From contig CP076053.1 in the NCBI GenBank assembly GCA_018672315.1, positions 1,599,827 through 1,663,826 of the forward strand: a stretch of DNA of 64,000 nucleotides, given 5' to 3'. Made by a program: the position numbers and the translations under genes. Shown here in pieces: positions 1 to 64,000 of this stretch (within the stretch, counting starts at the first letter, position 1; the number at the start of each line of letters is the position of its first letter). The notes under the pieces were generated by a model that saw only the letters and a list, made by a program, of their open reading frames with translations, was not told the origin of the DNA and searched no databases. The stretch is from Nocardioidaceae bacterium (GTDB lineage: Bacteria; Actinomycetota; Actinomycetes; Propionibacteriales; Nocardioidaceae).

Positions 1-145
1 GGTGACCTCCGGCCTGCGGGGGGCGTCCGATGGGTGAGGAACGGAGCGCCGGCGGAGTGTCTGGACACGCAGCCCTCGTCGAGCCGCTGACCACCCCGCC
101 TCAGTGGTACTCACGTCAGGATTCCGGCGGCCTCCGGCTGACGTA
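1..145 (+). promoter_or_regulatory. 3' part of a probable cobalamin (B12) riboswitch
   Basis: A leader directly before the cobD-cobU-cobT-cobS operon has motifs of the actinobacterial cobalamin riboswitch. GGTGAcCTCCGG at 1-12 resembles the core CGGTGnGAATCCGG. GGTGAGGAACGG follows at 34-45. The segment at 115-130, GTCAGGATTCCGGC, resembles the B12 box AGTCAGGAnACCKGC with two deviations. The 5' end would lie outside the window. The motifs are read from the sequence; the family assignment is by resemblance to known leaders and is moderate. It implies that coenzyme B12 represses the operon. Confidence 0.5.
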
Positions 146-1097
146 CGCACCACCGAGGACAGCGAGGCGGGTCCGGCACCGTGCCGGCTGGGTCGCAACC
201 GGCCTCCTCCTCGACCGGCTGCTCGGCGAGCCGCCCACACAGGTCCACCCCGTGGTCGGGTTCGCCTCGGTCATGGCGCGGGTGGAGCGGCTCACCTACG
301 CCGACGGGCGAGCCGCCGGGGCCGCGTACGCAGGGGCCGGGCTGGCGCTCGGACTGCTCGCCGGCCGGTTCACCCCTCTCGGCCCCGCGGTCGCCGTGGC
401 CGTGGCCGGGCGCATGCTCCGCGACGCCGGCGACCAGGTGGCGGACCCCCTGCTCCGGGGTGACCTCGACGCCGCCCGCGCGGCGCTGCCGGCGCTCGTC
501 GGTCGCGACCCCACGCAGCTCGACGCGTCAGGCATCAGCGCAGCCGCGATCGAGTCGCTGGCCGAGAACACCGTCGACGCCGTCGTCGCGCCCGTCGTCT
601 GGGCGCTGCTCGCGGGGGCGCCGGGCGTGATCGCGCACCGGGCGGCCAACACGATGGACGCGATGGTGGGTCACCGCTCGGTGCGGTACGCGCGCTTCGG
701 CACCGCCGCTGCGCGGCTCGACGACGCGATGGCGTGGGTGCCTGCCCGGCTCACGGCGGTGCTGGTGGCCGGAGTACGCCCGCACCGGGCCCGCGCGGTC
801 GCGCGCTGCGTACGCCGCGACGCCCCCGCCCACCCCTCGCCCAACGCCGGCGTCGCCGAGGCCGCGGCGGCCGCAGCGCTGGGCGTCGAGCTCGGCGGCC
901 CGCTCACCTACGCGTACGCTGACGGCTCCGACGCACGCGTCGAGCAGCGGCCGCGCCTCGGTGAGGGTCCCCGCCCGACACCGGGCGACGTCGCCCGGGC
1001 CCGACGGCTGCTCGACCACGTGGAGCTGGCCCTGGTGGCCGGTCTCGTCGGGGTCGCGCTGGGGTCGGCCGTGGGACGGGGCAGGGTGCACCCATGA
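30..1097 (+). CDS. cobD: adenosylcobinamide-phosphate synthase CobD/CbiB
   Basis: An integral membrane enzyme that joins the aminopropanol arm to adenosylcobyric acid, giving adenosylcobinamide (phosphate). The conserved N-terminal stretch LLLDRLLGEPP followed by HPVVGF (about residues 58-78 as drawn) and the later segment ESLAENTVDAVVAPV and NTMDAMVGHR are CbiB hallmarks, with several hydrophobic segments between. The start is uncertain. The ATG at 30 lies inside the probable riboswitch, and no ATG, GTG or TTG occurs in frame between it and the conserved region; the next GTG, at 252, is too late. A CTG near 138 is possible, so the first 35-50 residues drawn are doubtful. The stop overlaps the cobU start (ATGA). 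Confidence 0.85.
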   Translation: MGEERSAGGVSGHAALVEPLTTPPQWYSRQDSGGLRLTYAPPRTARRVRHRAGWVATGLLLDRLLGEPPTQVHPVVGFASVMARVERLTYADGRAAGAAYAGAGLALGLLAGRFTPLGPAVAVAVAGRMLRDAGDQVADPLLRGDLDAARAALPALVGRDPTQLDASGISAAAIESLAENTVDAVVAPVVWALLAGAPGVIAHRAANTMDAMVGHRSVRYARFGTAAARLDDAMAWVPARLTAVLVAGVRPHRARAVARCVRRDAPAHPSPNAGVAEAAAAAALGVELGGPLTYAYADGSDARVEQRPRLGEGPRPTPGDVARARRLLDHVELALVAGLVGVALGSAVGRGRVHP

Positions 1098-1645
1098 GCC
1101 TGACGTTCCTCACCGGCGGTGCCCGCAGCGGCAAGTCGGCGCTCGCGGTGCGCTGGGCGCAGACGTACGAGGGCCCCGTCGCCTTCGTCGCCACAGGCCG
1201 TGCCGGCGACGGTGAGATGGCCGAGCGGATCGCGCGCCACCGGGCCGAGCGTCCGGCCGACTGGTCGACGGTCGAGGAGCCCCGGGACGTCCCCGCCGCG
1301 GTCGCCGCGCTGCCGGCCGCGACCTGCGTCGTGCTCGACTGCCTGTCGCTGTGGGTCTCCACGCTGCTCGAGGACGGTCTCGACGAGGACGCCTGCCGCG
1401 ACCGCGGCGAGGAGCTGGGCCGCGCCCTGGCGGCGCGGGATGCTCCGGCGTACGTCGTCACCAACGAGGTCGGTCTCGGACTCGTGCCGATGCACCCCGT
1501 GGGCCGGGCCTACCGCGACGCGCTCGGTCGGGTGAACGCAGCCGTCGCCGCGTACGCCGACCACGCCGTCCTCGTCGTCGCCGGGTGCACGCTCGACCTC
1601 GAGGCACCGTCCCCGCTCCCACCCGCGACCGGAGGATCCCGATGA
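1094..1645 (+). CDS. cobU: bifunctional adenosylcobinamide kinase / adenosylcobinamide-phosphate guanylyltransferase
   Basis: Phosphorylates adenosylcobinamide and then transfers GMP from GTP to give adenosylcobinamide-GDP, which CobS uses. At 183 aa it is of normal family length. It opens with TFLTGGARSGKS, the P-loop GGARSGKS at residues 7-14. VVLDCLSLWVS (about 80-90) and VTNEVGLGLVP (about 120-130) are the other CobU signatures. The ATG overlaps the cobD stop by 4 bp and its own stop overlaps the cobT ATG in the same way, so translation is probably coupled. Confidence 0.95.
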   Translation: MSLTFLTGGARSGKSALAVRWAQTYEGPVAFVATGRAGDGEMAERIARHRAERPADWSTVEEPRDVPAAVAALPAATCVVLDCLSLWVSTLLEDGLDEDACRDRGEELGRALAARDAPAYVVTNEVGLGLVPMHPVGRAYRDALGRVNAAVAAYADHAVLVVAGCTLDLEAPSPLPPATGGSR

Positions 1646-2787
1646 GCACTCCCGACCCCCGGGCCGACCGGGCCGACCACCAGGCCGACCACCAGGCCGA
1701 CGCTGCACGCGCCGCCCTCGCAGATGTCTGCGCTGCGATCGAGGCGCAGGACATGAGCCGGTACGCCGCCGCCCGTGACGCCGCGACGGCCGAGATGGAC
1801 GGCAAGCTGAAGCCGCCCGGCAGTCTCGGGCGGCTCGAGACGCTCGCCGTACGCCTGGCCGGTGCGACCGGCTCGGCGACGCCGCGGGTCGAGGACCCCG
1901 TCGTCGTGGTCTGCGCCGCCGACCACGGCATCACCGCGCAGGGCGTCAGCGCGTTCCCGGCCGAGATCACCGGCTTGATGCTGCGCAGCTTCGCCACCGG
2001 CGGCGCCGCGGTGAACGTGCTCGCCCAGCAGGCCGGCGCACGCCTCGTGGTCGCCGACCTCGGCACGGTGGCGCCGCCGGAGCTTGGACCCGACGACTCG
2101 CCGGTGCTCGACCTGCGCGTCCGCGCCGGCACCGCCGACAGCACCGTCGAGGAGGCGATGACCAGGGAGGAGGCCGAACGGGCGCTCGCCCACGGCATCC
2201 GGCTCGGGCGCCGCCTCATCGGCGAGGGCGCCGACCTGCTTGTTCTCGGGGAGATGGGCATCGGCAACACCACGACCGCCGCGGCGCTGTCGGCCGCGCT
2301 GCTGGGACGGCCCGCGGAGGCCGTGTGCGGACGCGGCACGGGCGTCGACGACGCCGGGTACGCCCGCAAGGTCGCCGCCGTGCAGGCCGCGCTGGACCGC
2401 CACGATCTGGGGCCCGACCACGGGGCGGACCCCGTGACGGTGCTCGCGGCCGTCGGCGGTCTGGAGATCGCGGCGCTGGCCGGCGTCGTCCTGGGCGGGG
2501 TCGAGGCCGACGTGCCCGTGCTGCTCGACGGGTTCATCACCGGCGCGGCGGCTCTGGTCGCGCAGGCACTCAGCCCGACCTCGACGCGGGTCATGATCGC
2601 GGGGCACCTCTCGGCCGAGCCCGGGCACGCGCACCAGCTCGAGGCACTGGGTCTGGACCCGCTGCTGCGCCTGGACCTGCGCCTGGGGGAGGCCTCGGGC
2701 GGGTGCCTGGCGGTCCCGCTGGTGCGTGCCGCCGCCGCAGTGCTGGCACAGATGGCGACGTTCGCGAGTCTCGGGCTCGCGCCGTGA
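1642..2787 (+). CDS. cobT: nicotinate-nucleotide--dimethylbenzimidazole phosphoribosyltransferase
   Basis: Makes alpha-ribazole phosphate, the lower ligand of cobalamin, from dimethylbenzimidazole and nicotinate mononucleotide. The hallmark KPPGSLGRLE is near residue 55, followed by VVCAADHGIT and EMGIGNTTTAAAL. The ATG at 1642 was chosen because GGAGG lies at 1631-1635 and it overlaps the cobU stop; the frame stays open far upstream, but that part is a shadow of cobU. The protein is 381 aa, slightly longer than typical because of an N-terminal segment with a small Asp/Ala/His/Gln repeat (residues 7-20). Confidence 0.95.
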   Translation: MSTPDPRADRADHQADHQADAARAALADVCAAIEAQDMSRYAAARDAATAEMDGKLKPPGSLGRLETLAVRLAGATGSATPRVEDPVVVVCAADHGITAQGVSAFPAEITGLMLRSFATGGAAVNVLAQQAGARLVVADLGTVAPPELGPDDSPVLDLRVRAGTADSTVEEAMTREEAERALAHGIRLGRRLIGEGADLLVLGEMGIGNTTTAAALSAALLGRPAEAVCGRGTGVDDAGYARKVAAVQAALDRHDLGPDHGADPVTVLAAVGGLEIAALAGVVLGGVEADVPVLLDGFITGAAALVAQALSPTSTRVMIAGHLSAEPGHAHQLEALGLDPLLRLDLRLGEASGGCLAVPLVRAAAAVLAQMATFASLGLAP

Positions 2788-3581
2788 GCGCCGCCGGGCT
2801 GGTGCGACGCGAGCTGGGGGGCGTACGCGACGCCGCGACGCTCCTGACCCGGGTGCCGGTCGGCGGGGGTGCGGGCCGCCCCGAGGTCGCTGCCACGTGG
2901 TTCCCGCTCGTCGGGGCCGCCGTCGGGATCGTCGTCGCGTCGGTGCTGGTGCTGGCGTCGACGGTGCTGAGCGCGTTCGAGGCGGCGGTGCTCGCAGTCG
3001 TCGTCGAGGTGCTGCTCACCGGGGCCCTGCACCTCGACGGTCTCGCCGACACCGCCGACGGCACCGCCGGGCGCGACCCCGAGCACCGCCTGCGGATCAT
3101 GCGGGACCACGCCATCGGCGTGTACGGCGCCCTCGCCGTCGGTCTCGACCTGGCCCTGCGGGTCGCGGTGCTCGCGGGGCTCGTCGTCGTGGGACTGCCG
3201 GCGCCGTCGGTGGTCGTCCTGGTCGCGGCCGCGTACGCGCTCTCGCGCTGGTCGCTGCTGCACGCGGCGCTGGTGCTGGGCTACCCGCGGGAGGCGGGCA
3301 CGGGCCAGGGACTCGTCGAGGGCCTCACCGCGGGGCGCAGCCGCGCCGCCACCGGCGTCCTGCTGGTGCTGCTGCTCGCAGCGGGGGCCGTGCTGGGTCT
3401 GCCCGGGCTGGTGATCCTCGCCTGGTCGTGGGTGATGGCGCGCGCCGTGTCGGTGCTGGTCGCCGCCTGGGCACGGCTGCGGCTCGGGGGGATCACGGGC
3501 GACGTGCTCGGGGCGTGCGTCGAGCTCACCCTCGCCGTCGTGCTGGTGGTCGCTGCGGCTCTGCTGCGCGGGGCCTTCTGA
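2784..3581 (+). CDS. cobS: adenosylcobinamide-GDP ribazoletransferase (cobalamin synthase)
   Basis: A membrane enzyme that joins adenosylcobinamide-GDP and alpha-ribazole (phosphate), the final assembly step of B12. The 265 aa protein is mostly hydrophobic. Its signature is HLDGLADTADG near residue 75, followed by RDHAIGVYG. The GTG start at 2784 overlaps the cobT stop (GTGA), as with the other three genes, and the operon ends here. The next gene converges on it 24 bp away. Confidence 0.95.
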   Translation: MSAAGLVRRELGGVRDAATLLTRVPVGGGAGRPEVAATWFPLVGAAVGIVVASVLVLASTVLSAFEAAVLAVVVEVLLTGALHLDGLADTADGTAGRDPEHRLRIMRDHAIGVYGALAVGLDLALRVAVLAGLVVVGLPAPSVVVLVAAAYALSRWSLLHAALVLGYPREAGTGQGLVEGLTAGRSRAATGVLLVLLLAAGAVLGLPGLVILAWSWVMARAVSVLVAAWARLRLGGITGDVLGACVELTLAVVLVVAAALLRGAF

Positions 3582-3605
3582 CCGCGGTCGCGTACGCGGT
3601 CGCGC

Positions 3606-4097
3606 TCACCGCCGCTCGTCGTCGTCCAGCAGTCCCATGTCGTCGAGCTCGGCCAGGAGTCCCGAGGCGCCCGCGTCTCGCTGTGAGGCGCGTCCGCGGC
3701 CGACCGAGCGCGGTGCGGCGGCCGGCTCGGCCTCGCGCGGCGCGTACGGGTCGCCGCGTCCGGCCCGCCCGGTCACCTGTGACTGCTCTGCCGCACCGCC
3801 GCGAGGACGGGCCGCGAGCACCAGCACGACCCCCACGGCCAGGATGCCGACGCCGATCCACGAGACGGGGCTGAACGCGAGCTGGAACGCCCAGCGGGTG
3901 AACGCCCCGACCAGGCGCGCGGCCAGCCCGGCCACGCCGACGGCCAGCAGGCCGAACGGGATGAGCGCCCAGCCCGTACGCCGCAGGCCGTCGCGCACCC
4001 GGCCGGAGCTGAAGGCGCGGAGCGCCAGGGCGCCCCCGAGGACGCCGAGCACGACCAGACCGCCGGCGAGGATCGGCTGCAGCACGTAGTACGACAT
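3606..4097 (-). CDS. small actinobacterial membrane protein, unknown function
   Basis: Encodes 163 aa with about three transmembrane segments in the first 105 residues (YYVLQPILAGGLVVLGVLGG, ALIPFGLLAVGVAGLAARLV, VSWIGVGILAVGVVLVLAA). A hydrophilic, Ala/Arg-rich tail follows and ends in the acidic stretch LLAELDDMGLLDDDE. Similar short proteins in high-GC actinobacteria are sometimes annotated 'cellulose synthase', but no glycosyltransferase motif is present and that name should not be used. The ATG at 4097 was chosen because the hydrophobic segment starts right after it. It is divergent from katG. Confidence 0.75.
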   Translation of the reverse strand: MSYYVLQPILAGGLVVLGVLGGALALRAFSSGRVRDGLRRTGWALIPFGLLAVGVAGLAARLVGAFTRWAFQLAFSPVSWIGVGILAVGVVLVLAARPRGGAAEQSQVTGRAGRGDPYAPREAEPAAAPRSVGRGRASQRDAGASGLLAELDDMGLLDDDERR

Positions 4098-4215
4098 CAG
4101 GGTGTCGCCTCCTCGGCGGTGTCTTTTCTTGATCCGTTCCAGAAAACGCGGGAGGGTGAGCGCGTACCGCCTGCCCACCAGGGTAGGCGGCTGAGACCAC
4201 CCCGTCCGTCCCTGA

Positions 4216-6477
<2,262 letters not shown>

Positions 6478-6489
6478 GGTCCCGACGCG

Positions 6490-6528
6490 ACGAGCGCCCC
6501 GTTCCCGTGCAGGGAACGGGGCGCTCGT
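6490..6528 (+). terminator. intrinsic terminator after katG
   Basis: A perfect 17-bp stem (6490-6506 with 6512-6528, arms starting ACGAGCGCCCCGTTCCC) closes on a 5-nt loop 12 bp after the katG stop. It has no clear U tract, as is usual in high-GC actinobacteria. It may also act on the convergent Rpf gene that ends at 6576. Confidence 0.85.
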
Positions 6529-6575
6529 GCGTGCGCGAGGCTCGTGGCTGGTGCGTCGTACCTCGTGCCGGTTCG

Positions 6576-7286
<711 letters not shown>

Positions 7287-7337
7287 TCAGGTCACGACCC
7301 GGGCGGCGGGCGGGCCACGGCGGCCCGGGTCTCGACC

Positions 7338-7355
7338 AGATTACGGAACGGTCAC
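7338..7355 (-). promoter_or_regulatory. conserved promoter/operator-like motif of the LysM Rpf gene
   Basis: On the minus strand this reads GTGACCGTTCCGTAATCT, about 140 bp before the Rpf start. A related sequence ending GGTTCGTAATCT precedes the second Rpf gene at 8161-8172. The shared TTCGTAATCT-like core suggests common control. MtrA is known to control rpf and cell-wall genes in actinobacteria through GTnACC-like repeats, but assigning this motif to MtrA is inference. Confidence 0.4.
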
Positions 7356-7402
7356 GGGAGCGCCGCACAGCGCGGTGAACCGGTCCATGCCGAGGGGGCC
7401 AC

Positions 7403-8119
7403 CTATCGGCGCTTCTTGCCCTTCTTGCCCTTGGCCTTGTTGCCCTTGGCCTTCTTCGCCGTGGCGGTCGCCTTCCTCGCCTCGGCGCGCGCCTCCTGGG
7501 CCTTCGCCTTCGCCTTCTTCGCGGCGGCACGCGCCTTGCGCGCCTGCGCCTTCGCCTTCTTGGCGGCTGCCTTCGCCTTCTTCGCCTTCGCGGCGGCCTT
7601 CTTGGCGGCGGCCTTGGCCTTCTTCGCCTGCGCTGTCGCCTTCTCGGCCTTCGCCCGCGCCTTCTTCGCCTTCGCCTCGGCCTTCTTGCCGTCGGCCTTC
7701 TTGACGTCGGCCTTCTTGGTGCCGCCGGCCTTCCTGCCGTCCTTCTTAGGCTCCGGCTCGCGCAGCCCGAGCTTGAGCGAGCAGGCCGGCCACGCCTTCC
7801 ACCCCTGCACCTTCAGCACGCGCTCGGCTACCGTGATCTGCTCGGCCTTGGTCGCGCGGTGCGCCTTGCGGGCGTACGCGAGGCCGCCGAAGTCCTTCCA
7901 CGTGGGCTGCCAGAACTGCAGGCCGCCGTAGTAGCCGTTGCCGGTGTTGATCGACCAGTTGCCACCGGACTCGCACGACGCGACGCGGTTCCAGGTCTTG
8001 GCCGGCGCCGCCTCGGCGGGCAACGCGACCAGGGCGGAGAGGGTGGCGAGGACGAGCGTGAGCAGGGCGTTCACGACGAGTCGGGCGTACGGCACACGTC
8101 GTCGGCTCGGTGCGTGCAC
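7403..8119 (-). CDS. Rpf-domain secreted protein with a Lys/Ala-rich tail
   Basis: Encodes 238 aa. A signal peptide (to about residue 38, ALPAEAAPA) is followed by an Rpf domain (about 39-115) with [27 protein letters not shown], very like the neighbouring Rpf. There is no LysM or other wall-binding module. The last ~115 residues are a strongly basic low-complexity tail of repeats such as AKKAKAAAKKA, resembling the tails of HBHA, mycobacterial HupB or histone H1. Those tails bind polyanions, so attachment to teichoic acids, DNA or host glycans is an inference. The GTG start is at 8119. Confidence 0.85.
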   Translation of the reverse strand: MHAPSRRRVPYARLVVNALLTLVLATLSALVALPAEAAPAKTWNRVASCESGGNWSINTGNGYYGGLQFWQPTWKDFGGLAYARKAHRATKAEQITVAERVLKVQGWKAWPACSLKLGLREPEPKKDGRKAGGTKKADVKKADGKKAEAKAKKARAKAEKATAQAKKAKAAAKKAAAKAKKAKAAAKKAKAQARKARAAAKKAKAKAQEARAEARKATATAKKAKGNKAKGKKGKKRR

Positions 8120-8160
8120 GATGGGTCCTCCCGGGATCCTCAGCAGCGACGGTCACGAGG

Positions 8161-8172
8161 AGATTACGAACC
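8161..8172 (-). promoter_or_regulatory. second copy of the Rpf-promoter motif
   Basis: The minus strand reads GGTTCGTAATCT, 42 bp before the Rpf/Lys-rich gene start. It matches the TTCCGTAATCT core before the LysM Rpf gene. Only two copies were seen by eye. Confidence 0.35.
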
Positions 8173-8265
8173 GGGACGGTCGAATGTCGGCGAATCGACA
8201 GATCGACCCCAGATCGTCGGGATCGCGGCGGACTGTCCACGGGACTCACCGGGCACGGTCGAGAC

Positions 8266-9321
8266 ATGACGATCGAACCCTCCGCCATGCGTCCCCTCGG
8301 CCCCACCGGCATGCAGGTCTCGCCCCTGTGTCTCGGCGCCATGATGTTCGGTGCGTGGGGCGAGAAGGATCACGACGTCTCGATCTCGATCATCCACTCG
8401 GCCCTCGACGCCGGCCTGAACTTCATCGACACCGCCGACATCTACGCCCGTGGCGAGAGCGAGACGATCGTCGGCAAGGCGCTGAAGGGTCGGCGTGAGG
8501 ACGTCGTGCTGGCCACGAAGTTCCACGGGCCGATGGACGTCGACATGGGCGAGACCGGCAACCCGCTCTACCGGGGCAACTCCCGCCGCTGGGTCGTGCA
8601 GGAGGTGGAGAACAGCCTCCGCCGGTTGCAGACGGACTGGATCGACCTCTACCAGGTGCACCGTCCCGACGGCATCAGCAGCGACGAGGAGACCCTCGCC
8701 GCCCTGACCGACCTGCAGCAGCAGGGCAAGATCCGCGCGTTCGGGTCCTCGACCTTCCCGGCCCACCACGTCGTGCAGGCGCAGTGGACCGCCGAGCGAC
8801 GCGGGCTGCGGCGCTACGTCACCGAGCAGCCGCCGTACAGCCTCCTGGCCCGCGGCGTCGAGGCCGACCTGCTCCCGGTGGCGCAGCAGTACGGCATGGG
8901 TGTGTTGCCGTGGAGCCCGTTGAACGGCGGGTGGCTGACCGGCAAGTACCGCAAGGGGCAGGACGCCCCCGACACCAACCGGGCCCAGATGATGCCGGAC
9001 CGCTTCGACTACTCCACACCCGAGAACGCAGCGAAGCTCGACGCGGTGGAGCAGCTGGCCCAGCTCGCGGACGACACCGGCATCACCCTGATCCAGCTCG
9101 CCCTGGCCTTCGTCATGCAGCACCCGGCGGTGACCGCGCCGATCATCGGCCCGCGCACGCAGGAGCACCTCGACAGCCAGCTCGCCGCGCTCGAGGTGAC
9201 CCTCGCCGCCGACGTGCTGGACCGGATCGACGAGATCGTCCCGCCCGGCCGCAACCTCGACCCGGTCGACGCGGGCTTCGTGCCGGACCCCGTGCAGGAC
9301 GCGAGCCTGCGGCGACGCTGA
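8266..9321 (+). CDS. aldo/keto reductase
   Basis: An NADPH-dependent reductase of the aldo/keto reductase family (YajO/Tas-like branch) with unknown carbonyl substrate. The 351 aa barrel has the catalytic tetrad in FIDTADIYARGESE (Asp, Tyr), VLATKFHGP (Lys) and LYQVHRPD (His), and the C-terminal cofactor site VTAPIIGPRTQEHL. The ATG at 8266 was chosen because homology starts at MRPLGPTGMQVSPLCLG; the frame is open 156 bp further upstream over the divergent promoter region of the Rpf gene. Confidence 0.9.
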   Translation: MTIEPSAMRPLGPTGMQVSPLCLGAMMFGAWGEKDHDVSISIIHSALDAGLNFIDTADIYARGESETIVGKALKGRREDVVLATKFHGPMDVDMGETGNPLYRGNSRRWVVQEVENSLRRLQTDWIDLYQVHRPDGISSDEETLAALTDLQQQGKIRAFGSSTFPAHHVVQAQWTAERRGLRRYVTEQPPYSLLARGVEADLLPVAQQYGMGVLPWSPLNGGWLTGKYRKGQDAPDTNRAQMMPDRFDYSTPENAAKLDAVEQLAQLADDTGITLIQLALAFVMQHPAVTAPIIGPRTQEHLDSQLAALEVTLAADVLDRIDEIVPPGRNLDPVDAGFVPDPVQDASLRRR

Positions 9322-9324
9322 GGC

Positions 9325-9732
9325 TCAGCTGCTGCGATCCTCCGGCGGTGCCTCGTCGGGGCGTCCCGGCTCGGTGTAGGTCTCGGCGCGCGTGTCGACC
9401 TCCGGGTCGAGCCGGTCGGCCTCGGCGAGGTCGTCGATCTGCCGAGCGCGCAGCTGCGCGGCCTCGGCGTTGAGCCTCTGGGCGCCGGCCTGGAGGTTCT
9501 CGGCCTCACGCCGGGCGGCCTCCGCGGCCCGCTCGGCCTCGATGGCCTCGCTCTCGCGCTGCGCGATCTCACGGTCGGCCTCACGCGCCTGCGTACGCAA
9601 CGCCTCCGCGCGTGCCTGCCGCCCGCGCACGGAGCGGGACGCGGCGAACCGGACGGCGTACGCGATGCCCGCCGCGAGGACGAGCACCACGAGCACACCG
9701 CCGACGACGTACATGACTCCGGAGAGATCCAC
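9325..9732 (-). CDS. single-pass membrane protein with coiled coil
   Basis: Encodes 135 aa: one N-terminal transmembrane helix (about residues 5-30, GVMYVVGGVLVVLVLAAGIAY), then a highly charged Ala/Glu/Arg helix (about 38-100) with coiled-coil character and a polar tail. It is unrecognised beyond this. It converges with the reductase gene 3 bp away and may share transcription with the membrane channel gene upstream. Confidence 0.7.
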   Translation of the reverse strand: MDLSGVMYVVGGVLVVLVLAAGIAYAVRFAASRSVRGRQARAEALRTQAREADREIAQRESEAIEAERAAEAARREAENLQAGAQRLNAEAAQLRARQIDDLAEADRLDPEVDTRAETYTEPGRPDEAPPEDRSS

Positions 9733-9804
9733 GTGCTGCTCCTACCCGAAGGGCCGGGACGCGCACCTGCGCCTCGGCCCTGTCGTCGATCGGTGGGATG
9801 AGGG

Positions 9805-10449
9805 TCAGATGCGGTCGCGCACCTCGTCGGAGACGCGCTGCGCGTCCTCCTGGGCCTGCTGCTTGCCCTGCTCGAGGTCCTCGCGCACCTGCTCACGCTG
9901 CTCCTGCGCCTTGGCGTAGGAGTCCTCGAGGATCCGTCGCGCGACGTCGCGGCCGCCGAGACCGAAGGCCAGGGCGAGGCCGAGGGCCAGCGCACCCATG
10001 ACGGCGGCGAAGGCGATCGTCACGATCTCCTCGGCGATCTGCAGCTGGTTCAGGATCATGAAGAAGGCGATCACCATGACCAGGGACGGCACGACGCTCG
10101 CCACGATCTTGCCGGTCGGGGTGTCTCCCATGACGCGGACGACCGCGGCCGCGACGCCACCCGCCACGAGCGCGGCGACGACGAAGATCAGGATCGCGGC
10201 GATGATGTTCGGCAGGTAGCCGACCACGCCCTCGACGAACGCGGAGACCACGGAGATGCCCAGCGCGCCGATGGCGGTCACGATGAAGAAGAAGATCAGG
10301 TAGAAGACGACGCTGCGGATCCCGCGGGTCGGGCTCGCACCGGGCATGAACTGCTCGACCTGCTCGTGCGCTGCCGACTCGTGCAGGCGCCGGTCGAGGC
10401 CCATCCGGTCCAGAGCCGTGCCGATGGCGGCCGCGACCCGCCGACTCAC
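9805..10449 (-). CDS. mechanosensitive-channel-like membrane protein (TM-helix repeat family)
   Basis: Encodes 214 aa with about four hydrophobic helices between residues 44 and 168. The motif GYLPNIIAAILIFVVAALVA is that of the conserved TM_helix repeat found in small MscS-related/CmpX-type proteins. An amphipathic charged helix (about 170-214) ends the protein. There is no MscS beta domain, so ion-channel activity is inferred from the family only. ATG start at 10449. Confidence 0.75.
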   Translation of the reverse strand: MSRRVAAAIGTALDRMGLDRRLHESAAHEQVEQFMPGASPTRGIRSVVFYLIFFFIVTAIGALGISVVSAFVEGVVGYLPNIIAAILIFVVAALVAGGVAAAVVRVMGDTPTGKIVASVVPSLVMVIAFFMILNQLQIAEEIVTIAFAAVMGALALGLALAFGLGGRDVARRILEDSYAKAQEQREQVREDLEQGKQQAQEDAQRVSDEVRDRI

Positions 10450-10485
10450 GGCTTGAGCCTATGGAGTGCAACTGGTTGGGGCGCG

Positions 10486-11640
10486 TCAGAGCTCACGATC
10501 GAAGAAGTCGATGAGCCGGTCCATCGCGGCGGGGAAGGCCGGCCCGAACGCGTGCCCCTCGTTCGGCCACCACTCGACCTCGGTGTCGACGCCCTCCGCG
10601 CGCAGCGCGCGTGCGGTGTCGCGTGTCCACTGCGGCGGGCAGGTGTCGTCCAGTCGGCCGTGCTGGATCTGCACCGCCGCCTCGACCCGGTCGAAGTAGT
10701 TCACGGCGTTGACGCCCGGCCAGAACTGTCGGCCACGCGGCGTGCCCGGCAGGCCGTACTCGGATCGGATGAAGGAGACGAGCTCGGAGTCCGCGCCGTC
10801 GTCGAGCTGGAACTGCTGCAGGTTCTCGCTCTCCTTGGAGCTCACCGGCGCCCAGGCGGAGGCGGCCCCGACGATGTCGGGCCGCATCACCAGCGCGCGG
10901 TAGACGACGCCACCGCCCATCGAACGACCGAAGAGCCCGATCCGGTCGTCGTCGATGCGCCCGAGGCGTTCGCCCTGCAGCGAGCGGGGCGCCTTGCGCA
11001 GTGCCTGCACCGCGTTGATCGCGTCGATGGCGTAGCCCAGGCGCACCTGGCGCTCCGCGTTCGTGTCGCTCGAGCCGGCATGGTCGCGGTAGTCGGTGTG
11101 CAGGGCGACGTACCCGCGCTCGGCGAGGTAGCCCCGCTCGCGGGTCATGCCCTGGCCCTGCACGTAGATGTCGGGGTCGATGTAGCCGTGGGCCAGCACC
11201 GCCGCCGGGAACGGCCCCGGCCCCTGGTTGCGCGGCACGTTCAGCACGCCGGTGACACGGAGGCCGTTGCTGCGGTAGACCACGTCGTAGGAGGCGTACG
11301 CGGAGGTCTGCTCCCGGGTGCCGGTGATGCGCAGTCCGCCGCCGCGCATCGGCTTGCGGGCGAAGGACGGGATCGAGACCTCACCGCGCGGAGCCGTCTC
11401 GAACGGGTCGTCCGGCTCGGGTGACCCGGTGGGTGACTCGGTGGGTGACTCGGCGGGCGACTCGGTCGGTGACGGTGTGGCCGAGGGGCTGGCCGAGGGG
11501 GCGCCGGAGTCCGACGACGGTGCGGACTCGGATGTCTCGGCCGGACCGGTGCCACCGGTGCCATCAGTGTCCGCGGTGCACGCGGAGGCCGTCAGGGCCA
11601 GCGCAGCGAGCAGCACGCCTGGGGTGCGGCGCCGCCTCAC
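10486..11640 (-). CDS. lipoprotein alpha/beta-hydrolase (acyl-aminoacyl-peptidase-like)
   Basis: A predicted surface lipoprotein esterase or peptidase of 384 aa. The signal peptide ends in the lipobox LTASAC (Cys about residue 21). A Ser/Thr/Pro/Glu-rich spacer (about 22-80) contains tandem PTESPAESPTESPTGSPE units. The hydrolase domain has the nucleophile elbow GRSMGGG, an Asp in HGRLDDTCPP and a His in WPNEGHAF, giving a full Ser-Asp-His triad. The start overlaps the stop of the quinone-reductase gene (ATGA), so the two are probably co-transcribed. Confidence 0.88.
   Translation of the reverse strand: MRRRRTPGVLLAALALTASACTADTDGTGGTGPAETSESAPSSDSGAPSASPSATPSPTESPAESPTESPTGSPEPDDPFETAPRGEVSIPSFARKPMRGGGLRITGTREQTSAYASYDVVYRSNGLRVTGVLNVPRNQGPGPFPAAVLAHGYIDPDIYVQGQGMTRERGYLAERGYVALHTDYRDHAGSSDTNAERQVRLGYAIDAINAVQALRKAPRSLQGERLGRIDDDRIGLFGRSMGGGVVYRALVMRPDIVGAASAWAPVSSKESENLQQFQLDDGADSELVSFIRSEYGLPGTPRGRQFWPGVNAVNYFDRVEAAVQIQHGRLDDTCPPQWTRDTARALRAEGVDTEVEWWPNEGHAFGPAFPAAMDRLIDFFDREL
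11415..11475. repeat. short imperfect tandem repeat in the lipoprotein spacer
   Basis: Units close to GGTGACTCGGTG recur about every 12 bp within the coding sequence for the spacer and encode the ESPT/ESPA units. Such repeats can change copy number by slippage and so the spacer length. Confidence 0.55.
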
Positions 11641-12578
11641 GGGACCAGCACCACCTTGCCGCGGGGGGACCCCTCGCGCTGGTGGGCATGGGCGGCGGCC
11701 GCCTCGGCCAGTGGGAAGGTGCGGTCGACCACGACCTCGAGGTCGCGGGCCTCGACGGCGGCGAGGAGCTGCGTACGCGCCGCGCTGCGGATCTCGGCGC
11801 CGTCGCCGCTGCCGTCGAGCACCTGGAACCCGTCGGCCTCAGCCCGCCCGAAGGCGGCGATGCTCGCGATGCGGTCGCGGTCGTCGACGACGGTGAGCGA
11901 GACGTCGATCGCCTCGTCGGTGCCGACGCAGTCCAGGGCGGCGTCGTAGCCGGCCGGGGCGAGGTCGCGGACCCGCTCGAGGAGCCCGTCCCCGTACGCC
12001 ACCGGGCGGGTGTTGTAGCCACGCAACGTCAGGAACGCGGACTCCGACGCGGTGCCGACCACACTGGCACCCCGGGCGACCGCCAGCTGCACGAGGGCCA
12101 GACCGACCCCTCCGGACGCCCCGTGCACGAGGATCGTGTCGCCGCGGCCGACCTTCGTCGCCTCCAGCAGGTGTACCGCGGTGACGCCGGTGAGCATCAG
12201 CCCCGACGCGGCCTCGAAGGACAGCGACGACGGCTTGTGCAGCACGTCGCCGGCGTCGAGGGCGAGGTGCGTGGCCTGGGCGCCGGCGGGGCCGTACGCG
12301 ATGACCTCGTCGCCCACCCGCAGCTCGCCGGTGGGCCCGGTGACGTCACCGTCGCCGACAGCGATGACGACGCCGGCCGCCTCCCAGCCGATCCGCAGCG
12401 GCAGGGCGTCGGGGTCCTCACCCCAGGCGCCACCGAAGCGCTTGTGGTCGGCCGGGTTCAGGGCGGCGGCGCGCACCTCGACGACGACCTGCCCGGGACC
12501 CGGCTCGGGTGTCGGGATGTCGCGCAGCTCGAGGACGGCGGGATCCCCGTACGTCGGGGCGAGGACGGCGGACGGCAT
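11637..12578 (-). CDS. NADP-dependent zinc-less alcohol dehydrogenase / quinone reductase family protein
   Basis: A medium-chain reductase of 313 aa. The GroES-like domain opens with PSAVLAPTYGDPAVLELRDIPTPEPGPGQVVVEVRAAALNP. The Rossmann motif is HGASGGVGLALVQLA. The structural and catalytic zinc cysteines are absent, so it belongs to the quinone oxidoreductase branch. The ATG at 12578 was chosen because the conserved N-terminus begins there; the upstream 19 codons are spurious. It forms a two-gene unit with the lipoprotein hydrolase. Confidence 0.9.
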   Translation of the reverse strand: MPSAVLAPTYGDPAVLELRDIPTPEPGPGQVVVEVRAAALNPADHKRFGGAWGEDPDALPLRIGWEAAGVVIAVGDGDVTGPTGELRVGDEVIAYGPAGAQATHLALDAGDVLHKPSSLSFEAASGLMLTGVTAVHLLEATKVGRGDTILVHGASGGVGLALVQLAVARGASVVGTASESAFLTLRGYNTRPVAYGDGLLERVRDLAPAGYDAALDCVGTDEAIDVSLTVVDDRDRIASIAAFGRAEADGFQVLDGSGDGAEIRSAARTQLLAAVEARDLEVVVDRTFPLAEAAAAHAHQREGSPRGKVVLVP

Positions 12579-12650
12579 GGGGACTCCCGGCGGTGGACGG
12601 CACGAGCGGGTGGCTCTGCGCCCACGGTGCCCCACGCGTCCAATTCGTGC

Positions 12651-13982
12651 TCAGGCACCGGTCACCAGCCACCGGTCGCCGCGTTCGCGGTGCACCAGCA
12701 CGACGGCGCGTGCGCCCATGAAGACCAGCGCGAAGGCCGCCCAGACCGCCACCAGCCCCGGGCCGGCACCGGCGAGCAGTGCGAGCGGGGCGTACACGAG
12801 CAGGGTCAGCAGGCCGCCCCACGCCAGGTACGGGCCGTCGCCGGCGCCGATGAGCACGCCGTCGAGCACGAAGACCACCCCGGCGACGGGCTGCGCGAGA
12901 GCCGCGAGCAGCAGCACGGGCACCAGCCGTTCCTGCACGGCGGTCTCCGGGGTGAACAGCGCACCGAGCACCGGGCTGAGCGCGGCGAGTCCGGCGCCGG
13001 TCAGGAAGCCTGCGGCCAGACCCCACTGGATCATCCGGCGGGTGTCGGCGCGCGTCGTCGTCACGTCGCTCGCGCCGAGGGACCGCCCGGTGAGGGCTTG
13101 ACCGGCGATCGCGATGGCGTCGAGTGCGAAGGCCAGGGTGCTCCACAGGGTCAGGGCGAGCTGGTGGGTGGCGAGGTCGACGTCCTGGTCCGGCCCGGCG
13201 GGGCCGAGCGCGACGGCGTACGTGGTGAGCAGCAGGGCCGCCCTGAGGGTCAGGGTGCGGACGACCAGCGGTGTACCGGCCCGGGCTGCCAGCCGGATGC
13301 CGCGCACGTCGGGGCGCAGCGACGCCTCCTCGCGGAGCGCGCCGCGGACCACGACGGTCAGCAGCCACACGGCGCCGAGGGTCTGGGCGATCACGGACCC
13401 GTACGCCGAGCCCGCGATGCCGAGGTCGAGGCCGAAGACGAGCACCACGTTGAGGACGACGTTGAGGAGGTTCGTCACGACCGCGACGAGCAGGGGTGTG
13501 CGGGTGTCGAGGAAGCCCCGCAGGACGCCCGTGGCGGCGAGGATCACCAGCAGCGGGGTGACCCCGAGCAGTGCGGGGACCAGGTACGCCACCGCCTGGG
13601 CCGTCGCCTCCTCCGAGGCGCCGAACAGTCCGACGAGTGGTCCGGCGAGCACCATGCCGGGCACGGTGACGAGCACGCCGACGACGACGGCGAGCCAGAT
13701 CCCGTCGATGCCGACGGCGAGCGCACCGCGGCGGTCGTCCGCGCCGAGCCGTCGGGCGACGGCGGCGGTGGTGCCGTACGCGAGGAACACGCAGACCCCG
13801 ACCACCGTCTGCAGCACGGCGGCGGCGAGACCGAGGCCGGCGAGCGGGGTGGTGCCGAGACGCCCGACGATGGCGGCGTCCGCCAGCAGGAACAGCGGCT
13901 CGGCGATCAGCGCGAGGAACGCGGGGCCGGCCAGGGCTGCGATCTGACGGTCCCGGGAGGTCCACCACCGTCGCTCGCGCAT
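12651..13982 (-). CDS. MATE-family multidrug/toxin exporter (DinF-like)
   Basis: A cation-coupled efflux transporter of 443 aa with about twelve hydrophobic helices. The DinF-type start PAFLALIAEPLFLLADAAIVGRLG (about 16-40) and GFLDTRTPLL near the middle are typical. The substrate is unknown. ATG at 13982. It is divergent from the nitronate monooxygenase-like gene with only 33 bp between the starts, so their promoters must overlap. Confidence 0.92.
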   Translation of the reverse strand: MRERRWWTSRDRQIAALAGPAFLALIAEPLFLLADAAIVGRLGTTPLAGLGLAAAVLQTVVGVCVFLAYGTTAAVARRLGADDRRGALAVGIDGIWLAVVVGVLVTVPGMVLAGPLVGLFGASEEATAQAVAYLVPALLGVTPLLVILAATGVLRGFLDTRTPLLVAVVTNLLNVVLNVVLVFGLDLGIAGSAYGSVIAQTLGAVWLLTVVVRGALREEASLRPDVRGIRLAARAGTPLVVRTLTLRAALLLTTYAVALGPAGPDQDVDLATHQLALTLWSTLAFALDAIAIAGQALTGRSLGASDVTTTRADTRRMIQWGLAAGFLTGAGLAALSPVLGALFTPETAVQERLVPVLLLAALAQPVAGVVFVLDGVLIGAGDGPYLAWGGLLTLLVYAPLALLAGAGPGLVAVWAAFALVFMGARAVVLVHRERGDRWLVTGA

Positions 13983-14015
13983 GGCCCGAGGTTAGGTCCG
14001 TGCCAGGATCGGTCC

Positions 14016-14993
14016 ATGATCCGCACCGAGTTCACCGAGATGTTCGGGGTCGAGCACCCCATCGCCTGCGGCGGCATGACCGCCGTCGGCACCGCCGAGC
14101 TGATCGCGGGGGTGGCGAACGCGGGAGCCCTCGGCTTCCTCACCGCCCTGACGCCCGGGTCGCCGGAGGCGCTGGTGAAGGAGATCGCGAAGACCCGCGA
14201 CCTCACCGACAAGCCCTTCGGCATCAACCTGACGATCCTGCCGAGCATCGACCCGATCCCGTACGACGAGTACCGCCAGGTCATCGCCGAGTCCGGTGTC
14301 GGCGTCGTGGAGACCGCCGGCTCGAACCCTGCTCCGCACCTGCCGACCTTCAAGGAGGCCGGCATCAAGGTGGTGCACAAGGCCACGACGGTGCGCCACG
14401 CGCTGAAGGCGCAGTCCATCGGGGTCGACGTCGTCAGCATCGACGGGTTCGAGTGTGCGGGTCACCCGGGCAACGACGACGTGCCCGGCCTCGTGCTGAT
14501 CCCGGCGGCCGCTGCCGCGTTGGACATCCCCGTCATCGCCTCGGGCGGCCTGGGCAACGGTGCGGGTCTCGTCGCGGCGTTGGCGTTGGGCGCGGTGGGC
14601 ATCAACATGGGCACCCGTTTCGTGGCGACGGCCGAGGCGCCGGTGCACGAGAACATGAAGCGTCAGATCGTCGAGAACGACGAGACCGACACCGTCATCG
14701 TGTTCCGGTCCTTCGGCAACACCGCGCGCGTCGCGAAGAACTCGATCTCGATGGAGATCGCCGAGATCGGTGCCCGGGAGGACTCGACCTTCGACGACGT
14801 CGCCCACCTCGCCTCGGGCAAGCGCGCCCGCGAGGCCGTCATCGACGGTGGCGACATGGAGGGCGGCATGTGGTGGGCGAGCCAGGCGCAGGGTGTCATC
14901 GACTCGGTCGGCACGTGCGCCGAGGTCGTCGACGAGATCATGGCCGACGCCGAGCGCATCATCTCCGAGCGCCTCAGCTCCGCCCTCACCTGA
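14016..14993 (+). CDS. nitronate monooxygenase-family flavoprotein
   Basis: An FMN-dependent TIM-barrel enzyme of 325 aa of the NPD/2-nitropropane dioxygenase family. EHPIACGGMTAVGTAELIAGVANAGALGFL (about 12-40) is the FMN-binding start. SIDGFECAGHPG (about 145-155) carries the conserved Gly-His, and ASGGLGNGAGLVAALALGAVGINMGTRF binds the phosphate. Family members detoxify nitronates or act as enoyl reductases; the substrate here is unknown. The ATG at 14016 fixes the start. Confidence 0.9.
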   Translation: MIRTEFTEMFGVEHPIACGGMTAVGTAELIAGVANAGALGFLTALTPGSPEALVKEIAKTRDLTDKPFGINLTILPSIDPIPYDEYRQVIAESGVGVVETAGSNPAPHLPTFKEAGIKVVHKATTVRHALKAQSIGVDVVSIDGFECAGHPGNDDVPGLVLIPAAAAALDIPVIASGGLGNGAGLVAALALGAVGINMGTRFVATAEAPVHENMKRQIVENDETDTVIVFRSFGNTARVAKNSISMEIAEIGAREDSTFDDVAHLASGKRAREAVIDGGDMEGGMWWASQAQGVIDSVGTCAEVVDEIMADAERIISERLSSALT

Positions 14994-14994
14994 C

Positions 14995-15090
14995 GCCGAG
15001 AGGGCACAAAATCGTGCCGAGAGGGCACAAAATGACAGCCTGGGGCGTCATTCTGTGCCCTCTCGCGGAAACTTTCTGCCCTCTCGCGGG
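14995..15090. repeat. cluster of four copies of an 18-bp repeat forming a bidirectional hairpin
   Basis: Between two convergent genes the sequence GCCGAGAGGGCACAAAAT occurs twice directly (14995-15012 and 15016-15033) and twice inverted in degenerate form (ATTCTGTGCCCTCTCGCGG at 15050-15068 and TTTCTGCCCTCTCGCGGG at 15073-15090). The second and third copies pair into a stem of about 19 bp with one or two mismatches around a loop near 15038-15047. It probably terminates both genes. The doubled outer copies are more than a terminator needs. Confidence 0.75.
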
Positions 15091-16164
15091 TCAGTCGTCG
15101 AGGAACGGATAGTCGATGTAGCCCTCGCCGCCGCCACCGTAGAAGGTGTCCGGGTTCGGCTCGTTGAGCTCCGCGCCCGTACGCCACCGCTCGGGCAGGT
15201 CCGGGTTCGCGATGAAGAGGCGACCGACGACGACCGCGTCGCCGAGGCCGTCGGCGAGCAGCTTCTCGGCGTCGTCGCGGGTGGTGACGGTGCCGAAGCC
15301 GTCGTTGATGAGGAACGGCGCGTCGACGCCCTCGCGGATCTGGTTGGTGACGTCGGCGCGGGGGTCGGCGAGCACGGAGACGTACGCGAGGCCGAGGTCC
15401 TTGATGCCGTCGACGACGGCACCGTAGGTGCGCAGCACGTCGAGGGGGTCCTCCTCGGTGGCGCCCTGGATGTTGTGTGCGGGGGAGAGGCGGATGCCGA
15501 CCTTCTCGGCGCCGATGGCGTCGGCGACGGCGCGGGTCACCTCGATGGCGAAGCGTGCGCGGTTCTCCGGGGAGCCGCCGTAGGCGTCGTCGCGGGTGTT
15601 CGAGCCGGGGGCGAGGAACTGGTGGATCAGGTAGCCGTTCGCGGCGTGCACCTCGACTCCGTCGAGCCCGGCGGCCACGGCGTTGCGGGCGGCGTGGGCG
15701 TACTCCTCGACGACGCCGGGGATCTCCGACTCCTCCAGGGCGCGCGGCTCGGGGTGGTCCTTCTGCCCGTCGGCGGTGACCATCTGGCCGGGGGCGGCGA
15801 TGGCCGAGGGGGCGACGGACTCGAGCCCGTCCTTGTTGTCGGGGTGGGCGATGCGGCCGGCGTGCATGAGCTGCGCGACGATGCGGCCGCCCTCGGCGTG
15901 CACGGCGTCGGCGACCCGGCGCCAGCCGACGACCTGCTCGTCGGAGTGGAAGCCGGGGGTGCCGAGGTAGCCCTTGCCGACGGCGCTCGGCTGCGAGCCC
16001 TCGGTGATGATGAGGGCGGCGCTCGCGCGCTGGCGGTAGTACTCGACGTGCAGGTCGCCCGGCACGCCGTCCTCGCCGGCGCGGTTGCGGGTCAGCGGCG
16101 CCATGACGATGCGGTGCGGGAACTTGCCCAGCGGGGTCTGCAGGGGGGTGAACAGGTCGGTCAT
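15091..16164 (-). CDS. Old Yellow Enzyme-family ene-reductase (NemA/YqjM-like)
   Basis: An FMN enzyme that reduces activated C=C bonds of enals, enones or nitro compounds with NAD(P)H. The 357 aa barrel has PLTRNRA, MHAGRIAHPDN and DGVEVHAANGYLIHQFL, then the FMN phosphate site VVVGRLFIANPDLPERW. The classical His-Asn pair is in HAANGYL. The ATG at 16164 was chosen because GGAGGA precedes it and homology starts at LFTPLQ. A near-perfect palindrome lies 25 bp upstream. Confidence 0.93.
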   Translation of the reverse strand: MTDLFTPLQTPLGKFPHRIVMAPLTRNRAGEDGVPGDLHVEYYRQRASAALIITEGSQPSAVGKGYLGTPGFHSDEQVVGWRRVADAVHAEGGRIVAQLMHAGRIAHPDNKDGLESVAPSAIAAPGQMVTADGQKDHPEPRALEESEIPGVVEEYAHAARNAVAAGLDGVEVHAANGYLIHQFLAPGSNTRDDAYGGSPENRARFAIEVTRAVADAIGAEKVGIRLSPAHNIQGATEEDPLDVLRTYGAVVDGIKDLGLAYVSVLADPRADVTNQIREGVDAPFLINDGFGTVTTRDDAEKLLADGLGDAVVVGRLFIANPDLPERWRTGAELNEPNPDTFYGGGGEGYIDYPFLDD

Positions 16165-16188
16165 GGGTCCTCCGGAGTGGGTGAAGGT

Positions 16189-16210
16189 GGCAACGATCGA
16201 GATCATTGCC
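16189..16210. promoter_or_regulatory. 22-bp operator-like palindrome before the ene-reductase gene
   Basis: GGCAACGATC and GATCATTGCC are inverted repeats around a central GA with a single mismatch, 25-46 bp upstream of the ene-reductase start. Size and symmetry fit a dimeric repressor such as a TetR or HxlR type. Regulators of that kind often control Old Yellow Enzymes, but no regulator gene is next to it. Confidence 0.55.
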
Positions 16211-16307
16211 AGCAACCGAGTCGCGGACACCGTCATTCCCGGGTGAGGTCACGGGGTGCGCAGCGTCACGGTCGTGAGAGGCAGCGGCCAGGGGGTACGA
16301 GGACCCG

Positions 16308-17318
16308 GTGAGTCCCGCACCCCCACCCAGCCGTCTCGGCCTCGGCCTGGCCGCGGTCGGCCGCCCGGCGTACATCACCGCCACCCGGGCCTCCCTCGGT
16401 GAGCCGGACACCGACGCCGACCGGTCGGTGACCGCGCTGCGGGACCGGAGCCACGCGCTGCTGGACCATGCGTACGCCCACGGCGTCCGCTACCTCGACG
16501 TGGCGCGGTCCTACGGCCGCGCCGAGGAGTTCCTCGCCGCATGGTTCGACGCGCGCCCGGAAGCGGCGGCGGACTGCGAGGTCGGCTCGAAGTGGGGCTA
16601 CACCTACACCGGCGGCTGGCGCATGGACGGCGACGACGACGGCGCCCACGAGGTCAAGGACCTCACCCGGGGCACGTTCGACCGTCAGCTCGGGCAGACG
16701 AGAACGACGCTCGGTGACCGGCTCGCGGTCCACCACGTCCACTCCGCGACGACCGAGTCCGGCGTCCTGGACGACGAGGACGTGCTCGCAGGGCTGCGCG
16801 ACCTCGCCGCGGAGGGCGTACGCATCGGCATCTCCACCTCCGGGCCCGACCAGGCCGCCACCGTCGAGCAGGCCCTGCGTGTCCCCCGCGACCCGACCCG
16901 ACCGGTGGCCGACGGCGGACCCCTGCTCATCACCTCGGTCGAGTCGACGTGGAACCTGCTCGAGCCCGCGGCCGGGCCGTCCCTGGCCCGAGCGGCCGAG
17001 GCGGGCGTCCGCGTCATCGTCAAGGAGGTCGTCGCCAACGGCCGCCTCGCGCCGACCGACGAGGCTCACGCCGGCGCCGACGCGATCGCCGCCGAGCTGG
17101 GCGTCCCCCTCGACCAGCTCGCCACCCTGGCCGCCCTCGCGCAGCCGTGGGCGTGGCGGGTGCTCTCGGGTGCCGTGACGGTCGACCAGCTCGCCTCGAA
17201 CCTCGCGGCCGAGCGCCTCCCGACCACCGACCTGATCCCGTACGCCGACCGCCTCGACGCCCTCGCCGAGCCCCCGGAGGACTACTGGACCGCCCGGTCG
17301 CGGAGGTCCTGGTCGTGA
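16308..17318 (+). CDS. aldo/keto reductase
   Basis: Encodes 336 aa of the aldo/keto reductase barrel. RYLDVARSYGRAEEFLAAW carries the Asp and Tyr, and EVGSKWGYTY the Lys. AVHHVHSAT carries the His. The C-terminal NADP site is less conserved than in the reductase at 8.3 kb. The GTG start at 16308 lies close to the divergent ene-reductase promoter. Its stop overlaps the pyroglutamyl-peptidase start by 4 bp. The substrate is unknown. Confidence 0.85.
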   Translation: MSPAPPPSRLGLGLAAVGRPAYITATRASLGEPDTDADRSVTALRDRSHALLDHAYAHGVRYLDVARSYGRAEEFLAAWFDARPEAAADCEVGSKWGYTYTGGWRMDGDDDGAHEVKDLTRGTFDRQLGQTRTTLGDRLAVHHVHSATTESGVLDDEDVLAGLRDLAAEGVRIGISTSGPDQAATVEQALRVPRDPTRPVADGGPLLITSVESTWNLLEPAAGPSLARAAEAGVRVIVKEVVANGRLAPTDEAHAGADAIAAELGVPLDQLATLAALAQPWAWRVLSGAVTVDQLASNLAAERLPTTDLIPYADRLDALAEPPEDYWTARSRRSWS

Positions 17319-18040
17319 CCGCGGCGACCCCGCGCGTGCTCGTCACGGGCTTCGAGGCCTTCGCCGGGATGGCGTCCAACCCCACCGAGCAGCTGGTGGG
17401 CGACCCCGACGGGCTGCGGACCGACGGGGTGGAGATCGTCCCCGTCCTGCTGCCCGTCAGCTTCGCGGGCGCCCTCGAGCGCGTACGCAGCGCTCTGGAC
17501 GAGCACCGTCCCGACGCCGTCCTCGGCCTGGGTCTCGCGGCGGGGAGGCCCGTCATGACGCCGGAGCGGATCGGGGTCAACGTGGCGCACGTCGAGCCGG
17601 CCGTGGGCGGCCGCGACACCGACGGGGGCCACGACCGTGCCGACAACGACGGCGCCGCACCCCGGCACAGGCCGGTCGACCCGGGGGCCCCCGACGCGCT
17701 CCTGGCCACGCTCCCTCCCGACCTGCTGGTTGCGGCGCTGCGTGAGGCCGCGGTGCCCGCCGCGGTCTCGGAGTCGGCCGGCACGTACGTCTGCAACACC
17801 GTCCTCTTCGGGGTGCTGGCGCACCTGCGGGCCACGCGCCGCGGGCACGTACCGGCCGGGTTCGTGCACGTGCCGGCGACACCCGACCTGGCCGTGGTCG
17901 ACCCGTCGCTGCCGAGCATGGACGCAGCACTGCTGCGCCACGGCGTACGCGCCTGCCTCGAGGCCACGGCGTCGTTCCTGTCCCATCCGCGACCGGTCCC
18001 GACACGCGAGAACGCGTCGGACCCCTCGGACATGGTCTAG
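17315..18040 (+). CDS. pcp: pyroglutamyl-peptidase I
   Basis: A cytoplasmic cysteine peptidase that removes N-terminal pyroglutamate from peptides. The 241 aa protein has VLVTGFEAFAGMASNP at its start, the catalytic Glu in TPERIGVNVA, Cys in SAGTYVCNTVLFG and His in GFVHVPATP. It is longer than the usual ~215 aa because of an inserted Asp/Gly/Arg/Pro-rich loop near residues 98-125. The GTG start at 17315 overlaps the reductase stop. Confidence 0.9.
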   Translation: MTAATPRVLVTGFEAFAGMASNPTEQLVGDPDGLRTDGVEIVPVLLPVSFAGALERVRSALDEHRPDAVLGLGLAAGRPVMTPERIGVNVAHVEPAVGGRDTDGGHDRADNDGAAPRHRPVDPGAPDALLATLPPDLLVAALREAAVPAAVSESAGTYVCNTVLFGVLAHLRATRRGHVPAGFVHVPATPDLAVVDPSLPSMDAALLRHGVRACLEATASFLSHPRPVPTRENASDPSDMV

Positions 18041-18050
18041 CGTCGCGCTC

Positions 18051-19430
18051 ATGGCCGAGTCCGATCGACCGGGCACCGGAGAGGGCTCGACGAAGAAGGG
18101 CATCCGCCGAGCCGGCCCCGGCCGACTCGTCGTCGGCGGGTTCGTCGGCACCAGCGCCATCGGCACCGTCCTGCTCCTGCTCCCGGTCTCGCGAGCGGGT
18201 GACGCGGGCGCCGGGTTCATGGAGGCCCTCTTCACCTCCGTCAGCGCGGTGTGCGTGACCGGCCTGATCGTCGTGGACACGCCGGTCTACTGGTCGGGCT
18301 TCGGGCAGGCGATGATCCTGCTGCTCATCCAGGTCGGAGGCTTCGGGGCGATGACGTTCGCCTCGCTGCTCGGGCTGCTGCTCTACCGCCGGCTCGGTAT
18401 GCGGACGCGCGTCACCGCCGCCGCGGAGACCAAGACGGTGGGCATCGGCGACGTCCGCACGGTCGTGAAGAACGTCGCGATCACGAGCCTGCAGGTCGAG
18501 GCCGTGGTGGCGACGATCCTGACCCTGCGGTTCTGGCTCGCGTACGGGGACCGCTTCACCTTCGGCGAGGCGGTCTGGCAGGGGGTCTTCCACGCCGTCT
18601 CGGCGTTCAACAACGCCGGCTTCTCGCTCTTCAGCGACAGTCTGATCGGCTACGTCGCCGACCCGTTCATCATCGTCCCCGTCGTCGTGGCCGTGGTGCT
18701 CGGCGGCATCGGGTTCCCCGTCATCCTCGAGCTGCGGCGTCGCATCGCACCGCGGCAGTGGAACCTCCACGTACGCCTCACCCTGATCGGCACCGGCGTG
18801 CTGCTGGTGGGCGGATGGATCTTCTTCGCCGTCGTCGAGTGGGGCAACCAGGGCACCCTCGGCTCCCTGGGTCTCGACGGCAAGCTGCTGGGCTCGCTGA
18901 TGCAGTCGGCGATGCCGCGTACGGCGGGCTTCAACTCCGTCGACACCGGTGCGATGAGCGACGAGGCGCTGCTCGGCACCATCGTGCTGATGTTCATCGG
19001 CGGCGGGTCGGCCGGCACCGCGGGCGGCATCAAGGTCACCACCGCCGCCATCCTCGTGGTCGCGGTCATCACCGAGGTCCGCGGCGAGCGGGACGTGACG
19101 GTCTTCCGCCGTCGGGTCGACGACGGCACGGTGCGCCAGGCGTTCACGCTCTTCGCGTTGGCCAGCACCGTCACCATCGCCGCCTCGATGCTGCTGATGG
19201 TCTTCGAGGAGGTCCGCGCGCTCCCGCTGATGTTCGAGGCGGTCTCGGCGTTCGGCACCGTCGGCCTCTCCACGGGGGTCACCGGCGGCCTCGACGTACG
19301 CGGCGAGCTGCTGCTGGTCGTGCTGATGCTGCTCGGCCGCATCGGGCCCATCACCGCGATCACCGCGCTGGCGCTGCGCCAGACGCGTCGTCACTACCGC
19401 TATCCGGAAGGCAGGCCGATCATTGGCTAG
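18051..19430 (+). CDS. TrkH/KtrB-type potassium uptake membrane subunit
   Basis: A potassium (or sodium-driven potassium) channel-like transporter of 459 aa with four M1-P-M2 repeats. The four selectivity-filter segments can be read: SVSAVCVTGL, HAVSAFNNAGF, SAMPRTAGFN and EAVSAFGTVGLSTG. It overlaps the TrkA-type gate gene by 8 bp. The ATG at 18051 starts 8 bp after the peptidase stop, so the three genes may be one unit. Confidence 0.93.
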   Translation: MAESDRPGTGEGSTKKGIRRAGPGRLVVGGFVGTSAIGTVLLLLPVSRAGDAGAGFMEALFTSVSAVCVTGLIVVDTPVYWSGFGQAMILLLIQVGGFGAMTFASLLGLLLYRRLGMRTRVTAAAETKTVGIGDVRTVVKNVAITSLQVEAVVATILTLRFWLAYGDRFTFGEAVWQGVFHAVSAFNNAGFSLFSDSLIGYVADPFIIVPVVVAVVLGGIGFPVILELRRRIAPRQWNLHVRLTLIGTGVLLVGGWIFFAVVEWGNQGTLGSLGLDGKLLGSLMQSAMPRTAGFNSVDTGAMSDEALLGTIVLMFIGGGSAGTAGGIKVTTAAILVVAVITEVRGERDVTVFRRRVDDGTVRQAFTLFALASTVTIAASMLLMVFEEVRALPLMFEAVSAFGTVGLSTGVTGGLDVRGELLLVVLMLLGRIGPITAITALALRQTRRHYRYPEGRPIIG

Positions 19431-20103
19431 GAAGACAGCAGCCGAGGCCGACGGCGTCGCCGTCATCGGACTGGGACGGTTCGGGCTCGCGCTCGCCCGT
19501 GAGCTCGTCGCGGAGAACGTCGAGGTGCTCGGCATCGACCGGCGCGAGGAGCTCGTGGAGGAGGTCGCCCCCGAGCTGACCCACGTCGTCGAGGCCGACG
19601 CCACCGACGAGGCGACGCTGCGCGAGCTCGGCGTGGCCGAGATGGGACGCGTCGTGGTGGCGATGAGCGACCTCGAGTGCAGCATCCTCGTGTGCACCGC
19701 GGTGATGGAGCTGGGTGTGCCGACCGTGTGGGCGAAGGTCGCGAGCCGCCGGCACGCCGACATCCTCCTGAAGCTGGGGGTGAGCCATGTCGTCTTCCCC
19801 GAGGACGACATGGGCAAGCGGGTGGCGCACCTCGTCCGCGGACGCATGCTCGACTACATCGAGCTCGACGACGGGTACGCCTTCGTCAAGACGCGGCCCC
19901 CGCGCAACGTGTGCGACGTGAAGCTGTCCGAGGGCGGCTTCCGCAGCAAGTACGGCATCACGGTCGTGGGCGTGAAGCGGCCGCACGACGACTTCACCTA
20001 CGCCGACGCCGACACCGTCATCAGCGTCGACGACATCATCATCGTCTCGGGCACCCGGTCCGCGGTCGAGAAGTTCGCGGACCACTCCAACCAGTCAGCC
20101 TGA
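19423..20103 (+). CDS. TrkA/KtrA-type regulator of potassium uptake
   Basis: A cytoplasmic RCK protein that gates the TrkH/KtrB subunit in response to nucleotides. The 226 aa protein has an N-terminal Rossmann NAD/ATP-binding domain (VAVIGLGRFGLALARELVAENVEVLGID, residues 12-39) and a C-terminal TrkA_C domain (about 140-226). The TTG start at 19423 overlaps the upstream stop, indicating translational coupling. Confidence 0.93.
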   Translation: MARKTAAEADGVAVIGLGRFGLALARELVAENVEVLGIDRREELVEEVAPELTHVVEADATDEATLRELGVAEMGRVVVAMSDLECSILVCTAVMELGVPTVWAKVASRRHADILLKLGVSHVVFPEDDMGKRVAHLVRGRMLDYIELDDGYAFVKTRPPRNVCDVKLSEGGFRSKYGITVVGVKRPHDDFTYADADTVISVDDIIIVSGTRSAVEKFADHSNQSA

Positions 20104-21174
20104 CCGGTCGGGGCGGTCCGGCCGCTCCTCCTCACCGGCCAGGGTGAAGCCGACCGTCGGCGGGCCCCCGATGGGCGCCATGCCGGGTCCCGGGCCGACG
20201 TCCTCGAGGTCGTGCCACACGACCTCGACGGACTCGAATCCCTTGTGCCGCTGCATCCGGGCGTAGTAGCGGTACGCCCTGCGGTCCGCCTCGGTGAGCG
20301 TCACCTCGTCGGTGAACGGCGTGAGCAGCGCCCGGGGGTAGAGCCGACGGGCCAGCACGACGCAGGTCTCGGTGCCCAGCACGAAGACGTTGGCGGCGAG
20401 GAAGAGCAGGGCCGTCAGGCCCAGGGTCAGGGCGAACACCGCGTTGACGTCGGTGACCTGGCTCAGGATGCGCGCGACGTACACCCCGCCGAGCTGCTGC
20501 AGCAGGGCGAAGCCGACGCCCACCACGGCGCCGCCCGCGACCGCGTGGGACCAGGCGACCGAGCGCAGGGAGGCCAGACGGAACAGGAACGCGACCGCCA
20601 GCGAGATCAGCGCGACCGTGCCAAGGCCGGCGCCCGCTGCGATCCAGCCGGAGAAGGACTCGAACTCGTCGGTGAGCTGCTGCACCGTCAACGACGCCGC
20701 GGAGACCAGGAGGGCGAAGAGGCCGAAGCCCGAGATCAGACCGGCGGAGCGTACGCGGCTCAGCACCGGGTTCGGGCGGGAGTTGCGCGGCTGAGCCCAG
20801 GCGACCCACAGCGTGTTCTGCACCGCCTGCCCCAGCCCGAGCACGCCGTACAGGGACGCGATCAGACCGACCGCGACGGCGCCGAAGCTGCCCTGGAGGC
20901 CGTTGGGCGAGGAGAGCTGCGTGCCGACGATCGGGAACTGCGCCACCGCGGAGTTCAGCAGCGTCTGCGCCAGGCCCGAGTCGCCGGACAGGACGAACCC
21001 GAGCAGCGTCGTGGAGAGCAGCAGCAGCGGGAAGATCGCGACGAACAGGTAGTGCGTGACGATCGCGGCGAGGTAGACGCCCTGGTCGTCGACGAACTTG
21101 TAGACGATCGACAGCGGGACCGACACCCAGCGACGCCTGCGCTGGAACCGGTCGAGGCGGCGGGTGGCGTCCAC
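20095..21174 (-). CDS. YihY/BrkB-family inner membrane protein
   Basis: Encodes 359 aa with about six transmembrane helices. THYLFVAIFPLLLLSTTLLGFVL near residue 40 and LYGVLGLGQAVQNTLWVAW near 110 are typical of the YihY/UPF0761 family, whose molecular role is not settled. The hydrophilic C-terminal part (about 285-359) ends acidic and Arg-rich. The GTG start is at 21174. Its 3' end overlaps the convergent trkA end by 9 bp. Confidence 0.85.
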   Translation of the reverse strand: MDATRRLDRFQRRRRWVSVPLSIVYKFVDDQGVYLAAIVTHYLFVAIFPLLLLSTTLLGFVLSGDSGLAQTLLNSAVAQFPIVGTQLSSPNGLQGSFGAVAVGLIASLYGVLGLGQAVQNTLWVAWAQPRNSRPNPVLSRVRSAGLISGFGLFALLVSAASLTVQQLTDEFESFSGWIAAGAGLGTVALISLAVAFLFRLASLRSVAWSHAVAGGAVVGVGFALLQQLGGVYVARILSQVTDVNAVFALTLGLTALLFLAANVFVLGTETCVVLARRLYPRALLTPFTDEVTLTEADRRAYRYYARMQRHKGFESVEVVWHDLEDVGPGPGMAPIGGPPTVGFTLAGEEERPDRPDRSG

Positions 21175-21183
21175 CCGCCCACA

Positions 21184-22662
21184 CTAGGACGCCGAGGTGG
21201 TCGGCCAGTCGCGCAACGTGCGGATGAAGAGGTCACGAACCTGCTCCACCGGGCCGTCCAGTTCCTCGGCGGACCAGCCCGAGGTGTCCACCGGGGGCAG
21301 CACCCGCACCTGCACCGTGCCGGGGTTGACCGCGATCGCCGAGGACCCCGCGAGGTTGCCGGTGTTGCGCAGCACGATCGGGACCATCGGCACACCCGCC
21401 TGGATCGCGAGGTGGAAGGCGCCCTTCTTGAAGGGCAACGGGTCCGGGGTCGGCGAGATCGTGCCCTCGGGGGCGATGGCCACCGAGATGCCCTTGTCCC
21501 GGATGAGGCGTACGGCCGGCTCCAGCGCCTTCAACGCCTGCTGCCGATCGGTGCGGTCGATGAAGGCGACGTCGGCGAAGCGGAAGAACTGCCCCCAGAT
21601 CGGCATCCGCGCCACCTCCTTCTTCGCCACCCCGGTGAAGCCGCCGCGCAGCACCTTCATCAGCACCGGCACGTCGAAGGTCGACTGGTGGTTGAAGACC
21701 GCGACACAGGGGCGCGTACGCCGCAGGTGCTCGATGCCCTCGATCTCCACGTGGACGCCGGCCGCCGCCAGCGACGCGTCGCCCGCGAACCCGACCGCCA
21801 GGTCGATCGCCTGGCGCCGGTCGCGATTCAAAGCGCCCAGACCGAGGCCGGTGGCCAGGCCTCCCACGAGGCCGCCGTAGAAGCCGGCGGTGCGGGCCAC
21901 GCGGCGTACTCCCGGCACCGGCCCCGGCTGCTCCTGGCAGTCGAGCACCGGCCAGCCGCGCGCCTCGGCGACCTCGCGCAGCTCACGGTCGGGAGAGACC
22001 GCCATGGGGTGGCCGACGGTGGCCAGGAACCGCACGTCCTCACGGCCGTTGGAGTAGGCGAACGAGGCGTCGAGGTCGACGCCGTGGGCCGCCGCGTCCT
22101 CGCGCACCGCCGCCGCCTTGAACGGGCCGTACGGCGACCGCCCCGCCACCTGGCCCGTCAGCCGCCCCTCGGCGTCGACCTCGACCTCGGTGCACAGCAG
22201 GGCGTCGACCCCGAGCGTCTCGGCCATGTCCTGCACCTGCATGCGCGTGGCGGAGGTGGCGATGACGACGCGGTGGCCGCGCTCCTGGTGGGCACGGCAC
22301 AGGTCCCAGACCTCACGCCTGATCGTCTCGGCGATCTGGTTGTCGAAGACCCGTGCCCCGACCCGGCGGAGCTGTTCCGGCGTCGCGCCCGCCAGACCCG
22401 CCACCGACACGTCCAGCAGCTTCTCGAACCGGTCGACCGTCGCCGTCGCGTTCACCGTCGCGGCCAGGGTGCGGGCCAGCTCCAGCGGGCCGATCCGACC
22501 CGACCGGATGCGGTGCCGGTAGAACGCCACCGCGCTGAACCCCGCGATCAACGTGCCGTCGTAGTCGACGTAGGCCGTCGTGGTCGGACCCTCCGGCGCC
22601 GCGTGGATCGCGTGGAGGCGGTCCGCCAGGACGGCGTCACGCCGTCGTACCGGGTCGTCCAT
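21184..22662 (-). CDS. HAD-family phosphatase fused to 1-acylglycerol-3-phosphate acyltransferase
   Basis: A two-domain phospholipid-biosynthesis protein of 492 aa. The N-terminal HAD-IB phosphatase domain has the nucleophile motif DYDGT (residues 33-37), ATSATRMQVQ and the late SNGREDVRFL. The C-terminal PlsC-type acyltransferase (about 265-490) has NHQSTFD (the HX4D motif) and APEGTISPTP. Such fusions in actinobacteria are taken to make phosphatidic acid and act on a related phosphate ester; the exact substrate is unproven. It lies 9 bp upstream of the YihY gene, so the two probably form an operon. Confidence 0.9.
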   Translation of the reverse strand: MDDPVRRRDAVLADRLHAIHAAPEGPTTTAYVDYDGTLIAGFSAVAFYRHRIRSGRIGPLELARTLAATVNATATVDRFEKLLDVSVAGLAGATPEQLRRVGARVFDNQIAETIRREVWDLCRAHQERGHRVVIATSATRMQVQDMAETLGVDALLCTEVEVDAEGRLTGQVAGRSPYGPFKAAAVREDAAAHGVDLDASFAYSNGREDVRFLATVGHPMAVSPDRELREVAEARGWPVLDCQEQPGPVPGVRRVARTAGFYGGLVGGLATGLGLGALNRDRRQAIDLAVGFAGDASLAAAGVHVEIEGIEHLRRTRPCVAVFNHQSTFDVPVLMKVLRGGFTGVAKKEVARMPIWGQFFRFADVAFIDRTDRQQALKALEPAVRLIRDKGISVAIAPEGTISPTPDPLPFKKGAFHLAIQAGVPMVPIVLRNTGNLAGSSAIAVNPGTVQVRVLPPVDTSGWSAEELDGPVEQVRDLFIRTLRDWPTTSAS

Positions 22663-22722
22663 GCGGTGTACCTGCCCGACGCCGGGTCCCTCTAACGGGA
22701 CCCGGCGACCGGACTGCGCGAC

Positions 22723-23382
22723 TCAGTCTTCGTCGACCTGGAACCGCTGCTCCCTCTCGCTGTGGATGCGCCACAGGTGCTCGGCCATCGCCTCGGGGCT
22801 CTTCTTCTCGTCCTCGGGGTCGATCGCCCCGCCGATGATGAGCTGGCCGACGTGGATGTTCTCGTCCTTGAGCTCCTCGTGCAGCAGGTCGATGTAGGCC
22901 CGCTGCCCGTGGAACGCGACGGTCGTGCCGGTGACGGTGCGGCCCGGCTTGACCGCCGACCCGCCGTTGATGAACAGGATCGTGCCGCCGTCGGGCAGGA
23001 ACCGCATGCCCGGCAGCACCTGCTGCACCGCGGCGACCGGTCCGTAGATCGAGAACTCGACCGGGCCGACCAGGTCCTCGGGACGGGTCTCGAGCACCGG
23101 GCGCATGAAGTCCTTCTGCGGCAGCGGCGAGTACTGCAGGATCTCGATCGGCCCCATCGTCTCGGTGACCTGCTCGAGCGTCCGGCGCAGCGAGGCGGGG
23201 TCCCGGACGTCCGCGGTGAAGCCCTGCGCGGTGACGCCGTCGTTCTCCAGGTCGGCGGCGAGCGCGTCGACCTTGCTCTGCGTACGCGAGATGAGGGCGA
23301 TGGAGAAGCCCTCCTTGGCGAAGCGGCGGGCGACTGCGGCGCCGAGCCCGCGGCCGGCGCCGACGATGGCCATGGTGGTCAT
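22723..23382 (-). CDS. short-chain dehydrogenase/reductase
   Basis: An SDR-fold oxidoreductase of 219 aa with AIVGAGRGLGAAVARRFAKEG at residues 5-25 as the cofactor site. The usual Asn-Ser-Tyr-Lys series is poorly preserved: a Tyr is present in GQRAYIDLLHEEL, but the Lys four residues later is replaced. It could therefore be a non-catalytic or atypical member. The ATG at 23382 starts the conserved nucleotide-binding segment. Confidence 0.82.
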   Translation of the reverse strand: MTTMAIVGAGRGLGAAVARRFAKEGFSIALISRTQSKVDALAADLENDGVTAQGFTADVRDPASLRRTLEQVTETMGPIEILQYSPLPQKDFMRPVLETRPEDLVGPVEFSIYGPVAAVQQVLPGMRFLPDGGTILFINGGSAVKPGRTVTGTTVAFHGQRAYIDLLHEELKDENIHVGQLIIGGAIDPEDEKKSPEAMAEHLWRIHSEREQRFQVDED

Positions 23383-23525
23383 GGGAGTCCTTTCCTGGAC
23401 TGTCGAAGATGTCGTGGTCAACCAGTCGCTACCCAGCCGACGTGACCGGCACGCCGTCCTCGGCGCACTGTCGGTTGTGTGCAACTCGACGTCGGGATCG
23501 AGCGCTTGGGGGGTAGGGGCAGGCC

Positions 23526-24527
23526 ATGAGCAGCTCAGGTGGGGCGTCCGGTCCGGTCATCGTGGTCGGTGCGGGCATCGCCGGCATCCAGTGCGCACGC
23601 GAGCTGCGAGCCGCAGGTGTCCCCGTGCACGTCATCGATCGCGGCCGCCGCATCGGAGGACGCATGGGAGGTCGCCGCATCGAGGACAGGCAGGTCGACC
23701 TGGGCGCGTCCTACTTCACGGTCTCCGACGACGAGTTCGACGAGGTCGTGCGCACTGCCGAGAGAGTCGGCGTCGTCCGCCCCTGGACCGACACCTTCGT
23801 CGCGCTCGAGGACAGTGAGGCGACGCCGAAGTCCGGGCCGACGCGATGGGGCGCGGGCAACGGGCTGCGCGCGTTCGTCGAGCACCTGGCGCACGACGTC
23901 GACGTGCAGCACCCCGTGACCGTCGCGTCGGTGACGCTCGGCGCCGCCGGGCCGGCCGTCGACGGCCGCACCGCCCCCGCGGTCGTGCTGGCCATGCCGG
24001 ACGAGCAGGCCCGTGGGCTCCTCGAGGCCGAGCCCGGGGCGGGTCTCGAGGGGGTCGTCGAGGCGCTCGTACGCCCCTCGGACCCCGTCATCGCGCTGGC
24101 GGCCGGGTTCGAGCGGCGTACGTGGGACGCCGACGGGTGGTTCACCAACGACTCCGACGTGCTCGACTGGGTCGCCGACGACGGCGCGCGTCGTGGCGAC
24201 GGCGCAGCAGTGCTCGTGGCGCACTCGAGTGCCGAGTTCGCCGTGCCGCACCTCGAGGACCCGGAGGCGGCCGGGCCCGGGATGGTCGCCGCCCTGCGGG
24301 AGACGCTCGACCTACCCGAGCCCCGGTGGACCCACGTGCACCGGTGGAGCCTCGCGAAGCCGACGGGCGAGCGCGAGGACCCGTACCTGCTCAGCGAGGT
24401 GGGCAGCGGCGCCCGGAGCGGGCTTCTCGCTGTCTGCGGTGACGGCTGGGGGCCGGTCTCGAAGGTCGAGGGGGCCTGGTGCTCCGGCCGCGACCTCGGT
24501 CGGGAGCTGGTGCGCCGACTGACGTGA
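23526..24527 (+). CDS. FAD/NAD(P)-dependent amine-oxidase-like (renalase-type) oxidoreductase
   Basis: Encodes 333 aa. PVIVVGAGIAGIQCARELRAAG (about 10-31) is the FAD dinucleotide site, followed by VIDRGRRIGGRMGGRR and LGASYFTVSDDEF, a pattern seen in renalase-like flavoproteins. CGDGWGPVSKVEGAWCSG near the C-terminus is the second FAD contact. The substrate is unknown; dihydronicotinamide repair is one role proposed for bacterial renalases. It is divergent from the SDR gene. Confidence 0.85.
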   Translation: MSSSGGASGPVIVVGAGIAGIQCARELRAAGVPVHVIDRGRRIGGRMGGRRIEDRQVDLGASYFTVSDDEFDEVVRTAERVGVVRPWTDTFVALEDSEATPKSGPTRWGAGNGLRAFVEHLAHDVDVQHPVTVASVTLGAAGPAVDGRTAPAVVLAMPDEQARGLLEAEPGAGLEGVVEALVRPSDPVIALAAGFERRTWDADGWFTNDSDVLDWVADDGARRGDGAAVLVAHSSAEFAVPHLEDPEAAGPGMVAALRETLDLPEPRWTHVHRWSLAKPTGEREDPYLLSEVGSGARSGLLAVCGDGWGPVSKVEGAWCSGRDLGRELVRRLT

Positions 24528-24539
24528 GCGTGGGACCCG

Positions 24540-25754
24540 TCAGACCGTCCAGAGGTCGGGGTGCTCGCGCATCCACCGCTCGGCGTCGCGACGGCCCATG
24601 TCGCTCGCTCCGTCGAAGAAGTCGCGGTCGAAGAGCAGGTAGCTGAGCAGCTCGCCCTGCAGGGGTGAGTCGCTGCCGAGCAGCCGGTGCATGATCTGCA
24701 GGTCCGGGTCGCGCAGGGTGCGCCGCAGCGACCCGTGGTTCGAGCGGTACACCTCGAGTGCGAGGTCGGCGAGGTCGTCGCCGGCGTGCGGGGCGATGCC
24801 GACGTACGGCACCTCCCGGTGCGGCCGCTTGCCCCGGGCCTCGCGGTGCGCGGCGAGCGCGGGCGCGAGGTCGGGGTCGCGCACCTCGGCGTTGCGGGAC
24901 GCGATGCGGTGCAGGTCGTGCCGCAGGGGCTCGTCCATGACCGACCCGAGCAGGGTCGCCGCGGCGTCGCCCAGGTCCACGGGCACCGAGTCCTGGGTGG
25001 CGTCGGGCCCGAGGGGCTCGAGACGTCCCGTACCGATGACCGCGACACGCTCCGCGCCGAGCTCGAGGGCCGGGGCGAGGGGGAAGCGACGTCGCGTGGC
25101 GCCGTCGACGTACCAGCCCGCCGCGTCGGCCGGCTCCCGGATCTGCACCGAGGGGAAGAGCGCGGGGATGGCGGCGGACGCCATGAGGTGCTCGACGTCC
25201 AGGCGGGTGGAGACGAAGCGCCGGTGGTGCTCGTCCGGTGGCCGCGGCAGGTCGACGGCGTCGGGGCCCGCGGTCTCGGTGAACAGCACGACCTCGCCGG
25301 TGCGGATGGCGGTGGTCGTCACCGCGACGGCGGAGACGAGGCCGTCCTCGAGGTTGCGGTGCATCCGCCCCCAGTCGATCTCGCGGGTCAGCGTCTCCGC
25401 GAGCGGCGCGGTGCCGAACAGGCCGCGGAGCCGGAACCCGTCCAGCCCGAGGGTCTCGCTGGCGTAGCGCAGGACCACCTCGGGGACCTGGCGCCACAGC
25501 GGCCGCATCACCTGGCTCTTCGTGGCCCGATCGAGCAGCCCCGTCAGACGCTCGGCCTGCTGCTCGGCGTCGAGATGCGCGGTCGAGGCCAGTCCCGCAC
25601 CGAGCAGCGCGCCGGCACTGGTGCCGACCAGCAGACGGGGCTGCTGGCCGCGCGCCTCGAGCTCGGGCAACAGCACCCGCAGCGCCCCGACCTGGTAGGC
25701 CGAGCGCGCTCCACCCGCGTCGAGGACGAGTGCCGTGGTGCCCGAGCTCCCCAC
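24540..25754 (-). CDS. patatin-like phospholipase
   Basis: A serine lipid acyl hydrolase of 404 aa. The patatin domain has the oxyanion loop LDAGGARSAYQVG, nucleophile motif GTSAG (Ser46) and the catalytic Asp in VDGAT (Asp217). The C-terminal third is charged and has no recognised domain. It starts at an ATG 4 bp after the stop of the HVA1/DUF2945 gene on the same strand, so the two are likely co-expressed. It is of the RssA-like bacterial type. Confidence 0.88.
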   Translation of the reverse strand: MGSSGTTALVLDAGGARSAYQVGALRVLLPELEARGQQPRLLVGTSAGALLGAGLASTAHLDAEQQAERLTGLLDRATKSQVMRPLWRQVPEVVLRYASETLGLDGFRLRGLFGTAPLAETLTREIDWGRMHRNLEDGLVSAVAVTTTAIRTGEVVLFTETAGPDAVDLPRPPDEHHRRFVSTRLDVEHLMASAAIPALFPSVQIREPADAAGWYVDGATRRRFPLAPALELGAERVAVIGTGRLEPLGPDATQDSVPVDLGDAAATLLGSVMDEPLRHDLHRIASRNAEVRDPDLAPALAAHREARGKRPHREVPYVGIAPHAGDDLADLALEVYRSNHGSLRRTLRDPDLQIMHRLLGSDSPLQGELLSYLLFDRDFFDGASDMGRRDAERWMREHPDLWTV

Positions 25755-25757
25755 GCC

Positions 25758-25967
25758 TCAGTCCTCGTTCAGCTCGCTCTTGAGCTTCAGGACGCGCTGA
25801 CCGTCCTCCTGCTTGATCAGGTAGGCGGGGTTGTCGTCGCTGCCCTTGCGGGTGATCTCCTCGTTGTCGATCTGCTTGGTGACCTCCTCGCGGTGGATCT
25901 CCGCCACCTCACCGGACGCGGAGCCGTTGCCCCAGTTCCAGGACACGTTCGAGCCTTCGCGGATCAT
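25758..25967 (-). CDS. HVA1 (DUF2945)-family small protein
   Basis: Encodes 69 aa. GSNVSWNWGNGSASGEVAEI at the start and NPAYLIKQEDGQRVLKLKSEL at the end match the 'hypervirulence-associated TUDOR' family (formerly DUF2945), a small SH3/Tudor-like barrel of unknown bacterial function. It is complete at this length. The ATG has a purine-rich upstream region (GAGGAGGAACCAG on the coding strand). Confidence 0.75.
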   Translation of the reverse strand: MIREGSNVSWNWGNGSASGEVAEIHREEVTKQIDNEEITRKGSDDNPAYLIKQEDGQRVLKLKSELNED

Positions 25968-26075
25968 CTGGTTCCTCCTCGTGGTGCGTGCATCGTCTGC
26001 ACGCCACTACCCACTCGCGACCGGACGTCTCCCACCCCGACAGGTGTCGTCCAGAGCCCAACCGTCGCGAGACAT

Positions 26076-26171
26076 CTGAGACGGACAGGCATCACGCCGC
26101 TCCGGGAGGTGAGACAGGCCTGGCTGCGCGATCTGTTGCCGCGACGGGGCGCTGATGCCTGTTGCTCTCAG
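26076..26171. repeat. 96-bp palindromic element, left copy flanking the AbiEi/DUF559 gene
   Basis: The ends are 19-bp inverted repeats, CTGAGACGGACAGGCATCA (26076-26094) and TGATGCCTGTTGCTCTCAG (26153-26171), with three mismatches. A 58-bp interior that does not match the other copy separates them. The element ends 9 bp after the stop of the flanked gene. It can form a long hairpin and may serve as a terminator. A second copy of identical length lies on the other side of the gene. Confidence 0.8.
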
Positions 26172-26180
26172 GGGGGCGTC

Positions 26181-27086
26181 TCAGGCGCCGTGCGCGTCCG
26201 CTCGGGTCGAGGCGGTGGCGACGGCCTGCCTGAGGACCGAGAGCACGTACTCGGGTCGATGCATCACGTCCTCCCAGGTGAAGCGGAGCACCAGCCAGCC
26301 GTGCACCACCAACGCCGTGTAGCGCCGGCAGTCGCGCCGCAGCCCGCGGCGCGAGCCGTGCCAGGCGAAGGAGTCCGCCTCGAGGACGAGGCGGAGTCGA
26401 GGATCCACGAGGTCAGGACGGGCGAGGAAGTTCCCGCGCTCGTCGTGGAGGTTCGTCTGCGGGACCACCTCGAGACCCCCGACCTGTCCTGCCAGGTGAC
26501 GGAGCACGGACTCGAACGGGTTCGCCGCACGACCGTCGGCCAACGAGGCGATGTGCGCCGCCTGGCGTCGCCCGCGACCGGTGAGGCCGTCGGCGAGCCG
26601 CACCAGCGACGACGGTGTGAACGCGTGCAGACGCAGGCCCGAGTCGGCGATCGACAGAGCCTCCTCGGCAGGCAGGTGCTGCAGGCAGTCGGCCATCGTC
26701 CGCTCCGGTGTCGTGACGCCGTCGCAGATCTCCTCCGGCCGCAGATCGACGTAGCGGAAGGTCGCCTGCCTCTTCTGCCCATCGGTCAGGTGCCGCTTGC
26801 GGCGGACGGTGACGTCGGGCCGCACCGGGACACGAGCGACCTCCCACCCGTGGTGCAGCGCCGCGCTGCGCACCGACAGGGTGCCGCTCAGGGCATGGCT
26901 CACCGTGAGGGCCGAGGCCACCTCGGGCAGCGCGAACCGGCCGCGCGCGAGCCGCACGATGTCCCCGGATTGCACCAGGCGCCGGATGTCGTGGTCGGGA
27001 CAGCTCCTGACCAGCGTCGACCAGTCGGCCACGCCGCCCAGGCGTCGCAGGGTCTCCGTCGGATGCATGCGGACAGCCTGCGGCAC
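26181..27086 (-). CDS. AbiEi-like / DUF559 Vsr-fold putative nuclease
   Basis: Encodes 301 aa in two parts. The N-terminal winged-helix region (about 1-75, ADWSTLVRSCPDHDIRRLVQ and GRFALPE) resembles the AbiEi antitoxin N-terminal domain. The C-terminal part (about 195-295) resembles DUF559 endonuclease-like proteins: NPFESVLR, PDLVDPRLRLVLEADS and the late VLRFTWEDVM give a Vsr/PD-(D/E)XK-like Glu-Asp-Glu set. Such proteins are common in actinobacteria but have no settled role. It is tightly flanked by two matching 96-bp palindromes, which suggests a mobile or selfish cassette. ATG at 27086 (26-nt later ATG possible). Confidence 0.8.
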   Translation of the reverse strand: MPQAVRMHPTETLRRLGGVADWSTLVRSCPDHDIRRLVQSGDIVRLARGRFALPEVASALTVSHALSGTLSVRSAALHHGWEVARVPVRPDVTVRRKRHLTDGQKRQATFRYVDLRPEEICDGVTTPERTMADCLQHLPAEEALSIADSGLRLHAFTPSSLVRLADGLTGRGRRQAAHIASLADGRAANPFESVLRHLAGQVGGLEVVPQTNLHDERGNFLARPDLVDPRLRLVLEADSFAWHGSRRGLRRDCRRYTALVVHGWLVLRFTWEDVMHRPEYVLSVLRQAVATASTRADAHGA

Positions 27087-27134
27087 ATGAGAGCTCGGCG
27101 AGCCGGCTCATCCACAGGTCGATCGACGGACGTC

Positions 27135-27230
27135 CTGAGACGAACAGGCATCACGCACGTCGACGCGGGCCGACGCCAGGCGCCAGGCAGGTCGCGACGG
27201 CGCCCGCGCGGTGATGCCTGTCGGTCTCAG
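27135..27230. repeat. 96-bp palindromic element, right copy flanking the AbiEi/DUF559 gene
   Basis: Ends are CTGAGACGAACAGGCATCA (27135-27153) and TGATGCCTGTCGGTCTCAG (27212-27230), inverted with two mismatches. They are nearly identical to the ends of the left copy, and the total length is also 96 bp, but the interior differs. It lies 48 bp upstream of the AbiEi/DUF559 start and 13 bp after the ATP-grasp stop. Confidence 0.8.
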
Positions 27231-27243
27231 GTCCCCTCGCGAC

Positions 27244-28137
27244 TCATGCGCGGCCCAGGCGTGCCTCGACGGCATCGGCGAACGCGCCGGCGGCCTCGGG
27301 GGCGTGCTCGAGGAAGAGCGAGGGCTCGACGAGCTCCACCTCGAGCACCTGGGGACCCTCGGGCGAGGGCAAGAGGTCGACCCGGGCGTAGAGCGGTGCG
27401 CGGTCGAAGCGGCGGACCACCTCGGCCATCACCCGCGCGCCGGTCTCGAGCTCGGTGGGGGAGGGGTCGCGCACGGTCATCTCCTCGGCGAGGAAGAGCC
27501 CATCGACCGCGGCGGCATCGTGGCCGGGCGCCAGCAGGGGCCCCTTGCGCATGGCGTGGGAGAAGGTGCCGTCGGCGTACAGCAGGGCGGTCTCGCCGTG
27601 CTCGTCCACGCCTGCGAGGTAGGGCTGCACGACGACCGCCCGGCCGGTGGCGTGGATCGCCTGCACCGCGGCCGCGGAGCGTGCCTCGTCGCCGGCGTCG
27701 ATGCGGTAGGTGTCCTTCGAACCGGCAGAGACCGTCGGCTTGACCACGTGCTCGACGTCGACGAACGCGTGCCCGCCGTCGGTGTGGTCGCCGATCTCGA
27801 GCACCTCGGTGTCCACGACGGGCAGCCCGGCGTCGGCCAGGTCGAGCAGGTAGTGCTTGTCGGTGCTCCAGGTCAGCAGCGTGGGCGCGTTCGCCAGCGT
27901 GGTCACCGCCGCCACGCGCTCGGCCCAGCCGAGGAAGGCGTCGCGCTGCAGCGAGTAGTCCCAGGTCGTGCGCACCACGACGAGGTCGGCGCGCTCCCAG
28001 GCGACGGCCGGGTCGGTCCAGGTGGCGGGCTCGGCGTCGATGCCGCGCTGCCTGATCGCGGTGCGCAGCACCTGCGCGTCGTCGTCGAGGTCGGGCACCT
28101 CGGCGCAGGTGGCGAGGAGGACCAGCGGGGGAGTCAT
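27244..28137 (-). CDS. ATP-grasp domain protein
   Basis: An ATP-dependent carboxylate ligase-like protein of 297 aa. VVKPTVSAGSKDTYRI (about 150-165), VVVQPYLAGVDEHGETALLYADG and the metal-binding end ARVDLLPSPEGPQVLEVELVEPSLFL follow the ATP-grasp pattern seen in RimK/CycH-like ligases. The substrate cannot be told. The ATG at 28137 precedes PPLVLLATCAEVPDLDDDA; the longer upstream frame is a shadow of the ohr gene. Confidence 0.87.
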   Translation of the reverse strand: MTPPLVLLATCAEVPDLDDDAQVLRTAIRQRGIDAEPATWTDPAVAWERADLVVVRTTWDYSLQRDAFLGWAERVAAVTTLANAPTLLTWSTDKHYLLDLADAGLPVVDTEVLEIGDHTDGGHAFVDVEHVVKPTVSAGSKDTYRIDAGDEARSAAAVQAIHATGRAVVVQPYLAGVDEHGETALLYADGTFSHAMRKGPLLAPGHDAAAVDGLFLAEEMTVRDPSPTELETGARVMAEVVRRFDRAPLYARVDLLPSPEGPQVLEVELVEPSLFLEHAPEAAGAFADAVEARLGRA

Positions 28138-28257
28138 GGGTCCAGACTGCCCCACCACGCGCACGTGCCGCGTACGCCCCCGGCCGGGTTCTGCACGACC
28201 TCTGCAAGGCTGTCGGCGACGCAGCACACCGACCTCACCCGATCTGCAGGAGTCCTC

Positions 28258-28683
28258 ATGCCCGAGTCGCTCGAGAAGACCATCTACACCATCGCCGCCA
28301 CCAGCGAGGGCGGCCGCGACGGCCACGTCCGCAGCGAGGACGGCGTCATCGACCTGGAGCTCGCCAAGCCCAGCAACACCGACACCCCCAAGGCCAACCC
28401 CGAGACGCTGTTCGCCTCCGGGTACGCCGCCTGCTTCGCCGGCGCCATGGAGTTCCGCGCCAAGCAGGAGGGCATCGACGTCTCCGGCGCGAAGGTCAGC
28501 GCGGCGGTCTCCTTCGGCACCACCGACACCGGTGTGGGCCTCGCCGTCGAGATCACCGCGGAGATCCCCGGCCTCGACGAGACGACGGCCCAGCAGGTCG
28601 CGGACATGGCCCACGAGTTCTGCCCCTACTCCAAGGCCACGCGCGGCAACATCGACGTCACGGTCGTCGGGCGTCCTGCGTGA
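28258..28683 (+). CDS. ohr: organic hydroperoxide resistance protein Ohr (OsmC family)
   Basis: A cytoplasmic thiol peroxidase that reduces organic and fatty-acid hydroperoxides. The 141 aa protein has both redox cysteines: FASGYAACFAGAM (near residue 60) and HEFCPYSKATRGN (near 125). The conserved Glu and Arg of the family are compatible with the sequence. The ATG at 28258 has AGGAG just upstream. No OhrR regulator gene is adjacent. Confidence 0.93.
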   Translation: MPESLEKTIYTIAATSEGGRDGHVRSEDGVIDLELAKPSNTDTPKANPETLFASGYAACFAGAMEFRAKQEGIDVSGAKVSAAVSFGTTDTGVGLAVEITAEIPGLDETTAQQVADMAHEFCPYSKATRGNIDVTVVGRPA

Positions 28684-28704
28684 GGTCCGCGCGGTGACCC
28701 GCTC

Positions 28705-29349
28705 GTGAGCGGCGGCTACGCGCTGACCGGGGTGCGGGTCCCGCGCCGCGTGAGCGCCGCGGTCGTCGTCCTCCACGGGGGCGCCGCGCCGGCCCGCGGA
28801 GTGCGCACCGCGACGACGCGTACGCAGCTCTCGGTGGTGCGGCTGGTGCCCACCGCGTGGTGGATCGCGTGGCGTACGCGTCGTGCCGGGGTGGCCGTCT
28901 ACCGGCAGCGCAACACCTGGCGCGGGTGGGACGAGCAGCGCGGGCCGGTGCAGGACGTACGCGCCTCGCTGCGGACGCTCGCCGAGCGGCACGGCGACGT
29001 GCCGGTGGCGCTGGTGGGGCACTCGCTCGGTGGTCGTACGGCCCTGGTCGCCGCGCAGGACGACCGGGTGCGGGCCGTGGTCGGCCTCAACGCGTACGTC
29101 TACGACAGCGACGCGCCCCAGCTGGCCGGGCGACGGGTGCTGCTGGTCCACGGCACCGACGACCGGGTCGCCGACCCGGCGAAGGTGCGACGACTGGCGG
29201 AGCGGCTGCGCCGTGAGGGCGCCGACGTGAGCGTCGAGGACGTGCCCGGAGGCACCCATGGGATGGTCGGGCACCCGCGGTCCTTCGACGGTGCGGCCGC
29301 CTCCTTCGTCGCGGCGTGGGCGCGGGAGTCGGGCTCCCGGGCGCAGTGA
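28705..29349 (+). CDS. alpha/beta hydrolase
   Basis: Encodes 214 aa of the dienelactone-hydrolase-like alpha/beta fold. VVVLHGG starts it, the nucleophile elbow is GHSLGG (about residue 111), the Asp is in VHGTDDRVADP and the His in GGTHGMVGHP. The substrate is unknown. GTG start at 28705, 21 bp after ohr. The stop overlaps the azlC GTG, making a coupled unit with the amino-acid exporter. Confidence 0.85.
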   Translation: MSGGYALTGVRVPRRVSAAVVVLHGGAAPARGVRTATTRTQLSVVRLVPTAWWIAWRTRRAGVAVYRQRNTWRGWDEQRGPVQDVRASLRTLAERHGDVPVALVGHSLGGRTALVAAQDDRVRAVVGLNAYVYDSDAPQLAGRRVLLVHGTDDRVADPAKVRRLAERLRREGADVSVEDVPGGTHGMVGHPRSFDGAAASFVAAWARESGSRAQ

Positions 29350-30044
29350 CCCCGAGCACCGACCGCGCGCTGGTCCGTGACTGTCTGGCGGTCGCGATCG
29401 CGACGGGTCTCTACGGCACGTCCTTCGGAGCGGTGGCCGTGGCGTCGGGCCTGAGCGTGGCGCAGACCTGTGCCCTCTCGTTGCTGGCCTTCACGGGCGC
29501 CTCGCAGTTCGCGTTCATCGGCGTGGTGGCCACGGGCGGCACTCCGGTGGCTGCCGCCGCGACCGCTGTGCTGCTCGGCACGCGCAACGCGCTCTACGGC
29601 CTCCGGATGGCCCCGTCGCTCGCGTGGACGGGATGGCGCCGCGCGGCCGCCGCGCACGTGCTCATCGACGAGTCCACGGCCATGGCGTTCGGTCACCCCG
29701 ACCGTCGACGGGTGAGGCTGGCGTACCTGGTCACCGGCATCGGCGTGCTCGTGCTGTGGAACCTCATGACGCTCGTGGGGGCGTTGGCGGGTGATGCGCT
29801 GGGAGATCCGCGCACGTACGGCCTCGACGGTGCGGTCGTCGGCGCGTTCGCCGCCCTGCTGTGGCCGCGGCTCGACGCGTGGCTCCCGCGGCTCGTGGCG
29901 CTGGGCGCGGCGGCGGTGGCGGTCGGACTGGTGCCGGTCACCCCGGCAGGGCTGCCGGTGCTGGTCGCGGGTCTCGTCGCGGTGGTGGCCGGCGTGCTCC
30001 GCCCGGCGACTCGCCAGGACCGACGAGGGGGTGAGCCGCTGTGA
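29346..30044 (+). CDS. azlC: AzlC-family branched-chain amino acid exporter large subunit
   Basis: An inner-membrane subunit of 232 aa with about six helices. GTSFGAVAVASGLSVAQTCALSLLAFTGASQFAFIGV (about 26-62) and LLGTRNALYGLRMAPSL are AzlC hallmarks. It works with a small AzlD partner encoded next. The GTG at 29346 was chosen because it overlaps the hydrolase stop; the further upstream start would invade that gene. Confidence 0.9.
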   Translation: MTPSTDRALVRDCLAVAIATGLYGTSFGAVAVASGLSVAQTCALSLLAFTGASQFAFIGVVATGGTPVAAAATAVLLGTRNALYGLRMAPSLAWTGWRRAAAAHVLIDESTAMAFGHPDRRRVRLAYLVTGIGVLVLWNLMTLVGALAGDALGDPRTYGLDGAVVGAFAALLWPRLDAWLPRLVALGAAAVAVGLVPVTPAGLPVLVAGLVAVVAGVLRPATRQDRRGGEPL

Positions 30045-30370
30045 GCGCGCTGTGGTGGGCGGTGCTGGGCACGGCGGCAGGCTGCTACGCGGCGAAGCTC
30101 GCGGGCCTCGCCGTCCCGGCGTCCGTGCTGGCGCACCCCGTCGTACGCCGCGCCGCCGAGCTCGTGCCCGTCGCGCTGCTGGCGGCGCTGGTCGCCGTGC
30201 AGGTCGTGGCCGGCGTCGGGGACGGTGCCACCGACGCGGGGCCGCAGGTCGTGATCGACGCGAGGGCCGGCTCGCTCGTGGCCGCGGGGGCCCTGCTGAT
30301 GCTGCGGGCGCCGTTCCTGGTGGTGGTCGTCGGAGCCGCCGTGGTGGCGGCGCTGCTGCGGCTCGGCTGA
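30041..30370 (+). CDS. azlD: AzlD-family transporter small subunit
   Basis: Encodes 109 aa with four hydrophobic helices (about 5-25, 40-60, 75-90, 92-107). AAELVPVALLAALVAVQ and AGALLMLRAPFLVVVVGAAVVAAL are typical of AzlD, which pairs with AzlC for branched-chain amino-acid export. The GTG start overlaps the azlC stop by 4 bp. Confidence 0.88.
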   Translation: MSALWWAVLGTAAGCYAAKLAGLAVPASVLAHPVVRRAAELVPVALLAALVAVQVVAGVGDGATDAGPQVVIDARAGSLVAAGALLMLRAPFLVVVVGAAVVAALLRLG

Positions 30371-30569
30371 CCTGACGAGCATGCGCGTGCGCTGACTAGA
30401 CCGGTCCGACGACGCCATGGGCGGGCATCGTCCGACATGTCGTCATCTGTCCACCCGTGCCGCGGCCCTTTCCCGACTGCTGAGGTTTCACACCGTCACT
30501 TCGAGGCGGCGCATGCGTTTGCTCTCCCAGCGGGTGCCATCAGGGTGCCCCATCACCCGGGGGGAAACC

Positions 30570-31142
30570 TTGCGTCGTAGAACTCGTGCCGCCGCCGCTG
30601 CCACGGCAGGCCTGCTGCTCATCGGAGGGGCCGGCACCCTCTCGTACTGGACCGACACCGAGATCACGGACGGCATCGAGCTCGCCACCGGTGAGATCAC
30701 GTTGAGCCCGTTCGAGTGCGATCCCGACGGCTGGACCTTCGCCGACGGCGACCCGCTGGTGGACGGGGAGCAGATCGTGCCCGGCGACGTCGTCAGCAAG
30801 AGCTGCAGCTTCGACGTGACGATGGAGGGTGACAACGCCCGTGCGGCGCTCGAGCTGACCGACGCTCCGATCTTCCTCGAGAGCAACGACTTCACGGTTC
30901 AGCTCACCCCGACCGCCACCTACTCGATCGACGGTGAGCCCGTGCCCGCCGAGCTCGACGACGAGAACAACGGCGACACGGTCGACGTGGATCTGAGCGT
31001 GGTGTTCAGCGATCTGGGCGACCCGAGAATCCTCGACCAGGCAGCTCTCGCGGACCCGCTGCAGAACCAGAATCTCACCAACGGGGCCGACCTCACCGCG
31101 ACGCTGGACGCCATCACCGTCGTGATCAGGCAGCAGGTCTGA
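30570..31142 (+). CDS. SipW-dependent (TasA-like) secreted protein 1
   Basis: Encodes 190 aa. An Arg-rich N-terminus and hydrophobic helix AAAAATAGLLLIGGAGTLSYWTD form an 'alternate-type' signal peptide with the Trp-Thr-Asp ending typical of TasA-like substrates. The mature part is acidic, rich in Asp/Thr/Leu and predicted beta-sheet. The TTG at 30570 was chosen because GGGGGG lies 6-11 bp upstream and the signal peptide follows directly; an in-frame ATG at 30417 would add an unnatural extension. The preceding 200 bp (30371-30569) hold no gene and are a likely promoter/leader. Confidence 0.8.
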   Translation: MRRRTRAAAAATAGLLLIGGAGTLSYWTDTEITDGIELATGEITLSPFECDPDGWTFADGDPLVDGEQIVPGDVVSKSCSFDVTMEGDNARAALELTDAPIFLESNDFTVQLTPTATYSIDGEPVPAELDDENNGDTVDVDLSVVFSDLGDPRILDQAALADPLQNQNLTNGADLTATLDAITVVIRQQV

Positions 31143-31149
31143 GGCAGTC

Positions 31150-31767
31150 GTGACGACCCCCGTGCTCGAGACTTCTCCCTCCGAGGACGCGTCCGCGTCC
31201 GGTCCGGAGCGTCGACACCGCGGTGCGTTCGCCGCGGTGTCGGCCGTGTTGGCCGTCCTCGGATGGATGCTCGTCGCGATGGTCGGCGCGGTCGTGCTCG
31301 CCTCGGTGGTCGTCCCGCGCGTGACGGGGGCTCAGACGTACACGATCCTCACGAGCTCCATGGAGCCTTCGCTCTCTCCCGCGACGATCGTGGTGGTGCG
31401 GCCGACCGCGATCGAGGACGTCGCCGTCGGCGATGTTGTGACCTACCAGCTCGAGAGCGGGCAGGAGCGTACGGTCACCCATCGCGTCGTCGGTCTCGCA
31501 GCCGCGGCAAGCGGTGAGCGGCGACTGCTCACTCAGGGCGACGCCAACGAGACACCTGACACCGAGCTGGTCCGCGCGGAGCAGGTGCGCGGCACGGTCT
31601 GGTACTCACTGCCGTGGGTCGGTCACATCGGGGTCGTGCTCGGCACCGAGCAGCGCACCGTGCTCTCGCGGGCGGCCGGTGGACTTCTGATCGCCTACGC
31701 CGCGGTGCTGGTGCTCAGGGGTGTCCGCGATCGTCGTCGCGGCACCGACGGGGGGAAGGCCTCATGA
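31150..31767 (+). CDS. sipW: SipW-type (ER-type) signal peptidase I
   Basis: A membrane signal peptidase of 205 aa, probably specific for the three flanking substrates. The N-terminal helix (about 30-55) leads to the catalytic Ser in ILTSSMEPSLSP (about residue 75). The general base is a His in ERTVTHRVVG rather than Lys, which marks the archaeal/ER/SipW class. TQGDANETPD follows and a second helix lies near the C-terminus. GTG start, 8 bp after the first substrate gene. Confidence 0.9.
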   Translation: MTTPVLETSPSEDASASGPERRHRGAFAAVSAVLAVLGWMLVAMVGAVVLASVVVPRVTGAQTYTILTSSMEPSLSPATIVVVRPTAIEDVAVGDVVTYQLESGQERTVTHRVVGLAAAASGERRLLTQGDANETPDTELVRAEQVRGTVWYSLPWVGHIGVVLGTEQRTVLSRAAGGLLIAYAAVLVLRGVRDRRRGTDGGKAS

Positions 31768-32405
31768 GCGGCGGACGTCACCGCGCCACGCTTCGCGACC
31801 GGGCGCCGGCCATGGGTCGTCGGGTCTCGAGTCGACGCAGCCGCCAAGCGATGGTGGTGACCGGTCTCGCGTCGACCGCGCTCCTGGCCGGCGTCGGCGG
31901 CGCCGGCACCTTCGCTTTCTGGACCGATACCCAGCAGCTCGAGGGTGCCGCCTTCTCCTCAGGCACCTTGGATCTGCAGGTCGCCGGGAGCAGCGCGACG
32001 TACGCGTGGAACGACCTCGGCCTGGTGAACGCGGCGCCGGGCGAGAGCGTCTCCTCCGCCGTCGAGCTGCGGGACGTCGGCACGACTCCCTTCACCCTGT
32101 CGATCTCGGGTGCCGCCACCGGGGCCCTGAGCCCGTTCGCGACGGTGACGGTCAAGACAGGTGCGACGCCGAGCGCCGACGACACGACGTACCCGCGCCA
32201 GGAGACGTGCAACGGCGGCACACAGCACTTCTCGGGGTCACTGACGTCGACGAGCACGCAGCTCTCGTCGCTGCCGGCACCGTCGCCGGGCTCGCCGCGC
32301 ACGCTCTGCGTCGTGGTCTCGCTGCCGACGACGGCCGACAACGCGGCGCAGGGCAAGACCATGCGACCCACCCTCACGCTGAACGCGCAGCAGGTGCTGC
32401 CGTGA
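31764..32405 (+). CDS. SipW-dependent (TasA-like) secreted protein 2
   Basis: Encodes 213 aa. After a basic N-terminus the helix AMVVTGLASTALLAGVGGAGTFAFWTD (about 28-54) ends in the TasA-type Phe-Trp-Thr-Asp motif. SSGTLDLQVAG follows, another family hallmark, then a Ser/Thr/Ala-rich beta-type region with a Cys pair. The ATG overlaps the sipW stop by 4 bp. It is probably processed by SipW and assembled outside the cell. Confidence 0.87.
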   Translation: MSGGRHRATLRDRAPAMGRRVSSRRSRQAMVVTGLASTALLAGVGGAGTFAFWTDTQQLEGAAFSSGTLDLQVAGSSATYAWNDLGLVNAAPGESVSSAVELRDVGTTPFTLSISGAATGALSPFATVTVKTGATPSADDTTYPRQETCNGGTQHFSGSLTSTSTQLSSLPAPSPGSPRTLCVVVSLPTTADNAAQGKTMRPTLTLNAQQVLP

Positions 32406-32833
32406 CCCGAGTCCGCCTCCGCGGGCTCCTCGGGATGGTCGTGGCCCTGGTGGTGCTGACCTCGGCTGTCGCGTGGGCGGTCTGGTCGGACCAGCAGCAG
32501 GCGGTCGGGGCGGAGACGTCGTCGTACCTGATCCCGACGACGACCCTGGACTGCGAGACCCAGGGCAATTCCGCCACCATCGCGTGGACCGGGCAGACGG
32601 TGCCGGTGCCGTTGCAGTACGAGGTGTTCCTCAACGGCAGCTCCACGCCGACGACGGTGACTCCGGAGGCAGGGCGATACTCGGTGCGCTTCAACTTCGG
32701 CCTGCTGGGCTTCGGGACGAGATCCGTGCGCGTCGTGCCGACTCTGCCGGGCACCGAGTGGGTCGGACCGGCGAGCAGCCGCTCCGCTTCGCGCGGACTG
32801 CTGTCCGGTGTCTCGTGCGGCCCCCAGACCTGA
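32402..32833 (+). CDS. SipW-dependent-like secreted protein 3
   Basis: Encodes 143 aa. The start GLLGMVVALVVLTSAVAWAVWSDQQ is an alternate-type signal helix ending in Trp-Ser-Asp, matching the two TasA-like neighbours. The mature part has a fibronectin-III-like run (TTLDCETQGNSATIAWTG ... QYEVFLNGSS ... VRVVPTLPG) that suggests a beta sandwich. It has no GTLDL motif, so it may be an accessory or anchoring subunit. GTG start overlapping the upstream stop. Confidence 0.78.
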   Translation: MTRVRLRGLLGMVVALVVLTSAVAWAVWSDQQQAVGAETSSYLIPTTTLDCETQGNSATIAWTGQTVPVPLQYEVFLNGSSTPTTVTPEAGRYSVRFNFGLLGFGTRSVRVVPTLPGTEWVGPASSRSASRGLLSGVSCGPQT

Positions 32834-32925
32834 CGTCGAGGTGGTGATCACCGGATGCGCGGGAATGAGCCGTACGCATCGCCCGTTGAGCCGGTCGACC
32901 TGACCACGTCCGCAGGAGGCACCTC

Positions 32926-33135
32926 GTGACCACGTCTGCACCCACCCGCACCTACGCCGTCTCCGGCATGACCTGCCAGCACTGCGTCGCCTCGGTGACC
33001 GAGGAGGTCTCGGAGGTCGCGGGCGCCGACCGCGTGGTGGTCGACCTCGACGCCGGCACCCTGGTGGTGGAGGGTGACGCGGCGGAGTCCGACGTACGCG
33101 CCGCCGTGGCCGAGGCGGGCTACGAGGTCGCCTGA
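32926..33135 (+). CDS. CopZ-like heavy-metal-binding protein
   Basis: Encodes 69 aa of a single HMA domain with the metal site GMTCQHC near residue 14 and the ferredoxin-like fold ending in VAEAGYEVA. It is the size of copper chaperone CopZ. No copper ATPase or CsoR is nearby, so the partner must be elsewhere. GTG start with AGGAGG 8 bp upstream. Confidence 0.92.
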   Translation: MTTSAPTRTYAVSGMTCQHCVASVTEEVSEVAGADRVVVDLDAGTLVVEGDAAESDVRAAVAEAGYEVA

Positions 33136-33139
33136 GCCC

Positions 33140-33475
33140 GTGCGCCGTCACGAGGTCGAGCGGGACTGGAAGACCCACTGGTCGGGTGCGTCCGACCCCG
33201 ACGACAACCTCTGGTCGCTGTGGTCCCACGGCTCGACGCTCTCGGTGCTCGGCGTGGGCTCGGCGGCGTCCCTGTGGTCCGTGGGGTCCGCCGCCGGTCG
33301 AGGCAGCCTCTTCAGTGCCGGCTCGACGGCGTCGGCGTTCTCGATCGACTCCCGCGGCACCGTCGCGGGTGGGAGCGAGCAGGGCTCCGACGGCTGGGTG
33401 CCCGGCCTCGCCGTCGTGGGTGTCGGCGCGGTGATGCTCGCCGACTGGTGGCTGCGTACGCGTCATCCGGGGTGA
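33140..33475 (+). CDS. small protein with Gly-Ser-x-x-Ser repeats and a C-terminal helix
   Basis: Encodes 111 aa, unrecognised. After a charged start, residues about 27-75 are a low-complexity run of five- to six-residue units such as LWSHGS, TLSVLGVGS, ASLWSVGS, GSLFSAGS and TASAFSIDS, with Ser-Gly-Ser steps and periodic aromatic residues. This suggests a beta-helix or amyloid-like strand stack. One hydrophobic helix (WVPGLAVVGVGAVMLADWWL) ends the protein. The GTG at 33140 is 4 bp after the CopZ-like gene, so the two may be co-translated. Confidence 0.6.
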   Translation: MRRHEVERDWKTHWSGASDPDDNLWSLWSHGSTLSVLGVGSAASLWSVGSAAGRGSLFSAGSTASAFSIDSRGTVAGGSEQGSDGWVPGLAVVGVGAVMLADWWLRTRHPG

Positions 33476-33590
33476 CTCCGCAGGTCACGGCCGGGACTCA
33501 GTCGATCGCGACAGGTCTGACGGATCTGCACCGTGGGTAGACGACCTGCCAGCTGACGATCGCACGTCGTCGCACAACCGAGGAGGGACT

Positions 33591-33848
33591 ATGAAGACCG
33601 GAAGCGGAATCGGACTCGTCGCCGTGGGGCTCATCCTGATGTTCGCCCTGCAGGACACCGACATCGCCGGCATCAACTTCTACATCGTCGGGGGCATCCT
33701 CGTCGCCGCCGGTGCGATCGGCATCGTCCTGGGACTCGTGGAGCGCAACCGGTCCACCAGCCGCGAGGTGGTCGAGGTGCAGCAGAACGCCGACGGCACC
33801 GAGGAGGTCACCCGTCGCAAGACGAAGAACTCGGACCCGATGGCCTGA
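33591..33848 (+). CDS. DUF6458-like two-helix membrane protein
   Basis: Encodes 85 aa with two transmembrane helices (GIGLVAVGLILMFAL and FYIVGGILVAAGAIGIVLGLV) and a charged C-terminal tail (VVEVQQNADGTEEVTRRKTKN). The pattern matches the small actinobacterial DUF6458 family of unknown function. GAGGAGGG lies 7 bp before the ATG, a strong ribosome-binding site. Confidence 0.75.
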   Translation: MKTGSGIGLVAVGLILMFALQDTDIAGINFYIVGGILVAAGAIGIVLGLVERNRSTSREVVEVQQNADGTEEVTRRKTKNSDPMA

Positions 33849-33872
33849 GCCGTCGCGGCCCGCAACCCTCTC

Positions 33873-33909
33873 ACGAGGGGCGTCACCCGGTCCGGGTGAC
33901 GCCCCTCGT
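33873..33909 (+). terminator. intrinsic terminator after the DUF6458-like gene
   Basis: A perfect 17-bp stem (33873-33889 with 33893-33909, arm ACGAGGGGCGTCACCCG) closes on a 3-nt loop, 25 bp after the stop codon. It also isolates the CAP-domain gene downstream. Confidence 0.85.
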
Positions 33910-33989
33910 CGCGTCCGTGGCCGACCGGATTTTGCCTACGGATCGATGATTCCGGCCCATGACCGGCCGGGCGCGCGGACGATGGTGAC

Positions 33990-34550
33990 GTGCCCAGGAT
34001 CAAGCGTCTCGTCGCCCCCCTGCTCGCCGGCGCACTCATCGGTGGCGGCGCGGTGGTCGGCATCGACCAGGCCACCGACCGCGACGCGACGCCTGCCGCC
34101 CCGACACCGACCGCGCCCGCCGAGCCGACGGCCAGCCCGCGGCCCCCGGCAGCCACCGACGAACCCCCGGTCTCGCGCAAGGCCTCACCCCTGCGTACGG
34201 CGCGGCGCGTCATCCTGCGCCAGACGAACCGTGCACGCATCGCCGAGGGCCAGCCCCGCCTACGCATGAGGAAGGGCCTCCACCGGACGGCCCAGCGGTG
34301 GACCCGGCAGATGGCGAAGACGACCACGATGTCCCACAACCCGAAGGTCGGCGACCAGATCCCCTCGGGGTGGACGACCTGGGCGGAGAACGTGGCGTAC
34401 GGCTACGCGGTGCCCGACGTCGTCGGCGCCTGGCTGGACTCCCCGGGCCACTACGCGAACATCATGCGGGACGTCTCGCACCTCGGCATCGGCGTCGCGA
34501 CGAGCGCGGACGGCACGAAGTACTACACGCAGGTCTTCGCGAGGTACTGA
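33990..34550 (+). CDS. secreted CAP/SCP-domain protein
   Basis: Encodes 186 aa. A short basic N-terminus and hydrophobic helix (LVAPLLAGALIGGGAVVGI) form a signal peptide or anchor, followed by a Pro/Thr/Ala linker (about 33-65). The CAP domain (about 68-186) has TNRARIAEGQPRLRMRKGLHRTAQRWT, a metal-site His in MSHNPKVGDQ, a Glu in WAENVAYG and WLDSPGHYANIMRD. The bacterial role is unknown; lipid binding or wall-associated activity is proposed for the family. GTG start at 33990. Confidence 0.87.
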   Translation: MPRIKRLVAPLLAGALIGGGAVVGIDQATDRDATPAAPTPTAPAEPTASPRPPAATDEPPVSRKASPLRTARRVILRQTNRARIAEGQPRLRMRKGLHRTAQRWTRQMAKTTTMSHNPKVGDQIPSGWTTWAENVAYGYAVPDVVGAWLDSPGHYANIMRDVSHLGIGVATSADGTKYYTQVFARY

Positions 34551-34681
34551 ACCGAGCGCGTGGCGCCGACGGACCACAGTGACCCGAGAGGGTTGCCCGT
34601 TCCGTAGCGCCGTCGCCTGGACGGATGAGCACGGACGCCGGCGGATGGCGCGGGGAGCGCCGACGCCTGCACAAACGAGCA

Positions 34682-34716
34682 CGCACGCCCCAGCGAGGTA
34701 CGAGCCGGGGCGTGCG
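34682..34716. terminator. hairpin just left of the IS element
   Basis: CGCACGCCCC (34682-34691) and GGGGCGTGCG (34707-34716) form a perfect 10-bp stem about 130 bp after the CAP gene. The rest of 34551-34744 shows nothing coding. Confidence 0.5.
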
Positions 34717-34739
34717 CGCGCAGTGCGGAAGGCGTCGGT

Positions 34740-34744
34740 CTGAG
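34740..34744. repeat. target-site duplication, left copy (CTGAG)
   Basis: CTGAG directly precedes the left inverted repeat of the IS and recurs right after the other end at 36382-36386. Confidence 0.7.
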
Positions 34745-36381
34745 CCCGGATCCACCACCGTTGATTTGTGGTCGGTGATTCCGGTGGAGCCTTCGCGTCG
34801 CTTGGTCTCGGGGCGTGGCTGATCTGCCGGTCGGTGCCGGCTTTTCCACTTCGAGGTCCTCGGTCGCGCCGTCTCTGGCTGGGTGGTCAGGTCGTGACAA
34901 GGGCTGGTGGCCCGGACGCGGTCGACCACAACAGTTTCCAGCGCGATGCCCACGGCCAGTGGGTGGGAAGGTGCAGGACGAGGCGCCGGCCGGTGGTCGC
35001 GATCCGGCCGGGGATGTTGATGATCCGGGTGCGCAGGGTTGCCCAGCGGGCGGTGCGCATCGAGGCAGCGACCGCGGTAGCGCGGGCGATGTTGAACGCG
35101 ATCACGGCATGGGAGACCCAGGCGGCGTTGGCCGCGTACTTCCCCGACGGCAGGTGCGCGAGCGGACCATCCTTGAGCTCGGCGATGACCTGCTCGACCA
35201 GCGCGTGGTCACGATGACGTTGATCAGCCTCGACGGTCGAAAGTGTGCTGTTGGTGATGAAGGCGTGGTGGCGGTAGGTCGCGAACAGCTCGCCCTGCTC
35301 GGTCCCGTCCGATGCCAGGGGCTGGAGTCGCTTGACCCGGCGCACGACCAGACGACACCGGACGTGCTCGCGCTTGCGGCGGCCGGTGAACGCCACGAAG
35401 GGAACTTCGGCGACCTCGGCGTCGCTGACCCAGCGTTGCTCGTCCTCGTCGTAGACCGCGTTGGGGTACTCGATCGGCTTCCAGGCACCTGCGTCGATGC
35501 TGGTGATCGCCGCGGTCACGCTCGGCGTCATCCGCGCGGTCACCGAGAACCACGTCTTGTGCCGCAGGGCGGTGCCGACGAACGCGTGCCCGTAGTAGGC
35601 GGAGTCCGCACGCGCCAGGATCCGACCGGTCACGCCAGCGGCGCGGGCGGTCGTGATCACCTGGGCCAACAACCTGCCGGCGCCCCTCGCGGAAGCGGTG
35701 TTGCCCTTGCGGAGCCGGGCGCGGGCGATGACTGGTGCTGCGGTCGGAGTCGAGATCGCCGCCAGCTGGACGTTGAGACCGCGCTGGCCGGTGTACCCGA
35801 ACGCCGCTCCCTGCTTGGCGTAGCCGTGGACCTCGCGGACGGTGTCGTCGACATCAACGAACGCAATCCCGTCCGCGTCCGAACCGGCGAGCAGGCCGGG
35901 CACCCGGGTCGCGAGTCCGGCCAGCAGCCCGGCGTTGATCTTGTCGAGCTGCTGCACGTGCCCGTGGGTGAACGAGCGCAGGAACGTGCCCAGCGTCGAC
36001 GGTGCCCGGACCCCGGCGAACAGTCGGCCCATCCCACCGTGGCGCAACAGGTCGAGGTCATCGATGGAATCCGCACCGGCGAGCATCCCGCCGACCACCG
36101 ACGCGGTCTTCGCAGCAGCGTTCGGCGAGGCCACCGTCAGGTCGTCGAGAAGGTCGTAGAGCCCGGCCGACTCGGCCAGCCGCAGCGCCGGGACCAGACC
36201 GGCTGCCGACACCAGGTTCGGGTCATCGAACACAGGCCGGATCGTGTGAGAAGGTTTCACTTACGAGGTGCCCCTCTTGAGTGGTTCGGATCGGACGTCG
36301 CAATCCAGATCCTCCCTGCTCAGGAGGGCATTCTCGTTCTACGCCACGCTCACGCCACCACTCGACATCGGTGGATCAGGG
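34745..36381 (-). mobile_element. IS1380-family insertion sequence, apparently intact
   Basis: A 1637-bp element bounded by 12-bp terminal inverted repeats with one mismatch, CCCGGATCCACC (34745-34756) and GGTGGATCAGGG (36370-36381). CTGAG is directly repeated outside both ends. It holds one uninterrupted transposase gene. It is inserted between the CAP gene and the 3' end of an aldo/keto reductase gene and breaks neither. The intact repeats and duplication suggest recent insertion. Confidence 0.88.
34887..36260 (-). CDS. IS1380-family transposase
   Basis: A DDE transposase of 457 aa, full length. The acidic triad can be read as Asp in IAFVDVDDTVREVHGYAKQG (about residue 134), Asp in ILARADSAYYG (about 214) and Glu in EQVIAELKDGPL (about 380), with the YREKK-like region near it. 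It starts at an ATG at 36260 and ends 142 bp before the left inverted repeat. Confidence 0.93.
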   Translation of the reverse strand: MKPSHTIRPVFDDPNLVSAAGLVPALRLAESAGLYDLLDDLTVASPNAAAKTASVVGGMLAGADSIDDLDLLRHGGMGRLFAGVRAPSTLGTFLRSFTHGHVQQLDKINAGLLAGLATRVPGLLAGSDADGIAFVDVDDTVREVHGYAKQGAAFGYTGQRGLNVQLAAISTPTAAPVIARARLRKGNTASARGAGRLLAQVITTARAAGVTGRILARADSAYYGHAFVGTALRHKTWFSVTARMTPSVTAAITSIDAGAWKPIEYPNAVYDEDEQRWVSDAEVAEVPFVAFTGRRKREHVRCRLVVRRVKRLQPLASDGTEQGELFATYRHHAFITNSTLSTVEADQRHRDHALVEQVIAELKDGPLAHLPSGKYAANAAWVSHAVIAFNIARATAVAASMRTARWATLRTRIINIPGRIATTGRRLVLHLPTHWPWASRWKLLWSTASGPPALVTT

Positions 36382-36386
36382 CTGAG
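36382..36386. repeat. target-site duplication, right copy (CTGAG)
   Basis: It matches 34740-34744 and directly follows the right inverted repeat of the IS1380-family element. Confidence 0.7.
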
Positions 36387-36404
36387 CGACCGAGCCGCCG
36401 CCAA

Positions 36405-37253
36405 TCAATCAGGAATCACGTTGAACTCGTCGGGGTGGGGCCCCGTACGCCCGTCCGCGCCCTTGTCGAGGCGGTCGATGAGGATCTCGTGGTCCTTGCT
36501 CAGCTGGAAGTCGAACAGGTCGAAGTTCTCCTCCATGCGCGAGGGCGTGTTCGTCTTCGGGAAGATGATGTCGCCGCGCTGGATGTGCCACCGCAGCACC
36601 ACCTGGGCCGGGGTCTTGCCGGTCTCCTCGGCGATCTGCTTGATGGTGTCGTCGTCGAGCACGCCGCCCTGGGCGATGGGTGACCACGCCTCGGTGTGGA
36701 TGCCGTGCTGCTGGTCGTAGCGGCGGACGTCCTCGTTGGCGAAGTAGGGGTGCACCTCGATCTGGTTGACAGCGGGGACCACGGAGGTCTTTGAGGCGAG
36801 CTCCTCGAGGTGGTGGGTCTGGAAGTTCGAGACGCCCACGGACTTGGCGAGGCCGGCCTCGCGGCACTCGATCATGGCCTCCCAGGTGGAGACGTAGTCG
36901 CCGTCGTACGCGCCGGGCAGCGGCCAGTGGATGAGGAAGAGGTCCACGGCGTCCATGCCGAGCTTCTCGAGGCTCTGCTCGAGGGAGGCCTTGACCTTCT
37001 CGGGCTCGTGGTTGTTGTTGTTCAGCTTGGTGGTGAGCCAGATGTCGTCGCGGGAGACGCCGGAGTCCTTGATGCCCTGCCCGGTGCCCTCCTCGTTCTG
37101 GTACATCTGCGCGGTGTCGATGTGGCGGTAGCCGACCTCGATCGCCTTGGCCACCTTCTCGGCGGTCTCGGCGGGGTCGATCTGGAAGACGCCGAAGCCC
37201 AGCTGGGGGATCGAGCGGCCGTCGTTGAGTTCGAGTTCTGGGATCATGCTCAT
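36405..37253 (-). CDS. aldo/keto reductase (2,5-diketo-D-gluconate reductase type)
   Basis: Encodes 282 aa of the AKR5 type. GVFQIDPAETAEKVAKAIEVGYRHIDTAQMYQNEEGTGQGI carries the Asp and Tyr, WLTTKLNNNNHEPEKV the Lys and FLIHWPLP the His. The cofactor site FPKTNTPSRMEENFDLFDF is present. Likely general reductants of ketoaldehydes or keto-acids; the substrate is unknown. The IS has landed 24 bp after its stop. The start is 32 bp from the divergent C-S lyase gene. Confidence 0.93.
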   Translation of the reverse strand: MSMIPELELNDGRSIPQLGFGVFQIDPAETAEKVAKAIEVGYRHIDTAQMYQNEEGTGQGIKDSGVSRDDIWLTTKLNNNNHEPEKVKASLEQSLEKLGMDAVDLFLIHWPLPGAYDGDYVSTWEAMIECREAGLAKSVGVSNFQTHHLEELASKTSVVPAVNQIEVHPYFANEDVRRYDQQHGIHTEAWSPIAQGGVLDDDTIKQIAEETGKTPAQVVLRWHIQRGDIIFPKTNTPSRMEENFDLFDFQLSKDHEILIDRLDKGADGRTGPHPDEFNVIPD

Positions 37254-37285
37254 GTCGGGAACCCTGCCCGGGGCACAGTGGACGC

Positions 37286-38458
37286 ATGCCGCACGACAAC
37301 CAGATTCTCGTTGAGGACGCCAACCAGCTGCGGGAGAGCCGCACGAGCGTGAAGTGGCGTACGCACGACGCCGACGTGCTGCCGCTGTGGGTGGCGGAGA
37401 TGGATGCGGTGCCGGCGCAGGCGGTGGTGGAGGCCGTCCGCGCGGCGGTGGGTCGTGGCGACACGGGCTACCACCCGCGCAACCCTCCGTACGCCACGGC
37501 GCTCGCCGAGTTCGCCGGCGACCGGTGGGGCTGGGACCTGCCGGTGGACCGGTCGGCGCCGGTGGCGGACGTGATGTCGGGTGTGGCGGCGCTGCTGCGT
37601 CGGGCCACGGATCGCGGCGGGCCGGTGGTCGTCTCGACGCCGGTGTACGACGCGTTCGGCCTGTTCATCGACTCCGTGGACCGCCGCATGGTCGACGCGC
37701 CCCTGACCGGTGCCGGCCGGCTGGACCTCGCCGGGATCGAGCGCACCTTCGCCGAGCTGTCCTCCGACGGGGACCGGGTGGCGTACCTGCTGTGCAGCCC
37801 GCAGAACCCCACCGGCACGGTGCACACCGCGGACGAGCTGGAGCAACTGGCACGGGTGGCGGAGGCGTACGACGTCACGGTGGTGGCCGATGAGATCCAC
37901 GCGCCGCTGGTGCACCCGGGCACGACCTTCGTGCCCTACCTGACCGCCGACCGCACCGGTCGCGGGCACAGCGTCCTGTCGGCCTCGAAGGGCTGGAACC
38001 TCGCCGGTCTGAAGGCCGCGCTGGTGGTGTCGGGGGAGGCGCACCGGACCCCGCCGCTGCACGCCGCGACGACCCACGGGGCCAGCCACCTCGGCCTGAT
38101 CGCGCAGACGGCTGCGCTGCGCGAGGGGCGCGACTGGCTCGACCAGCTGCTGCGCGAGGTGGCCGACCGTCACGCCCAGGCGGCGGAGGCGCTGGCTCCG
38201 GTGGGCGTACGCCACGAGCCGCCGCCCTCGACCTACCTGGCCTGGCTCGACCTGCGTGACCACGACCTCGGCGACGACCCGGCGGTGAAGCTGCGCCGCG
38301 AGGCGCGGGTGGCGCTGGGCGGTGGTCCGCAGTACGGACGCACGGGCTTCGCCAGGCTCAACGTGGCGACCTCGCGCGAGGTGCTCGCAGAGGCCTTGAC
38401 GCGTATCTGCGACCGGCTGGGCGACGGCGCGCCGGGCGGGAGCAACCGGGAGAAGTGA
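37286..38458 (+). CDS. MalY/PatB-type PLP-dependent C-S lyase / aminotransferase
   Basis: A pyridoxal-phosphate enzyme of 390 aa similar to cystathionine beta-lyase PatB/MalY. It has VKWRTHDADVLPLWVAEMDA at the start, GYHPRNPPYATAL, LLCSPQNPTGTV, VVADEIHAPL and the Schiff-base Lys in SASKGWNLAGLK (about residue 238). It would release homocysteine or thiols from S-substituted cysteines. The ATG at 37286 is supported by the start of homology. Confidence 0.9.
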   Translation: MPHDNQILVEDANQLRESRTSVKWRTHDADVLPLWVAEMDAVPAQAVVEAVRAAVGRGDTGYHPRNPPYATALAEFAGDRWGWDLPVDRSAPVADVMSGVAALLRRATDRGGPVVVSTPVYDAFGLFIDSVDRRMVDAPLTGAGRLDLAGIERTFAELSSDGDRVAYLLCSPQNPTGTVHTADELEQLARVAEAYDVTVVADEIHAPLVHPGTTFVPYLTADRTGRGHSVLSASKGWNLAGLKAALVVSGEAHRTPPLHAATTHGASHLGLIAQTAALREGRDWLDQLLREVADRHAQAAEALAPVGVRHEPPPSTYLAWLDLRDHDLGDDPAVKLRREARVALGGGPQYGRTGFARLNVATSREVLAEALTRICDRLGDGAPGGSNREK

Positions 38459-38503
38459 GGCAGTCGGGGGACACGCAAGGGATTGCGCTCCTACGCTGCG
38501 CGG

Positions 38504-39082
38504 ATGACCACACCCGTCGAGGCGCCCTTGGTGGTGGGCCCGGCGCAGCTCGCCGCGCCCTCGAAGCTGCCCCCTCTCGCGCCCGCGGAGGTCGAGGACT
38601 TCTGGCGCGCCGGGGACTCCCCGACCGGGATGATCCGGCTGCTCACCGTGCAGGCGGCCGACGCCGCCCGCGCCCTCGCGGCCGGTGAGCGGCTGACCGG
38701 TTCGGCGCGCCACGTGACGGACCGGGACGTCGCGGCGTACGCGTGGATGAGCGTGCAGCTCGAACGTCTCGGCTGGGAGGTCGTGGACGCACCGATCTGG
38801 GCGTGGGCGCGGGTGCGCTTCGAGGAGCTGGTGGCGCACTGGCCCAGCGGCACCCTCGACGACGTGGTCGTGATGGTGCTGGACGTGCCGCTGGGCCGTA
38901 CGCTGCTCTCCGCCTTCGACCCGTGGCAGGAGCTGCTCGACGAGGGCGCCGAGGGCACCCCGAACCGCCGGTGGGCACGCTGCCTCGACATCGATGCGTT
39001 CCCGCGCAGTGCCCTGCAGGCCACGCTGCCCTTCGTCGATCCGGACGACGTCGTCCGCGCCTGTCGCCTGCGTACGCACTGA
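38504..39082 (+). CDS. DUF3841-like protein
   Basis: Encodes 192 aa with no catalytic motif seen. GMIRLLTVQAADAARALAAGERLTG (about 40-65), YAWMSVQLERLGW and APIWAWARVRFEEL (about 80-110) follow the DUF3841 pattern, as does VVVMVLDVPLGRTLLSAFDPWQELL. The function is unknown. The ATG at 38504 was preferred to one seven codons upstream because the latter lacks a ribosome-binding site. Confidence 0.65.
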   Translation: MTTPVEAPLVVGPAQLAAPSKLPPLAPAEVEDFWRAGDSPTGMIRLLTVQAADAARALAAGERLTGSARHVTDRDVAAYAWMSVQLERLGWEVVDAPIWAWARVRFEELVAHWPSGTLDDVVVMVLDVPLGRTLLSAFDPWQELLDEGAEGTPNRRWARCLDIDAFPRSALQATLPFVDPDDVVRACRLRTH

Positions 39083-39110
39083 GGGCTGCTGGAGGTCCTC
39101 CGGCTGAGGC

Positions 39111-40037
39111 ATGATCGACCGCATGCCAGCCTCCGGGAGCCGCCTGTCCGCCTCGGGTGTCGTGGGGGAGGCGGGCCGCGTGCCGGCGCGCGACCCCGAG
39201 CCGGCACGGTCCGCCGGCCTGCGCCTGGCGGGTCGGCCGCTGCCGCTGGTCGGCACGGCGCGGGTCTACGTCTGCGGCATCACGCCCTACGACGTGACGC
39301 ACCTGGGTCACGCGGCCACGTTCGTCTGGGCCGACACGGTGGCTGCCGTCGCCCGCGCCATGGGCGTGGACGTCCGCGTGGCCCGCAACGTCACCGACGT
39401 CGACGACGTGCTCTTCGACGCGGCGGCGCGGGGCGGGCTGCCCTACGACGAGCTCGCCCTGACCGGGGAGTACCGCCTCGAGCGCGACCTCGGCGCCCTC
39501 GCTGTCCAGCGGGTCGACGAGGCGCCGCGGGCGCGGGCGCACGTCGGCGCCGTCGTCGAGCTGGCCGCTGCGCTCCTGGCCACCGGTGCGGCGTACGAGC
39601 GCGACGGCGAGGTGTGGTTCCGCGGCGAGGCGACCGTGGCCGCCTCGGGTCTGAGCGAGGAGGAGGCCCTCCGTCGCAGCGAGCTGTTCGGCGACACGGC
39701 CCCCGCGCCCGGCCCCGGGTCCGGCGCCGGCTCGGTCTGGGACGTGCCGGTGTGGCGGCGCAGCGGGGCCGACGCGCCGGCCTGGCCGAGTCCGTGGGGC
39801 CGGGACTGGGCGTACGCGCCGGACCGGCTGGAGGCGGCCGGCGACCGGCTCGCCCGGCTGTACGCCGCGGCGGCACGACCGGCCGGCACCCGCTCGGCCG
39901 AGGTGGAGGCATCGGCCCGGGGCGCCGTGCTCGACCGCCTGCTGGACGACCTCGACGTGTCCGGCGCGCTCGACCTCGGCGAGGCCGAGGGCGGCGCGTC
40001 CGCGCGGGCCGCGCTGTCGCTGCTGCGGCTGGTCTGA
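39111..40037 (+). CDS. CysRS/MshC-like protein lacking the central zinc and KMSKS region
   Basis: Encodes 308 aa. The first half matches cysteinyl-tRNA synthetase and mycothiol ligase MshC: VYVCGITPYDVTHLGHAATF (residues 52-71, the zinc-ligand Cys55 and HLGH class I motif) and ARNVTDVDDVLFDAAARGG (about 91-109). After AWPSPWGR (224-231) it jumps to DWAYAPDRLEAAGDRLARL, which aligns with the post-KMSKS helices. The GWHIEC, HHE and KMSKS segments, about 110-130 residues in relatives, are missing in frame. It is therefore unlikely to catalyse normal aminoacylation. Either ATG 39111 or 39123 could be the start. Confidence 0.75.
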   Translation: MIDRMPASGSRLSASGVVGEAGRVPARDPEPARSAGLRLAGRPLPLVGTARVYVCGITPYDVTHLGHAATFVWADTVAAVARAMGVDVRVARNVTDVDDVLFDAAARGGLPYDELALTGEYRLERDLGALAVQRVDEAPRARAHVGAVVELAAALLATGAAYERDGEVWFRGEATVAASGLSEEEALRRSELFGDTAPAPGPGSGAGSVWDVPVWRRSGADAPAWPSPWGRDWAYAPDRLEAAGDRLARLYAAAARPAGTRSAEVEASARGAVLDRLLDDLDVSGALDLGEAEGGASARAALSLLRLV

Positions 40038-40193
40038 GCGGTCGCGACGGCCCGGGGGGCCGGGCGCCGACGCGGTCGTCCACAGCGTGGCCTTCAGGTG
40101 ACCTGACTGTCACACGTGAGCGTTAAGGTCGGGCCCTGGCTCGACCGACGGGCCGCTGCTGACCGCGACCGACCGCCTCACCCGGGAGTCCCC

Positions 40194-40820
40194 GTGCCGT
40201 TCCTGCTCCGCGTCGAGCTGCCCGACGTTCCCGGCTCCCTGGGTCGCGTCGCGACGGCGATCGGTGAGGCGGGTGGCGACATCGACGCCATCGAGATCGT
40301 GGAGAAGCGCGGCGGCGGCCTCGTGGTCGACGACGTGCTCCTGGAGACGGTCCCGGGCGTGATGCCCGACTCGATCGTCTCGGCGTGCAACCTGCTCGAC
40401 GGGGTCCGGGTGCTGTGGATCTCCCGGTACGCCGCCGGGGGTCAGATCTTCCTCGACCTGGAGGCGGTGGAGGAGATGTCGGCCGACCCCGCCTCGGCGG
40501 TCGAGCGGCTGGTCGACCTGACACCGGTGACCTACCGCGCCGACTGGGCGGTGCTGCTGCACCGGCGCGACGGCATCGTGCACCGCACACCCACGGCGCC
40601 GGAGCAGTGGCCGGCCGACTTCACCTGGCCGTCCCTGGACGGCGGGGGCACGCTGCAGCTCCCCGCCGGCTGGGACGACCTCGTCGCGGCGGCCGCGACC
40701 GTCGACGACGACCACCTCGTGGTGCTCGTCCGTCGGGGCGGGCCCGAGATCCTCGACGGGGAGATCGTGCGGTTCCGTCACCTCACGACTCTGGCGGCGT
40801 CCTTGGCGCGACAGGGCTGA
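40194..40820 (+). CDS. ACT-domain protein
   Basis: Encodes 208 aa. The N-terminal ACT domain (about 1-75) has FLLRVELPDVPGSLGRVATAIGEAGGDIDAIEIVEK, the classic ligand-binding regulatory fold, often for amino acids. The rest (about 85-208) resembles the GAF-like extension found with ACT in actinobacterial proteins (VDLTPVTYRADWAVLL). The GTG at 40194 follows GGGAG; the longer upstream start lies across a TTAAGGT promoter-like sequence near 40123. Ends 1 bp before recC. Confidence 0.85.
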   Translation: MPFLLRVELPDVPGSLGRVATAIGEAGGDIDAIEIVEKRGGGLVVDDVLLETVPGVMPDSIVSACNLLDGVRVLWISRYAAGGQIFLDLEAVEEMSADPASAVERLVDLTPVTYRADWAVLLHRRDGIVHRTPTAPEQWPADFTWPSLDGGGTLQLPAGWDDLVAAAATVDDDHLVVLVRRGGPEILDGEIVRFRHLTTLAASLARQG

Positions 40821-40821
40821 G

Positions 40822-43800
40822 GTGGGCCTCCAGGTCCATGTCGCCGCCTCGGCCGGCACGCTCGCGGAGGGGCTCGCGGGGTTGCTCTCGGTGCCTCCCG
40901 CCGATCCGTTCGCCCGGGAGCTGGTGGTCGTGCCGGCCCACGGGGTGGAGAGGTGGCTCTCGCAACGGCTCTCCCACGTGCTCGGAGCCGGGCCGGGCGG
41001 AGACGGCGTCACGGCCTGCGTCGACTTCGTCTCGCCGTGGAGCCTGACCACGGCCCTCGCGGGTCGCGAGGGCGCGGAGGACGATCCGTGGCACCCCGAA
41101 CGCCTCACCTGGGCCCTGCTCGCCTGCCTCGACGACCTGGTGCAGGCCGCGGGGCGTGAGGAGGCGCCACCGTGGGCGCTCCCCCTGCTGCAGCACCTCG
41201 GGGCGGCACCGGACCGTGACGCCGAGCCCGAGCCCGGGCACGCACCGACGGGGCCCGACCGCAGCGCCCGGCGTCTGCCGACGGCACGTCGCCTGGCGCG
41301 GCTGTTCGCCTCGTACGCCACCCAGCGCCCCGCGCTCCTGTCCGCGTGGCAGCACGGCGAGGCCACCGACGGCCTCGGGTCCGACCTGCCCGAGGACCTG
41401 CACTGGCAGCCGCCGCTGTGGCGGCTGCTGGTGCAACGACACAGCGGCACGGGCACCACGGGCACCACGGTCGACCACGGGGCAGACGCGCTCGACCCCG
41501 TGGCCTGGCACGAGCACCGCGCCGCGCACCTGCGAGCGGCCCCCGAGGCGGTGGAGCTGCCCGACCGGTTCTCGGTCTTCGGCCACACCCGGCTCGCCGC
41601 CCCCGAGCTGCAGCTGCTCGAGGCCGCGGCGCAGCACCGTGAGGTGCACGTGTGGCTCCCCGTGGGCTCCCCGGCGGGATGGCGGCGGCTGGAACCGGTG
41701 GTGGCCGCAGGCCCCGTACGCCGCCGCGACGACCGGTCGGCGCGCGCGCTGTCCCATCCGTTGCTGCGTGCCCTCGGACGCGACGTCCGGGAGCTGCAGC
41801 GCGGCCTGTCGCCGCTCCTGCCCGGCGCGACCCTGACGGTGCACGAGCCGCCACCCGACCGGGAGCCCGAGCCGCACGGCGCCGCGGACTCCGCCTCCCT
41901 GTTGGCGATGCTCCAGCACGACCTGCGCGAGGACCGCGAGCCGGACGAGCCCACGCGTACGCACCGGCAGCTGCAGCCCGGCGACGTGCGGGCCGCGTCG
42001 GTGTCCGTCCATGCCTGCCACGGCCTGGCCCGCCAGGTCGAGGTGCTGCGTGAGGCGCTGCTCGGGGTCTTCGCCGACGACCCGACGCTCGAGCCCCGCG
42101 ACGTGCTGGTCCTGTGTCCCGACGTCGACGCGGTCGCGCCTCTCTTCGCGGCGGAGTTCGGCCTGGTCGACGGACGTGCCGCGGCGGAGGGCGGACCGGC
42201 GGCGCACCCGGCGCGTCAGCTGCGGGTGCAGCTGGCCGACCGGGGCCTGGCCCGCACGAACCCGATGCTCTCGCTCGCCGCGGAGGTCCTCGAGCTGGTC
42301 GACGGTCGCGCCACGCTGCCCGAGGTCCTGGCGCTGCTGGGTTCGGAGCCGGTGCGTCGCCGGTTCCGGCTCGACGACGACGCCGTGCAGCGGTGCACGG
42401 CGTGGGCGGTGGAGTCCGGCGTGCGCTGGGGGCTGGACGTCGACGCCCGCTCCGGATTCGGCCTCACGGGCCTGGCGCAGAACACCTGGCTGGCCGGCCT
42501 CGAGCGGCTGCTCCTCGGCGGTGCGATGGCCGAGCCTGACGGCCCCTGGGCCGACCGGGTGCCGCTGGACGACGTGGGCTCCGCCGACCTCGATCTCGCC
42601 GGCCGGCTCGCCGAGGCCGTCGGCCGCCTGCGCACGGCGGTCGGTCACCTGGAGAGCGCGCACACGCTCGCGCAGTGGACCGAGGCGATCGCCTGGACGG
42701 TGGAGGCGCTCGGCGCTCCCGCCCGCGGTGAGGAGTGGCAGCTGCACCAGCTGCAGGACGAGCTCGAGGAGCTGAACGGCACGACGCGGGCGACCGCGGC
42801 GGGCCAGGCCACGGGACGCGACCAGAGCACGCTCACGCTGCCCGAGGTGCGACAGCTGTTGCGTGAGCGATGGGCCCCGCGGCCGACGCGGTCGAGCTTC
42901 CGCACGGGGGCGATCACCGTGTGCAGCCTGGTGCCGATGCGCTCCGTGCCCCATCGGGTGGTGTGCCTGGTCGGCCTCGACGACGGCCGGTACCCGCGCA
43001 CCCCGGTGCCCGACGGCGACGACGTGCTGGCGCGGGACCCCGTGACCGGGGAGCGCGACCCGCGCGCGGAGGACCGTCAGCTCGTGCTCGACGCGGTGAT
43101 GGCCGCCGGCGAGCAGCTGCTGGTCACCTACACCGGCCACGACGAGCGCAGCGGCGCGTCGCGGCCGCCGTCGCTGCCGCTCGGCGACCTGCTCGACGCG
43201 CTCGACCTCACCGCGACGGCGCACGACGCCGACGGTCGGCACGTGCCCGTCAGCAGCCTCGTGACCTGGCACCACCCCCTCCAGCCGGTCGACCCGCGCC
43301 ACCACCGGGTCGGCGGCCTCACCCCCGAGACGGGAGTCCACGGTCCTGGGGGCACCGGCAGCCCGTTCTCCTTCGACGCCGCTGCGGCAGCAGGGGCCCG
43401 CGCCTGGGTCGGCGACCGTCGAGCGCCGCGGCGCTGGTCCGGCGTACGCCTCCCGCCGCGGGACCCCGCCGAGCAGGCGGCGGTGTCGCTGGCGGAGCTG
43501 CAGGAGTTCTTCACCCACCCCGTCCGTGCGTTCGTCCGGCAGCGTCTCGACGTCGCGATGCCGGAGCGCGTCGAGGACCTCCCCGAGGCGATCCCGGTCG
43601 ACCTGGACCCCCTGGCGGCCTGGAAGGTCGGCGACCGCATGCTCCGCGGTGTGCTCGGCGGTCGACCGCCGGCCCGGGCCAGGCGCGCCGAGGAGGTCCG
43701 CGGCGACCTGCCGCCGGGGCGCCTTGGGCTCGGTGCCCTGCAGGCGGTCGAGGAGCAGGCCGGTGAGATCTTCCGCGCCACCACCGAGCTCCGGCAGCGC

Positions 43801-44409
43801 GCGGCGCGCAGCGTCGACGTCGACGTCGAGCTGTCCGGGCCCGCCGGCGGCGTGCGGCTCACCGGGGTCGTGCCGGACGTCCGGGGCTCGCAGCTGGTGC
43901 GCATCGGGTACTCCCGGCTGGGGCCGGGCCACCGGCTCTCCTCCTGGATCGACCTGCTCGCGCTGACCGCATCGGATCCCGACCACGGCTGGACCGCTGT
44001 CACCGTGGGCAGCCACCGCTCCGGCCCGACCGCCTCGCGCCTGCCCCAGGTCGGTCACGAGGCGGCGGAGCTGCTGGCCGACCTCGTCGCCGTCCGCGAG
44101 GAGGGCCTGCGGCAGCCGCTGCCGATCCACCCGAAGCTCGCGTGGCGGTGGCTGGAGGAGAAGCGCCTGGAGGGGCGTACGAAGCTCACCGCCCGGCGGG
44201 AGTGGTTCGGCGAGTTCGGCTCCACGATCCCCGGGCTCGCCGAGGACCCTGCCCACCACCTCGTCTACGGCGACGCGAGCTGGCGCACGGTGCAGGGTCA
44301 CGCGAGCGCCGAGGAGCGGTGGCACCCCGAGGACTCGACCCGGCTCGGTCAGTACGCGTGGCGCACCTGGAGGCCCCTGCTCGACCTGGAGCGGGAGGGG
44401 CCGGCGTGA
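40822..44409 (+). CDS. recC: exodeoxyribonuclease V gamma subunit RecC
   Basis: The Chi-recognition and scaffold subunit of the RecBCD helicase-nuclease for double-strand-break repair. The 1195 aa protein opens with LQVHVAASAGTLAEGLAGLL and FARELVVVPAHGVERWLSQRLSHVLG, the RecC N-terminus, and has TNPMLSL-like ARTNPMLSLAAEVLELVDGRATLPEVL near 480. Regions near 725-770 (RSSFRTGAITVCSLVPMRSVPHRVVCLVGLDDGRYPR) match the inactive helicase core. GTG start. Its stop overlaps recB by 4 bp. Confidence 0.95.
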   Translation: MGLQVHVAASAGTLAEGLAGLLSVPPADPFARELVVVPAHGVERWLSQRLSHVLGAGPGGDGVTACVDFVSPWSLTTALAGREGAEDDPWHPERLTWALLACLDDLVQAAGREEAPPWALPLLQHLGAAPDRDAEPEPGHAPTGPDRSARRLPTARRLARLFASYATQRPALLSAWQHGEATDGLGSDLPEDLHWQPPLWRLLVQRHSGTGTTGTTVDHGADALDPVAWHEHRAAHLRAAPEAVELPDRFSVFGHTRLAAPELQLLEAAAQHREVHVWLPVGSPAGWRRLEPVVAAGPVRRRDDRSARALSHPLLRALGRDVRELQRGLSPLLPGATLTVHEPPPDREPEPHGAADSASLLAMLQHDLREDREPDEPTRTHRQLQPGDVRAASVSVHACHGLARQVEVLREALLGVFADDPTLEPRDVLVLCPDVDAVAPLFAAEFGLVDGRAAAEGGPAAHPARQLRVQLADRGLARTNPMLSLAAEVLELVDGRATLPEVLALLGSEPVRRRFRLDDDAVQRCTAWAVESGVRWGLDVDARSGFGLTGLAQNTWLAGLERLLLGGAMAEPDGPWADRVPLDDVGSADLDLAGRLAEAVGRLRTAVGHLESAHTLAQWTEAIAWTVEALGAPARGEEWQLHQLQDELEELNGTTRATAAGQATGRDQSTLTLPEVRQLLRERWAPRPTRSSFRTGAITVCSLVPMRSVPHRVVCLVGLDDGRYPRTPVPDGDDVLARDPVTGERDPRAEDRQLVLDAVMAAGEQLLVTYTGHDERSGASRPPSLPLGDLLDALDLTATAHDADGRHVPVSSLVTWHHPLQPVDPRHHRVGGLTPETGVHGPGGTGSPFSFDAAAAAGARAWVGDRRAPRRWSGVRLPPRDPAEQAAVSLAELQEFFTHPVRAFVRQRLDVAMPERVEDLPEAIPVDLDPLAAWKVGDRMLRGVLGGRPPARARRAEEVRGDLPPGRLGLGALQAVEEQAGEIFRATTELRQRAARSVDVDVELSGPAGGVRLTGVVPDVRGSQLVRIGYSRLGPGHRLSSWIDLLALTASDPDHGWTAVTVGSHRSGPTASRLPQVGHEAAELLADLVAVREEGLRQPLPIHPKLAWRWLEEKRLEGRTKLTARREWFGEFGSTIPGLAEDPAHHLVYGDASWRTVQGHASAEERWHPEDSTRLGQYAWRTWRPLLDLEREGPA

Positions 44410-47400
44410 GCGATCCGACCACCCCCTTCGACCTCACCGGCGACCTGCCGCAGGGCACGTGGCTGCTGGAGGCCTCGGCGGGCACGGGCAAGACGTACGC
44501 CATCGCGGGCCTCGTGGTCCGCCACGTCGCCGAGGGCGCGGCCCGTCTCGACGAGATGCTCGTGCTGACCTTCGGTCGCATGGCGACCGCCGAGCTGAGG
44601 TCGCGCGTACGCGCCGCGCTCACCGACGCAGACCGGGCCCTGGCACGCCGGCTGGGCGGTGACCCCGTCCCGACGGGCGACACGGTGCTGGACCACCTCC
44701 TGGACGCGACTGAGGCCGAGCTGCGGCTGCGGCGCCGGCGGGTGCGCGACGCGCTCGCCGACGCGGACGCCGCCACCATCGCCACCACCCACCAGTTCTG
44801 TCGGCTCGTGCTCGACTCCCTCGGCATCGCGGGCGACTCCGACCCGGGCGCCGAGCTCCGCGACGACCTCGACGACCTCGTCGTGGAGGTCGCCGACGAC
44901 CTGTACCTGCGGGGCTTCGCCGCGTCGGAGGGCGCACCCGAGTTCGACCGGCGCACCGCCCTGGCCGTCGCGCGCGCCGTCGCGGGCGACCCGCAGGCGC
45001 GGCTGTGGTCGGACGAGCAGCCCGGACGCGAGTCCCACAGTGCGCGGGTGCGGGCGCGGCGCACGGGATTCGGGTCGGCGGTGCGTCAGGAGCTCGAGCG
45101 TCGCAAGCGGCGGCTGCGGCTGCTCTCCTACGACGACCTGCTCTCCCGTCTCGCGGACGCCCTCGAGGCGCAGGACTCCCTGGCGCGGCGACGGGTCCGG
45201 GACCGGTGGCGCGTCGTGCTGGTCGACGAGTTCCAGGACACCGACCCGGTGCAGTGGCAGGTGCTCTCCCGCGCGTTCGCCGGCCACGCCACGATGGTGC
45301 TGGTCGGCGACCCCAAGCAGGCGATCTACGCCTTCCGTGGCGGAGACGTGCAGACCTACCTGACTGCGGCCGAGCAGTGCGACCACCGGGCGACGCTGGC
45401 GACGAGCTACCGCGCCGACGGCGAGCTCGCGGCCCGGGTGGACGCAGTGCTCGACGGCGCCGAGCTGGGGCACCCGGGCATCGTGGCCCGCCCTGTCACC
45501 GCCCACCACCAGCAGGCTCGCCTGGCGGACGCCGACGGCACTCCGTCGGACCGGCCGGTGCGGCTGCGGGTGCTCGACCGGGCGCGGGCCGGCGGCACCC
45601 CGTCGCGGCTGCCGATCGTGCCGTCGGCGCGGTCGGCGGTCATGAAGGACCTCGCCGGCGAGATCGCGGCGCTGCTCGACGCCGGGGCCACGTTCGCCGG
45701 GAGGCCGTTGCGGCCCGCGGACGTCGGCGTGCTGTGCCGCACCTCCGGCCAGTGCGAGGCGGCACGGTCCGCGCTGGCGGCCGCGGGCATCCGGGCGGTC
45801 ACCGGTGGCGGGGGCAGCGTGCTGCGTACGGAGGCCGCCGACCACTGGACGCGGCTGCTCGAGGCGCTGGTGGCGCCCACCAGGCCGAGCCGGGTGCGCA
45901 ACGCGGCGACGACGGTGTTCCGGGGCCTGGAGCCGGAGGACCTGCTGGACACGTCCCGGGCGGAGCGTCTCGCCGAGGAGCTGCAGGACCTCGCCGACCT
46001 GGGGCGACGTCAGGGCCCGGCCGCGGTCCTCACGGCGTGCGTGGAGCGTCACGACCTGTACGCACGGGTGATGGCCCGCGAGGACGGTGAGCGGCTGCTG
46101 ACCGACCTGCGGCACCTCGGCGAGGTGCTGCACGACGTGTCGGTGCGCGAACGCCTCTCGCTCGCCGCGCTCGCGACGTGGCTGCGCCGTCAGCGCGAGG
46201 AGGACCGCACCAGCGCGGCCGACGAGCGATCCCGGCGGCTCGACTCCGACTCCGACGCGGTGCAGGTCATGACGATCCACGGCTCGAAGGGCCTGGAGTT
46301 CCCCGTGGTCATGCTGCCCTCGGTGTGGGACCACCACGTGCGCGAGGAGCGGTTCCCGCTGCTGCACGGCCCCGACGGCACACGGTGGCGTGACGTCGGG
46401 GGGATGCCGTTCCCCCGGGAGGTGCTCGAGGGCGCGGCGGCCGAGCAGGCGGGGGAGGAGCTGCGGCTGCTGTACGTCGCGATGACCCGGGCGCAGTCGC
46501 GGCTGGTGTGCTGGTGGGCTCCCACGTCCTCGCACACGTCGTCCTCACCGCTGCACCGCATGCTGCTGGGGCGTACGCCGGGCCGTGCCGACGTGCCCGA
46601 GGCGGTGCCGGTGCAGACCGACGAGCACGTGCAGGACTGGCTGAGCCGCTGGGAGCAGGCCGGCGGCATGACGGTCGAGCTCGTCGGACCGGCCCGCGAG
46701 GTCGTCAGGCCTCCGTCGCCGGACGCGGGCGTCATCGCGGCGCGCCGCTGGGACCGCACCGTCGACCAGCAGTGGCGGCGCACGTCCTACTCCGCCCTGA
46801 CCGCGGCGGCCGAGGCGTACGACGAGGCGTACGACCAGGCGAACGACCAGGCGTACGACCGGGCCCGTGACGCCGGCCTCGACACCACGGCGGACCCCGA
46901 GGTGACGCTGCGGGACGACGAGGAGGTGCCGCCGGCCCTCGGTGCCCCGGCGACCGGGACGACGGGTGTGCCCTCGCCGTTGCAGGGGCTGCCCGGCGGT
47001 GCCGCGTTCGGGTCGCTGGTGCACGCGGTGCTCGAGCACGTCGACCTCGAGGCCCCGCCCTCCCAGCACTCCGGGGCGACGGGCGAGGGGCGACGGGACG
47101 CGCTGCGTACGCAGGTCGCCGAGCAGCTGCCGCGCTGGCCGGTGGGGGACCTCGACGAGGACGCCCTCGCCGACGGTCTCGCCGCCGTCGTCGAGACACC
47201 GCTGGGTCCGCTGGCGCCCGGGCTCACGCTCGCCACGCTGGGGTCGGCGGACCGGCTGGCCGAGCTGGACTTCGAGATCCCCCTCGCGGGGGGTGACGGA
47301 CTGGGCCCGTCCCCCGACTCCGCGCCGCGTCCGGACCCGTCCGGCGGCACGCTCGCGGACCTCGCGGGGCTGTGGCGTACGCACCTGCGCTCCGACGACC

Positions 47401-47864
47401 CGCTGTACGCCTTCGCCGACCGCCTCGCCGGCCCCGGCTACGCAGCACAGCACCTGCGCGGCTACCTCTCGGGATCACTGGACCTGGTGCTGCGCCACGA
47501 CGGCCGCTACCTGGTCGCGGACTACAAGACCAACCTTTTGGGGGAGGCCGTGGAGACCGACGACCTCGCGGCGTACACCCCCGACCGGCTCGCGGCGGCG
47601 ATGGTCGGCTCGACCTACCCGCTGCAGGCGCTGCTGTACGCCGTCGTGCTGCACCGCCTGCTGCGCTGGCGGGTGGCCGACTACGACCCCGAGTCGCATC
47701 TGGGCGGCGTGCTCTACCTGTACGTGCGCGGCATGGCCGGCGCGGCGACGCCGGTCGTCGATGGGCATCCCACCGGTGTCTTCTCGTGGCGTCCGCCGGC
47801 CGCGCTGGTCGTCGCCGCGTCGGACCTGCTGGCGGGTCTGCGGGCGGGGGTGGAGGTGCCGTGA
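44406..47864 (+). CDS. recB: exodeoxyribonuclease V beta subunit RecB (UvrD-type helicase and nuclease)
   Basis: A 3'-5' helicase plus nuclease of the RecBCD complex, 1152 aa. The Walker A is LLEASAGTGKTYAIAGLV (about 19-36), motif II VVLVDEFQDTDPVQW (about 276-290) and VQVMTIHGSKGLEFPVV (motif V) follow. The nuclease core is SGSLDLVLRHDGRYLVADYKTN, with Asp-x-Lys about residues 1039-1041. A short Glu/Asp/Gln/Ala/Tyr repeat (DNA 46810-46865) sits in the linker between helicase and nuclease. GTG start, coupled to recC and recD by 4-bp overlaps. Confidence 0.95.
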   Translation: MSDPTTPFDLTGDLPQGTWLLEASAGTGKTYAIAGLVVRHVAEGAARLDEMLVLTFGRMATAELRSRVRAALTDADRALARRLGGDPVPTGDTVLDHLLDATEAELRLRRRRVRDALADADAATIATTHQFCRLVLDSLGIAGDSDPGAELRDDLDDLVVEVADDLYLRGFAASEGAPEFDRRTALAVARAVAGDPQARLWSDEQPGRESHSARVRARRTGFGSAVRQELERRKRRLRLLSYDDLLSRLADALEAQDSLARRRVRDRWRVVLVDEFQDTDPVQWQVLSRAFAGHATMVLVGDPKQAIYAFRGGDVQTYLTAAEQCDHRATLATSYRADGELAARVDAVLDGAELGHPGIVARPVTAHHQQARLADADGTPSDRPVRLRVLDRARAGGTPSRLPIVPSARSAVMKDLAGEIAALLDAGATFAGRPLRPADVGVLCRTSGQCEAARSALAAAGIRAVTGGGGSVLRTEAADHWTRLLEALVAPTRPSRVRNAATTVFRGLEPEDLLDTSRAERLAEELQDLADLGRRQGPAAVLTACVERHDLYARVMAREDGERLLTDLRHLGEVLHDVSVRERLSLAALATWLRRQREEDRTSAADERSRRLDSDSDAVQVMTIHGSKGLEFPVVMLPSVWDHHVREERFPLLHGPDGTRWRDVGGMPFPREVLEGAAAEQAGEELRLLYVAMTRAQSRLVCWWAPTSSHTSSSPLHRMLLGRTPGRADVPEAVPVQTDEHVQDWLSRWEQAGGMTVELVGPAREVVRPPSPDAGVIAARRWDRTVDQQWRRTSYSALTAAAEAYDEAYDQANDQAYDRARDAGLDTTADPEVTLRDDEEVPPALGAPATGTTGVPSPLQGLPGGAAFGSLVHAVLEHVDLEAPPSQHSGATGEGRRDALRTQVAEQLPRWPVGDLDEDALADGLAAVVETPLGPLAPGLTLATLGSADRLAELDFEIPLAGGDGLGPSPDSAPRPDPSGGTLADLAGLWRTHLRSDDPLYAFADRLAGPGYAAQHLRGYLSGSLDLVLRHDGRYLVADYKTNLLGEAVETDDLAAYTPDRLAAAMVGSTYPLQALLYAVVLHRLLRWRVADYDPESHLGGVLYLYVRGMAGAATPVVDGHPTGVFSWRPPAALVVAASDLLAGLRAGVEVP
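46810..46865. repeat. 15-bp tandem repeat inside recB
   Basis: Units close to GAGGCGTACGACCAG recur about four times and encode AYDEAYDQANDQAYDRA in the linker between the helicase and nuclease domains. The low complexity suggests a flexible linker whose length could vary by slippage. Confidence 0.6.
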
Positions 47865-49774
47865 CCGCATCGACCGACACCGACCTGGACCCGTGGCGGC
47901 CCGGCCGCGTGCTGGGCCGGCAGGTGCCCGACCTGCTGCGCGCCTGGAACGACGCCGACGGTCTGCAGGCCGCCGACCTGCATCTCGCGGTCACCCTCGG
48001 TGAGCTCGCCGGGGAGGCCGACCCGGAGGTGCTGCTGGCGTGCGCGCTGGCGGTGCGCGCCGTCCGGGAGGGCTCGGTGTGCCTGCACCTCGGCGAGGTC
48101 GAGCACCCCGGCGCCGAGCAGGTGCCGCCGCTGCCGGACCCCGAGTCCTGGGCTGCCCGGGTGGCCGCGAGCCCCCTGGTGGGCCCGGACGCACCGTGGG
48201 TCTGGGAGCGGCACCGGCTCTACCTGCACCGCCACCTCGAGGACGAGCGCCAGGTCGCGGCCGATCTCGCCGCGCGCGAGGAGTCCGCGTCGGTCGGGCC
48301 CGGTGGTGACGGCCTCGAGGAGGCGCTCGACGAGGCGTACGGCCTCGGCGCGGCAGGGGGCGAGGGCGCCGGTGAGGGCGAGGGGGCGTACGCGGACCAG
48401 CGCGCCGCGGTGCGCACCGCCTGCACCCACCGCACCTCGATCATCACCGGCGGCCCCGGGTCGGGCAAGACGACGACGCTGGCCCGGCTCATCGCCGTGC
48501 TGATGCGGCTGCACGCGGCCCGGTCGCCGGAGGCGCCGCCGTTGCGGGTGCACCTGGCCGCGCCCACCGGCAAGGCGGCAGCCCGTATGGCCCAGTCGGT
48601 GCGGGCGGCGGCCGAGCACCCGGACTTCGGGTTCGACGACCTGCGCGAGCGGTTGACGGCGCTGCCGGCCACGACGGTGCATCGCCTGCTCGGCTCCCGA
48701 CCCGGGCACGGCTCACGCTTCAGGCACGACCGTGCGCTGCGCCTCCCGGCCGACGTGGTCGTGGTCGACGAGGCGTCGATGCTCAGCCTCACCCTCACCG
48801 CCCGGCTCCTGGAGGCGCTGCGGCCCGGAGCCCGGCTGGTGCTGCTCGGCGACGCCGACCAGCTCGCCTCCGTCGACGCCGGGGCGGTGCTCACCGACAT
48901 GGTCGAGGGACTCGAACGCCGCGCCGATCCCCCCGTGGCGCGCCTGCGCGGCTCGCGTCGCTTCACCGGTGAGATCGGCGACCTCGCTGCCGCCGTGCGC
49001 GACGGGGACGTCGCGGCGACGCTGCGTCACCTGGAGTCCGCCCGGTCCGGGCCCGAGCCGCACGGCGTGAGGTGGGTGCCGCTCGACGGTGCTCCCTCCG
49101 AGGCGGGCGGGCGCGAGCTGCAGCAGCTCATGCTCACGTACGCCAGATCGCTCGACGAGGCGGGTCGCACCGGCGATCCCGAGCACGCCTTGGCAGCGCT
49201 GGGGGGCTTCCGGCTGCTGACGGCCCACCGGGAGGGCCCGTACGGCGCGGGCACCTGGAACCGGCTGACGACCAGGCTGCTCGGCGCGAGCCTCCAGCGG
49301 CACCTGCCCCTGTCGTACGTCGGGCGCCCGCTGCTGGTCGAGCGCAACGATCCCGCGCTGGGGCTCTTCAACGGCGACACGGCCCTCGTCGCCGCCGCAC
49401 CGGCGGGCGGTGAGGGGTCCGCCGGTCTCGTCGGTGTGGTGGACGACGGCAGCAGGTCGGGACGCGTGCTGGGGTTGCCGCGGCTGGCGGGCACGACCAC
49501 GGCGTACGCGATGACGGTGCACCGGGCGCAGGGCAGCCAGTTCGACCACGTGGCGGTGCTGCTGCCGGACGCGGACTCCCGGGTGCTGACCCGTCAGCTG
49601 CTCTACACCGCCCTGACGCGCGCGTCAGGGCGGGTGACGCTCATCGGCACCGAGGCCTCCGTCGAGGCCGCGGTCGGTCGGTCGGCCGGACGCGCGACGT
49701 TGCTGGCGGCCCGGCTGTCGGAGCCGACGGACGAGACCGGCAGCGGGACCGGCATCAGGGCAGCCGACGCGTGA
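47861..49774 (+). CDS. recD: exodeoxyribonuclease V alpha subunit RecD
   Basis: The 5'-3' superfamily 1B helicase of RecBCD, 637 aa. The Walker A SIITGGPGSGKTTTLARLIAVL is near residues 193-214 and APTGKAAARMAQSV is motif Ia. VVVVDEASMLSLTLTARLLEAL (about 299) is motif II, and AYAMTVHRAQGSQFDHVAVLLP (about 548) is motif V. The N-terminal domain (1-190) contacts RecC. The GTG overlaps the recB stop, completing a recC-recB-recD operon. Confidence 0.95.
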   Translation: MTASTDTDLDPWRPGRVLGRQVPDLLRAWNDADGLQAADLHLAVTLGELAGEADPEVLLACALAVRAVREGSVCLHLGEVEHPGAEQVPPLPDPESWAARVAASPLVGPDAPWVWERHRLYLHRHLEDERQVAADLAAREESASVGPGGDGLEEALDEAYGLGAAGGEGAGEGEGAYADQRAAVRTACTHRTSIITGGPGSGKTTTLARLIAVLMRLHAARSPEAPPLRVHLAAPTGKAAARMAQSVRAAAEHPDFGFDDLRERLTALPATTVHRLLGSRPGHGSRFRHDRALRLPADVVVVDEASMLSLTLTARLLEALRPGARLVLLGDADQLASVDAGAVLTDMVEGLERRADPPVARLRGSRRFTGEIGDLAAAVRDGDVAATLRHLESARSGPEPHGVRWVPLDGAPSEAGGRELQQLMLTYARSLDEAGRTGDPEHALAALGGFRLLTAHREGPYGAGTWNRLTTRLLGASLQRHLPLSYVGRPLLVERNDPALGLFNGDTALVAAAPAGGEGSAGLVGVVDDGSRSGRVLGLPRLAGTTTAYAMTVHRAQGSQFDHVAVLLPDADSRVLTRQLLYTALTRASGRVTLIGTEASVEAAVGRSAGRATLLAARLSEPTDETGSGTGIRAADA

Positions 49775-49838
49775 GTCGGGCGAACCGGGGGAAGGAGGCG
49801 GTTCTCTCGGGCACAGCGATCCCTACCCGGAGCGTCGT

Positions 49839-50129
49839 ATGAGCACACGATTCGTCCTCTTCATCGCCAGGGACAAGGAGCGGTCGCAGCGAGCCGTCGC
49901 GAACCTCGACCGGCTGTGCCGTGCCTCGGGCCTGCCTCCGGAGTCGGTGGAGGTCGTCGACGTCGAGGAGCAGCCGGAGCGGGCGGACGAGGCCGGTGTC
50001 GTGGCCACGCCGACGGTCCTCGCCCACAGCGCGTACGCGAGCCGCCGTGTCATCGGCGACCTGTCTGACCTGGATCGGTTGGCGTCTGCGCTCGACGTGC
50101 AACTGATCGATCCCGATGTGGGTGGCTGA
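49839..50129 (+). CDS. KaiB-fold (thioredoxin-like) small protein
   Basis: Encodes 96 aa. FVLFIARDKERSQRAVANLDRLCR at the start and VATPTVLAHSAYASRRVIGDLSDLDRLASALDV at the end match the KaiB domain, including ATPT and IGDLSD. There is no KaiC or KaiA gene in the window, so a clock role is not supported. KaiB-like proteins in heterotrophs are linked to stress responses or to KaiC-type ATPases elsewhere. ATG at 49839, 64 bp after recD; nothing else is in that gap. Confidence 0.82.
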   Translation: MSTRFVLFIARDKERSQRAVANLDRLCRASGLPPESVEVVDVEEQPERADEAGVVATPTVLAHSAYASRRVIGDLSDLDRLASALDVQLIDPDVGG

Positions 50130-50138
50130 GGGCGACGC

Positions 50139-53100
50139 TCAGGCGAGCAGCTCGCGCACCTCGTCCGCGCCCAGCGACGAGCCGGCCGCACGGTCGCGGG
50201 TCTGCTGCAGCGCCGCGGGGTCCAGCACCGACGCGGCCAGCGCGGCCTTGCGTGCCTGCAGCTCGACGACCTTCTCCTCGATCGTGCCTGCGCTGACCAG
50301 GCGGTAGACCATGACGGGCTTGTCCTGCCCGATGCGGTGCGCCCGGTCGACGGCCTGCGCCTCCACGGCGGGGTTCCACCAGGGGTCGAGCACGAAGACG
50401 TAGTCGGCCTCGGTGAGCGTGAGGCCGGTGCCGCCGGCCTTCAGGGAGATCAGGAAGATCGACGGGCCGCTGTCCCGGAAGGCCTCGACGACGTCACCGC
50501 GTCGTCTGGTGGCGCCGTCGAGGTAGTGGGTGTGCAGTCCGGCGGCGTCCAGGCGCTCACGCACCCGGCGGAGGTAGGTGGTGAACTGGCTGAAGACCAG
50601 CGCCTTGTGTCCTTCGGCGACCACGTCACGCAGGTGGTCGACGAGCACGTCGGTCTTCGCGGCGCCGACGCCCTCGTGCTCCTCGTCGAGCAGCACCGGG
50701 TCGATCGCCAGCTGCCGCAGCCGGGTGAGCGAGCGGAAGATCGCGATGCGGTGGGCGTCCATGCCTTCGTCGACGAGGCCGAGCACGTGCTGGCGCTCGC
50801 GCTGCAGGTGCGTGTCGTAGAGGTGCTGGTGGGCGCGGCCGAGGCGCACGCTGAGCACCTGCTCCTGCTTGGGCGGGAGGTCCGCGGCGACGAGGTCCTT
50901 CGTACGCCGCAGCAGGTAGGGCGCGACCCGCCGCCGGAACCGCTCCAGCACCTCGGCGTCGCTCTCCTTCTCCACGGGGTCGGCGACGGCTTGGCGGAAC
51001 CGGTCGGGCCACGGGAAGAGGCCGGGGGTGACGATCGAGAGGAGCGACCAGAGCTCCATCAGCCGGTTCTCCACCGGGGTGCCGGTTAGCGCGAGACGGA
51101 AGTCGGTCTCGAGGCGGCGTACGGCCTGGTAGGTCTTGCCCTGGTGGTTCTTCACCGCCTGCGCCTCGTCGAGCACGACGCCGCCCCAGGTGCGTGCGGC
51201 GTACGCGTCGGCCTCCAGACGCAGCAGCGTGTAGGAGGTGACGACGACGTCCGCGCCGCCGTGGGCCTCGACGACCTCGGCGATCGTGGAGCCGCGACGG
51301 CTCTGGGTGCCGACGACGACGCGGACGTCGAGGTGCGGGGTGAAGCGGGCTGCCTCGCCCGCCCAGGTGCCGAGCACGCTGGTGGGGGCGACGACGAGGA
51401 AGGGGCCGTCGTCGGGTCGCGTACGCCGCGCATGGGCGATCAACGCGAGGGTCTGCAGCGTCTTGCCCAGCCCCATATCGTCGGCGAGCAGCCCGCCGAG
51501 GCGGTGGTGGTGCAGGAAGGCGAGCCAGCGAAGCCCCTCGTCCTGGTAGCTGCGCAGGGTGGCGTCGACGTCGGGGACGTCCACGGCCGGCAGCTGGTCG
51601 GGCAACGTGAGACCGCGGGCGGCTTCGACGAAGCGCGCGGCCTGGCCCTCGACGATGCCGAGGTCGGCGAGCTCCTCGAAGAGGCCGAGGTCGGGGCGGC
51701 GTACGGCGATGCCGTCGCGGGGCTGCTCGACCAGGTCGCCGGCGGCCTCGACGAGCTCGGCCAGACGTCGCAGGGCGGGCACGTCGAGGTCGACGACGAG
51801 TCCCTTGCCGAGCACGACCTTCGTACGCCCGGTGGTCAGCGCCTCCAGCACGGTGGCGAGGCCGATGCTGTAGCCCTCGACGGTGACCACGACCTCGAGG
51901 CCGAGCCAGTCGGGACGGTAGTCCGGGTCCTGCGGGTCGCCCTTGCCGCGGCGGCCGCCGACGAACTCGTCGTCGGGGTCGTCCGGGTCGTCGCCGTGCT
52001 CGCCGCGCGGCGACGTGAACCGCACCTCGGGCGGCTGCTCGGCGGCGCGGTAGTCGGGGCGGTCGCCCAGCTCCTCGATCTCGAGCACGCCGGCCGCCGC
52101 CCGGGTCTCGAGCTCGGGCAGCACGTCCTCGACGAGGCCGACGGCCTCGTAGCCGCGGATCGTCTGGCGCGCTCGCGGCCCCTGGTGGCGGTCGCGCTCG
52201 AGGTAGAGGCGGTGCACGGTGTCCTCGCCGGGGTCCAGTGCGGCGAGGATGCTCGCCTCCAGGCGGGGGCGGCGTACGCCGCGGGTGGTGCCGCGCTGCT
52301 CGTCGAGCTCGTAGACGAGCTCGCCCCCGGCCTCGGAGCCGTCGTCGGTCGTCACGGGTCCGCCGGGGTCTCGGTACCGCCACGTCCAGCGCACGTCGAC
52401 CTCGTCGGCGGCCTTCCAGTCCAGGGTCAGCACGAGCACCGGGCGCGCCGGTGCGGGCACCGGTGCGGACGCGTCGCCCGAGACCACCGAGACCTGACGT
52501 TGGAGACGGGGGAGGTAGTCGTGCACCAGCACGTCGCGGTCGGCGTCGGGCACCACGAGCGGTGAGTCGTCGGCCAGCAGACGTGCCAGCTGCGGACCGA
52601 CGGGCTTGACCAGCGGTGCAAGCAGGATGCCGTCGGCAGCCCACGCCGCGAGGCCGTGGCCCGGGTCGCCGATGATCTCCAGGGAGCCGCTGGGCACCCA
52701 CTCACCGGCGACGGCGACACCGAGGCGTACGCGCGAGCCGCCGCCCCGTCCCGACTCCCCGGACCCCTCAGCGGTCAGGTCGACCTCGAAGGAGACCGGG
52801 TCCGCGAGCTGTACGTCGCGCACCCCGTCACCGGCGACGAGCTCGACGCCGACCTCACGCGCCCGGGCCAGCGCCGGCCACAGTCCGGAGCCGAACGCCG
52901 CGAGACGAAGGTGCGTCTCCGAGGTCATGTAGTAGGTGTTCAGCCCTGCGCGGTAGAGCGCCTGCAGGGTCTCGAGCGCGTCGCAGTGCGTGGGCTCAGC
53001 GCCCTGCGCGCGCAGCCGTCGCAGGTCGGCCCACGCGGCCCCCTGCTTGACCCACCGGCCACGGCGGCTCTGCTGCAGCGGTCGGATGCGGAGGGGGCCG

Positions 53101-53612
53101 CGGGCGGGACCGGCGGGGTCGCTGGCCCAGCGGTACGCCTGCCGGGCGGTGGCGATCGGCCCGCGGCTCACCTCCAGGGCCAGGGGCTCGGGTGGCAGAG
53201 GCTCACCGTGCCAGCCGTCGCCGTCGACGTCGTCGGCCTCGAGCTCCTCGAGCAGGGCCTCGAGGCGCCGCTCCCACATGGGGACGCCGACGGGGCCGGC
53301 CCGTCGTGCCTCCTCCTCCCGGGTGATGGCGAGCAGGAGCATCGCGGCGACGTGCTTGCAGCCTGTGCTCACCGGGCAGCTGCAGGAGCTGTGCTGCAGT
53401 GGGCCCCGCGGGCCGTCCTGGACGCCGATGCTGCCGCGGTAGAGCTCACCGTGCGAGCCGTCGGACTCACCCATGAGCCAGACGGCGTCGTCCTCGCGGT
53501 CGAGCTCGAGCAGTCGGGTCTGGCCGCGCTGGGCGTACGACCGCGCCCGCGTCATCGTGGGCACCCCGAACATGCGCCTCAGGTCGGCGTCGTCGAGCAG
53601 GGTCAGGTCCAT
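50139..53612 (-). CDS. SWI2/SNF2-family DNA helicase/translocase with SWIM zinc finger
   Basis: Encodes 1157 aa. A SWIM zinc finger lies near the N-terminus (CSCPVSTGCKH, residues 77-87). The SNF2 core starts near 690: GLLADDMGLGKTLQTLALIAHA (Walker A), VVLDEAQAVKN (DEAQ box) and LTGTPVENRLMELWSLLSIV. Then the helicase C part has KALVFSQFTTYLRRVRERL, FLISLKAGGTGLTLTEADYVFVLDPWWNPAVEAQAVDRAHRIGQ. Such proteins remodel nucleic-acid-protein complexes in repair; the exact role is unknown. ATG at 53612. Confidence 0.93.
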   Translation of the reverse strand: MDLTLLDDADLRRMFGVPTMTRARSYAQRGQTRLLELDREDDAVWLMGESDGSHGELYRGSIGVQDGPRGPLQHSSCSCPVSTGCKHVAAMLLLAITREEEARRAGPVGVPMWERRLEALLEELEADDVDGDGWHGEPLPPEPLALEVSRGPIATARQAYRWASDPAGPARGPLRIRPLQQSRRGRWVKQGAAWADLRRLRAQGAEPTHCDALETLQALYRAGLNTYYMTSETHLRLAAFGSGLWPALARAREVGVELVAGDGVRDVQLADPVSFEVDLTAEGSGESGRGGGSRVRLGVAVAGEWVPSGSLEIIGDPGHGLAAWAADGILLAPLVKPVGPQLARLLADDSPLVVPDADRDVLVHDYLPRLQRQVSVVSGDASAPVPAPARPVLVLTLDWKAADEVDVRWTWRYRDPGGPVTTDDGSEAGGELVYELDEQRGTTRGVRRPRLEASILAALDPGEDTVHRLYLERDRHQGPRARQTIRGYEAVGLVEDVLPELETRAAAGVLEIEELGDRPDYRAAEQPPEVRFTSPRGEHGDDPDDPDDEFVGGRRGKGDPQDPDYRPDWLGLEVVVTVEGYSIGLATVLEALTTGRTKVVLGKGLVVDLDVPALRRLAELVEAAGDLVEQPRDGIAVRRPDLGLFEELADLGIVEGQAARFVEAARGLTLPDQLPAVDVPDVDATLRSYQDEGLRWLAFLHHHRLGGLLADDMGLGKTLQTLALIAHARRTRPDDGPFLVVAPTSVLGTWAGEAARFTPHLDVRVVVGTQSRRGSTIAEVVEAHGGADVVVTSYTLLRLEADAYAARTWGGVVLDEAQAVKNHQGKTYQAVRRLETDFRLALTGTPVENRLMELWSLLSIVTPGLFPWPDRFRQAVADPVEKESDAEVLERFRRRVAPYLLRRTKDLVAADLPPKQEQVLSVRLGRAHQHLYDTHLQRERQHVLGLVDEGMDAHRIAIFRSLTRLRQLAIDPVLLDEEHEGVGAAKTDVLVDHLRDVVAEGHKALVFSQFTTYLRRVRERLDAAGLHTHYLDGATRRRGDVVEAFRDSGPSIFLISLKAGGTGLTLTEADYVFVLDPWWNPAVEAQAVDRAHRIGQDKPVMVYRLVSAGTIEEKVVELQARKAALAASVLDPAALQQTRDRAAGSSLGADEVRELLA

Positions 53613-53628
53613 CGCCGCTGAGCGTACG

Positions 53629-53665
53629 AGCCGGCACCGACAGGCGTGACCGGTCGGTGCCGGCT
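53629..53665 (-). terminator. hairpin after the HNH endonuclease gene
   Basis: AGCCGGCACCGAC (53629-53641) and GTCGGTGCCGGCT (53653-53665) form a perfect 13-bp stem, 40 bp after the HNH-gene stop and before the helicase gene on the same strand. It likely ends the former's transcript. Confidence 0.7.
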
Positions 53666-53705
53666 GGGGTGTGCGCCGGTGTCGCGCCGGTCGGTCTCGC
53701 GGGCG

Positions 53706-55337
53706 TCAGACAGGCGGCTTGAGTGGGCCGGGTGGCTGGCGTGGGCCGAGGTCGTCGACGTCTCCGTCGGGTCCGCGGCGGTAGGTCCGGCCGGTGGGGG
53801 AGCGCCACTCGTACGTGGGGGACGTGGGTGGTCCGGTGCGCCGGTAGGTCCAGCCGCTGTGGGTCTTGAGGCGGTGGTGGAAGCGGCAGAGTGCGGCGAG
53901 GTTGTCGGTGCACGTCTGCGGCGGCTGGGACCCGCCCGACCTGTGGGGTTCGTCGGGCGGGTCGTGCCAGGGGTCGATGTGGTCGAGGTCGGCTGCGCGC
54001 GCGGGGCGGTGGCAGTGCGGGAACACACACGTGCGGTCGCGCAGGATCACCTGTTCGCGGAGCCGGGGTCCGGGGGCGTACGCAGTGGAGGCGTGTTCTT
54101 CGTTGAGGTCGAGGACGGGCCGGATGGTCAGGCGGGTCTGTCCGGCGGTGGGGCCGGTGTCGGCCAGGGCGGCGTGGGCCCAGGCCCGGACGGTGGCTTC
54201 GTCGACCAGGCGTACGGGGCCGGACTCGATGGTCGCCAACCCGGCCGCGTGCATGAGCCCATCGGTGCTGCGGGTGAGGGTGGCGGCGGAGAGGTGGACG
54301 TGGAGCACGAGCTCGCGGGTCGCGCGGGTGCGGTGCTCGCGGTCGATGATCCGCTCGGCACCGTCGGTCGGCCTCTCCGCGGTATCGGCGTCGCTGGTGT
54401 CGTAGGGGAGGACGAGTTCCCCGCGGGCGAGGACCCCCAGGGCCTGGGCGCGGAGGCACCCCTCGCTCGTGTGAGCGGGCGCGGTGGCAGCGAGGCGGGT
54501 GGCGATGAGGTCCAGGGAGGTATCGAGGTCGGCTGCGTCGAGGGCATCGATGCGCCCGTCGACCCATGCCAGCCCGGCGAGGTCTTCGGCGGTGGGTGAC
54601 CCGGACCGGTTCTGCACCGGCAGCGCGATCCGCACGTGCTGCTGGTTCCGCAGCTTTGCGGCCGCCTCGGACAGTGCGCGGGTCTGTTCGCGCAGACGCT
54701 CGTGCACCGTGGTCGCGTCGGTCAGCGCCAGCGCCTCGAGACCGCCGGCCTCACGGACAAGCTCCGCCTCGGCCTGCTGCACGCGCAGCAGGCCGGTGAG
54801 GGTGCGGTCCAGCGCCGGCACCCCGAGCCGGTGCGCCTTGGGTGCGAGCCACCGGTCCGCGGCACCAGCCCGGTCAAGGTCGAGGACGGTGGTGCGGGTG
54901 GCGATGCGTCGGGCCCGCCACAACGGCAGATCCAATGCCTCCACCCGTGCCCACGTGGCGGGGAGGCGGTGGCGCAGCTCGAGGAGGTCCGAGGCCAGGA
55001 TCCGGGCGGAGTCGGTCGTCGTTCCGAGCGCGGCACCGAGGTCGGCCACACAGAACTCGGCGATCATCGGGGTCCCGGGCCCGCCGAGGAGCAGGGCACG
55101 TTCGCCGTGGAGCGCGCCACCGGTGTCCGGGCCGTGACCGGCCGCATCACGGATCGACTCCGCCGGGTGAGCGTCGAGCCAGGCCAGCACCGCCCGGGCG
55201 CGGGCCACCTCTCCAGCACGAGCTGCCCGGTCACCGGCGCGCACGGCCGCGAGCAGATCGGCGGGCGTGCCCGATCCGCCTGATCCGCCTGGGCCTCCGT
55301 GGCGCTCGCGGCTGTCGTGGGTGCTGGTCACGAGCAT
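53706..55337 (-). CDS. DUF222/HNH endonuclease (13E12 repeat family), SOS-box preceded
   Basis: Encodes 543 aa. The N-terminal two-thirds is the helical DUF222 (13E12 repeat) region. The C-terminal HNH nuclease domain (about 430-490) has RDRTCVFPHCHRPARAADLDHIDPWHD and NLAALCRFHHRLKTHSGW, giving the two Cys pairs and the catalytic His. This is a common actinobacterial family, often carried in many copies and of unclear role. The ATG at 55337 was chosen because a LexA box lies 29 bp upstream. Confidence 0.9.
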   Translation of the reverse strand: MLVTSTHDSRERHGGPGGSGGSGTPADLLAAVRAGDRAARAGEVARARAVLAWLDAHPAESIRDAAGHGPDTGGALHGERALLLGGPGTPMIAEFCVADLGAALGTTTDSARILASDLLELRHRLPATWARVEALDLPLWRARRIATRTTVLDLDRAGAADRWLAPKAHRLGVPALDRTLTGLLRVQQAEAELVREAGGLEALALTDATTVHERLREQTRALSEAAAKLRNQQHVRIALPVQNRSGSPTAEDLAGLAWVDGRIDALDAADLDTSLDLIATRLAATAPAHTSEGCLRAQALGVLARGELVLPYDTSDADTAERPTDGAERIIDREHRTRATRELVLHVHLSAATLTRSTDGLMHAAGLATIESGPVRLVDEATVRAWAHAALADTGPTAGQTRLTIRPVLDLNEEHASTAYAPGPRLREQVILRDRTCVFPHCHRPARAADLDHIDPWHDPPDEPHRSGGSQPPQTCTDNLAALCRFHHRLKTHSGWTYRRTGPPTSPTYEWRSPTGRTYRRGPDGDVDDLGPRQPPGPLKPPV

Positions 55338-55365
55338 GAATCTAGGTGCGACCACCGACAGTTCC

Positions 55366-55381
55366 TCGAACGCGTGTTCGA
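55366..55381. promoter_or_regulatory. lexA box: LexA (SOS) box
   Basis: TCGAACGCGTGTTCGA is a perfect palindrome and matches the actinobacterial LexA consensus TCGAAC-N4-GTTCGA. It lies 29 bp upstream of the HNH endonuclease start. The box is directly read; regulation by DNA damage is inferred, but 13E12-family genes in mycobacteria also carry SOS boxes. Confidence 0.85.
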
Positions 55382-55438
55382 ATAATGAGACGGGTGTGTG
55401 GATCGGTGTCAGAAGTCGTCGGGTCTCGCGGCTCGGCT

Positions 55439-55492
55439 GGCGCCTCGCACCTCGACCACCGGGTTGCCGGCGCCTCGCGCCTCGACCGCCGG
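55439..55492. repeat. two tandem copies of a ~24-bp repeat with 30-bp period
   Basis: GGCGCCTCGCACCTCGACCA with CCGG (55439-55462) recurs as GGCGCCTCGCGCCTCGACCG with CCGG (55469-55492). It lies in the 222-bp intergenic stretch between the HNH gene and the PLDc_N gene. No gene is seen here. The function is unknown. Confidence 0.6.
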
Positions 55493-55560
55493 TCCGCGGA
55501 CATCGAGGCGGGAGAACCACCCCCGCCGTACGCTGGAGAGATCCCCCCGAGGAGGTCCCG

Positions 55561-55980
55561 TTGGTCCGTCTGGCCATCATCGCCGGCCCGGTCGCCCTGG
55601 CGTTCACCATCTGGTGCGCCTTCGACGCCCGCGCCTCCAGGGTGGGCGTACGCCGCCTCCCGCGATGGGCTTGGATCCTGGTGATCCTGCTGCTGCCGCC
55701 GCTCGGCGGCATCCTGTGGTTGACGTTGGGTCGACCCCCGAAGGTCGTGGGCTATCAGCCACCCAGCGAGTCCACACCCTGGTCGCAGCGCCCGACGCGC
55801 GAGTCGGGCGAGGACTTCCAACGTCGCGTGCGCGAGCGCGCCGAGGTGCAGCGACTGCAGGCCGAGGAGCGGCAGCGCAAGTCCCGGGAGGCGGCGGCCG
55901 CGGAGAAGCCCGACGAGATCACCGAGGACGATCCGCGAAGCGACGCAGGCGGTCCCGGGGGAGGGGCCGGCGGTCAGTAG
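55561..55980 (+). CDS. PLDc_N-domain membrane protein
   Basis: Encodes 139 aa with two transmembrane helices (LAIIAGPVALAFTIWCAFDA and WAWILVILLLPPLGGILWLTLG) that form the PLDc_N module found in actinobacterial short membrane proteins. A basic/acidic coiled-coil tail follows (about 80-120, RRVRERAEVQRLQAEERQRK). The TTG at 55561 was chosen because GAGGAGG precedes it. It lies 9 bp upstream of menB and may be co-transcribed. Confidence 0.82.
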   Translation: MVRLAIIAGPVALAFTIWCAFDARASRVGVRRLPRWAWILVILLLPPLGGILWLTLGRPPKVVGYQPPSESTPWSQRPTRESGEDFQRRVRERAEVQRLQAEERQRKSREAAAAEKPDEITEDDPRSDAGGPGGGAGGQ

Positions 55981-55989
55981 CCTCGGCGC

Positions 55990-56946
55990 GTGAGCCCCGA
56001 GAACCCCGAGAGCGCCGGCAGCGCCGAGAGCCAGAACCCGTTCGACCCGGACGCCTGGGACCCGGTGCCGGGGTTCGAGGACCTGACGGACCTGACCTAT
56101 CACCGCGCCAAGGCCCACGGCACGGTCCGCATCGCCTTCGATCGGCCCGAGGTGCTCAACGCGTTCCGGCCGCACACGGTCGACGAGCTGCTCCGTACGC
56201 TCGAGCACGCGCGCACCACCTCCGACGTCGGCTGCGTCATCCTCACCGGCAACGGACCGAGCCCCAGGGACGGCAAGTGGGCCTTCTGCACCGGGGGCGA
56301 CCAGCGCATCCGGGGGCGTACGGGCTACCAGTACGCCGACGGCACGGGCGGTGAGAGGACCGACGAGCGCACCCCGGAGGACAAGGCCCGGCTGGGCCGG
56401 TTGCACATCCTCGAGTGCCAGCGCCTGATCCGCTTCATGCCGAAGGTCGTCATCTGCGTCGTGCCGGGCTGGGCCGCGGGCGGCGGACACTCCCTGCACG
56501 TGGTCTGCGACCTCACGCTCGCCAGCCGCGAGCACGCCCGTTTCAAGCAGACCGACGCCGACGTCGGCTCCTTCGACGGCGGGTACGGGTCGGCGTACCT
56601 CGCCCGCCAGGTCGGCCAGAAGTTCGCCCGCGAGATCTTCTTCCTCGGCGACACCTACAGCGCCGAGGACATGCACCGGATGGGCGCGGTCAACAAGGTC
56701 GTCGACCACGCCGACCTCGAGGCCGAGGCGCTGGAGTGGGGCCGCAAGATCAACGGCAAGAGCCCCACGGCGCAGCGGATGCTGAAGTACTCCTTCAACC
56801 TCCTCGACGACGGGTTGGTCGGCCAGCAGCTGTTCGCCGGCGAGACCACGCGGCTGGCGTACATGACCGACGAGGCCACCGAGGGCCGCGACCAGTTCCT
56901 GGAGAAGCGCGAGCCGGACTGGTCGCCCTACCCCTGGTACTACTGA
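55990..56946 (+). CDS. menB: 1,4-dihydroxy-2-naphthoyl-CoA synthase
   Basis: A crotonase-fold enzyme of menaquinone synthesis that cyclises o-succinylbenzoyl-CoA. The 318 aa protein has FCTGGDQRIRGRTGYQYADG (the MenB Tyr loop), VPGWAAGGGHSLHVVCDLTLAS (oxyanion hole) and the MenB-specific end FLEKREPDWSPYPWYY. FKQTDADVGSFDGGYGSAYLARQVG carries the catalytic region. GTG start. The genomic island begins just after its stop, and the gene is complete. Confidence 0.95.
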   Translation: MSPENPESAGSAESQNPFDPDAWDPVPGFEDLTDLTYHRAKAHGTVRIAFDRPEVLNAFRPHTVDELLRTLEHARTTSDVGCVILTGNGPSPRDGKWAFCTGGDQRIRGRTGYQYADGTGGERTDERTPEDKARLGRLHILECQRLIRFMPKVVICVVPGWAAGGGHSLHVVCDLTLASREHARFKQTDADVGSFDGGYGSAYLARQVGQKFAREIFFLGDTYSAEDMHRMGAVNKVVDHADLEAEALEWGRKINGKSPTAQRMLKYSFNLLDDGLVGQQLFAGETTRLAYMTDEATEGRDQFLEKREPDWSPYPWYY

Positions 56947-57050
56947 ATCGGCCTGTTTCCGCAGTTCAGCGACCTGCAGGGAGCCGGGAGTCCGCACAGA
57001 GTCCGCAACGCTTCCACTGACGCGTCTTGGTTGGACGCCGTTGACTGGTC

Positions 57051-58187
57051 TCAGTCCCGAGGTGGAAGGTGGACTTCGTCGACGATGTCCGACGCCTGGT
57101 CGAGGGCCTCGCGAAGGAGCCCAGAGGCCGCGGCCCGGGTGCGGTCTTCGGCCGTCGGCCAGAGGTGGCTGTAGGTGTTCAGCGTGGTGGTGGCGGAGGC
57201 ATGCCCCAGTGCTCGCTGGACGGTGACGACATCGCATCCTGCAGCGATCAGGCCAGAGGCGTAGAAGTGGCGGAGGTCGTGCAGACGCACGTGCGGAAGC
57301 TGCGCGGCGGTGCGGGTAGCCCGCCATCGCCACGTGATGGCGTTGTCGTTCAGCGGCTCGCCGCCGACGGTGAAGAGCCATGTGTCGACGGCCGTGCCGC
57401 TCACGTGCCGCGAGACGTGCTCTTGCAGGATGACGACGAGGTCGTCAGGGAGGTAGACAAGCCGTTCGGAGTTGTACTTCGGGGCTCGTATCGCGTACGT
57501 CGCGCCATCGCGCTGAAGCTGTCGGGCCACCGTGAGACAACGCCCCGAGAAGTCCACATCGCCGACCTGGACCGCGGCCGTCTCACCCTTGCGAAGGCCC
57601 GCGAATGCGCACAGTGCGACGTACGCACGGAAGCCTCGGCGGCTTGAAATGAGTGAGCCATCGGCGAGCGCGAGCAGCTGGCCGACCTCCTTCGTCGTGG
57701 GTACGCGCATCGCAGCAGCGGCCTTACGTCGGCGCGGGAGAGCAACGCCAGCGGTCGGGTCGATGCTGATGAGACGTTCTGCGATGGCGCCGCGGAAGAT
57801 CGATCGCACGATGACGAAGCGAGTTTTGATGGTTGTGGCTGCCCATCGCTGCGAACCCGTCTTGATCCATGACTCGACGTCTGACCGTCGCACCGCGCTA
57901 AGTGACTTATGGAGGAAGGGCACGGAGTTGACCGCCAGATCGGCGTTCGCCCGTGTCGACGGCACCCAGAGCTGACGCTCCGCCCACTGGTCGTAGAACT
58001 GCCTGAAGGTGACCTTGCCCGCCGATGGATCGACGTAGGTGCCGGCGATCAGCGTCGAGCTGATGTCGTCCAACCAGCGTTGCGCGTCAATCTTCCTGGC
58101 GAAGTGACGGGCGCGCTCCTTGCCGGCCTCGTCGCGGTAGCGGGCGCGCCATCTGCCGTCCGGACGCTTCGCGACGCTGCCGGCCAC
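57051..58187 (-). CDS. int: tyrosine recombinase (phage/ICE-type integrase)
   Basis: Encodes 378 aa. An AP2-like arm-type DNA-binding N-terminus (about 1-60), a SAM-like core-binding domain (about 60-150) and the catalytic domain follow. The catalytic residues can be read: Arg199 in GLRKGE, His303 and Arg306 in HDLRHFY, His329 in GHAS and Tyr339 in NTYSHL. Complete and without frameshift, so it could be active. It lies 104 bp from menB at the left end of the island. Nothing but a possible attachment site can lie between. Confidence 0.93.
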   Translation of the reverse strand: MAGSVAKRPDGRWRARYRDEAGKERARHFARKIDAQRWLDDISSTLIAGTYVDPSAGKVTFRQFYDQWAERQLWVPSTRANADLAVNSVPFLHKSLSAVRRSDVESWIKTGSQRWAATTIKTRFVIVRSIFRGAIAERLISIDPTAGVALPRRRKAAAAMRVPTTKEVGQLLALADGSLISSRRGFRAYVALCAFAGLRKGETAAVQVGDVDFSGRCLTVARQLQRDGATYAIRAPKYNSERLVYLPDDLVVILQEHVSRHVSGTAVDTWLFTVGGEPLNDNAITWRWRATRTAAQLPHVRLHDLRHFYASGLIAAGCDVVTVQRALGHASATTTLNTYSHLWPTAEDRTRAAASGLLREALDQASDIVDEVHLPPRD

Positions 58188-58347
58188 CTCGCGGCCCCTC
58201 TCGGCTGGACATCCTGGCTTGCATCGGATCGTGCTGGTTCCACCGCCGTCGATCCAAGGATCGATGGCGTCTCATCTCATGAGTCAGGGCGAGACCCCTT
58301 GGTGGGTGCAGAGTGTCGGCGGAACATCGCTCCGCGGAGTCAGCGCT

Positions 58348-58587
58348 TCAGGTGGAAGAGCTGCGAGAGCTGCAGCCTCGAGACTGCGCCTCGAGCCATT
58401 CGATGACCTCGGCGCGCCAGTAGCGGACACATCGCCCGACCTTGAAGCTGTGAGGTCCCTCGCCGATGTGCCGCCAATAGCGAAGGGTGGCGGCGGGGAC
58501 GCGGACGAGTTCGGAGACCTCGCCTAGCGTGAGTAGCGCGTCCCCAGTGCGCGGTCCCTCGACACGGGCGGTGGATTTGCTACTCAT
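58348..58587 (-). CDS. AlpA/MerR-like helix-turn-helix protein, probable excisionase
   Basis: Encodes 79 aa with a helix-turn-helix of the excisionase type: LLTLGEVSELVRVPAATLRYWRHIGEGPHSFKVGRCVRYWRAEVIEWLE. Such proteins steer integrase direction or activate island genes. The ATG at 58587 was chosen; the frame continues to an earlier ATG but without a conserved segment. It lies 160 bp upstream of the integrase on the same strand. Confidence 0.85.
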   Translation of the reverse strand: MSSKSTARVEGPRTGDALLTLGEVSELVRVPAATLRYWRHIGEGPHSFKVGRCVRYWRAEVIEWLEAQSRGCSSRSSST

Positions 58588-58779
58588 GATGAACTCCCTC
58601 GATCTGGGGTGGCGGGCGTGGAACTCATCGTGCGACGTGCGTCCACTTCCAAGAAGGTGACGACCGATGCTCATGACCGCGACAACTCTCGTGCGAGTGC
58701 CTCAGCGTCTCCGGATGCGGGAGCGAAAACGCGAAAGACGATCTGCTCTCTCTCACCTGCGGCGGATGACGCATCCAGA

Positions 58780-58813
58780 CGGCCGCTCTCCCATTCGGAT
58801 GGGAGAGCGGCCG
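58780..58813 (-). terminator. perfect terminator closing the Ubl operon
   Basis: A 15-bp perfect stem (CGGCCGCTCTCCCAT at 58780-58794 with its complement at 58799-58813) closes on TCGG. It follows the stop of the 37-residue gene by 8 bp on the minus strand and so marks that gene as the end of the operon. Confidence 0.88.
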
Positions 58814-58821
58814 CTGCGGAT

Positions 58822-58935
58822 TCAGCCCTTACCGAGGGTGCTACCAGCTTTCGACTTTGCGCCCTTGGAGGATCCGTTGGACGCGAGGGTCCTGCCCGCT
58901 TTTGACAGCGCGGCCTTGCTCGGCTTGCCAGCCAT
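58822..58935 (-). CDS. 37-residue Lys/Ser/Gly-rich peptide, last gene of the Ubl operon
   Basis: A short ORF with ATG at 58935 and GAGGAGG 7 bp upstream, a stronger ribosome-binding site than any other in the operon. The product has seven Lys and one Arg, no acidic residue, and Ser/Ala/Gly around the Lys; it starts MAGKPSKAALSKAGRTLASN and ends GKG. It is 49 bp after the E1 stop and is followed by a perfect terminator. No function is recognised. A conjugation target, regulator or toxin/effector peptide are all possible; none is shown. Confidence 0.7.
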   Translation of the reverse strand: MAGKPSKAALSKAGRTLASNGSSKGAKSKAGSTLGKG

Positions 58936-58984
58936 GTCGTCACCTCCTCTCTTCAGCAATGTGGGGCACCGGGGCATCGGCGCG

Positions 58985-60460
58985 TCACCGACCCCTTCGG
59001 TGTGTCCGGACGTCTTGGTGGATGTCCCGCTCGAGCTGGCAGCGGCAGGTTGCCTTCGAATTTCTCGACAGGGTCATGTCGCCGTGCGGACCGAAAAGCG
59101 CGTCGTACTGCACGTTGTTCGCCTCCGTGGTGACGCCCCCGCGAATTAGGGAGCCGACAACGAGTGCGGCAGCCTGCTGGGCGACGAAGGCCGCGGACGG
59201 ATTGAATCCTTGGTTCTCGCCGGTGAGACCAAAGGCCTTCCCAAGGCCGCAGATGTCTTTGCCGACGTGGCTCTGAAGGATGGCGCGGTCTTTGGGCGTC
59301 AGGTTGTCAAGGGAGGTGAGCTCGTCGGCGGTCAGTTTGTCGGTGCCGCGGGCGAGGAGGTCTCGTGGAAGTCCGGTGCGAAGAGTGAGCAGGTCGATGA
59401 CCGACGGGCCTTGAGCGGGACGCTGTGGGTAGTAGCAGCGCAGGCACGGGCCCGTCCAGGTTGCTTCGGAAAGGCTGAGCATCGTCCCGGTGTCGCCACC
59501 TGTGCTCCCGTCGAGGGTTTGGCTGGCATGGATGGCCGCGATCTCGTGTCGGGCATCCACGCTATCCACGGCGCCGAGGACGGTGGTCGGCATGTGCTTG
59601 TCGCCGGCATCGATTGCGTCGATGTAATCTCGCGCGGTCCCAATGATGGGATCGACGGTGACGTCGCAAAGTTGGTCTCGGATGAGGTGGACCTTGGGTG
59701 TCCTCGCTGCGGCTGTGGCGCGGTCGCCAAGGCTGTATGTGGTGACATTCGGGTGGTCGTAGGTCTCGGGGTCAACGACGGCGAGGAGACCTGTGGCGTT
59801 CAGCTCGCGGAAGATAAGCGCGATGGCGGTGCCGATGGCGCCGCCGCCGATGAGCGCAATGTCCCGCAGCGGTGCCAGGGACCGGATGGTGTCGTCGGGT
59901 TCGCCGAGGGTGACGGGGCAGAAGTCAATGGACCTGATTGGTCCCTGGCGGTCGAGGAGGACGGCAACGACGTCTTTGAAGACCTCGGCGGTGAGCATCG
60001 CGCCGGTGAGGACGCCTCCTAGACCGGTTCCGGTCTGCTGGAGTGAACCGACCGCGGCGCCTGCGGGCCGCAGCCGGGTGCCATGACCGTCCGCGACACC
60101 ACTGACATGTGCCGAGGTCGAGCTCGTACCAACGTGAACGTGAAACGTGACGTGCTCGGGCCGGATCACCGAAAGGGACCGGTCGGCGTCGATGCCGGCG
60201 GTGAGCTGCTCAAGGTCGGTGACGAGGTTCGGGTCGAGTTCGCCATCTCCCCCGGAAGGGTCGAGGTGAAGCCGGACGGGGAGGCGACGCAGGTTGCCCA
60301 CCAGGACCCGGAGGGTCGCTGCGACGGCGGGGGCTTCAGCGTCGGCGGTGACCAAGACGATGCTGTTCTCAAGCCGCGTCTGCAGGTCAGCCTCGTTCGC
60401 ACCTGAGCTGCCCGCCGCGAGGCGCAGCGGACGGCTGTAGTTGGTGTGGTCAGTGCTCAC
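58985..60460 (-). CDS. ThiF/E1-like ubiquitin-activating enzyme homolog
   Basis: Encodes 491 aa. The N-terminal ~195 residues are an extra domain without a recognised motif. The adenylation domain (about 200-460) has DIALIGGGAIGTAIALIFRELN (glycine loop 205-210) and VVDPETYDHPNVT (Asp230). Zinc cysteines occur as CLRC (339, 342) and CRC (472, 474). Cys404 in GKDICGLGK is a candidate thioester Cys. It would adenylate the Ubl C-terminus and pass it to the E2-like protein. The GTG start at 60460 overlaps the JAB stop by 11 bp. Confidence 0.87.
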   Translation of the reverse strand: MSTDHTNYSRPLRLAAGSSGANEADLQTRLENSIVLVTADAEAPAVAATLRVLVGNLRRLPVRLHLDPSGGDGELDPNLVTDLEQLTAGIDADRSLSVIRPEHVTFHVHVGTSSTSAHVSGVADGHGTRLRPAGAAVGSLQQTGTGLGGVLTGAMLTAEVFKDVVAVLLDRQGPIRSIDFCPVTLGEPDDTIRSLAPLRDIALIGGGAIGTAIALIFRELNATGLLAVVDPETYDHPNVTTYSLGDRATAAARTPKVHLIRDQLCDVTVDPIIGTARDYIDAIDAGDKHMPTTVLGAVDSVDARHEIAAIHASQTLDGSTGGDTGTMLSLSEATWTGPCLRCYYPQRPAQGPSVIDLLTLRTGLPRDLLARGTDKLTADELTSLDNLTPKDRAILQSHVGKDICGLGKAFGLTGENQGFNPSAAFVAQQAAALVVGSLIRGGVTTEANNVQYDALFGPHGDMTLSRNSKATCRCQLERDIHQDVRTHRRGR

Positions 60461-60935
60461 GGACACCGTCCGCGTCGAAGGTAATGACCGTAGTGGTCCG
60501 GGCTTTGACGGAAGCGGGCGCGATTGGCACCCAATCGCTGTCCTGGAAGGCCCACCAGCCCCAGGTCGCCGGATCGTGGGACGGAGTCGCGAAGTTCGGG
60601 ATGACAGAGGCGATGAAGCCCGGCATCCGGATGTTCCCGGTCTTGTCGGTGTTGGAGAGGAACGCCTCGTGCATATGCGAGTGAATCTGTGCGCGGACCT
60701 GGACGTTGTTTTGCTCGGCATACGCGAATAGCGGGTTCAGCGCAGCGGAGGAGAGAACTAGGAGGCGAGCGTGGCGATCGATGTCGGCGGTCCCCGCGAG
60801 CGCGAGGACGGTGACCGACGGTTCACCGGGCGGCGTGAGGAAGAGCGCACCCGTTTCCAGGCCGAGGGCGCCGTACCGGGCGACGTCACCGACGAGAACA
60901 TCGAGGGCGTCGGCTCCCAGATCAATTTTGCTCAT
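60450..60935 (-). CDS. JAMM/JAB-domain metallopeptidase
   Basis: Encodes 161 aa of the Mov34/MPN/PAD-1 type. The active-site set is present: Glu27 (LETGALFL), His85 and His87 (QIHSHMHEAF), Ser94 and Asp97 (SNTD), a H-x-H-x6-S-x2-D arrangement one residue shorter than in AMSH but seen in bacterial relatives. It would trim the Ubl precursor or remove conjugates. The ATG overlaps the E2 stop by 4 bp. Confidence 0.88.
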   Translation of the reverse strand: MSKIDLGADALDVLVGDVARYGALGLETGALFLTPPGEPSVTVLALAGTADIDRHARLLVLSSAALNPLFAYAEQNNVQVRAQIHSHMHEAFLSNTDKTGNIRMPGFIASVIPNFATPSHDPATWGWWAFQDSDWVPIAPASVKARTTTVITFDADGVREH

Positions 60936-61396
60936 GCTGCCCGTGCTCCTTGAACTCGGTTGATGTCGTCGGTCACGTTCTCAATGACGTACAGGAACGG
61001 GTTGCCACCCGAACGCCATGACTGAGGGCCGATCGTCCACTCGCCGTGAAGATCTTGGCCCTCGGCGGTGAACGGCTTGCAGACGTCGTTCGGCGCCCGG
61101 TAGCCGGTGGCCGCCGGCCACGCGCTGGTGACGTTCGTAGGGCCACCGACGGAGATGGCGAACAGCAGCGATGGCGGCCGGTCAGGGTAGACGGACCACA
61201 GCGTTCGGACGATGAACGGCTTGGTGTCCGGCTCGGTCGGCTGGATCACGGCCCAGTACAGCCCGGGTGGGTCGACTGAGGCGTCAGGGGCATCGGGGTC
61301 GGCAACGCGGTGGACGAGACGACCACCGGCAGCCTCTAGCGTGGCGCGCACCACGGCGGCGTCGCGCTCGAGGCGCAACTGGCTCTCGAAGTCCAC
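60932..61396 (-). CDS. E2-like (ubiquitin-conjugating-fold) protein
   Basis: Encodes 154 aa. The run FIVRTLWSVYPDRPPSLLFA (about 61-80) resembles the YPxxPP of E2 proteins. GYRAPNDVCKPFTAEGQDLHGEW (about 99-120) follows, with Cys106 in the place of the catalytic Cys and a Trp after it. It is not canonical, but the order and spacing fit a bacterial E2. GTG start, 2 bp after the Ubl gene stop, and it overlaps the JAB gene by ATGA. Confidence 0.78.
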   Translation of the reverse strand: MDFESQLRLERDAAVVRATLEAAGGRLVHRVADPDAPDASVDPPGLYWAVIQPTEPDTKPFIVRTLWSVYPDRPPSLLFAISVGGPTNVTSAWPAATGYRAPNDVCKPFTAEGQDLHGEWTIGPQSWRSGGNPFLYVIENVTDDINRVQGARAA

Positions 61397-61398
61397 CC

Positions 61399-61695
61399 TC
61401 AGCTGCCCGAAATGGTTTCGGTCCGCAGGGACAACTTGATCGAACGCGAGTGGCCCGGGCCGTCCTCTGCGATCGCGCCGATGGTCGTCCCGGGGTCCTG
61501 CTCGTCACCGTTGGCGACGAAAAAGTACCGGGTCGTGCCGTCGGACTCGATGTTGAGGAAGGCAAGCACGGCCGCGAGCACTTGGCCGATCGACGCGTCC
61601 GACGTGAACTTCTGGTTGAACTGCTTCGTCGCGGCCGCAAAGGTCGCGTGGACGACGACGTCTCTGTCGTGGGACGTCACAGACTGGGTGTTCAT
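61399..61695 (-). CDS. ubiquitin-like (Ubl) protein, first gene of the operon
   Basis: Encodes 98 aa with one predicted beta-grasp domain: DVVVHATFAAATKQFNQKF, SIGQVLAAVLAFLNI, RYFFVANG and SIKLSLRT are the strand-helix-strand elements. It ends SGS, with a penultimate Gly97 and no di-glycine. Removing the last Ser by the JAB peptidase would expose a terminal Gly fit for E1 adenylation; this is inference. GGAGA precedes the ATG at 61695. It is the first gene of a four- to five-gene operon. Confidence 0.78.
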   Translation of the reverse strand: MNTQSVTSHDRDVVVHATFAAATKQFNQKFTSDASIGQVLAAVLAFLNIESDGTTRYFFVANGDEQDPGTTIGAIAEDGPGHSRSIKLSLRTETISGS

Positions 61696-61743
61696 TGGGG
61701 TCTCCTTCAAGGACTTGCGGCACCGGAGATTCTGATATCCACG

Positions 61744-61765
61744 GTTTCACTGTACAAAATGAAAC
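61744..61765. promoter_or_regulatory. palindrome in the divergent Ubl / ATPase promoter region
   Basis: GTTTCA and TGAAAC are perfect inverted repeats around the 10-bp AT-rich spacer CTGTACAAAA, between the divergent Ubl operon and ATPase-module starts. It is the AT-richest short stretch of the window and looks like an operator or overlapping promoters. No experiment supports it here. Confidence 0.5.
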
Positions 61766-61841
61766 GGTAGGCCGTCGTCCTGCTCTTGTCAACACAGCGT
61801 CGGTCCTCGTGTCTGCGGGTCCTACGCGGGACAATCTGCGG

Positions 61842-62723
61842 GTGGAACTGAACCTGGCCGGAGCGATGCCGCTGACTGACGGGGCGTTCCTTATGGGCGA
61901 GGATGCGGACCAGCTTGTCCTTGACGCGACGGCCCTCACGTTCGCGTGCCCGCTCGACCTAGCCGGGATAGTGGGGTTGGCGCATTGGGCGGCTTCGAGC
62001 GCGATCCCGGTGACACTGATGATGCCGTTGGATCAAGGAATGGCGTCCTACCTACAACGGATGGACGTGCTGCGCCACCTGCCGTCTCGGCCCAAGATCG
62101 TCGGCCGCGTCCCACCCGACACCAGGTCCGATCGATCCGGGTCCTTACTCGAGGTCACCGCGCTCAATCGCGGCAACGTCGATGACCTCGCCGAACGTCT
62201 CGGACCGCTCGTCATGGGGTTCTACGGCGAGGACAGCGAGGCTGGCGCTGCCGTCCTGCGAGCTTGCGGTGAGCTCGTTGGGAACGCCACCGAGCACGGC
62301 CACAGCGAACGCGGCGCTTTCATGGCCGCTCAACTTCATAGGGGCGCAACCACAGGCGGCCCCAGACTCGAGTTCGCGGTCTGCGACACCGGCATGGGCG
62401 TCATGGAGCATCTACGGCTGAACCCCAAGTACGCGCACTACACCCTCGACAAGCACGCCATCGCGAAGGCTACTGAAGCGGGAGTCACAGGTGTTCCCGA
62501 CGATGAGCGGGGCAACGGCTTGTACGACGTCATCAAGGCGAGGCAGGTCGGAGAAGTGTCTCTACAGATCCGGTCCGGCAGGGGCGAAGTCCGCATCCAA
62601 GGCTCCCCGACCAGCCAACAGCAGACGCTGCACGACCGTCCAGATCAGACTGCGGGCACATGGGCGTGGCTTACCCATCGGCTGAGCGCGGGAAGCAACA
62701 CTGTGGTTCAATCGAGAAAATGA
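61842..62723 (+). CDS. STAS-like plus GHKL-type ATPase (anti-sigma-like) protein
   Basis: Encodes 293 aa. The N-terminal part (about 1-85, VELNLAGAMPLTDGAFLMG, LVLDATALTFACPLDLAGIVGLAHWA) resembles a STAS-like sheet-helix unit. The GHKL ATPase domain (about 130-270) has ACGELVGNATEHGHSERGAF (N box) and CDTGMGVMEHL (G1 box), then a G-rich ERGNGLYDVIK. It could act as a serine kinase of the anti-sigma type. GTG at 61842 was chosen by homology; GTG 61809 is possible. It is followed 13 bp later by a DUF4325 gene. Confidence 0.72.
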   Translation: MELNLAGAMPLTDGAFLMGEDADQLVLDATALTFACPLDLAGIVGLAHWAASSAIPVTLMMPLDQGMASYLQRMDVLRHLPSRPKIVGRVPPDTRSDRSGSLLEVTALNRGNVDDLAERLGPLVMGFYGEDSEAGAAVLRACGELVGNATEHGHSERGAFMAAQLHRGATTGGPRLEFAVCDTGMGVMEHLRLNPKYAHYTLDKHAIAKATEAGVTGVPDDERGNGLYDVIKARQVGEVSLQIRSGRGEVRIQGSPTSQQQTLHDRPDQTAGTWAWLTHRLSAGSNTVVQSRK

Positions 62724-62736
62724 AGCCGGAGAAGCC

Positions 62737-63345
62737 ATGACAGATGCAACCATCTTTTCCGTCGTCCAGCTCGGCAAGTACCCCGCCACGCGCGCGCGTG
62801 GTCAAGAAGGCCGAGCCAGACTCGACGACCTACTCGAGGGCCGTGCTGGACTCGACCTGACCATCGACTTCAGCGGAGTCGAAGTCATGAACATCAGCTT
62901 TGCCGATGAGTTTCTCGGCAAGTTTCTGACCTCGCACGACTTCTCGGCCAGTAGTGCGACCGTCAGAGTCGCCGGCCTCAATGCAGACAACCGCTACTCA
63001 GTCCTCGTCTGTGTCGAACGCCGCAAGACGGCCGTCGCCGTCCTTGAGGTCGACGGCTCAGTGTCGCTCCTCGGTGACCCAATCCTTGGGATGACGTTCG
63101 AAGTCGCCCGGGACCTGATCGAGTTCAAAGCAAGCGACGTTGGCGCCAAGCTCAACCTGACACCGCAGAACGCGAACAACCGACTCAAGCGCCTGGTCGA
63201 TGTCGGCGCACTGCGCAAGAGCCAGATTCTGGGCTCGGCGCGCGGCGGTAAGGAGTTCGCCTATTCCGTTGCGACCCCACCAGAGGGAGGGAGCACTCTC
63301 TCTCCCGCCCAACGAGCGTTGGCTGGCGGCAGCACAAGACCGTGA
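62737..63345 (+). CDS. STAS-like (DUF4325) and winged-helix protein
   Basis: Encodes 202 aa. Residues about 1-100 match STAS-like DUF4325 proteins (LTIDFSGVEVMNISFADEFLGKFL). Residues about 120-190 form a winged helix (DVGAKLNLTPQNANNRLKRLVDVGALRKSQ). STAS-like DUF4325 proteins commonly accompany GHKL ATPases. It is placed to act as the anti-anti-sigma-like partner and DNA binder for the upstream ATPase. The target is unknown. Confidence 0.75.
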   Translation: MTDATIFSVVQLGKYPATRARGQEGRARLDDLLEGRAGLDLTIDFSGVEVMNISFADEFLGKFLTSHDFSASSATVRVAGLNADNRYSVLVCVERRKTAVAVLEVDGSVSLLGDPILGMTFEVARDLIEFKASDVGAKLNLTPQNANNRLKRLVDVGALRKSQILGSARGGKEFAYSVATPPEGGSTLSPAQRALAGGSTRP

Positions 63346-63385
63346 CCGGTCGCGTCACTCTGCGCGGAAGGCCGCGGGCTGTCGG

Positions 63386-63997
63386 CTAGTTGCGGACAGG
63401 CTGATTCACGAGCCACGGCGAAGGGTCGATGGGGTCTTCGTAAATGCTGCCGCCGTCGGGGTGGACCTCGAAGTGAAGGTGGCAGCCGGTGGAGTTGCCT
63501 AGGTCGCCGACTTCGCCTATCTGTTGTCCGGCGGCGACGGCCTGGCCGTCGTGCACGCGGACGTCGCTCATGTGGGCGTACCAGGTGGTGAGCTGGCCGG
63601 GTGCGGTGGCGACTTTCACGAGCCATGGCCCCGACCAGGACTGGGTGGTGTCGATCTCGATGACGCCAGCGTGAGCGGCGAGGACGGGGGTGCCGCAAGC
63701 GGCGGAGAGGTCGGTGCCGGTGTGGGTGTTGGCCCAGCGTGCGCTGGTGCCGCCGAAGTTGTGCTGGTCGACGTACGCGGTGCCAGCGGGCAGCGGGAAA
63801 GCGCGAGGTCCAGTGATGGCGGCGACGGTAGTGATGGCGGGTTCGCAAGCCGCTGCTGACGCGAAGGATGCGTTCGACATGCCGGGGGTGCCGCGCCGCG
63901 TCTCGGCGAGGAGCTGTCGTGCGAGGGCTTCGTCGTCGGCGTACGCATCGGGATACGCGGAGACTTGCACGGCCTGGGCGGCGGCGGTGACCGGCAT
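63386..63997 (-). CDS. M23-family peptidase, probably cut by the window edge
   Basis: At least 203 aa of a peptidoglycan endopeptidase. NTHTGTDLSAACGTPVLAAHAGVI (His and Asp zinc ligands) and TGCHLHFEVHP (His-x-His) are the metal and catalytic motifs near residues 90-175. The ATG at 63997 is only 3 bp from the window end and the frame could begin further upstream, so the N-terminus may be missing. M23 peptidases of this kind occur in conjugative elements, where they open the cell wall for transfer, which fits an integrated mobile element. Confidence 0.8.
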   Translation of the reverse strand: MPVTAAAQAVQVSAYPDAYADDEALARQLLAETRRGTPGMSNASFASAAACEPAITTVAAITGPRAFPLPAGTAYVDQHNFGGTSARWANTHTGTDLSAACGTPVLAAHAGVIEIDTTQSWSGPWLVKVATAPGQLTTWYAHMSDVRVHDGQAVAAGQQIGEVGDLGNSTGCHLHFEVHPDGGSIYEDPIDPSPWLVNQPVRN

Positions 63998-64000
63998 CTG

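Follow-up and report, generated by a model that had tools for sequence, protein, structure and literature searches.

Within a window of 64,000 nucleotides, which spans positions 1599827-1663826 of a 3.6-Mb Nocardioidaceae genome, two genes diverge from an operon for ubiquitin-like (Ubl) conjugation. We propose, with a probability of roughly 0.8, that this pair is an actinobacterial CapK/CapS-type switch of the adjacent Bil-like operon, working through two predicted operators, O1 and O2, with CapK releasing CapS. In the published system (Chambers et al., EMBO J 2026, PMC13373217), the GHKL kinase CapK frees the promoters of immune operons from CapS, a repressor of STAS-wHTH build, and the two were found beside Bub, CBASS, Thoeris, and five Bil operons (PMC13373217). 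That paper, the only one in our literature search to cover CapK/CapS in this sense, overturns the statement of an earlier note on this DNA that no description of the pairing was known. Because CapK/CapS is already in print, the window system is to be regarded as a variant, in which the kinase without a helix-turn-helix (HTH) domain, the divergent order, the changed operator, and the missing ssDNA residues are new. The word "divergent" is absent from the main text of PMC13373217, and some such loci may stand in its figures or datasets.

The gene pair and the operon facing it

The capK-like gene (61842..62723, + strand) encodes 293 residues from a GTG start, with a STAS-like N-terminus followed by a GHKL kinase domain, and the capS-like gene (62737..63345, + strand) encodes a predicted repressor of 202 residues with a DUF4325/STAS domain and a winged helix. 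Both genes are present as the earlier note described them, a GHKL ATPase and a DUF4325/winged-helix protein on the + strand, diverging from the Ubl operon. The start of capK is likely GTG 61842, since a 1-nt indel between the window and its closest relative falls upstream of this codon and eight relatives have a Met or Val aligned to it. Given this start, the intergenic gap (61696-61841) is 146 bp long, the length previously assigned to it.

The DUF4325 identity of CapS holds, with a match to PF14213 above the Pfam cut-off (E 2.4e-8) that is the only one to this family genome-wide. The protein's own Pfam HTH matches all lie under their cut-offs. A solved CapS structure (PDB 9z71), the sequence of which is identical to WP_001567865.1, the CapS accession given in PMC13373217, aligns to residues 14-177 of the window protein (E 1.7e-4), with the STAS domain followed by the winged helix. 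For CapK, the assignment as a GHKL ATPase is borne out despite a weak Pfam score (HATPase_c_2, E 0.029, under cut-off), as the N-box Asn, encoded in the window at 62283-62285 (Asn148), is invariant across the CapK alignments; a relative of 49% identity matches HATPase_c at 6.1e-5, likewise slightly under cut-off. The STAS-like N-terminus, also claimed earlier, is supported through alignment and homology to CapK, the window protein having no family match of its own in this part. An AlphaFold2 (AF2) model of the kinase is poor (mean pLDDT 47), and a fold search with it returned nothing at E 0.001 or better, the top match being the anti-sigma kinase SpoIIAB (weak, E 1.8e-3). SpoIIAB/SpoIIAA likewise pairs a GHKL kinase with a Ser on a STAS domain, but acts on sigma factors, whereas the window STAS protein is predicted to bind DNA itself.

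On the other side of the gap, 146 bp from capK, genes for a Ubl protein, an E2-like protein, a JAB peptidase, and an E1-like protein lie on the - strand. The Ubl gene (61399..61695, -; BilA-like) encodes 98 residues. Its product has no Pfam or PADLOC match, and the three orthologues scanned against BilA gave 8.2e-6 (Janibacter), 0.0022 (L027), and no match (L014). The E2-like gene (60932..61396, -) is named from its position, an invariant Cys106 that is also found in the protein of the Haloechinothrix locus described below, and an AF2 model of low confidence (mean pLDDT 43); family searches with this protein gave nothing, including no BilB match. The JAB peptidase gene (60450..60935, -; BilC-like) matches PADLOC BilC at 8.7e-13 and nothing in Pfam, and the product of the E1-like gene (58985..60466, -; start at GTG 60466 or 60460) matches ThiF at 8.5e-8 and, weakly, PADLOC BilD at 7.9e-4. 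With BilC and a weak BilD in the window, BilA in orthologues alone, and BilB unmatched, we name the operon Bil-like; it is probably anti-phage. The window Ubl protein ends in LRTETISGS and shares with its orthologues the tail LRTET-S/I-SG, followed by one or two residues, with a terminal Gly-Gly absent; the JAB peptidase perhaps trims these tails to the Gly.

The module is flanked on one side by genes for a tyrosine recombinase (57051..58187, -; Phage_integrase 5.5e-22) and an excisionase-like HTH protein (58348..58674, -; HTH_17 2.2e-10, and TIGR01764 excise at 0.0017, under cut-off), and on the other by genes for an M23 peptidase, a DnaB N-terminal domain protein, a TraG-type coupling protein, and TrbL. 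The pair and its Ubl operon are thus probable cargo of an integrative conjugative element reaching, in window numbering, from 57051 to ~72.7 kb. Its ends were not found: the longest repeat left of the integrase is 16 bp, occurring twice inside transposase-like open reading frames, and a tRNA gene search of window positions 50000-64000 and of the two extracts around and beyond the module (L002, L003) returned none.

Relatives of the pair and their neighbours

A CapS search of 341 genomes of the same family matched nine, seven strongly and two weakly, and a search of 396 genomes of the phylum matched 36, of which 33 are distant and belong to another actinobacterial family (f58). A scan of genome contigs yielded two loci, the plasmids gave one close match among five, and a draw across the class, searched with a single CapS protein, matched 3 of 394 genomes. 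Nine loci are close to the window pair: the window itself, L014 (= L007), L009 (a Janibacter plasmid), L015 (Haloechinothrix), L027, L028, L029, L032, and L033. As L033 ends with its contig inside capK, eight can be assessed for their neighbours. In all nine, capS is the next gene after capK.

Several candidates were left out of this set. The weak same-family matches in G537 and G689 were set aside; O1 is absent there even at one mismatch. A capS fragment in the class draw (G112), in whose 20 kb neither capK nor the operon was matched, was likewise left out. A match among viral contigs from the capK alignment (L026) is distant and lacks O1, and the capS alignment found no relative in the viral contigs. 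The G961 locus (L035/L070) was excluded as distant (capS 38%); three genes stand in a row there, a CapS-like one between two for kinases, and its short locus has two TTCA-N10-TGAA sites. Four distant plasmid loci (L010-L013) served in kinase alignments only. Two of them, from Rhizobium and Planctomyces plasmids (L012, 2544-4468; L013, 3554-6595), have a CapK-like GHKL gene clustered with a DUF4417 gene, whose product is a possible further partner of CapK-like kinases.

Residue numbers from the published work were checked on the plasmid locus of WP_001567865.1 (L016). All five CapS positions (Ser54, Asn145, Lys151, and the Gly-Gly) are kept in 9/9 close actinobacterial relatives, the predicted phospho-acceptor Ser54 of the window protein being encoded at 62896-62898, and the N-box Asn of CapK (Asn218 in the published protein) is kept in 8/8. 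The HTH domain of CapK is absent from the alignment of the window protein and its relatives, and for this reason we call the window kinase CapK-like.

A Ubl-type operon adjoins the pair in seven of the eight assessable loci, and the arrangement is divergent in seven of the eight. Four loci (the window, L014, L009, and L027) share the same Bil-like operon, and Haloechinothrix carries a second one, in which the Ubl and E2-like genes were assigned by eye and the JAB and E1 genes from matches to Prok-JAB (9.2e-6), BilC (5e-8), and, weakly, ThiF (0.013). A multiubiquitin-ThiF operon lies at two further loci, divergent in L028 and, in L032, on the same strand and preceding capK; the protein scan of L032 left out its E2-like gene. 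At L029 (genome G504, 4401-7692), the genes facing the pair have O1 upstream and belong to no recognised family, and may represent an undescribed immune operon. Contig C22 of G365, a genome of the same family as that of the window, carries the same module. Seen from the side of the operon, an E2 alignment matched four of the 341 same-family genomes, three of them in full and all three with the capKS pair; the fourth (G666) matches over 36 model positions and has none of the remaining module genes nearby. In the class draw, the same alignment matched 3 of 394 genomes, namely two with capKS and G120.

In G120, the pair is replaced. Its Bil-like operon (L073) shares 43% (Ubl), 61% (E2), 50% (JAB), and 50% (E1) with that of the window, no capKS match is found on its 8.3-kb contig, and a gene for an HTH protein (HTH_31 1.5e-9) and one for an IrrE-like peptidase (HELSH; Peptidase_M78 1.8e-9) occupy the capKS slot, divergent from the operon (849-1930, 2047-4664). 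These two genes resemble CapH and CapP, a two-gene controller that stands beside immune operons and responds to DNA damage (PMC13373217). CapH and CapP share with the window pair the position of a two-gene controller by immune operons, but consist of a protease and an HTH repressor rather than a kinase and a STAS repressor; in CapH/CapP, the peptidase is activated by ssDNA and cleaves the HTH repressor.

The more distant branch differs. In f58, a CapS-like gene is present in 34 of 39 genomes (22/22 of the better ones), and in the five genomes inspected a CapK-like gene precedes it and nothing matches the Ubl operon. One such pair, annotated through Pfam (L071), is preceded by a GNAT gene; after it come an unknown gene, a short open reading frame, and, in turn, a gene of sigma-70 type and one for Thy1. 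The f58 pair (L067-L069, L071) has the look of a core form of the switch outside defence, and the presence of such core genes without a Ubl operon means that the wider CapK/CapS superfamily is not specific to defence. The outcome that the earlier note named as refuting, a pair standing mostly away from Ubl operons, is not what the close relatives show, with such operons at seven of eight assessable loci, but it is what the inspected genomes of this distant branch show.

Predicted operators at both promoters

The palindrome reported earlier in the gap lies exactly at 61744..61765 and reads GTTTCA-N10-TGAAAC; we designate it O1, the predicted CapS operator of the divergent promoter. Its occurrence is beyond chance, both by shuffles and by genome scan: TTTCA-N10-TGAAA has one match in the window versus none in 100 shuffles, and a single place in the 3.6-Mb genome, where the reversed-pattern control has none. 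A second site of the same geometry, O2, was missed in the earlier note. It lies before capS at 62707..62724, reads TTCA-N10-TGAA, overlaps the capK stop codon, and is likewise a predicted CapS operator.

Both sites recur in the close relatives. A comparison of the gap between the window and L007 (= L014) reveals a conserved island at the palindrome, and on the Janibacter plasmid the half-sites and their spacing are kept while the spacer letters differ. When the nine close loci (187,876 bases) were scanned for TTTCA-Nk-TGAAA with k from 4 to 18, eight matches were obtained, every one with k = 10 and one in each assessable locus (O1, 8/8). The shorter TTCA-N10-TGAA has 17 matches in the same bases, eight at O1 and nine at O2 on the capK-capS junction (O2 in 9/9 loci), and none elsewhere; with other spacers, this pattern gives 0 to 7 matches. 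Across whole genomes, O1 occurs once in six of seven, the seventh (G634) having its locus cut by a contig end, and the reversed control gives 0 in 7/7. The shorter O2 pattern occurs at 2-8 places per genome, O1 and O2 included (control 0-3), and the case for O2 is therefore one of position and conservation rather than rarity. We considered whether O2 reflects mere conservation of a ribosome-binding site and dropped this idea, as the ribosome-binding site does not include the upstream half-site, and the half-sites are constant whereas the spacer between them varies. In 9/9 loci, the outermost left base of O2 differs from the T of O1, a difference that may make O2 a weaker site suited to autoregulation.

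O1 lies at the head of the operon in L032, the locus in which capK comes after the operon on the same strand. A longer open reading frame would cross O1 in both L032 and L029, and a later start was taken there by judgement, in L032 a GTG after AAGGAGG. In the divergent gap of the window, a scan for sigma-70-type promoters gave no match, and O1 is overlapped by a single weak match of terminator type (mean of the shuffles, 0.2).

The published CapS sites are TTAA-N10-TTAA ("wide") before the operon and TTAA-N1-TTAA (narrow) before capS (PMC13373217). The window loci share the N10 spacing, but not the TTAA half-site or the narrow form, both of their sites being wide and built from TTTCA/TTCA. We read them as a variant of the CapS site and base the family name on the features of the proteins.

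The proposed switch and other readings

The window pair matches CapK/CapS in several respects: a GHKL kinase gene followed by a STAS-wHTH gene beside a Ubl-type operon, the kept Ser54, Asn145, Lys151, Gly-Gly, and kinase Asn, and half-sites 10 bp apart. It differs in its HTH-less kinase, the prevailing divergent arrangement, its operators, and the loss of three kinase residues considered below. In partner switching, a GHKL kinase acts on a Ser of a STAS domain, and CapK phosphorylates Ser54 of CapS, upon which the dimer dissociates and leaves the DNA (PMC13373217). By extension from this Enterobacter work, a CapS dimer held by its STAS domain would bind O1 and repress capK and the Ubl operon together, and would bind O2 to repress its own gene. 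Activated CapK would then phosphorylate Ser54 through its GHKL domain, and the phosphorylated dimer would fall apart and open the promoters. The homology to CapK/CapS and the operators conserved at both promoters lend good support to the earlier suggestion that the kinase/STAS pair responds to a signal by switching the operon next to it. Against this reading stand the genes of no recognised family at L029, the loss of the three kinase residues, the lack of a sigma-70-type promoter match and the terminator-like match at O1, the further occurrences of the shorter O2 pattern, and the distant f58 pairs without a Ubl operon. As a first guess, CapK would respond to DNA damage or to infection by phage, even though it lacks the residues known to contact ssDNA.

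These missing residues raise the question of whether the same switch reads something else, namely another phage- or stress-linked ligand bound in a rebuilt STAS-like/GHKL groove; this would be a special case of the switch rather than an alternative to it. In Enterobacter CapK, W68 is required for activation by ssDNA, with K237 and K239 placed along the predicted groove (PMC13373217). In 8/8 close CapK relatives, the position of W68 is Pro, that of K237 is Arg, Thr, or Ser, and that of K239 is Ala, Thr, or Gln. A Trp at position 49 of the window kinase is kept in 7/8 and absent from seven other aligned kinases, and the HTH domain is gone as well. Against this, removal of the N-terminal HTH had no effect in Enterobacter CapK (PMC13373217), a CapK from Sphingobium has the Trp and lacks both Lys, which suggests that ssDNA contacts drift, and the CapH/CapP-like pair, of a DNA-damage-responsive kind, occupies the same slot of a related operon. 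On balance, we consider a non-ssDNA input possible but doubtful.

Two further readings would do away with control of the Ubl operon by a DNA-bound repressor. ImmR/ImmA-type switches control mobile elements of this sort, and the module sits between the integrase/excisionase-like pair and the conjugation genes, a position that would suit control of transfer or excision. Apart from O1 and O2, however, the window and the 40 kb around and beyond the module (L002, L003) contain no O1- or O2-type site, and the pair recurs with both sites on a plasmid and on other chromosomes, where the neighbouring genes differ, which makes control of the element very improbable. We give hardly any credence to a post-translational switch, in which the STAS protein keeps an operon protein inactive until the kinase frees it, as in VapKSC. 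The window pair does share with VapKSC an HTH-less CapK-like kinase with a STAS partner, and VapK was found via HTH-less CapK homologues (PMC13373217). In VapS, however, the STAS domain is followed by no more than a short C-terminal region (PMC13373217), whereas window CapS has a winged helix in which the DNA-contact residues are kept, the operators are conserved, and the nine window proteins scanned include no PIN nuclease.

The proposed CapK/CapS-type switch of the Bil-like operon extends a just-published family of immune regulators into the actinobacteria. Tentatively, and at somewhat less than even odds, the close loci may form a CapK/CapS lineage distinct to actinobacteria, which has an operator code of its own (two wide palindromes with half-sites of the TTTCA type) and a sensor that does not use the known residues to read ssDNA, and which is swapped as a unit with CapH/CapP-like pairs and serving as the input module of Ubl-conjugation operons borne by mobile elements. 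As the binding positions of the repressor are predicted to the base, the switch is directly testable, and the missing ssDNA residues make the question of the signal approachable by comparing two forms of one kinase. The CapH/CapP-like pair in the same slot suggests that ubiquitin-like defence operons have exchangeable input modules.
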